A stretch of 33,825 nucleotides of DNA from Treponema sp. (GTDB lineage Bacteria > Spirochaetota > Spirochaetia > Treponematales > Breznakiellaceae): positions 1 through 33,825 of the forward strand of contig JAITBG010000104.1 in assembly GCA_031283725.1 (NCBI GenBank). The letters run 5' to 3'. The notes beneath the pieces are model-generated. The model saw nothing but the letters and a program-made list of their open reading frames with translations. It was not told the origin of the DNA and did no database searches. Position numbers and translations under genes: made by a program. This document shows positions 1 through 33,825 of the stretch, one piece after another; position 1 is the stretch's first letter; each line of letters starts with the position of its first letter.

Positions 1-1
1 A

Positions 2-183
2 GCCGTGCGTGAAGCGTTCCGAAGAGCGCTTGGAGGCGAGGTCCAGGTTTTCCTTCCCGAAGAAAACCAGGGTATTAAGAAATACAACGGCGTTAGCTGG
101 TGGTATTGGCTCCGGCCTCGCTATGCTGGTTCTGCGGCCATTTTCTGTACTAGCAGCCACGACGGTACTGCCGGCAACTCCTA
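2..183 (+). pseudogene. DUF6273-like protein, C-terminal fragment (5' end outside window, 3' end lost at a junction)
   Basis: Frame translates as ...NGVSWWYWLRPRYAGSAAIFCTSSHDGTAGNSYEDW, resembling the WWLRSP...G...V..DG motif of DUF6273-type proteins. After about 180 the frame only reads antisense to the MCP fragment and stops at 223. Confidence 0.5.
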
Positions 184-1503
184 TGAAGACTGGGAGACGC
201 TTTCGCCCTGGTGGTTTACATGACCGGTAAGCTTGTCGAAATTGAGGATGATCTGCTCCATGGTGGCGTTACTTTCCGTGACCGATGCGAACTGGTTGAT
301 CACTTGACCCTTGATGCCCTGGATATTGGCGGTAATCTGGTTTATCGCCGTGGCGGTTTCGGCCATGTTGGTCGCCAGCTCCTCGCCAATTGCAAAAAGA
401 TTAGCCGCCTGTTCTTTGATCGTTATCACTATGTCCTTTATTTTTTCCAGTGTCTCGTTAAAATACCGGGCCAGGTCACCGATTTCGTTCTTCGCGGTGA
501 CGGTAATGGTTTTGGTAAAATCTCCCTTCCCTATGTCTTCAAGGACATGGGTCACACCGATAATGGGCTTGATAATAGAACGGGAAATGAGCAGCGCCGC
601 GACAATTCCGAAGGCCATAAAGGCGCCGACAAAGATAAACATCAGGTTCCGCATGGCATCAAGCTCATGGAGGATTATCCGTTCTTCCACCATGGCCACC
701 AGAGTCATGTCAAAGCCCGGCACTGGTGAAAACCCGATGACCATATTCTTGCCTTCGATGTCATGGAGCATGGAACCTTGTTTTTGGGTGAGGACGGTTT
801 GTATCGCCTCCGCATTGGTGGCGTACCGGGAATCGGTTTTCGCCGCTTCGATGGCGGAGAAAGACCGCATCACCAGGTCTGTGTCCCGGTGAGCTATGAT
901 AACGCCGGCGTTGTTGATCAGATACGCAAAACCGCCGCTATGGGTCCCGATGTTTTTTACAATATCGCCGAAATGGGTCGCGTTATTCCGGGCAAGCAGA
1001 CCGCCCACCACGCTGCCGTCCACCGTAATGGGGACCACGTAGTTGATAAGCGGATAGGGAGTGGCAACGGCGCCTGCCCCGCCGACGATGATGTCCGATA
1101 CCGTCTGTTCCCCCCGGAGCCCCCTTTGCACATATTCCCGTGCAGAAAGGTTGGGGCTCTCTCTGCCCTTGAGATGGGGGGCGTTCCCGTCGGGATAGAT
1201 AATGGCGAAGTCATCCGCGTCGGTACGGTCGATTTCGTTGATCAGCGCCGCTTTCTGGGTTTCAAAGTCCATGGAATGTACATCCCGCTGGTTTGCCAGT
1301 TCCTGGAGGGTGTTCAGCCGGGACTGGATGGTTTCCGCCACCAGCGCCGCGGCGATTTCCGCCTGACTCAGCATCGATGCTCCCGCATCCCGTTTTACTA
1401 TGCTGGTGGCGATAGTAATGGCGAGTATACCGAGACTGAAGGAAACCACCAATACCACCAGACTGATAAGAATAACAATACGCTTTGCGATAGTCACCGT
1501 CAC
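181..1503 (-). pseudogene. Methyl-accepting chemotaxis protein, truncated (TM, dCache-type sensor, HAMP, start of signalling helix only)
   Basis: N-terminal TM, periplasmic sensor (IIYPDGNAPHLKGRESPNLSAREYVQRGLRGEQTVSD), TM2, HAMP (RSIIKPIIGVTHVLEDIGKGDFTK). ORF stops at ...NHQGESVSQSS, before the conserved MCP hairpin tip. Confidence 0.85.
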
Positions 1504-1562
1504 CCCCTCTTTGCCAAAGCCGCTTTTTCGATATACTATACCTAGGATTTCCGCCCTTTTTC

Positions 1563-2667
1563 CTACTTCATTTTGAACTTCGACACTTCCCGGACCAGCA
1601 TGTCGATGTTTTCTTTGTTTTTCCCGCTGATGGTATTTACCCGGTTGACCGCCACATTTATCTGATCCGCCCCTATGGTCATCTCGCTCATCCCCTCGCT
1701 TATCTCCTGGGTTACCGATTCCAGGTTCTTGCTTTCCTTAAAGACCTGTTTGCTTCCCTCTCCCTGTTCTTCCATAGCGTTGCGGATATTTTCCTCCTGA
1801 TCCGATACGGTCCTGACGCCGCTGTCTATGGCTTCAAACTTGTTGAGCACACTTTCGGTGGACTTAGTTATCTTATCGATAGAATCCTTTATTTTCTTGA
1901 GGACTGAATGGACCTTGAGGAGTTTCCCGACCTGATCAATGACGCCGCTGGCAATAATGAAGCTGTTATCGGTATAGACAGTCATGGCGGTAATATCGGG
2001 GTGGGCCTTTATGGTGTCGTCCACCACAGGCTGGGTATAGGCGGTATTTACTTCCACCCCAACCCGGCCTACCACTTTCCCTGTATTGCGGTAAACAACC
2101 GGTACGCTGATTTTTACGATATAGGTGTTCTTTCTCTCCACGGTCTGGGGCACCGGATCATCTATGGTTTCCTTCCGAGCGTTAGGGCCGTTGATAATCG
2201 CCATCATGCCCTGTATGTCGTTATAGGTCAGATTGCTCTATGGTTCCCGTGTACTGAGCGTACCAGGAGGCCCACTGCCCGGTTCCGGTACTGCCGGGAG
2301 CTCCGGCAAAGGCGGCGTCCATCCCTGGGTCTATGGAGTTGGGCTTAAAGACCGCAAAAATGCTGGTTACCTGCTCATTGGAGAGAACGATCGATCGCAT
2401 AAACTGATCAAAACGGTTACGCTGCCTGCCAGGATCGGTTCCGTCATAATCGGCCATCACGTCCGCCAGAGTCTGGGCGATCCGCAGGTAGCTTTCGTAT
2501 CGCAGCTGGATAACCCTGGCCTGCTCAGCGGCAAGCCGTTCCTGGCTTTCCAGGACGGTGGCCATGCGTTGAGGATGCAATACCGACCAAAATAACGGAC
2601 AGAGACACTCCGGAGACCAACAAAATAGCGATAACGATGATGATTAGACGATACTTTAACTTCACAA
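1563..2667 (-). pseudogene. Second methyl-accepting chemotaxis protein, frameshifted and internally deleted
   Basis: GTG start near 2667 after GGAGAGGAG gives VKLKYRLIIIVIAILLVSGVSLSVILVGIASS; frame changes near 2575 to ...RMATVLESQERLAAEQARVIQ and again near 2215 (SDL / YNDIQGMMAIING). The C-terminal piece VLKKIKDSIDKITKSTESVLNKFEAIDSG is joined directly to the sensor domain, with no TM2, HAMP or hairpin tip. Confidence 0.85.
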
Positions 2668-2759
2668 CTACTCCTCTCCGCAATAGTTTTTATAGATTAA
2701 TACGATTCAAAATTTTGGTAGTATTTTATATTGTAATGTAGTGGTATAAAAAACATCAT

Positions 2760-3108
2760 TTGGTGGATATGTTGCCGCTCTGTCCTGATTTGCCGCTTGG
2801 GCGGGACTTATGGCTATGGGCTGTATCCGGGGTGAAAGGGCTTGTTACCACACGAGCCCGTTGGGGGATTGAGAACAAGCTGTACTGGATGCCGGATGCG
2901 GCGTTTCAGGAAGATTACGCCCGGAACCGGAAAGACCATTCCGTGCCAACCGGGCAATTTTACAGAAGATAACGCGCAATCTCATTCGGCTGGAACCGAC
3001 GGAGAAATGTCGTAAAAAAACTTTTTCTCAACCGGAAACGGCTCTACGCATCCTACGAACCTGATTTCCTGCCCAACATTCTGCTCAATTTATAATGCGG
3101 TTGCCCTG
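2760..3108 (+). mobile_element. ISAs1-family transposase C-terminal remnant
   Basis: RWGIENKLYWMPDAAFQEDYARNRKDHS is a hallmark ISAs1 transposase segment. The frame is then broken (ITRNLIRLEP and SYEPDFLPNILLNL in other frames). Right end tgcggttgccctg resembles an ISAs1-type CAGGG terminus. Confidence 0.75.
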
Positions 3109-3256
3109 CCATTGAATTCCTGCCTATAAAAAGTTTCTTTTTTATAAGGATTTTGTGCTTTTTTCGTAAAAAATGTTTTACATTTTTATAATAATTCATT
3201 ATTATGATAGTCAGCTAAAATCGAATCCAAAGCGTATCGTAAAGGGGAAAATTCGT

Positions 3257-3679
3257 ATGAGAATAACCACTAGGGGCCGTTATGCACTTAGGGCATCCGT
3301 GGCGCTGGCGAAAATAGGTAAAGACGGGACTCCGGTATCTATCAACAGCCTCTCGGAACTCGAGAACATTTCCTCTGTATTTCTTGAACAGATTTTTTTT
3401 AAACTTCGAAAGGCGGGTATCGTTTCATCAGTCCGGGGGCCCGGGGGCGGATTTTATTTTGCCCAGCCCCTGGATCAATTAACTATCAAAAAAATCCTGG
3501 ACGCCGCAGGGGAGGATCTGAGCCTCACCGCCTGCGATAAACATTCCGAGGATTGTCCCCGCTTAGGGCTATGTCTTACCCATTCGGTCTGGGCGGAGGT
3601 AACGGAGCTGATTAACAATTTTTTCGACAGCATAACCCTGGCCGCTATTCTGGAAAAAGACAAATTCGGCAAGGAATAA
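3257..3679 (+). CDS. Rrf2 family transcriptional regulator, IscR-like with Cys cluster
   Basis: MRITTRGRYALRASVALAKIG...LEQIFFKLRKAGIVSSVRGPGGGF is Rrf2 wHTH; C-x6-C-x5-C-x2-H motif (CDKHSEDCPRLGLCLTH). AAAGGGGAAA precedes the ATG. Confidence 0.9.
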   Translation: MRITTRGRYALRASVALAKIGKDGTPVSINSLSELENISSVFLEQIFFKLRKAGIVSSVRGPGGGFYFAQPLDQLTIKKILDAAGEDLSLTACDKHSEDCPRLGLCLTHSVWAEVTELINNFFDSITLAAILEKDKFGKE

Positions 3680-3688
3680 GGGATTTTC

Positions 3689-5212
3689 ATGAAACAGAAG
3701 ATAAAGGATAAGGAAGCGTACCGGAAGGTAACCGAGGCTTTTCAGCGGCAGAAAAAAGGTGTTACGGTTGCGGATATTGTGGCAAAAACGGCGTTACCCC
3801 TGGATACGGTTCGGGAAATGGTTCCCCGGGTGGCGGATGAATATTCCGCCCGCCTCCAGGTGACCGAATCCGGGGAGATACTCTATTCCTTTCCCCGGGG
3901 TTTTACCAGTAAATACCGTGGTTTTAAGGCGAGGTTCAACCGGCTTGTGGAAAAATTTGGTAAGGCCCTGAAAATCGCCGCTAAAGCTCTCTTTAAGGTC
4001 TGGATTATGGTGATGCTGGTGGGTTATTTTGCCCTGTTCATGGTCATCGCCCTGGGAGCCCTGATGATTTCCGTGGCCGGCTCCTCCAGTTCCAACCGCT
4101 CCTCCAACCGGAACAGCGGGGGTATTGGGGGCATGTACTTTGCCTCCAACATTCTTAACCTGATAATCCGTATCTGGTTTTATTCCGAATTAACCAAGTC
4201 CCTGGATGGCCGGTACTACGGCTATGGCCGCCCCAACCAGGCTGCCCGCCCTAAGGGGCGTCCGCTATACAAGGCGATTTTTTCTTTTGTGTTTGGTGAC
4301 GGGGACCCCAACGCCGACTGGCCAAGCCGGGAAAAACAGGCGGTGATCGCCTATATTCAGGGGAACCGCGGGGTCATTTCCCTGCCGGAGTTTATGGTCC
4401 TCACCGGCGACAGCCCCGCCGAAGCAGAGGACCGGATCACCGGCTACTGCGCCGAATTTGGCGGCCTCCCGGAGGCTACCGGTGACGGAACCGTGGTGTA
4501 CCGCTTCGACAAGCTGCTCCTGCGGGCGGATAAAAAAGGCCGGCCTTTTGTGGACTCTTCCACGGAAAATTTCGCTGGGGGAATTGCGCCTATAAAGCGG
4601 CTTTTCTCCTTTTCCTCCAATCCTCCAAAAATGAACCGCTGGTTTGGGGTCATCAATACGGTAAACCTCGTTTTCGGCGTTTACTTTTTCTACAATGCCC
4701 TCACCACCGGAGCCATCTTTACCCAGGCCCAGTTTGATGCTGCGCCTCACCTCTATAGAATCGCCTATTTGCTCCTTTCCAGAATAGGCTGGGAAACACT
4801 GCCCTTAATGAGCATCGGTTTAGGGGTCATCCCCATGGTCTTCTCACTCCTTTTCTGGCTCATACCAAGTCTTCGGTACCTGGGAATGAAGGAGACCAAC
4901 GAAATCATCAAACTGGAAAACCTCCGTAAAATCGGCTACCACTCTATCTGGGATTCCCCCCTTTCGGTTAAACCCGCCGACATTGCCCCCAAGGCCGAAG
5001 AATGCCGCCCCAAAAAAATAACCGCCGCCCAGAACCGGATCATTAAAGAGATCGGTTCCTACACGGTCCCGGATGTGACCATAGGCCCGGCAGGAGAGAC
5101 GGTCTACACCTTCAAGGAATTGGAGCGGGAAAAGAACGCCCTGGAAAAATACCGCTCGGAAATCAACGCCGGCGCTTCCTCCCTTGGGAAGACAGTATTT
5201 GACAGCGAATAG
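3689..5212 (+). CDS. Conserved membrane protein of unknown function with repeated small helical/winged-helix-like domains
   Basis: 507-aa ORF, ATG 10 nt after the Rrf2 stop; central TM segments; soluble segments of similar style at N-terminus, middle and C-terminus. Confidence 0.8.
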   Translation: MKQKIKDKEAYRKVTEAFQRQKKGVTVADIVAKTALPLDTVREMVPRVADEYSARLQVTESGEILYSFPRGFTSKYRGFKARFNRLVEKFGKALKIAAKALFKVWIMVMLVGYFALFMVIALGALMISVAGSSSSNRSSNRNSGGIGGMYFASNILNLIIRIWFYSELTKSLDGRYYGYGRPNQAARPKGRPLYKAIFSFVFGDGDPNADWPSREKQAVIAYIQGNRGVISLPEFMVLTGDSPAEAEDRITGYCAEFGGLPEATGDGTVVYRFDKLLLRADKKGRPFVDSSTENFAGGIAPIKRLFSFSSNPPKMNRWFGVINTVNLVFGVYFFYNALTTGAIFTQAQFDAAPHLYRIAYLLLSRIGWETLPLMSIGLGVIPMVFSLLFWLIPSLRYLGMKETNEIIKLENLRKIGYHSIWDSPLSVKPADIAPKAEECRPKKITAAQNRIIKEIGSYTVPDVTIGPAGETVYTFKELEREKNALEKYRSEINAGASSLGKTVFDSE

Positions 5213-5224
5213 GGTGACGCCGGA

Positions 5225-7846
5225 TTATGGGTACAGAAAACGCTCTATCCCCTGCAATAACCTGTTGAATTCAGAAAAGTTGGTCCTGGTTTCCGGTATG
5301 GACCGCAGAAAGAACTTCCCGTAGTGTTTGCGCAGAAGGCGTCCATCCAGCACCGCCACTACTCCGTGATCGCTGGAACGGCGCATGAGCCGGCCAAAGC
5401 CCTGTTTGAACTTCATTATTGCCTCCGGAAGGGAGAGCTCCATGAAGGAACTGCCGCCTTGCTGTTCCAGAGCTTCGCAACGGGCTTTGAAGACCGGCTC
5501 GTTGGGGGTACGGAAGGGAAGGCGGCAGAGGATCACCAGACGCAGGGTGTCCCCCGGGGCGTCCACCCCTTCCCAAAAAGAGTGGGTGGCAAAAAGTACG
5601 CTGGACTGGTCTTCTAAAAATGTTTTGAGGAGCCGGCTCCGGTCATCATCCCCCTGCTTGAGACAGCGTATGCCCTGCGCTTCCAGCGGCGGGGCTGCGG
5701 CGGCAAAGGCGCTACGGAGGGACTCGTAGGAAGTGAAGAGGATTAGAGCGGAACCACCGGCGGTTTCCGCAAGCTTTGCCGCGGCGTTGTCCACAAAAGC
5801 CCGGTAGCTCTCCTGGTCTGGGAGAGGGGCGTCGGCGGGAATCGCCAGGAGCACCGCTTGGGCGTAGGGGAAGGGACTGGGGAACTGTCCCGTAAGGACA
5901 TCCTGTTCCGAAGCCAGTTTAAGGCCGCAGCGGTTTTCCCAGTAGCTGAAGGAATCGTTTACCGTAAGGGTAGCGGATACGCAGACCACGGTCTTGTTGG
6001 GCTCAAAGAGCGCTCCCTTCAGGTATGGCGCCACGTCAATGGGGGTGACGGTGAAAACCGCCCAATCGCCGGTATTGGCGCCTTTCTCCCCCCTTCCGGT
6101 ACGGCGCTCTATCCACATAACTTCTGTGGGACGTTCCCGGTATTCGATAAAGGAAGCGCAGATCACGCCGGCAGCTTCCAGCCGCCGGGTAACAGACTTT
6201 ATCTCCCAAACCGCGGGATCATCGGCGCTGTCCTCGGGAACGGTTTCCAGCATATTCCGGACGAGCCCCGCCAGGGCGGATATTTTTTTCCGCAGATCCA
6301 ACAGTAATGGTGTCAGCATAGCAGCAATACTGTTTTCATCCGCCGCCGTAAGCCGGAAGTTGCCGTCGGTCCGGCAGAATGCCAGGGCGGATTCGTCCAG
6401 GGTGTCGGCGGCGTCCCGGATAAATTGGATGGCGTCCGCCCCGCGGTCGAGCTTGTCCTCTTGGCGGCAGAGCGCGGCCAAGAGGACCAGGAGTCCCATC
6501 TGCTGCGAGCGGCGGCGGCGGTAAAGCCGGCCAAGCTGGCGGTATAGGCCTATGCGGCTGAACTCCTTGGAGAAGAAGGATGTAGCGGCGCTTTCCATGG
6601 TGTGGGCTTCGTCCATGATCACCCGGGTATAGGGGGGAAGCACCACCGTAGAGTCATACCCCGCGCCTTCCACCCTGGCGGCCAGATCCGCAAAGAGAAG
6701 ATGGTGGTTCACCACCAGGATACGGGCATCGGCGGCCTCTTTGCGAAGGGCGAGGACGAAACAGCGCTCCCGTTCGGGGCAGCGGAGGCCCATACAGAGA
6801 TCGGCCTCGGAACAGACCCGGGACCAGAGGCTTTCGGAGGGTAAAAAAGAAAGGTCCGAACGGCTGCCGGTTGCGGTGGTTTCCGCCCATGCGGTAATAC
6901 GCTCAAGGTCATCCTTATCATCATCAAAAAACTCAGTTTCCCTGAGCGCATCCCCCAGGCGGCGATGGCAGAGATAATTTCCCCGGCCCTTAATGAGTAC
7001 CGCTTTGACTGCGGATCTTCGGTCCGGTTTATCCAGCGCCCCGTTTACCAGGGGTATATCCTTTTCGTAAAGCTGTTGCTGGAGGTTGATGGTGGCGGTG
7101 GAAATTACGATCCGCTCCTCGTTCTCCAGGGCAAAACACATGGCCGGAAGGAGGTAGGCAAAAGATTTCCCCACCCCGGTCCCCGCTTCGGCAACCACCG
7201 TACTATCTTCGTTAAAACCCCGGATGATGAGCCGCATCAGCGCAAGCTGGGAAGACCGGCTTTCGTAGGATTCCAGCCGCCGGGCAATGGAGCCGCCTTC
7301 CTCAAGGGCCGCGCACATGGTGTCCGTATCCAATACCACCTGTTTCCGCCGCCGCCTCGGTTCAGCCACCACATAGACCTTGCCTACGGGGTTATCAACA
7401 ATAAAAAAACCCGTCCCGTCTTCAGCCGCCCGGCCCGCTATATCAAGATCCTCATCACTGGGAACCAGGAATCCCGTGGGGTGATTGTGGATTAATACGT
7501 CAGCTGCAAGCGGCAGATCCGGGAGGGCCGGCGTATCTTCCCCGCCGCCGGACCAATTCCGCAGGGCCAGGACCGAGTCTTTGTTGCCCCGGGCCTGTAT
7601 CACAAGGCGGGAAACCAGCCCCTGATCATCCAGGTACCCAAGGGCAAAAACCTCGTTTCCCCGGGAATCCTCTATTTCCGAGCGGAGCTGTTCAATACAT
7701 TTGGCGGAAATCCGTTTTGTCGCCTGCACCTCATAAATAATAGCAGATAAATAGCAATGAGCAAAAGTATCTTCCCCGGGGAAGTCAAAGCGGCGCCTGG
7801 TTCGGCGGGTAAAGACCGAATTGAATAGCCCCTTTTTCAGGAACAC
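5225..7846 (-). CDS. DinG/XPD-family ATP-dependent helicase with N-terminal RadC-like JAB/JAMM domain
   Basis: Walker A EAGTGVGKS, DEAH box VIMDEAHTME, Fe-S cysteines C..C..C..C (RVCSEADLCMGLRCPERERC), ATHSFWEGVDAPGD helicase motif; N-terminal IHNHPTGFLVPSDEDLDIA matches JAMM HxHP..SxxD. Confidence 0.9.
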   Translation of the reverse strand: MFLKKGLFNSVFTRRTRRRFDFPGEDTFAHCYLSAIIYEVQATKRISAKCIEQLRSEIEDSRGNEVFALGYLDDQGLVSRLVIQARGNKDSVLALRNWSGGGEDTPALPDLPLAADVLIHNHPTGFLVPSDEDLDIAGRAAEDGTGFFIVDNPVGKVYVVAEPRRRRKQVVLDTDTMCAALEEGGSIARRLESYESRSSQLALMRLIIRGFNEDSTVVAEAGTGVGKSFAYLLPAMCFALENEERIVISTATINLQQQLYEKDIPLVNGALDKPDRRSAVKAVLIKGRGNYLCHRRLGDALRETEFFDDDKDDLERITAWAETTATGSRSDLSFLPSESLWSRVCSEADLCMGLRCPERERCFVLALRKEAADARILVVNHHLLFADLAARVEGAGYDSTVVLPPYTRVIMDEAHTMESAATSFFSKEFSRIGLYRQLGRLYRRRRSQQMGLLVLLAALCRQEDKLDRGADAIQFIRDAADTLDESALAFCRTDGNFRLTAADENSIAAMLTPLLLDLRKKISALAGLVRNMLETVPEDSADDPAVWEIKSVTRRLEAAGVICASFIEYRERPTEVMWIERRTGRGEKGANTGDWAVFTVTPIDVAPYLKGALFEPNKTVVCVSATLTVNDSFSYWENRCGLKLASEQDVLTGQFPSPFPYAQAVLLAIPADAPLPDQESYRAFVDNAAAKLAETAGGSALILFTSYESLRSAFAAAAPPLEAQGIRCLKQGDDDRSRLLKTFLEDQSSVLFATHSFWEGVDAPGDTLRLVILCRLPFRTPNEPVFKARCEALEQQGGSSFMELSLPEAIMKFKQGFGRLMRRSSDHGVVAVLDGRLLRKHYGKFFLRSIPETRTNFSEFNRLLQGIERFLYP

Positions 7847-7866
7847 TTATCAGATATTCTCGGGGT

Positions 7867-9135
7867 TTACAGCAAATTTCCTTCACCGTCAAATGGAAGG
7901 GCGTATAAATCGCTCACGATAGTCAGGGAAGGATTTTTTTTGGCTTCCTGATAATACGCTTCAGAAAGTTCAATCTCGTCCATGGACAAGGTGTTTTTAA
8001 TTCTGATTAACCTTATTTTGGCCTCATCAATACCGACACAGGTTCTAACCGCGCCTTGGATAGCAAGCCTGTCACTTTGCATAATCAGCGGCAAAAATCC
8101 CCCCAGGGGAACACGGGAGGTAATACAGTTCGGATAGGTTTTCTCAAAATCGAACTTTTTGAAAATGCGCATGGTCCCGAAATCCGCTAAACCGGCGCCC
8201 AGGATATTACCGTGGGACTCTTCGGTGACGTCAAGGACCACCACGCGTTGAGCATTAATGCCGCCGGTTTTATAGGGCGCGGTGAAACGTCCGGTGATAT
8301 TGGGGTCCATACCATCCCCGCTGATGTTCTTGCCGATTTTGTCTACAACAAGAACATCGGCGGTATCAAACAGAATACGGGGCATTCTATCCCTGGCTTC
8401 ATCCAAGAGCTTGGGTTCCAGCTCCGGAATTTCCTTCGGCGTCAGGGCCTTGACCTTCCAGGTCTTGTCATACGCGTTTTCAACCAGCCCAAGGCCGAAT
8501 AGTATATTGGCTTTATCCAATACTACCTGTCCAAAGGCGGGCACCATTTTTGCCATTGCTCCGAATCCGGCGGCATGGCAGAGGGAAGCGCCGTACTGTT
8601 TCCCCAAACCGATGGCCATCATTTTCATAATACCGCTTTCATAGGGTCCGGTAAAATCGGTATGTGGTTTTATACGATTAATTACAATAACGCCGTCCGC
8701 TTTTGCGGCGTACTTATCAATGTAAACATCAATTCCATCCGGGGTTTTACCTATTTCCACTGTATCCATACAGGATATGATCCGGCAACCGCAATATTCC
8801 TCGGTTACGCCGTAGCCTGACGCAACAGCCGACTGCCCCTCCGCGGTAGCGCCCCCATGGCTTCCCATTGCCGGAACAATGAAGGGGGATGCGCCTTGCC
8901 GCTTGCAAAAATCGGCCGTCAGTTTAAGCACTAAAGCCAGGTTATCAACACCGCGGCTTGTGCAGGTAAGGCAAACAGACGTACCCCGCTGAATAGTATT
9001 TTTAATCTCCGGTCGTGATAGTTGTTCAATAACCGCAGCTTCCACATCGTCAATTTTGCCGGCATCGAAGATCTGCTTAGCGCGAAACACCTTCGGCAAG
9101 GAAACGTCTTTTACCAAATCCGCAACAACACCCAT
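7867..9135 (-). CDS. LarA-related (DUF2088) lactate racemase domain-containing protein
   Basis: RGTSVCLTCTSRGVDNLALVLKLTADFCKRQGASPFIVPAMGSHGGATAEGQ...RIKPHTDF is typical of LarA-N-like proteins. Start taken at internal ATG (MGVVADLVKDVSLPK). Confidence 0.8.
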   Translation of the reverse strand: MGVVADLVKDVSLPKVFRAKQIFDAGKIDDVEAAVIEQLSRPEIKNTIQRGTSVCLTCTSRGVDNLALVLKLTADFCKRQGASPFIVPAMGSHGGATAEGQSAVASGYGVTEEYCGCRIISCMDTVEIGKTPDGIDVYIDKYAAKADGVIVINRIKPHTDFTGPYESGIMKMMAIGLGKQYGASLCHAAGFGAMAKMVPAFGQVVLDKANILFGLGLVENAYDKTWKVKALTPKEIPELEPKLLDEARDRMPRILFDTADVLVVDKIGKNISGDGMDPNITGRFTAPYKTGGINAQRVVVLDVTEESHGNILGAGLADFGTMRIFKKFDFEKTYPNCITSRVPLGGFLPLIMQSDRLAIQGAVRTCVGIDEAKIRLIRIKNTLSMDEIELSEAYYQEAKKNPSLTIVSDLYALPFDGEGNLL

Positions 9136-9160
9136 TCCCCTGCCTAATCCTGATCCTATT

Positions 9161-9805
9161 CTATAAGCCCATGCCAAAAGATGCCTTGAGGCCGTTGGTC
9201 CGGAGGGTAACCCATTCTCCCCTGAGGGGAACATCCCGGGAATTCGCCGTTACCTGATAATATTGACCTTCATCAGTGGGATCGTAAATCCGGATTTCGC
9301 CGGTATTGCCGTATACCTCGATTTTGAAGGAAACCGGATTGCTCAGATTTTCGGCGGTCAGGAATTGCTCATACCCCCCTAAACTGACGCTTTGTACCAG
9401 TTCCATCCGGGAATTGGTATAACTGCGGTATACCTGGGCGCTCAGCCCCGAGGGAATATCCCGGCTGAGGGGTTTTTCATCATAATTAAGCCAGAGCAGA
9501 TAGGATTTGCCGCAGCCCCAAGACGCATCGTTATAGGAAGTATCCGCAAAGACATGTATTCCTACGCCGCCGTGACCATCCTCGGCGCCCCCCTCATAAC
9601 GTATGTTAAACTCATACTCCATGGGACCGCTTTGGGGAACCCGGAAATTGACCTTAGCCAACCGGGCTATATTATCGTTCTGAAAGAGCCTGTCCCCGAT
9701 AAATTCCCATCGGCCTGAGGCAAAACGATACTCCGGTATCCTGTTTTGGGCATGTAATGATAAGGTAATACCCAAGACAACCAGAAAAAACACCATCTTC
9801 TTCAT
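9161..9805 (-). CDS. Secreted protein of unknown function
   Basis: Clear signal peptide MKKMVFFLVVLGITLSLHAQ followed by soluble beta-rich-looking sequence; SD-like AAGGAGCCG upstream. Confidence 0.75.
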   Translation of the reverse strand: MKKMVFFLVVLGITLSLHAQNRIPEYRFASGRWEFIGDRLFQNDNIARLAKVNFRVPQSGPMEYEFNIRYEGGAEDGHGGVGIHVFADTSYNDASWGCGKSYLLWLNYDEKPLSRDIPSGLSAQVYRSYTNSRMELVQSVSLGGYEQFLTAENLSNPVSFKIEVYGNTGEIRIYDPTDEGQYYQVTANSRDVPLRGEWVTLRTNGLKASFGMGL

Positions 9806-9946
9806 AAATCGGCTCCTTAAAAAATTTGATACCCTATTCTACCACAATTTTTTAATAATAGTTAATATTTTTTGAAGAATTTTTTGTAGTATTTCCGGGC
9901 TTTAGGGCTTGCATAATGATTTCCCTATATGGGACACTACTATAAT

Positions 9947-11353
9947 ATGTCTGATACTATACTTATTGAAGACAACGACGCTGCCTCACGACTGGGAAGG
10001 GAAAAAATCAGTAAATTGCTGCTCCATTTCTCTATTCCGGCTATTACGGGGATGATTGTCAACGCCCTATACAATGTGGTGGACCGGATATTCGTGGGAC
10101 GGGGGGTAAACGAGGTTGCCCTGGGGGGCCTTTCCCTGGTTTTGCCCCTAATGACCATCAGCATGGCCTTTTCCATGCTCTTTGGCATCGGTTCGGCGAA
10201 TATGATCTCCATGCGCCTTGGCCAAGGCCGCCGTGATGAGGCGGAAAACGCCTTGAACCACTGTTTCTGGCTTCTTATAGGGATGGGGATCATCCTAATG
10301 ACCGTAGAACTGGTCTTTCTGGACCCAATTCTCTCTCTTTTGGGAGCCCAGGAGGGAAGCACCTCCCTAAGTTACGCTCGAAACTACTACCGGATCATCC
10401 TCTTTGGCCAGGTTTTCCTCATGGTAGGCTTCGGCTTTTCCCATTGTACCCGGGCTCAGGGGTTCCCCACCATTACCATGCTGAGTATGTTTATCGGCGC
10501 GGGGATGAATATTATTTTGGACCCGATTTTTATCTTTGTTTTCCACTGGGGAGTAGAAGGGGCCGCTTGGGCTACCATTATCTCCCAGTTGGCCGCAGCT
10601 ATCTGGATACTCTCCTTCAATTTCAGCAAGAAGACGGTTATCCGCCTCCGGCTAAAGACCTTCAAACCCACCCTGAACATTGTGGGCCAGATTATGGCCT
10701 TTGGTTCCGCCCAGTTTTTCCTGCAATTTGCCATGTCCGCCGTTCAGCTTATCTTCAACTCCAGCATGGGATGGTACGGGGTTGAAGCCCTGGGGGTAGA
10801 CAACGGCGGGGATATCGCCCTTTCGGGGATGAACATCAACGGATCCATCACCATGCTGATCCTCATGCCCATCTTCGGGATCAACCAGGGGGCCCAACCC
10901 ATCCTTGGCTTTAACTACGGGGCAAAGAAATACCACCGGGTCCTCAAGACATATTTGGGAGCTATTTCGGCGGCCGTGACGGTCGCCACGGTGGGTTTTA
11001 TCTTGGCAGAGCTGTTTCCGGTACAGTTGGTGCGCCTTTTCGCCCCGAACGGCAGCCCCGCCCTGATGAGCTTTGCCCCCAGAGCTATGCGGACGATGAT
11101 GCTTCTCCTGCCCCTTAACGGTTTCCAGATCGTGTCGGCGAATTTCTTTGTGGTCACCGGCAGGCCGAAAACTTCGATAGTCCTGTCCATGCTGCGCCAG
11201 TGTATTGCCCTCATCCCCTGTATACTGATCTTTGGACGGATCTGGGGCCTCTGGGGGGCCGTCACCGCCGCTCCGGTGGCGGACGGATTTTCGTTTCTGT
11301 GTACCGGAACAATGATTATTTTTGAGCTAAAAAAACTTCGTTCTGCACTGTAG
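9947..11353 (+). CDS. MATE family efflux transporter
   Basis: Multi-TM protein with LLLHFSIPAITGMIVNALYNVVDRIFVGRGVNEVALGGLSLVLPL and GINQGAQPILGFNYGAKKYHRV, both MATE signatures. Confidence 0.93.
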   Translation: MSDTILIEDNDAASRLGREKISKLLLHFSIPAITGMIVNALYNVVDRIFVGRGVNEVALGGLSLVLPLMTISMAFSMLFGIGSANMISMRLGQGRRDEAENALNHCFWLLIGMGIILMTVELVFLDPILSLLGAQEGSTSLSYARNYYRIILFGQVFLMVGFGFSHCTRAQGFPTITMLSMFIGAGMNIILDPIFIFVFHWGVEGAAWATIISQLAAAIWILSFNFSKKTVIRLRLKTFKPTLNIVGQIMAFGSAQFFLQFAMSAVQLIFNSSMGWYGVEALGVDNGGDIALSGMNINGSITMLILMPIFGINQGAQPILGFNYGAKKYHRVLKTYLGAISAAVTVATVGFILAELFPVQLVRLFAPNGSPALMSFAPRAMRTMMLLLPLNGFQIVSANFFVVTGRPKTSIVLSMLRQCIALIPCILIFGRIWGLWGAVTAAPVADGFSFLCTGTMIIFELKKLRSAL

Positions 11354-11801
11354 GCTTTCTCCACCGGCACAGTGTTTCTGCGGCGGAGCAGATCTTATCC
11401 GCCAGGCAGATTATCCATCCCTCCCGGTATTTAGGCGGATGTAACAAGGTATAGGGCCACATGTGGGTTCTGATAAGAGACGCCTCTTTATCAGATATGT
11501 TAAAATACTTCCGCCCGTTTTCCGCGGCGCACACAGGATGGGTCCACCCGTGGCGGGACCACATTTTTTCGGGTACATGCCAATCGTAGAGAAAAAAATC
11601 ATGGAGAAGAGCGCCCCTGACAAGGCTTTCCTTATCGCGGATCTTAAAAAATTCTCCTATGCTGAAACTCAGCCGCGCCACGTCCAGGCTGTGCTCATAG
11701 ACGGAGATCCGGCCATGCTGGATATACCCCTTAGATTCAGAAAATTTACTGTTCCCAAGAATTTCAGCGACCATTTTATTAAACAGAGCGGTATCTTTCA
11801 T
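11316..11801 (-). CDS. HD domain phosphohydrolase
   Basis: H...HD core: YEHSLDVARLSF...GALLHDFFLYDW...HPVCAAENG. Start overlaps the stop of the upstream gene (ATGA). Confidence 0.85.
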   Translation of the reverse strand: MKDTALFNKMVAEILGNSKFSESKGYIQHGRISVYEHSLDVARLSFSIGEFFKIRDKESLVRGALLHDFFLYDWHVPEKMWSRHGWTHPVCAAENGRKYFNISDKEASLIRTHMWPYTLLHPPKYREGWIICLADKICSAAETLCRWRKPTVQNEVFLAQK

Positions 11802-12373
11802 TGTAGTCCATCCACGAGATTCTGTATCCCCGCTTTTTTGTTTTTAATATATTTTTGTATGGTAAGCGCCGCGTCTACGGTGAAGCTCCCCAAAAGAACC
11901 AAATCTATCCGGAACAGCGCCACCGAACCGATAAGGCGGATCAATTCTATGGCCAGATCCCAATAAAAATACACCAAAGCCATTGCCACCAGGCCGAAAA
12001 AAAGGGACGTGGTCAGGGCTATGCGTTTTTTATAATTGCACCACCATGTAAAAGGATAGGTATCGTAATCCCAGCATTTTTTGTTGAATCCCTTTTCCAG
12101 AACCAGGGCCGCCAGATATTCCACCAGGGTACACAAAAGAGCGCCGGCGATAAACACCAGGGGAGGGTATGGTTTAAGCGGTAATCCGGCGGAATACACC
12201 GCCATACCCCCAAAGCCATGCACCGGAACCCAGGGGCCCTTAAAAAAACCTTTATTCACAAACCGTTTGCGGACGATTGACTCCATGATGGTTTCTCCAA
12301 CCCATCCGCTGAAGGAAAAAAAGAAAAAGAGAAAAACTATTTTGTCCATTTCCAGTGCAAAGAGGTCAAACAT
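11798..12373 (-). CDS. Putative ABC-transporter type IV / CmpB-like membrane protein (PF06541-like)
   Basis: FFFFSFSGWVGETIMESIVRKRFVNKGFFKGPWVPVHGFGG...LEYLAALVLEKGFNKKCWDYDTYPFT-type signature; multiple TM segments. Confidence 0.8.
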   Translation of the reverse strand: MFDLFALEMDKIVFLFFFFSFSGWVGETIMESIVRKRFVNKGFFKGPWVPVHGFGGMAVYSAGLPLKPYPPLVFIAGALLCTLVEYLAALVLEKGFNKKCWDYDTYPFTWWCNYKKRIALTTSLFFGLVAMALVYFYWDLAIELIRLIGSVALFRIDLVLLGSFTVDAALTIQKYIKNKKAGIQNLVDGLQ

Positions 12374-12374
12374 C

Positions 12375-15300
12375 CTAGGCAATCCGGGTATTCATGATCA
12401 GCATCTGCAAACGGTTTTCTATGTTCGCAAAGCTGGTGTCGGGGTCATAATCCAGGGCAAGGATCTGGATACCGGGATATTCTTCTTTTATGCGCTTTAC
12501 AACACCCCGCCCGGCGAAGTGGTTGGGCAGACAGCCGAAAGGCTGGAGAAGGATGAAAGACTTTACCCCCTGGGATGCACGGTGCAGTATATCTGCGGCC
12601 ATGAGAAAAGACTCTCCGGAACAGATCGACCGGTCTATGATAGGATCGCTGTACTTAGCCAAATCCGGCAGCTGCAAAGCGGGTTCGTACAGGGGATGTT
12701 TGCGGGCCGGTATTTCCATAATCCTCTGGGCAATATCGAAAAATTTATCCCCCGCAAATGCCCGCAGCATTTCAAACATGGAATAGATCACCTGGTAATT
12801 CTTAAACTTTGAAATAATATGCATAAGCATGAGGTTTCGGTATATATCGTACATCCTGGGAAGCTCCACCTCCATATTGTTCCGTTCAAGGTACTCTTCT
12901 ATGTAAAAATTGGAACCCGGATGGTAGGTCAAAAGATATTCGCCGGTGATAAAAACTTTTGGTTTATGAATGGACCGGTCGTAACGGATGGCGCAGATCG
13001 CCTTAATGGCCTTTTTATAAGCCCGAAGCGCGCCAATCATGCCCCCGCGCTGCAATGCGTCGGCGATCTTATCCGTCGAAACTTCAAATACCCGGTTGGT
13101 CTCCCCCTTTTCAAATTCGTATGGGCGAATCTTGCGGCGCAGATCCTCCAAAATTTCTACCATTACCAGGGCCCAGCCGGCCCGGGCAAAGGACATCTCG
13201 CTTAACCTGAACCCCGGATGAATATTTTTAAGATCGTGGATGTCCGTGGAAAAAATGGGTACCTGGGGATACCCCGCATCGTCCAGGGCTTTCCGGGTGA
13301 GAAACATATAATTTACCAGCCGGCAGTCGCAGTAGGTTTTTCCCGTACCGATTACAACCTCATCGGGATCGTATTCCCCGCTTTTCAAAACCGACAGAGC
13401 TTCACCGATCAGCATTTGTGCGGGAAAGCAGCTGTCGTTGTGCACATATTTTTTACCCAGCTGAATAGCTTCCTTGCCGCCCAAGGGCAAAGGCGCCACC
13501 TTAAACCCCTGTTTACTGATGACCGCGGTCATGACCTTGCAGAAGGCCCGGCTGACATTAGGTACCAGAAGTATTTTGTTCTTGCCTTTTCTGGTAAATT
13601 TAACCGGATAAGGGTCCCGCAGAGGCTTAATCTCCGCATGTCCCGCTTCACGCTCCCTTCTGGCTTGTACGGTTTCGATAAAGGAACGGACCCGTATCCT
13701 TAAGGGCCCGGGCACTTCACTTTCATCGAGCTTTAAGATCAGGGGGACCTTTCCCGATATTTCCTTCATAAGGCGGATCACCTCATCGGTATAAATCGCG
13801 TCATGACCGCAGCCAAAACTGAATATCTGCACATACTCAAGGGCGGGATGCCGGGCGGTATATATGGCCCCGGAAAGGAGCCGCGCATGATTACTGTTGT
13901 TAATATCCAGCATAGTCTTGGAAAGATCCTGATCCTTCAGCCCGTCAAGGGCGTCCACCGTAATAACCGGGATTTTCTGATCGGTAAAATACCGGGATAA
14001 ACGGTGGTTTACCAGTTCATCAAATTGATAATGCCGCCCGGTGATAACCACGGCGAATTTTCCTTCCTCTTCCACCTTAGCAATAATGCGGGAACCCTCT
14101 TCAATCAGAAAGGCATTAAAGCTTTTCAGGGCGGCGTCCCCCTGGGCAATGGCGTCAAGAACCGTCTCTCGGGGGATGTTGTACGTATTCTGCATATACC
14201 GGCAGAGTTGCCTATCCCGGTCTTCCTGTTTGAACCAATGGAATACCGGCGCATCCAGAGGAGTATTCCAATTACGCTGGGGATCATCGGAATATTTCAC
14301 CACCAGGGGATAACCCTTGAGTACCGGACAGGTATAAGTACTGAGGGGCTCAGGATTATCAGAAGGAAGGTGAGCAAAAATGGGCAGGAAAATTCGGTCA
14401 ACCCTTAGGGCGATCAGATCGTGAATATGCCCGTGAACAAGTTTTGCGGGAAAACATACCGTATCGGAAGCAACGGATTGGAGCCCCCGGTCAAAGAGCC
14501 TGCGGGTACTGGGATTGGAAATTCTGGTCGTAAAGCCCAGGGCACGGAAGAAAGTGGTAAAGAAGGGCATGGTGCGCCAAAAATCCAAAGCCCGGGGCAG
14601 GCCGATGGTAATATTTCTATCGGAACATAGGGGACTAACAGGATAATCGGAAAAGAGCAATTTCTCCCGGAATTTTATCATGTCCGGAACCTCATCCATC
14701 TGGGTATTTATCAATTTAATTTTTTCCCGAACCGATGAATCCTCAAGGCTGCCGATTATCTCCCCACGCTCACAGCGGTTACCCGTAACCCAGGTACCGC
14801 TGCCGGAGGGGCTGGGTAACGGTTTTCCTGCGGAATTTCGTCCGTAGAAAAAGTTAACCAGGGTACGGTTACAATTATTTGTGCAAAAGCCGCACTTATT
14901 ATTCGTTTCCTGAGAATAGTCAAAATCCGCCAGGGCTTCAAGGCCGATAAAACGGCTCCTGTCCGCCGGGCCGTGGGGTGACGTAAATCCACGGGTGGCA
15001 AGGTAGTTTTTTGTAAGCAGGGCAATACCGATTGCTCCCATCTCCCCCGGATAGGGGGCGCGGATTACCGGCTTTTCTAAATACTGTTCCAGGGCACGGA
15101 GTACCGCGTTGTTTTTGAAGGTACCCCCCTGGACGATAATCTTGTCTCCCAGTTCGGCAAAGTTTGACATACGGATAACTTTGGTAAACACATTTTCTAT
15201 TATTGAACGGCACAGACCGGCCATAATATCCTCCGCCTGTTTCCCATTTTTTTGCTCCGTAATAATGGTACTATTCATAAACACGGTACAGCGGCTCCCC

Positions 15301-16805
15301 AGCTCTGCGGGGTTTTTCGCATTAAAGGCGGATTCGGCGATTTTATGCACCGGAATATTGAGGTTGGAGGCGAAGTTCTCCAGAAAAGAACCGCAGCCGG
15401 AAGAACAGGCTTCGTTGAGGGTAATATTAGTAACAATGCCGTCGGCGATAGAAATAGCCTTCATATCCTGGCCTCCAATATCCAGGATGAAGGTGACCCC
15501 ATCCATATACTTTTGAGATGCCTCGGCGTGGGCCACGGTTTCCACGGTGTGAAAATCCGCGCCGAAAGCTTTGTCAAAGAGCAGTTCACCATAGCCGGTG
15601 GTACCCAGGGCGATAATTTCCACGGTGATCCCCAAATCATCGTACTTCTTTTTTAGATCCAGCAGCGCCCGTTTAATAACCCGCAGAGGCTCGCCTTTAT
15701 TGTTGGAATAAAAACTATCCACCACATTTTCGTTTTCATCGAGGAGTACAAATTTCGAGGTAGTGGAACCTGCGTCGATCCCCAGATACACCCGCAGGGT
15801 ATCCCCTTTTTGCGCCTTAGGCAGGGGAGGGGGAGGAAGTTTATGCCGTTCCTCAAACACGGTACGATCGGCGGGGGTATCAAAATACTGTTTTCTTGTT
15901 ACGGGGATAGCGGCGCTGATATTTTCACGGTAATTGGCAAGGGCGGAAAGGGCCTTCGCCGGCTGAAAGTTTTGCGGAGAATCGATAAACATTTCGTCCA
16001 GCGAAAGAGCGGTACCGTAGGCGATCAGGGTTTCCGGATTTTCTGGCCGGATAATATCCGCCTCCTTAAGGCCGAGTCTTTCGGCGAACACCCGGATCAA
16101 GGTGGGGTTAAAAGTCAGGGGCCCCCCTTCAAAAATGATGGGCGGCTTGAGCGCAAGTCCCTGGGCAAGGCCGCCTATGGTCTGTTTGACAATGGCGTGA
16201 AAGGCGGAAAGGGCAATATCCTCCGGCCGGCATCCCTGGTTCAGCAGGGGTTGGATATCGGTTTTGGCAAAGACCCCGCAGCGGCCGGAAATGTCGTATA
16301 CCGCGGCGCCTTTAGCGGCCAGGGCTTCAAATTCCTCCACCGGGGTCCGCAGCAGGGACGCCACTTCGTCAATAAACGCGCCGGTCCCCCCGGCACAGCT
16401 CCCGTTCATCCGCATATCCGAGGCGACAAGCCGCTTTACCCCTTCGTCGTAGTAGAAAAAAACCACCTTGGCGTCCTGACCTCCCAGCTCTACGGCGACC
16501 CGGGCCTGGGGATAGAAGATACGGACCGCAATGGCGTTTGCCACTACTTCCTGGATATAATAGGCGTGTATGGCCTCCGCAATGGGCTTCCCCCCGGAAC
16601 CGCAAACCGCTGTCTTGAACTCGTAGCCGGGGAAACGGGAAAAAACTTCAGTTAAAAGGATATGAACCGTCTCAGACTGATAGGCGTTATGCCGTTCATA
16701 CCGGGAAAAAAGGATTTTTTTGCTTTCGCCCTCCATTACGACCACTTTTACCGTGGTAGAACCCACGTCTATGCCTAGACGAAGGGATGCATACATCTGT
16801 TCCAT
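12375..16805 (-). CDS. Acyl-CoA dehydratase activase-related protein: two fused BcrAD/BadFG-type ATPase domains plus DUF2229-like/HgdB-like C-terminal region
   Basis: Two ASKHA phosphate-1 motifs (GIDVGSTTVKVVV, GIDAGSTTSKFVL) and two Fe-S ligand loops (NGSCAGGTGAF, NEACSSGCGSF); C-terminal Cys-rich region (NKCGFCTNNCNR, IGLPRALDFWRTMPFFTTFF). Confidence 0.92.
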   Translation of the reverse strand: MEQMYASLRLGIDVGSTTVKVVVMEGESKKILFSRYERHNAYQSETVHILLTEVFSRFPGYEFKTAVCGSGGKPIAEAIHAYYIQEVVANAIAVRIFYPQARVAVELGGQDAKVVFFYYDEGVKRLVASDMRMNGSCAGGTGAFIDEVASLLRTPVEEFEALAAKGAAVYDISGRCGVFAKTDIQPLLNQGCRPEDIALSAFHAIVKQTIGGLAQGLALKPPIIFEGGPLTFNPTLIRVFAERLGLKEADIIRPENPETLIAYGTALSLDEMFIDSPQNFQPAKALSALANYRENISAAIPVTRKQYFDTPADRTVFEERHKLPPPPLPKAQKGDTLRVYLGIDAGSTTSKFVLLDENENVVDSFYSNNKGEPLRVIKRALLDLKKKYDDLGITVEIIALGTTGYGELLFDKAFGADFHTVETVAHAEASQKYMDGVTFILDIGGQDMKAISIADGIVTNITLNEACSSGCGSFLENFASNLNIPVHKIAESAFNAKNPAELGSRCTVFMNSTIITEQKNGKQAEDIMAGLCRSIIENVFTKVIRMSNFAELGDKIIVQGGTFKNNAVLRALEQYLEKPVIRAPYPGEMGAIGIALLTKNYLATRGFTSPHGPADRSRFIGLEALADFDYSQETNNKCGFCTNNCNRTLVNFFYGRNSAGKPLPSPSGSGTWVTGNRCERGEIIGSLEDSSVREKIKLINTQMDEVPDMIKFREKLLFSDYPVSPLCSDRNITIGLPRALDFWRTMPFFTTFFRALGFTTRISNPSTRRLFDRGLQSVASDTVCFPAKLVHGHIHDLIALRVDRIFLPIFAHLPSDNPEPLSTYTCPVLKGYPLVVKYSDDPQRNWNTPLDAPVFHWFKQEDRDRQLCRYMQNTYNIPRETVLDAIAQGDAALKSFNAFLIEEGSRIIAKVEEEGKFAVVITGRHYQFDELVNHRLSRYFTDQKIPVITVDALDGLKDQDLSKTMLDINNSNHARLLSGAIYTARHPALEYVQIFSFGCGHDAIYTDEVIRLMKEISGKVPLILKLDESEVPGPLRIRVRSFIETVQARREREAGHAEIKPLRDPYPVKFTRKGKNKILLVPNVSRAFCKVMTAVISKQGFKVAPLPLGGKEAIQLGKKYVHNDSCFPAQMLIGEALSVLKSGEYDPDEVVIGTGKTYCDCRLVNYMFLTRKALDDAGYPQVPIFSTDIHDLKNIHPGFRLSEMSFARAGWALVMVEILEDLRRKIRPYEFEKGETNRVFEVSTDKIADALQRGGMIGALRAYKKAIKAICAIRYDRSIHKPKVFITGEYLLTYHPGSNFYIEEYLERNNMEVELPRMYDIYRNLMLMHIISKFKNYQVIYSMFEMLRAFAGDKFFDIAQRIMEIPARKHPLYEPALQLPDLAKYSDPIIDRSICSGESFLMAADILHRASQGVKSFILLQPFGCLPNHFAGRGVVKRIKEEYPGIQILALDYDPDTSFANIENRLQMLIMNTRIA

Positions 16806-16901
16806 AATTAGCTACTATAGTAGTAATTACCAAAAAAATCTATACGAGGTGAAGGATCCCGATTTCCCGCATATCGGGGATTGTCGAATGACTCTAACTG
16901 C

Positions 16902-19730
16902 CTAACCTTTCTTGATCCGGGCATCAGCGGCTACAAAGGCGTCCCGCTTGGGATCATATATAATTGGGTTAAGATCGATTTCGGTAATCTCAGGCAGGGA
17001 GAGCATCATGGCGCTGATCCTTTCAATCAGATCCGCCAGGGCATTCTTGTTCACTCCCGGTTTTCCCCGGTATCCTGAGAGCAGCGGTTCACAACGCAGG
17101 CTGTTGATCAGACACAGCGCTTCTTCCCTGCCGATAGGGGGATAGCCGAAAACTACATCCTTCATTATCTCAACCCAGATACCGCCTAGACCGATCATTA
17201 CGGAAGGGCCAAGCTGGGGATCCACAATACCGCCCAGGATTAATTCTATTTCGCCGGGCACCTGTTCCTGGAAGTATATTCCCTTTGCTCCGGGGAAGCG
17301 TTTGAGAAAATCCTTAACCACCTCCGCAAGCTCATCCGCGGAACCTATGTTCAGCCGGACTCCACCCACATCGGACTTGTGTATAATTTCCGGATGTTCG
17401 ATCTTTGCAACTACCGGATAGCTTACGGAAACATTCCGGACTTCCTCAACGGCTCTTAAGAGACCGCTCCGGGGAACGGTGACACTAAAACTGTTCAGTA
17501 TGGCTTGTACGTCCAGGATGGGAAGGTATTCCCCGTGGGGAGCGCTTTCCAATATTTTTTTTGCATGGCTTATCACCTTGCCGGAAAAGCGCATTGCTTC
17601 TTCGGTGAATGAACGGCGGACCCGCATGTTCGCCAGCATGGTGGCAATCTGCTCAGGGTACTGGCTTGTGGGGATGCGGTTTTTGATCAGAACATCACGG
17701 GCGCCCTTGCCGAGGGTACGGCCGAAGAAACTGGTTAATACGGGGATATTCGCTTCCTTCAAAAGCGGAACCAGGGCTTCGGCTATCTTACCGGTATCAA
17801 CCGTAGCGGGGGGTACGCAGCATATCAGCAGGGAATCATACTCACCGCTTTCCAGCATGGCCTTGGCGGCCAGAACGTAATGTTCCGGCGGGGCGGGGGC
17901 CACAATATCCACCGGGTTCTGTACCGATGCTTCCCGCATAAGGTTTTCCCGCAGGAAAGACTTCAGTTTTTCCTGGGGAACCGGCAGGGTGAATCCGTAA
18001 TCACTGAGGGCGTCGGATATGAGAATGCTGGGACCTCCCGCATTAGTCAGATGGGCTACCCGGTTTCCCTTTACCTGCGGCATATTGGCCAGGGCCGCCG
18101 CGCAAACAAACAGATCCTCCAAGGACTGTATCCTGGTGACGCCGGCCTTCCGTATTAGGGCGTCAACGATAGCATCGTTTCCCGCCAGGCTTCCCGTATG
18201 GGAACTAACCGCCGCCAGACCGATGGAGGTTCTGCCCGACTTTAAGAGCAGTATGGGCTTGGTCATCCTGGCCGCCATCTGATAGAACCGGAAGGGTTCC
18301 ACAATGCTTTCCAGATATAGGACCACTACCTTGGTACAGGCATCTTTCTCGTAGAAAGGCAGGAGATCGCAGACCGTAATGTCCGCCTGATTACCCAGGG
18401 ACACTATTGACGAAAATCCAATGCCGAGCTCTTCGGCGTAATCCAGCATACCCGCGCCTATGGAACCGCTTTGCGTAACCAGGGCAACGTTCCCCCTGGC
18501 AATAGCGCCCGACAGAATCGTTGCGTTAAGGTTTATGGCAACATTCATTTCTCCCATACAGTTGGGGCCGATGAGCCGCATGTTGTACCGGTCTACAATT
18601 TCCACGAGCTTTTCCTGGGCGGCAATTCCCTCGCCGCCGGTTTCCTTGAAGCCCGCTGAAATGCAGACTATGGCCTTTACGCCCTTCTTACCGCAGGTTT
18701 CGGCAATTTCCAGCACCGTATGCCCAGGGGTGGAGATGATCGCCAGATCCACCGGGTCCTCAATATCGCTAACCGACGTATAGCCCCTGGCCGTCAGGAC
18801 ATCCTCCCCCCGCATATTAACGGCGTACACCTTTCCCGCGTAGCCCCCCGCCGTTATGTTCTCAACTATGGAGCGGCCTATGCCGGGCTTTTGGGAAGCC
18901 CCGATCACCGCCACGGAATCGGGGTAAAGCAGTTTTTCTGTGCAACGTTTATACAGGAGTATATTCTGCTTCCAACTTTCAATGCGGATACCCTGGGGAA
19001 CCGCTTTTTCCTTATGATAAACATTTCCCGTCTCATCCAGGGCAAATTTTCCCTGGGCAACCTCAAGCAAGGTACGGGCGCCCACTAAGCGGCCCTGCTC
19101 GTTCACCAGTTTAAGGTAGTACCGCATCCGATCCTCATCATTACTGTGGAGGCCGTAGTCCACGGGAACCCCTTCGGAGATAATCAGTATGGGTCCGCCG
19201 TCAACTTCCTTTGTGGCAAGGTGGGATGTGGAGCAAAGGACGTCCTCTCCGGCTTTCAAGGCAAGCCCTACCCCGTTTCCCCCGGCATAGGCCCGCTTCC
19301 CGTCTTTGGAAATGGAAAGATCCGCCGGATGAACATTGATGATGCGGTATTCATCCAAAAGACAATCCGTAGTTGCCCATACATACCCTGCCAGGAGGAT
19401 GAGATCCCCCTTCATAGGCCGGAGCAATTCCAGGGCTTCGGCATCGTACTCCCGGCGTACATCCTGGTCTTTAAGGGGTTTATTCCGTTTCCTGTAGAAC
19501 TCCCTGATATCAATGGACGCATGGGGAAGGCCCAGTTTTTCCGCGGTAACCATGGATTTTGAGAGAGGATCGCTGGAAAAAATTCCCGCCACCTCAAAGG
19601 GACAATCCGCGCCGGATCCTTCCATTTCCTTCTGCATCTCCCAGGCCCTCCAGAGAGTATCCCCGGATCCGGAAGCGTATCCAATCACCCGCAACTTTCC
19701 TGCCGCGGGATTGTGTAGTGATGTTGTCAT
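16902..19730 (-). CDS. Fusion protein: N-terminal PurN/Fmt-like formyltransferase domain plus NDP-forming acyl-CoA synthetase (CoA-binding, CoA-ligase, ATP-grasp)
   Basis: N-terminus YRIINVHPADLS...TSHLATKEVDGGPIL matches N-x-H-P and D-G-G-P of formyltransferases; then VAVIGASQKPGIGRSIVENI, LIGPNCMGEMN, ALVTQSGSIGAGMLDYA, SSHTGSLAGNDA and the ATP-grasp module ending EITEIDLNPIIYD. Confidence 0.9.
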   Translation of the reverse strand: MTTSLHNPAAGKLRVIGYASGSGDTLWRAWEMQKEMEGSGADCPFEVAGIFSSDPLSKSMVTAEKLGLPHASIDIREFYRKRNKPLKDQDVRREYDAEALELLRPMKGDLILLAGYVWATTDCLLDEYRIINVHPADLSISKDGKRAYAGGNGVGLALKAGEDVLCSTSHLATKEVDGGPILIISEGVPVDYGLHSNDEDRMRYYLKLVNEQGRLVGARTLLEVAQGKFALDETGNVYHKEKAVPQGIRIESWKQNILLYKRCTEKLLYPDSVAVIGASQKPGIGRSIVENITAGGYAGKVYAVNMRGEDVLTARGYTSVSDIEDPVDLAIISTPGHTVLEIAETCGKKGVKAIVCISAGFKETGGEGIAAQEKLVEIVDRYNMRLIGPNCMGEMNVAINLNATILSGAIARGNVALVTQSGSIGAGMLDYAEELGIGFSSIVSLGNQADITVCDLLPFYEKDACTKVVVLYLESIVEPFRFYQMAARMTKPILLLKSGRTSIGLAAVSSHTGSLAGNDAIVDALIRKAGVTRIQSLEDLFVCAAALANMPQVKGNRVAHLTNAGGPSILISDALSDYGFTLPVPQEKLKSFLRENLMREASVQNPVDIVAPAPPEHYVLAAKAMLESGEYDSLLICCVPPATVDTGKIAEALVPLLKEANIPVLTSFFGRTLGKGARDVLIKNRIPTSQYPEQIATMLANMRVRRSFTEEAMRFSGKVISHAKKILESAPHGEYLPILDVQAILNSFSVTVPRSGLLRAVEEVRNVSVSYPVVAKIEHPEIIHKSDVGGVRLNIGSADELAEVVKDFLKRFPGAKGIYFQEQVPGEIELILGGIVDPQLGPSVMIGLGGIWVEIMKDVVFGYPPIGREEALCLINSLRCEPLLSGYRGKPGVNKNALADLIERISAMMLSLPEITEIDLNPIIYDPKRDAFVAADARIKKG

Positions 19731-19735
19731 AATTG

Positions 19736-21022
19736 TTATCTACTTCCTAAAACTAAATTTGGCAGCGCGAGTACAATGTTAGGGAACAATATACAGAGAA
19801 ACAACAAAAATACTACCGCCGCTACCATGGGTAGTATCTGTTTGCTTGTTTCAACAAGACTGACATTACCTATCTTTGCCGCCACAAAAAGGCAGGTACC
19901 CACCGGCGGCGTCAATGCGCCTATACAGACATTTATTACCAGCAGGACACCGAAGTATACCGGATCAATGCCAAGCTGATTGGTTACCACCAGGACAATG
20001 GGGCTCAACAGTAAAATGATCGCTAAGGCGTCCAAAAAGCAGCCCATGATTAACACCAAGAGCATGATCAGGAGCAGAACCACCATTGGATTGGTGGATA
20101 CCGCCAGGAAAGCGGCGGCAATCTTCTGGGGAATCTGTTGACTGGTTAATACCCAACTCATAACCGTTGAGGACGAAAGAATCAGGGACACAATGGCGGT
20201 GCTTTTTGCGGCGGTTAGTAGCGACCGTTTGATTGCCGGTATTTTAAGGGTACGTAACACAAAAGCGCCGATGGCAAAGGCATATACCGCGGAAACAACC
20301 GCGGCTTCCGTAGCGGTAAAAAGGCCGGAAAAAATTCCCCCCAATATGATAATGGGCATGAACAACGGCAAAATCGCATCTTTTAAGGCATGGAAAAAAT
20401 CCTTCACCGTTACTTTTTTTGTTTCCCGGGGTATCCCTTGGATCTTTGCCACAAAGAAAGAGTAGGTCATCAAAACCAGGCCGAAAAGGACCCCCGGAAC
20501 CACTCCGGCGATGAACATACGCTCAACGGAAACCCCGGCAATGGTGGCGAAGATGATCATGGGGATACTCGGCGGAATGATGGGGCCTATGGCGCCGCCG
20601 CTTGCAACCAGGGCTGCGGAGAATGGGATACTATAACCCCGTTCCTTCATCGCCGGCAGGAGCATGGCCCCCACGGCTGCGGCGGTGGCAACCGCGGAAC
20701 CGCTCATGGCGGCAAAGATCATGGCAAGCACAATCGCTACGTGGGCAAGCCCTCCGGGAAGGCGGCCTACGATGACGTAGGCAAAGTCCATGAGCCGCTT
20801 GGTGATCCTGGACTCCTCCATAAGCGCCCCGGCGAGCATGAAAAACGGAATGGCCAGGTAGGGGAACGAATCAAGCCCCATATACATACTGTGGCCCACA
20901 ATGATTGGGTTAAAGATACCCTGCCACAGCATAATCCCTATGGCGGTCCCGCTCAGCGCAAAAGCCACCGGCACGCCGATCATTATGGCAAGCAGAAAAA
21001 CACCAAGAAACACTCCTAACAT
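19736..21022 (-). CDS. TRAP transporter large permease (DctM-type), system 1
   Basis: Multi-TM; IPFFMLAGALMEESRITKRLMDFA, MSGSAVATAAAVGAMLLPAMKERGYS, GAIGPIIPPSIPMIIFA. Confidence 0.95.
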   Translation of the reverse strand: MLGVFLGVFLLAIMIGVPVAFALSGTAIGIMLWQGIFNPIIVGHSMYMGLDSFPYLAIPFFMLAGALMEESRITKRLMDFAYVIVGRLPGGLAHVAIVLAMIFAAMSGSAVATAAAVGAMLLPAMKERGYSIPFSAALVASGGAIGPIIPPSIPMIIFATIAGVSVERMFIAGVVPGVLFGLVLMTYSFFVAKIQGIPRETKKVTVKDFFHALKDAILPLFMPIIILGGIFSGLFTATEAAVVSAVYAFAIGAFVLRTLKIPAIKRSLLTAAKSTAIVSLILSSSTVMSWVLTSQQIPQKIAAAFLAVSTNPMVVLLLIMLLVLIMGCFLDALAIILLLSPIVLVVTNQLGIDPVYFGVLLVINVCIGALTPPVGTCLFVAAKIGNVSLVETSKQILPMVAAVVFLLFLCILFPNIVLALPNLVLGSR

Positions 21023-21537
21023 CAGTTACCCCCCGTTTCTTCAAAGTCACGGTCATCAGTCCACATCATGACAAGTCTGATTATCACAAAGATTACCGCG
21101 ATGATGGAACTTGCCGGTAGTATCAGATAAATTGCTCCCATGGGAATGGGCAGGGTTGTTGCCTGCTGCCGGAACTGCCGCTCAATCAGGGCAAAGGAAC
21201 CCCAAACCAGAATAAACAGGATGACGTTTATCAAAAGATAAATTCCCGTTTCCAGCAATTTTCTGGCAATTCCCTCCAATTTGGTTTGGAGTAAATCAAA
21301 GCGGGTCAAGTCGTTGTAATATACAGCGGTGGGTAATCCAAGGAATACTACCCAGATAAACATGAAACGCAGAAGCTCCTCCGCCCAGGTAAAGGCCTTG
21401 CCGAAACAGACGCGTAACAACACCTGTGAAAACATGACCACCGCCATTACTACTATTAATAGCATCAGAAAAGAATTGATGCCTTTCTGAATGCGGGTAC
21501 AGGCGCTTTTGCACACATGGATTAACGAACCGCTCAT
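21022..21537 (-). CDS. TRAP transporter small permease (DctQ-type), system 1
   Basis: Four TM segments; FTWAEELLRFMFIWVVFLGLPTAVY signature; stop overlaps start of DctM (TGATG). Confidence 0.92.
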   Translation of the reverse strand: MSGSLIHVCKSACTRIQKGINSFLMLLIVVMAVVMFSQVLLRVCFGKAFTWAEELLRFMFIWVVFLGLPTAVYYNDLTRFDLLQTKLEGIARKLLETGIYLLINVILFILVWGSFALIERQFRQQATTLPIPMGAIYLILPASSIIAVIFVIIRLVMMWTDDRDFEETGGN

Positions 21538-21556
21538 TTTGCCCTCCCCAATGATA

Positions 21557-22588
21557 CTAACGGCGTTTTGCCTGTAACGCCGCTTCAATACGATCTATAT
21601 AGTCCTTTGCCTCCTGTCCCACCGACTTGATGAGGTCATCGTATACGGGCTGGACAATTTGGCGGAAACCGGTGGTGTCAACCTCATTTACGGCCATATA
21701 CTTCTTCAGCTCCTCGGTAAGTTCATTGTCGAGCCGTTCCGAAATGGGCCGGCTGCGGTCACGAGCGGCGATAACCTCTTCCATGATGATATTTTTTAAA
21801 TCTTCGGGGAGTTTTTTCCAGAATATCTCGGAAACCGTAACCACCGTGGGGGTATACACATGCTGGGTAATACTCAAATACTTTTGCACCTCATACAGCT
21901 TGGAGGCATAGACGATGCTCGGGGGATTTTCCTGACCGTCCACGGTTCCCTGGGCCAGGGCAGTATACAATTCCCCAAAGGCCATGGGCGTAGGATTCCC
22001 GCCCAAGACCCGTATGGTATCCACCACGGTTTTTGTTTCCGGCACCCGCAGTTTAAGTCCCCTGAAATCCTCCGCCCTAGTGATGGGCCGGATATTGTTT
22101 GTGGTGTCCCGCACCAGATTCATCCAGTATGCAAGGATACGTACGCCGGTTTTTTCAACAAACCTTTCGTTCAGCTCCTGACCAATTTCACCGTCAAGAA
22201 TGGCGTATACCTCCTGATTGTTGTTATACATATAGGGCAGTTCCAGCACCCCCATGGGCGCCCAGAATGACGCGAGCCCGCCCGGAGACTGGGTGCTCAT
22301 TTCCAGGGTGCCGAGCTGTAACGCTTCGGTCATAGTCCGCAGGGTACCGAGTTGTCCGCTGGGGTATACCGTTGCTTGAATACGCCCACCGGATCGCTCG
22401 TTCATCGCCTTTGCCAATTCTTCAAAAGTAACGTTAAGAATCTGATCCTGGGCGGTGGTATTTCCGATGCGTATGACAATAGGCCTCGTGTCTTCCCTCG
22501 AAGCCGCCCCATCGTCTTTTTTTGAGCAGGAGCCCAAAAACACCGCGCAAAGCGTAACAACCGCCGTTACGTAAATAATCTTGTGCAT
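21557..22588 (-). CDS. TRAP transporter solute-binding lipoprotein (DctP-type), system 1
   Basis: Lipobox VFLGSC; GRIQATVYPSGQLGTLRTMTEAL; FRGLKLRVPETKTVVDTIRVLGGNPTPMAFGELYTALAQGTVDGQENP. Confidence 0.95.
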   Translation of the reverse strand: MHKIIYVTAVVTLCAVFLGSCSKKDDGAASREDTRPIVIRIGNTTAQDQILNVTFEELAKAMNERSGGRIQATVYPSGQLGTLRTMTEALQLGTLEMSTQSPGGLASFWAPMGVLELPYMYNNNQEVYAILDGEIGQELNERFVEKTGVRILAYWMNLVRDTTNNIRPITRAEDFRGLKLRVPETKTVVDTIRVLGGNPTPMAFGELYTALAQGTVDGQENPPSIVYASKLYEVQKYLSITQHVYTPTVVTVSEIFWKKLPEDLKNIIMEEVIAARDRSRPISERLDNELTEELKKYMAVNEVDTTGFRQIVQPVYDDLIKSVGQEAKDYIDRIEAALQAKRR

Positions 22589-22609
22589 AGTTTTCTCCTC
22601 TTATTATTT

Positions 22610-23821
22610 TCAGATCGATTTTACAATCGCCCTAAATTCCGCCTCTGTGAGATCTCGTTTTTCCTGATAGGACTTTACCTTTACCTTGGGAAGTATTTCG
22701 TCGAATTTTTCCTCGGGAACAGAAAGATTGCACTTGGCAAGCCACGCCTTTACATTGTCCTTACCGCTCTTTTTCCCAAGGAGAAGGTAGGGCTCGTTCT
22801 GTCCCGTAAGGTCCCACTTGTAGGGCAGCATCACCAGGGGGTCATGATCCTTGCAATTTACCCAAAGGCTGGAGGGCAGTCCGGTTTCCCAGAGGAATAT
22901 CTTATCCCCCACAATCGGTTTGGTGGGAGGCACGGGGTTACGGGTCAGATCCGCCACAAAATGGGAAAGTTCCTTAAACCTGATTGTATCAACACCGGTA
23001 TCAATGCCATACATCGCCAAAAGCGCAACCGCCACCGCCTCAAGCTGGGCGCCCCCCGCCCGTTCTCCTATACCGTTTACCGTAACATGGGCAACCTCCG
23101 CGCCGGCGCCGAGCGCGGCAATGGTGCTGGAAACGCCCATGCCGAAATCATCGTGGGCATGAATTTCTACCGGCAAGTCAGGAAACGCCGCTTTCAGTTT
23201 CCGTACCCGGTGGGCCGCTCCTTCCGGAGAAAACACACCAAAGGTGTCTACCAGAACGAGGGAATCCATGTAACCCTCTTCTCTAACCGCCTGAACAAGA
23301 TCGATGAGAAAATTTATTTCCGCCCGGGAAGAATCGGCCAGGAAGAACGATACCTTCAATCCAAGATCTTTTCCCGCCAGGGTCGCGTCTATGGCGGCTT
23401 TTTTTGCCTTATCCACGGTCCACTTTTTGCCGAATTCCAGCAAATGCTCGCTTCCGATGAGTTCCGCGATAACCCCCTGTACCCCGCATTCCTTGGCGAG
23501 CTGCATATCCTTAACCATGTTACGGACAAAAGCGTAAATATCGGCCTTTAATCCAAGGTCGCAAATTTCACGGATCGCTTCGGCGTCTTCCTTAAGGGCA
23601 GCCGGGGTACCTGCCTCAATCCGGTGTACCCCCACCTCGGAAAGTCTCTTCGCAATTTGAACCTTTTCATCCTTGGTCAGGATGATGCCCGGCTGCTGTT
23701 CCCCGTCCCGTAACGTGGTATCAAGAAATTCAACTTTTTTCGGAAAATTGAATTTATCCGTAACTTCTTTGTCATAGTTGGAAGGGCTTACCCACCACTT
23801 GCCTTCTTCATGGTATCCCAT
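22610..23821 (-). CDS. HMGL/LeuA-like aldolase family protein, paralog 1
   Basis: DTTLRDGEQQPGIILTKDEKV, VHRIEAGTPA, VEIHAHDDFGMG, VNGIGERAGGAQLEAV; lacks a LeuA regulatory C-terminal domain. Confidence 0.9.
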   Translation of the reverse strand: MGYHEEGKWWVSPSNYDKEVTDKFNFPKKVEFLDTTLRDGEQQPGIILTKDEKVQIAKRLSEVGVHRIEAGTPAALKEDAEAIREICDLGLKADIYAFVRNMVKDMQLAKECGVQGVIAELIGSEHLLEFGKKWTVDKAKKAAIDATLAGKDLGLKVSFFLADSSRAEINFLIDLVQAVREEGYMDSLVLVDTFGVFSPEGAAHRVRKLKAAFPDLPVEIHAHDDFGMGVSSTIAALGAGAEVAHVTVNGIGERAGGAQLEAVAVALLAMYGIDTGVDTIRFKELSHFVADLTRNPVPPTKPIVGDKIFLWETGLPSSLWVNCKDHDPLVMLPYKWDLTGQNEPYLLLGKKSGKDNVKAWLAKCNLSVPEEKFDEILPKVKVKSYQEKRDLTEAEFRAIVKSI

Positions 23822-23881
23822 ATTGACTACTCCTTATAAGGTTAAGATATAGATTTACTAAAATTGCTTTTCAAAAAACCA

Positions 23882-24643
23882 TCACCACTTACGGACCAGG
23901 TTGCCGCCGTCTACCAGGATGTCGGTTCCGTAAATAAACTTTGCTTCATCGCTTGCCAAAAACAGAATCGCCCGGCTTATGTCCTGGGGCAGGCCGTAGG
24001 AACCGTACGGGGTCTTGGCAAGTTTTGCTTTGACCGCATCGGTGTCCAGCCAGGGAGCGGAAAGGGGGGTGTAAACGGACCCCGGAGAGACGCTGTTACA
24101 GCGGATCCCCCTGCCTCCATAGTCAAACGTAATCTGGCGGATCAGCCCCAAAAGGCCGTGTTTTGAGGTGGTATAGGCAACTCCGCCGTGTCCTCCTATG
24201 TGTCCCGCAATGGAGCAGGTAAACACAATGACCCCGCCGGAATTTTCGAGCATGTGGGGGATAAGGTTGCGCATGCAGTAAAACGCGCCGGTGAGGTTCA
24301 CGTCTATCACCCGCCGCCACACTTCGGGGCTTACCTCCAACAGGTTTTTATAATTATCAAAGGCCGCAGCATTACCGACAAAAATGTCGATCCTGCCGAA
24401 GGTTTTGATCGTTTCCGCGTACATAGCCTTAACGCTTTCCTCAGAGCCTATGTCGCCCTCAATAACGATGACTTTTCCTCCGGTGGCGGCGATCTCCCCG
24501 CCGACCGCCCTTCCTGAAGCCTCCCCGGGGAGACACAGGATCGCCACATTCGCCCCCTCGGCGGCAAAGGCTTTGGAGGTGGCCTCTCCTATTCCGCTTG
24601 AGCCGCCGGTTACAATAACCGTTTTTCCGCTGAATCGAGTCAT
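23882..24643 (-). CDS. Short-chain dehydrogenase/reductase (SDR)
   Basis: TGGSSGIGEA cofactor motif, NAAAF, S...YTTSK catalytic motif, IRCNSVSPGSVYTP. Confidence 0.95.
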   Translation of the reverse strand: MTRFSGKTVIVTGGSSGIGEATSKAFAAEGANVAILCLPGEASGRAVGGEIAATGGKVIVIEGDIGSEESVKAMYAETIKTFGRIDIFVGNAAAFDNYKNLLEVSPEVWRRVIDVNLTGAFYCMRNLIPHMLENSGGVIVFTCSIAGHIGGHGGVAYTTSKHGLLGLIRQITFDYGGRGIRCNSVSPGSVYTPLSAPWLDTDAVKAKLAKTPYGSYGLPQDISRAILFLASDEAKFIYGTDILVDGGNLVRKW

Positions 24644-24646
24644 GGA

Positions 24647-25216
24647 TTATTCCTTCCCGTAATACATTTGCAGATAATAAAAGCTGACAGTATCGGCATA
24701 TTTAACAATCATCGCTTCCCGTGTTTTACAGGCATTGTCCCCGGTGGGCGAAAATAAGGCCGAGTGGGCTAGGATGATGTGTACCACCGGAAGGGGCAGC
24801 CCATGTTTCTGCGCAAGATGGGCTCCCGAACAGGGGTGGGGACACAATTCACTAATAGGTTTCATGAAGGCTTCTTTTCCATCCCAGTCCATTTCGATAA
24901 AGTTTCCCACATCGTGGAGCAGCGCCCCGGCAATAAGGGCATCCCGGTCAATGGCGCCCGCCGCCCTTTCAGTTTCCAGCAGCCCGTCATAGAGGGCAAG
25001 GCAGAGCTTAGTGACGCTCCGGATGTGGTCCACGTCGTTAAAGGGCGCTTTTTTGCTCAGGCCCTTCACCACCACCGGGCAGTTCGTAATACCTTTTTTA
25101 TCCCAGCCCCCGGTGACTATCGCGTCAAGCAGGGTTTCCGCGCACTTTTTCCGGAGATCCTCATCCTTAATAAGAAGATGCTCAGGCATCAGTTGGTATA
25201 TATCTTCTACGGTCAT
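24647..25216 (-). CDS. HD domain phosphohydrolase
   Basis: VDHIRSVTKLCLALYD...AGALLHDVGNFIEMDW...CPHPCSGAHLA...YADTVSFY. Confidence 0.85.
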   Translation of the reverse strand: MTVEDIYQLMPEHLLIKDEDLRKKCAETLLDAIVTGGWDKKGITNCPVVVKGLSKKAPFNDVDHIRSVTKLCLALYDGLLETERAAGAIDRDALIAGALLHDVGNFIEMDWDGKEAFMKPISELCPHPCSGAHLAQKHGLPLPVVHIILAHSALFSPTGDNACKTREAMIVKYADTVSFYYLQMYYGKE

Positions 25217-25226
25217 GTTCTTCTCC

Positions 25227-26507
25227 TCATTTTTTCGCTAAGGCGGGAAGCCAGGTAGAAAGGCCGGGGATAACGATGATAAACACCTGACATACCAGCA
25301 GCGCTATTACCGGGCCTACTACGGCTTTGAGAATATCCTTGATGGGAATACCGGTAATTCCCGCCGCAGCATAGAGATTGCATCCAACCGGCGGGGTAAC
25401 AAAGCCGATGGCAAGGTTCGCTACCATAATTGTTCCAAAGTGGATGGGATTTAACCCGATACCTACTGCTATGGGCAGTAAAATGGGACACAGAACAACG
25501 ATTGCCGCCAGAGTATCCAGAAACATACCGGCAACCAAAAGAATGATATTGATTAAAACTATTATCAGAATCCTGTTGTCTGTAAACTTCAGGATAGCTG
25601 TGGTGATAGTCGAGGGTATGTTCTGAATAGCCAGGACCCGCCCAAAGACAGTCGCCACGGCAACAATGATCAGTATAGGTGCGTTTAACCTGGCAGCTCG
25701 AAGCAAAATCCCCGGGATGTCCGTTATCTTGATGGTACGGTAGATAAGCAGGCTTACCAGTATCCCGTAGAGAGCCGCTACCCCCGCCGCTTCGGTGGCG
25801 GTAAAGATGCCGCTGTAGATCCCCCCAATGATTACTACCGGACAAAGCAGAGCCCAAATACCGTCAATTAGGGCTTTAAGTATCCCCATGCGCGGTTCCT
25901 GGGAATCGTCAAGGACAACCGGGTGGGCCCTGCTGAAGACGTGGGCATAGAACATCAGGGCTACGCCGCACAAAATACCGGGGAATACCCCGGCCAGGAA
26001 CAAATCTCCGATGGATTCGCCGCTGGAAACTCCGTACATCACCATAGGCAGGCTGGGAGGAATCAATACCCCCAAGCCCCCTGACGCTGCGGTAAGGGCG
26101 GTGATAAACCGCCGATCATAGCCTTGTCTGGTCATGATGGGGATCATGATGGTTCCCACCGCCGCGAAGGTTGCGGCCCCTGAACCGGAGATGGCGCCAA
26201 AGAGCATACAGGTAAACACCGTCGCCATGGGCACGCCGCCGGTAAAGCCCCCTACGCAGGCGTTGGCGAAGTTAAAAAGCCGTCTTGAAATACCCCCGGT
26301 TGCCATAACTTCTCCGGCAAAGATAAAGATCGGCACCGCAAGTATGGGGAAGGAATCCATGGACGACACGATTCCCCGTCCGAGGAAGAGCAGGGAAACG
26401 CTGCCGCCGAAGACAGAATTGGCAAAGAGTCCCAATCCCATGGCTGCGGCGATGGGTACGCCCAGGACCATAAGTCCAAAAAATATGAGAAACAATGCCG
26501 CAATCAT
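25227..26507 (-). CDS. TRAP transporter large permease (DctM-type), system 2
   Basis: VPIFIFAGEVMATGGISRRLFNFA, AISGSGAATFAAVGTIMIPIM, GVLIPPSLPMVMYG. Confidence 0.95.
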   Translation of the reverse strand: MIAALFLIFFGLMVLGVPIAAAMGLGLFANSVFGGSVSLLFLGRGIVSSMDSFPILAVPIFIFAGEVMATGGISRRLFNFANACVGGFTGGVPMATVFTCMLFGAISGSGAATFAAVGTIMIPIMTRQGYDRRFITALTAASGGLGVLIPPSLPMVMYGVSSGESIGDLFLAGVFPGILCGVALMFYAHVFSRAHPVVLDDSQEPRMGILKALIDGIWALLCPVVIIGGIYSGIFTATEAAGVAALYGILVSLLIYRTIKITDIPGILLRAARLNAPILIIVAVATVFGRVLAIQNIPSTITTAILKFTDNRILIIVLINIILLVAGMFLDTLAAIVVLCPILLPIAVGIGLNPIHFGTIMVANLAIGFVTPPVGCNLYAAAGITGIPIKDILKAVVGPVIALLVCQVFIIVIPGLSTWLPALAKK

Positions 26508-26508
26508 G

Positions 26509-27012
26509 TTATTTTCCCTCCCGGGCGGCCTTATGGGCAGCCAAACCGATGATCTGGGCGATCAGTCCTCGGATAATCCGCATACTCATGAGCCCCATCC
26601 CAATCGGAAAAGACATGTAAATATACTGCATGGGGATCTTCAAAACCGGACTCAACTGGGGACGTGTAATTAAACTAACGCACATCTGGATACCGACTAT
26701 GGTACAGATTACTCCGAAAAGCAGGAACACTACCTGGCTGAAGAGGTTCAGTCCAAGCTTAGCCGTGCCTTTAAGACTGGATTCCAGCATATCTACCCGA
26801 ATATGGGTTTTTAATTTAGCCACCAGGCTGGACCCTAAAAAGGTCATCCAGATGAATGAATATCTTGCGGTTTCTTCTGTCCAGGCGGCGGGTGTTCTGA
26901 TGAGAAATCGAAATACTACCTGCAAAACAGTTACGGTAACAAAGTAGCCCATTAGCAAGCAGACAAAATATTCTTCCAGATGTTCATCTAAAAATTTCAA
27001 CGCTCTCTTCAT
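26509..27012 (-). CDS. TRAP transporter small permease (DctQ-type), system 2
   Basis: AAWTEETARYSFIWMTFLGSSLVAKLKTHIRVD, four TM segments. Confidence 0.92.
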   Translation of the reverse strand: MKRALKFLDEHLEEYFVCLLMGYFVTVTVLQVVFRFLIRTPAAWTEETARYSFIWMTFLGSSLVAKLKTHIRVDMLESSLKGTAKLGLNLFSQVVFLLFGVICTIVGIQMCVSLITRPQLSPVLKIPMQYIYMSFPIGMGLMSMRIIRGLIAQIIGLAAHKAAREGK

Positions 27013-27042
27013 GGAACTCCCCTTGTGGTAAATATCCGGTTT

Positions 27043-28077
27043 TTAGCGGGAAGCGGCGTTAACAGCGGCAAACAAACGATCAATAATCGCCTGTCCTCCG
27101 ACACTTTGTGCAAACACCGATAGTACCGGCTTAACCTTGTCTCTCCACTGCTGCATTTCCTGGTCCGTAAGTTCAATGATGGTCCCGCCGCTGTCTTTTA
27201 TTATTTTGATATACTCCTCATAGTTTTCGGCGGTCTTTTCGCGCTGGAACAGGGTACCTTTCATGACGGCTTCCCGAACAATCGTCTGCAGCTCCGGAGT
27301 CAGACCATTGAACCAGGCGGGGTTTGCCACGAGCATACCGCACTGGAATACATGGTTGGTCATGATCAAATATTTCTGAATTTCATAGAACCTGGAGGAG
27401 ACGAAGAGCTCCACCGGATTTTCCTGGGCATCCACCGTTCCCTGTTGCAGGGCGGTATACAGTTCCGCAAAAGATATGGCCGCGGGCTGGGCGCCCAAGG
27501 TTTCCCAAATGGCGATATGCAGGGGATTTGTCATAACCCGGATCTTAAGCCCCGCCAGATCCGAAGGAAGGCGGATACTCCGGGGGGCGGAAAGTTCCCG
27601 GTAGGCCACCGCTTCAATATAGCCCAGCCCCACCATGTCACCCGCTCCTTCCATCATATCCAGCATGCTTTTACCAAAGTCACCGTCCAGCACCTTATAG
27701 GCCACGTCTATGTTGGGGAAGGCAAAGGGTACGGAAAACACTCCCAACTCGGGCACAAACTGAACCAGATAGCCTACGTTGGTAAACATTATCTGCACAT
27801 CCCCTTCCTGTACCGCTTCCACAAGCTGGGGATCGTTGCCAAGCTGTCCGTTAGGGTAAATCTCTACTTTAAATACCCCATTACTTGCCTTTTCCATGTG
27901 ATCCTTAATCGCCAGGAAAGACTGATGGGCTAAAGTTTGTTCGTTACCCGTATGGGTCATCTTAACCGTGATGGTCTTCGGCGCGCCGGAAGAACCGGAA
28001 CCAGATTTGCTGCAAGCGCTGAATATAACCGTGAAGGATAAGACCACAATACCTGCTAGTAACATTGTTCTTTTCAT
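27043..28077 (-). CDS. TRAP transporter solute-binding lipoprotein (DctP-type), system 2
   Basis: Start at ATG preceded by GGAGGTAATAAA; lipobox VIFSAC; EIYPNGQLGNDPQLVEAVQEG; LAGLKIRVMTNPLHIAIWETLGAQPAAISFAELYTALQQGTVDAQENP. Confidence 0.95.
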   Translation of the reverse strand: MKRTMLLAGIVVLSFTVIFSACSKSGSGSSGAPKTITVKMTHTGNEQTLAHQSFLAIKDHMEKASNGVFKVEIYPNGQLGNDPQLVEAVQEGDVQIMFTNVGYLVQFVPELGVFSVPFAFPNIDVAYKVLDGDFGKSMLDMMEGAGDMVGLGYIEAVAYRELSAPRSIRLPSDLAGLKIRVMTNPLHIAIWETLGAQPAAISFAELYTALQQGTVDAQENPVELFVSSRFYEIQKYLIMTNHVFQCGMLVANPAWFNGLTPELQTIVREAVMKGTLFQREKTAENYEEYIKIIKDSGGTIIELTDQEMQQWRDKVKPVLSVFAQSVGGQAIIDRLFAAVNAASR

Positions 28078-28124
28078 TTTATTACCTCCTGCATAATTAA
28101 AGCGAAACAAATTTCGCTTATTTC

Positions 28125-29108
28125 CTAGTTGAGATTTGCTTTTTCCCGTACCTGGGGATTTACCACGTTCTTTGTCCACCGTCCGGAAAGCACATCAATC
28201 GTCTGTGCCGCCAGTTTGACATACAGGTCCGCCACGGCTTCCTCTGAATACATACCCACATGGGGGGTAAAGATAACGTTTTTCATGGAAAGCAGTTCAT
28301 GATCCACCGGCAGGGGTTCGCCCTCACAGACATCCAGACCTGCGGCGGCTATGACTCCCGTCTTAAGGGCGGTAATCAGATCCGCAGTGTTGATAATACC
28401 TCCCCGGGAGGCGTTGATCAGGATTACCCCGGGTTTCATCATCTTAAACTGGGGCATGGAAATCATGTGGGCGGTTTCCGGCATCAACGGTGTGTGTATG
28501 GATATAGCGTCCGCGTTCCGCAGTACCTCTTCCAGGGTCCCGGCTAAACTGATGCCGGGTTCATTCAAATTTTTTACAAAGGGATCGAACACCACTATTT
28601 TCATCCCCATGCCCAGGGCCATCTTTGCCAATTCCCGGCCTATTCTGCCGTAGCCGAGGATTCCCAGGGTCTGCCCCCGGATCCGGTGACTTTTTATCGC
28701 CGTACCCGCGGCATAACCTCCGGCCCGCGCCCGGGCGATAAAGGGTAAAAGCTGACGTTCCAGGGCAAGTAACAGAGTAAAGGCGTGGCTGGCCACTTCA
28801 TAGGTGCAGTAATCCGGAACATTACACACCGCAATTCCTCTGGCCGTTGCGGCTTCAAGATCCACATTGTCGTAACCAATACCGCAACGTCCGATAAATT
28901 TAAGGTTTGGCAACGCCCCAATCAGCTTCGCATCAAAGGGGATGGTCATCACCATGACGGCATCGGCGTCCTTTGCCTTATCAATCACTTCCTGGGGGCT
29001 TTTATAATTGCAGAAAATAAATTCCTGCCCCGCACCGGTAAAACTCTTAGTCAACTGATCCTTGTTTTCCTGAGTAAGAAACTGTTCTTCCAGATAATAA
29101 GTCCGCAT
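28125..29108 (-). CDS. D-2-hydroxyacid dehydrogenase (PGDH/CtBP-like)
   Basis: GRCGIGYDNVDLEAATARGIAVCNVPDYCTYEVASHA, LGILGYGRIGRELAKMA, NASRGGIINTADLITALKTG, FTPHVGMYS. Confidence 0.93.
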   Translation of the reverse strand: MRTYYLEEQFLTQENKDQLTKSFTGAGQEFIFCNYKSPQEVIDKAKDADAVMVMTIPFDAKLIGALPNLKFIGRCGIGYDNVDLEAATARGIAVCNVPDYCTYEVASHAFTLLLALERQLLPFIARARAGGYAAGTAIKSHRIRGQTLGILGYGRIGRELAKMALGMGMKIVVFDPFVKNLNEPGISLAGTLEEVLRNADAISIHTPLMPETAHMISMPQFKMMKPGVILINASRGGIINTADLITALKTGVIAAAGLDVCEGEPLPVDHELLSMKNVIFTPHVGMYSEEAVADLYVKLAAQTIDVLSGRWTKNVVNPQVREKANLN

Positions 29109-29133
29109 AGGGTAATACTTCTCCTTTTGCCTG

Positions 29134-30345
29134 TTATTTTTTCAAGGTATCCGCCAGGTCTTTGAACTCCCGGCGGCTTAAGTCCCGTTTTACGCTTATG
29201 GCCTGATCCTTCACCAGATTGACCATGGTTTTTATTTCCTCTTCCGAAAGGCTAATACCCAGCTCTTGGGCAACCAGAGCGATATTGGCGGCGCCACTCT
29301 TTTTGCCGGTATAAATATAGGGAGCGCGCTGGTTAACCAGGGTCCAGAGATAGGGCAGCATTACCAGGGGGTCCGTATCTTTACAATTCTTCCACATCCC
29401 CACGGGCATCCCGGTTTCCCAGCCGAAGATACGTTCCCCTACGACGGCCTTTAGGGGCGATACGGGTGAACCGGAACGTTTTTCCACCTCCCGGGAAAGA
29501 TCCAGAAGCTGCGAAAGATCGATCCCTGTATCAATGCCATAGAGCGCCCGCAGCGATACTAACAGCGGTTCCAGGGGCGTATTACCGGTACGTTCCCCTA
29601 TGCCGTTTACCGTAACATGGGCGCAGGAAGCCCCTGCCGAAAGGGCCGCGATGGTGGTAGCCACACTCAGGCCGAAATCCTCATGGCAATGAACCTCAAT
29701 GGGGCATTGCAGCCGTTCAATCATTTTACGAACCGTGTACGCCGCGCCTTCCGGAGAGAACGCGCCGAAGGTATCAACCAGGGTAACAGCATCCAGGTGC
29801 CCCCCTTCCTTGATTGCGCTCAGGGTATCCAGCAAAAAATCCAGGCTGGCCCGGGAACCGTCCGCCGGGAAAAAAGTAACCTTCATTCCAAGATCGCGGG
29901 CCGCGGAGGTGGCCTCGCAGGCGGCTTTGATCGCCTTTTCCACGCTCCACTTCATGCCTTTGTTAAGGAGATGCTCGCTTCCCGGAACCTCCGCTAGGAC
30001 GCCGTGTACGCCGCATTTCTTGGCGAGCTCAATATCGCTTACCACATTGCGTACAAAACAATAAATCTCCGCTTTAAGCCCGCTGTCGCAGATTTCACGG
30101 ATGGCATCCGCATCCCCCTGGGATACGGCGGGGGTCCCCGCTTCAATCTTGTGTATACCAATCGCGTCAAGCTTTTTAGCAATCACAACCTTATCCTCAC
30201 GGCTGAACACAACCCCCGGCTGCTGCTCACCGTCCCGCAGGGTTGTATCAAGTATCTTTACATCCTTTACAAATTGGAGCTTTGACGTAATCTCCGGCAC
30301 ATAATTCGCCGGCGCCACCCACCATTTTTCTTCCCGAAACCCCAT
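29134..30345 (-). CDS. HMGL/LeuA-like aldolase family protein, paralog 2
   Basis: DTTLRDGEQQPGVVFSREDKV, IHKIEAGTPA, IEVHCHEDFGLS, VNGIGERTGNTPLEPL; start at MGFREEKWWVAP by alignment with paralog 1 (MGYHEEGKWWVSP). Confidence 0.9.
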   Translation of the reverse strand: MGFREEKWWVAPANYVPEITSKLQFVKDVKILDTTLRDGEQQPGVVFSREDKVVIAKKLDAIGIHKIEAGTPAVSQGDADAIREICDSGLKAEIYCFVRNVVSDIELAKKCGVHGVLAEVPGSEHLLNKGMKWSVEKAIKAACEATSAARDLGMKVTFFPADGSRASLDFLLDTLSAIKEGGHLDAVTLVDTFGAFSPEGAAYTVRKMIERLQCPIEVHCHEDFGLSVATTIAALSAGASCAHVTVNGIGERTGNTPLEPLLVSLRALYGIDTGIDLSQLLDLSREVEKRSGSPVSPLKAVVGERIFGWETGMPVGMWKNCKDTDPLVMLPYLWTLVNQRAPYIYTGKKSGAANIALVAQELGISLSEEEIKTMVNLVKDQAISVKRDLSRREFKDLADTLKK

Positions 30346-30413
30346 ATTATACCTCCACAAGGGCATAGCTATTTTCACTAAGCTTATCGTATCATGTTTT
30401 CATAACCTTGTCA

Positions 30414-30435
30414 ACAATATTTTATATGATATTGT
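30414..30435. promoter_or_regulatory. Candidate operator: inverted repeat ACAATAT-N8-ATATTGT
   Basis: Perfect 7-bp inverted repeat in the divergent intergenic region between the HMGL-headed operon and the MerR-XRE-cupin regulator. Confidence 0.45.
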
Positions 30436-30483
30436 AAATTTTTATTTGATTTTTCTCTATCTTTAAAATATTATTAAAAAGGC

Positions 30484-30516
30484 GTATATCGATTTTTTTT
30501 ATACAAATTGATATAC
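30484..30516. promoter_or_regulatory. Candidate operator: inverted repeat GTATATCGATTT-N9-AAATTGATATAC
   Basis: 12-bp arms with one mismatch, about 60 bp upstream of the regulator ATG. Confidence 0.5.
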
Positions 30517-30576
30517 TTACAGTAAATCAGGGATAACAAGGATAAAGAGGTGTATGTAACTGATTCGGGAGAGATA

Positions 30577-31401
30577 ATGCTGAGTATCCGGGAAGCGGCC
30601 AAAGAAATCGGCGTGGTCCCCGCAACCATCCGGAACTGGGAAAAACAGGGAATTATTAGCTCAAAACGGATAAAAAACGGATACCGGGTTTTTGACCATG
30701 TGGATATAACCAGAATGCGTGGACTAAAACGCTATTCCAGGGAAAATAAATTGAGTGTCAACGCCGCCAACATAATTATAGGCCGGGCGAAATCTCAAAA
30801 TACTCATGATCCCGGAGAAGAACCCGGTCAGGGCCCCTCCATGGGGATATTGAAGAGCGAAAAATGGAAACAATGCCGGCTTGAACGGGGTTTTGTCCTG
30901 GAGGATGTGGCCAGAGCGGTCCAAATTTCACCTTCCTACCTCCATAAAATCGAAAACAAGCAGACCAATGTTTCCCTGGATATCCTGCAGCGGCTTGCGG
31001 ATTTCTACGGAGAAGATCTCCTCTATTATATTGCGGATGCCCCCAGCGATCAGCACATTGTACGAAAGGGCGGCGGGGAGCCTATCGAAATAGGGCTCAA
31101 GGGCGTTTTGGTAAAATCCCTTATCGCCATGAGCAAATTTTCCCTTTCGGTTCTCCTCTTTACGGCGGAGCCAAATTCCGGCAGGGCCAAATCTCACTTG
31201 CACCACGGGGAAGAATTTCTCTATATCCTGTCGGGAAAAATCCATTTTATTTTAGTGAATACCGAATATGTGCTTTCCGCGGGGGATTCCCTGAGTTTCC
31301 GTTCATCGGATAATCACGCATGGTTCAACCGCGAAAAAAAGGAAGCCCGAATTCTTTGGACCTATACTCCGGGCCGGCATCCTGCTGCCCAAACCATATA
31401 G
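30577..31401 (+). CDS. Three-domain regulator: MerR-like HTH, XRE/HTH_3, C-terminal cupin
   Basis: MLSIREAAKEIGVVPATIRNWEKQGIISSKRIKNGYRVF (MerR); WKQCRLERGFVLEDVARAVQISPSYLHKIENKQTNVSLDILQRLADFYG (XRE); HLHHGEEFLYILSGKIHFIL...LSAGDSLSFRSSDNHAWFN (cupin_2). Confidence 0.92.
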   Translation: MLSIREAAKEIGVVPATIRNWEKQGIISSKRIKNGYRVFDHVDITRMRGLKRYSRENKLSVNAANIIIGRAKSQNTHDPGEEPGQGPSMGILKSEKWKQCRLERGFVLEDVARAVQISPSYLHKIENKQTNVSLDILQRLADFYGEDLLYYIADAPSDQHIVRKGGGEPIEIGLKGVLVKSLIAMSKFSLSVLLFTAEPNSGRAKSHLHHGEEFLYILSGKIHFILVNTEYVLSAGDSLSFRSSDNHAWFNREKKEARILWTYTPGRHPAAQTI

Positions 31402-31478
31402 ACTAGGAGTTTTGCGGAACTTCGTTCCGCTTCGATTGAACTGTGCGGTAGTCGCCGCGCGAGATAGGAGTTGTTTCT

Positions 31479-31886
31479 ATGTTTACAACAACAGTAACCC
31501 CCAGGTTCGGGGACATTGACGGCCTGGGGCATATCAACAACACGGTTCTGGCGGGATGGTTTGAGCTTGGCCGGAACCCCCTGTTCCGGATCTTCGATCC
31601 CAACCTGCAGGTAGCGCACGGCGTATGGCCTCTCATTATGGCCCACGCGGAGTATGATTTTGTGGGGGAGCTCTTTTTTCAGCACGACGTGGAAATCCGC
31701 AGCTCCATCAGCCGTATCGGGACCAAGTCATTCACGGTATACCACGAAGCATGGCAGGAAGGCCGACTCTGCACTACCGGGAACGCCGTAATTGTGCACT
31801 TCGATTTTATCAGCCGGAAAAGCACACCTATCCCGGAGGATAAAAAAAGGGTGTTAGCAGAACATTTGAAAACACAGGAAAACTAA
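31479..31886 (+). CDS. Acyl-CoA thioesterase, 4HBT hotdog family
   Basis: TVTPRFGDIDGLGHINNTVLAGWFELGRNPLFRIFDP; HINN and FGDxD features typical of 4HBT thioesterases; SD TAGGAG upstream. Confidence 0.88.
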   Translation: MFTTTVTPRFGDIDGLGHINNTVLAGWFELGRNPLFRIFDPNLQVAHGVWPLIMAHAEYDFVGELFFQHDVEIRSSISRIGTKSFTVYHEAWQEGRLCTTGNAVIVHFDFISRKSTPIPEDKKRVLAEHLKTQEN

Positions 31887-31891
31887 CCGCT

Positions 31892-33556
31892 CTACCGTAT
31901 CACCGCTTTGTCATAGTCCGCGGGAGGAATGTAGCCCAAAAGGCGGATGCAGGTGGCGGCGATGGAACTGATCCCCAGGCCCTCGTTCAGGGGCGTCACG
32001 GGATACTCGCCCTTGTATTCCGGATCGTAGATGATGCACGGGACGGGGTTGAGGCTGTGGCTGGTCTTAGCCTTGGGGCTGCCGTCTTCCTTGCGGGAAA
32101 CCGCGCCGGTTTTTTTATCGTGTTCAAACATATCGTCGGAGTTGCCGTGGTCTGCGGTGATAACCAATACCGCGCCTGCGTTCTCCACCACCCTGGCAAT
32201 ACGGCCTAACTGGAGATCCATGGCTTCCATGGAGCAGACCACCGCCTGGTAAATGCCGGTATGGCCCACCATGTCGCCATTGGGGAAGTTGAGCCGGATA
32301 AAATCGTAGTTCCCCGAAGGGATGGCTTCCAAAACCCGATCTGCGATCTCCGCGCACTTCATCCAGGGGCGCTGCTCAAAGGGGAGTACGTCGCTCTTGA
32401 TCTCCACATAGTCCTCAAGCTTGTCGTCAAACTTGCCGGTACGGTTGCCGTTGAAGAAATAGGTTACATGGCCGTACTTCTGGGTCTCCGAAATAGCAAG
32501 GGTGCGTACTCCGGTGGTAGCCAGGTATTCTCCCATGGTCCGGTCAATGGAGGGCGGGCTTACCAGGTAGCGGCGGGGCACATGCAGGTCCCCATCGTAT
32601 TCCATCATCCCGGCGTAGCATACCTTCGGCCTGCGTCCCCGATCGAACTTGTCAAACCGGTCCTCCTCAAAGGCGGCGGTGATCTCCAGGGCTCGGTCCC
32701 CCCGGAAATTAAAGTACACCACCGAATCGCCGTCTTCAATAATACCGATAGGCTTTCCGTCTTTGGCGATAACGAATTCTTTGAGGTCCTGGTCGATGAT
32801 GCCGGGGATCTCAGCGCGGTAGGTTTCCACCGCCTCCCTGGTTGTGGCGAATTGCCGCCCCTCGCCGTGGACGTGGACCTTCCAGCCCCGCTCCACCATG
32901 CTCCAGTCCGCGCCGTAGCGATCCATGGTGATCCACATCCGGCCGCCGCCGGAAGCTATGGCCGCATCAAAAGCGCCGTTGTTCTGTTCCTTCAAGAAAG
33001 CCTCGAAGGGATCAACGTATTCCAGGGCGCTGGTTTCCCCCACGTCCCGTCCGTCAAAGAGCACATGGACCCGTACCTTTTTGACCCCCTCTTTCTTTGC
33101 CTGCGTTATCATGGCCTTGAGATGATCCAAATGGCTGTGCACATTGCCGTCGGAAAAGAGGCCGATAAAGTGCAGGGTTGGCGCCCGGGCGCCTTCGCCC
33201 TTAACCACGTTGGACGACACGTCTTTCCAGGCCTGGCCGGTAAACATAGCGCCGGTTTCGATGGAGTTGGTTACCAGCGCCGCTCCCTGGCTAAAGACCC
33301 GGCCGCAGCCCATGGCGTTGTGGCCCACCTCGCTGTTCCCCATGTCGTCGTCCGAAGGAAGCCCTACCGCCTTTCCATGGGCTTTAAGCCTGGTATTCGA
33401 GCTTTTCCCCTGAATCGCGTCCAGGTGATACATTTTAGAATCCGCGACCGCGTCGCCTTCTTTATATTTGCCGTACCCCACGCCGTCCATGATGACCAGC
33501 ACCACCGGCCCGCGCCGGCCTTTCCAGGAAGGGTCTTTTTTAAGCGCTTCTACCAT
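31892..33556 (-). CDS. gpmI: 2,3-bisphosphoglycerate-independent phosphoglycerate mutase
   Basis: VVLVIMDGVGYGKYKEGDAV, DMGNSEVGHNAMGCGRVFSQGA, HFIGLFSDGNVHSHLDHL, HVLFDGRDV, NFPNGDMVGHTG, VLVITADHGNSDDM. Confidence 0.96.
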   Translation of the reverse strand: MVEALKKDPSWKGRRGPVVLVIMDGVGYGKYKEGDAVADSKMYHLDAIQGKSSNTRLKAHGKAVGLPSDDDMGNSEVGHNAMGCGRVFSQGAALVTNSIETGAMFTGQAWKDVSSNVVKGEGARAPTLHFIGLFSDGNVHSHLDHLKAMITQAKKEGVKKVRVHVLFDGRDVGETSALEYVDPFEAFLKEQNNGAFDAAIASGGGRMWITMDRYGADWSMVERGWKVHVHGEGRQFATTREAVETYRAEIPGIIDQDLKEFVIAKDGKPIGIIEDGDSVVYFNFRGDRALEITAAFEEDRFDKFDRGRRPKVCYAGMMEYDGDLHVPRRYLVSPPSIDRTMGEYLATTGVRTLAISETQKYGHVTYFFNGNRTGKFDDKLEDYVEIKSDVLPFEQRPWMKCAEIADRVLEAIPSGNYDFIRLNFPNGDMVGHTGIYQAVVCSMEAMDLQLGRIARVVENAGAVLVITADHGNSDDMFEHDKKTGAVSRKEDGSPKAKTSHSLNPVPCIIYDPEYKGEYPVTPLNEGLGISSIAATCIRLLGYIPPADYDKAVIR

Positions 33557-33635
33557 AATCAGGAACCCCTTGTTTAATACTATACCCCTAGTATACTCTA
33601 AACGCGGCCCGCAGGAAAGCCCCGCGTTGCCTCAC

Positions 33636-33825
33636 TGAAAATGTTACCGAAAAGGGACCATGCCTCAAATTGAAAATGTTACCCAAATTATTATGAGGGC
33701 GCTCGAAGGAGGGCGTCCCCATGGGGTTAACCATGCAACAAAAACAGGCGGTAACACGGGAATACAGACCGCGTTACCAAAAGGCATCCAAAAAAGAAAA
33801 GCGGGCGTTGCCCGACGAATTCACC
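33636..33825 (+). mobile_element. 5' end of an integrase/DDE-type insertion sequence (truncated by window edge)
   Basis: Two copies of TGAAAATGTTACC (33636-33648, 33671-33683), then ORF from 33721: MGLTMQQKQAVTREYRPRYQKASKKEKRALPDEFT, typical N-terminus of integrase-core transposases. Confidence 0.65.
33721..33825 (+). CDS. Transposase/integrase N-terminus (partial)
   Basis: Open to the window end; basic 'TREYRPRYQKASKKEKR' motif following terminal-repeat-like sequence. Confidence 0.6.
   Translation, partial: MGLTMQQKQAVTREYRPRYQKASKKEKRALPDEFT

Follow-up and report, generated by a model that had tools for sequence, protein, structure and literature searches.

A PurN-like formyltransferase domain fused to an ADP-forming acyl-CoA synthetase in Treponema and other bacteria, and a tentative formyl-CoA route to ATP

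HypX carries an N-terminal formyltransferase domain ahead of a CoA enzyme, and this domain has been proposed to make formyl-CoA from CoA and 10-formyl-tetrahydrofolate (10-formyl-THF) (PMC6802093); in ALDH1L1 a formyltransferase-like domain hands its formyl group to a phosphopantetheine thiol (PMC8748788). In the literature searched, the described fusions end in CO (HypX) or, via the carrier thiol, in CO2 (ALDH1L1). Formyl-CoA is a rare intermediate. The protein analysed here is encoded by a contig of a gut Treponema sp. (the whole stretch of 33,825 nucleotides is called the window) and joins two known enzyme families, PurN-like formyltransferases and ADP-forming acyl-CoA synthetases (ACDs), in a fusion that we could not find described in the open papers searched.

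The gene (16902-19730, minus strand) is complete in the window translation, with an ATG start, no internal stop and a product of 942 residues, and was assigned by ORF, Pfam/NCBIfam and AlphaFold. A preliminary description of the window had read it as a formyltransferase-like domain fused to a complete NDP-forming acyl-CoA synthetase, and that reading stands: the ORF is uninterrupted, and Pfam and the fold prediction (AlphaFold, full length: pLDDT 86.9, pTM 0.85) agree. Residues 1-262 (18945-19730, minus strand) make up the N-terminal PurN-like domain, delimited by Pfam PF00551, PDB profile search, Foldseek and AlphaFold. Residues 263-942 (16905-18944, minus strand) make up the ACD module, with CoA-binding, Succ-CoA-ligase-like and ATP-grasp parts, delimited by Pfam and structure search.

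Residues 1-262 are predicted to have the PurN-type formyltransferase fold. Formyl_trans_N covers residues 63-185 (34.5 bits against a Pfam cut-off of 26.1), and the NCBIfam PurN model scores 59 bits on this part, under its equivalog cut-off of 150. In PDB searches the single fusion sequence matched PurN structures at 1e-5, and with a 36-sequence family profile the solved PurN structures came out at 1.6e-20, ahead of PurU at 1.8e-6; no HypX was found among the N-domain matches. The preliminary description had staked its reading on the fold of the N-terminus, and the prediction did not refute it: the AlphaFold model of these residues has a pLDDT of 94.8, and its best Foldseek matches are all PurN (3auf at 3.4e-15; 1cde_A with a TM score of 0.87 on the target).

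Active-site columns were compared with E. coli PurN in 23 fused and 12 standalone proteins, the reference sequence being taken from the PDB profile search. By alignment, the equivalents of the catalytic Asn106, His108 and Asp144 are Asn132 (19335-19337), His134 (19329-19331) and Asp177 (19200-19202), all minus strand; they lie in INVHPADLS (residues 131-139) and DGGPI (177-181). The importance of His108 and Asp144 in PurN has been stated (PMC3261824). Both are conserved without exception in the fused (23/23) and the standalone (12/12) proteins, and the GYVWAT and HPADL motifs are invariant or nearly so in the fused set. For the remaining positions we assume the roles they have in the E. coli enzyme: Arg64 on the folate side, Ser12-Asn13 at the GAR phosphate site, and Glu173. 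The Arg64 equivalent is invariant in all 23 fused proteins. At the Asn13 position every fused protein has Thr and every standalone protein Asn (23/23 and 12/12), and the Ser12 equivalent in the fused proteins is Asn, Asp, Ala or Gly. The Glu173 region aligns poorly, but the fused sequences shown lack a GDW..FP-type motif that many of the standalone proteins have. Since the folate-side Arg is invariant while Asn13 has become Thr throughout, our reading is that the donor machinery was retained and the acceptor site altered, and that the donor would be 10-formyl-THF. The fusion is not PurN proper, a GAR transformylase, given the Thr in 23/23 and the 59 bits where 150 are needed. Nor is it the sole PurN of its organism: a further PurN lies at C195, and C55 holds a second gene with a formyltransferase domain.

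The Asn/His/Asp triad named in the preliminary description is entire in the window protein and its His and Asp are invariant, but the triad as a whole is not fixed, because Gly takes the place of the catalytic Asn in 9 of the 23 fused proteins. These nine all belong to one Synergistia clade and combine Asn132 to Gly with His170 to Tyr, keeping His134 and Asp177. Either the chemistry tolerates the changes or the N-domain of this clade drifted to another role. The fusion genes of the Gly/Tyr loci (L136-L141, L143-L145) are otherwise intact and well conserved.

From about residue 265 to 940 the protein is predicted to be a complete ADP-forming acyl-CoA synthetase. Pfam finds CoA_binding_2 (69 bits), Succ_CoA_lig (157 bits) and ATP-grasp_5 (175 bits), a full ACD at about 271-940, and NCBIfam gives 476 bits to 4-hydroxybutyrate-CoA ligase, under that model's equivalog cut-off. 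The best structure for this part is the 4-hydroxybutyryl-CoA synthetase 8wzu (E 2.5e-52), and full-model Foldseek matches are 8wzu, PatZ, DddX and ckcACD1. Both ACD histidines are present and invariant in the family alignment: His511 in SSHTGSLAG of the alpha part (18198-18200, minus strand), which by its family would be the phospho-His, and His784 in HKSDVGG (17379-17381, minus strand), presumably the second, beta-part His.

The preliminary description had proposed listing proteins that share this architecture, and about 25 near-full-length homologues (43-71% identity) were found in at least four phyla, Spirochaetota, Bacillota, Synergistota and Thermodesulfobacteriota. The architecture is kept in 22 other near-full-length aligned proteins; the fusion is therefore neither a product of chance nor a frameshift or assembly artefact. 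A degenerate scan in which each species was represented by one genome gave 13 loci at 48-69% N-domain identity and then a sharp drop to at most 39%. For 11 of these 13 loci the ORF extends into the ACD and is almost full length; in L047 and L054 it is cut by the contig end or broken downstream. Hosts are Oscillospiraceae, Treponema, Sedimentibacter, Candidatus Adiutrix, Acidaminobacter, Soehngenia, Synergistales, Acetomicrobium, Tissierellia and unplaced Clostridia. By whole-genome search the fusion occurs in 14/183 Synergistia; it is in 4/249 genomes of the order around G435, and in the class around G429 the centre genome is the sole carrier among 391. A search of 59 relatives of the window's genome gave no full-length match except the window itself, and among the matches listed from a plasmid collection LeuA-like or ACD proteins appear only separately. 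The distribution is thus patchy, as expected of horizontal transfer.

The fusion has one common origin. In the N-domain tree the 23 fused proteins and one truncated form make a single clade (100/99), which adjoins standalone PurN-like proteins and lies far from ordinary PurN; within it the window protein clusters with Treponema and Oscillospiraceae sequences, not with its own phylum alone. Standalone relatives at about 30-39% identity occur in Woesearchaeota, Pacearchaeota, Bathyarchaeota, deltaproteobacterial lineages and some genomes of the window's class. Three divergent PurN-like genes from Woesearchaeota, an unplaced archaeon and Pacearchaeota (L062, L101, L058) have purine neighbours: two follow PurL-PurQ and one has PurD just upstream. 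Such neighbours make it probable that the standalone relatives act as GAR transformylases or are closely akin to these. The truncated form, in G590 (L186:13441-14214), is an N-domain alone, 257 residues of the Gly/Tyr type, with the same gene neighbourhood and no ACD after it; that genome has no full-length fusion match at E <= 1e-130. This N-domain branches within the fused clade, so it has probably lost its ACD.

In the window the fusion ends a minus-strand run. The run begins with HMGL2 (29134-30378), a second member of the LeuA-like family of HMGL1 by profile matches and alignment, followed by a D-2-hydroxyacid dehydrogenase of the PGDH/glyoxylate reductase type (28125-29108), TRAP transporter 2 (25227-28179 by Pfam; DctM 25227-26507, DctQ 26509-27012, DctP 27043-28179), an HD-domain protein (24647-25216, Pfam) and an SDR oxidoreductase (23882-24643; Pfam and similarity) whose 59% identical homologue adjoins the fusion in L139. 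HMGL1 comes next (22610-23821), LeuA/homocitrate-synthase-like by profile matches, alignment and co-occurrence and with WETGLP for HESGIH, and then TRAP transporter 1 (19736-22588 by Pfam/NCBIfam; DctM 19736-21022, DctQ 21022-21588, DctP 21557-22588). A regulator of the MerR-type HTH/Xre-type HTH/cupin kind is encoded divergently (30550-31401, plus strand), and several loci have a homologue of it (38-65%) close to the fusion. Elsewhere on the minus strand of the window are a second small HD-domain protein (11316-11801), a gene with a lactate-racemase N-terminal domain match of 34 bits in which the LarA C-terminal domain was not detected (7867-9234), and, about 96 bp downstream of the fusion, a gene for 1476 residues with two BadF/BcrA-type activase domains and DUF2229, of the 2-hydroxyacyl-CoA dehydratase activase type (12375-16805); in other loci no such activase-type gene adjoined the fusion.

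The HMGL proteins are similar to homocitrate/isopropylmalate synthases, a family in which the HESGIH motif has a role in acyl-CoA handling; both histidines of this motif are replaced (WETGxP) in all close HMGL homologues aligned. The HMGL family, which also has an N-terminal KWWVSPxNY motif, has apparently not been described before, and its genes are closely tied to the fusion. Among 183 Synergistia, close HMGL genes occur in 15 genomes, the fusion in 14 and both in 13 (Fisher p = 5e-17, relatedness ignored). Near the fusion, HMGL comes with an aminotransferase and a sodium:neurotransmitter symporter in L049, L050, L053 and L142 (some assigned by similarity), with an aminotransferase and a branched-chain-type ABC transporter in L042, and with a 2-hydroxyacid dehydrogenase and TRAP genes in L136-L139 and L141; L139 also has the SDR and TRAP beside the fusion. 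L045 and L048 have TRAP genes beside it and no HMGL within the stretch examined. Distant HMGL relatives are found with TRAP and 2-hydroxyacid dehydrogenase genes and without a fusion nearby. One further distant LeuA-like relative (L181:8694-14372), again without a fusion nearby, lies beside an aminotransferase and a PFL-like glycyl-radical enzyme with its activase, and a related pathway may end in this other way there.

Gene context, which the preliminary description had missed, is the best constraint on function, and the neighbours point to amino or hydroxy acid catabolism. As the fusion travels with a LeuA-like gene, it is probably part of an undescribed breakdown pathway for such acids, and we infer as a common denominator a 2-oxo acid that is made from an amino or 2-hydroxy acid and passed to the LeuA-like enzyme. 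Searches of the TRAP binding protein and the dehydrogenase against the PDB did not fix the substrate. Candidates considered, all guesses, are homoserine or 2,4-dihydroxybutanoate (via 4-hydroxy-2-oxobutanoate to pyruvate and formaldehyde), pantoate, cysteate/sulfolactate and aromatic 2-oxo acids.

The mechanism we tentatively favour makes the fusion a bifunctional catabolic enzyme. Its N-domain, derived from a GAR-transformylase-like protein, would bind 10-formyl-THF and move the formyl group onto the thiol of CoA rather than GAR, giving formyl-CoA, and the ACD half would convert formyl-CoA, ADP and Pi to formate, CoA and ATP; run in reverse, the fusion could charge formate onto folate. Upstream, the transporters would import an amino acid or 2-hydroxy acid, an aminotransferase or the 2-hydroxyacid dehydrogenase/SDR would convert it to a 2-oxo acid, and the LeuA-like protein, as a metal-dependent aldolase, would cleave this to a one-carbon unit, directly or via methylene-THF and FolD, which 21 of the 24 genomes examined contain. 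The 10-formyl-THF donor, the CoA acceptor, the direction of the reaction, the substrate and the aldolase step are all inferred. The formyl-to-CoA route is favoured because HypX and ALDH1L1 also load a thiol via a formyltransferase domain. The folds with their retained catalytic residues, the kept donor side with its altered acceptor site, the partner genes and the occurrence of FolD also speak for it. The preliminary description had suggested a coupling of folate or formyl chemistry to CoA/ATP; with the right domains, the key catalytic residues kept in both and the HypX and ALDH1L1 precedents, this is reasonable, but the acceptor site is unlike that of PurN and nine of the 23 proteins carry Gly and Tyr. 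Those variants count against the formyl-CoA mechanism, as do the G590 N-domain without an ACD and an N-domain sequence that is PurN-like, not HypX-like.

Formate-THF ligase (FTHFS) performs the same net reaction as the proposed route from 10-formyl-THF to formate and ATP. It is present in the window's own genome, in 10/11 carriers of one set and in 9/14 Synergistia carriers, so the formyl-CoA route would often be redundant and simple replacement of FTHFS is rejected. In Synergistia, in favour of the route, FTHFS is missing more often from carriers (5/14) than from non-carriers (21/169; p = 0.03), these being mostly draft genomes.

An only slightly less probable alternative is that the two halves perform separate steps of one 2-oxo-acid pathway and share no formyl-CoA. 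The N-domain would then shuttle a formyl or related one-carbon group between folate and some intermediate of the pathway, and the ACD would turn some other acyl-CoA (e.g. from LeuA-like cleavage) into acid and ATP. The remodelled acceptor site and partner genes that imply several steps would suit such a division, and ACD enzymes use a wide range of acids and serve varied roles through fusion or adaptation, the nearest structures being PatZ, DddX and 4-hydroxybutyrate-CoA synthetase. However, the fusion is obligate across four phyla, which suggests a shared or channelled intermediate. The N-domain might also be non-catalytic, a regulator or substrate-binding module that senses folate or a pathway metabolite, much like the accessory domains of other ACD fusions. 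The change of Asn106 to Gly with His137 to Tyr in 9/23, the altered PurN substrate site and the N-domain kept without an ACD in L186 speak for this; we consider it unlikely, with catalytic His and Asp and the GYVWAT and HPADL motifs conserved beyond what a decayed site would be expected to show.

It is more improbable still that the N-domain is a PurU-like 10-formyl-THF hydrolase, or acts on a formylated substrate, with the ACD activating the formate set free or a partner acid. Among both profile and fold matches PurU structures come second as a group, but sequence and tree place the domain with PurN-like proteins, some of them in purine operons, and a Pfam scan found in the fusion no ACT domain such as PurU has.

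If the formyl-CoA mechanism is true, its ATP-yielding version would give gut and digester fermenters a way out of folate one-carbon metabolism that conserves energy. The broader proposal is a third use of a folate-derived formyl thioester, in which one enzyme takes 10-formyl-THF to formate and ATP via formyl-CoA within an undescribed amino or 2-hydroxy acid fermentation built on a LeuA-like lyase without the acyl-CoA histidines of LeuA; we hold it as a speculative possibility. The near-obligatory LeuA-like partner points to an unannotated catabolic pathway, a more interesting prospect than the fusion itself. Automated annotation probably labels this pathway as an isopropylmalate synthase together with an acetate-CoA ligase.

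Among known systems, ckcACD1, 4-hydroxybutyrate-CoA synthetase, PatZ/Pat and DddX share the complete ACD module and both active-site histidines, at 25-37% identity of the fusion to solved ACDs, none of which was found to carry a formyltransferase domain. PatZ/Pat, a GNAT fusion, likewise carries its ACD with an extra domain; a Pfam scan found no GNAT domain in the window protein, which is thus not a Pat/PatZ-type acetyltransferase. PurN and the standalone PurN-like subfamily of archaea and bacteria are nearest by tree and share the fold, the catalytic His and Asp and the folate-side Arg, but PurN has an intact GAR phosphate site (Asn13 is Thr and Ser12 is changed in the fusion) and no ACD. HypX likewise joins an N-terminal formyltransferase fold to a CoA-thioester enzyme, with formyl-CoA as proposed intermediate, but its C-terminal partner has a crotonase fold and makes CO for NiFe-hydrogenase, where the fusion has an ADP-forming synthetase; Pfam and Foldseek found no enoyl-CoA-hydratase-like domain, and the fusion is not a HypX. 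ALDH1L1 resembles the proposed role, in that its formyltransferase-like domain gives formyl to a pantetheine thiol and a second domain consumes it; unlike the fusion, it is eukaryotic, uses a carrier domain and an aldehyde dehydrogenase to produce CO2 and NADPH, and makes no ATP.
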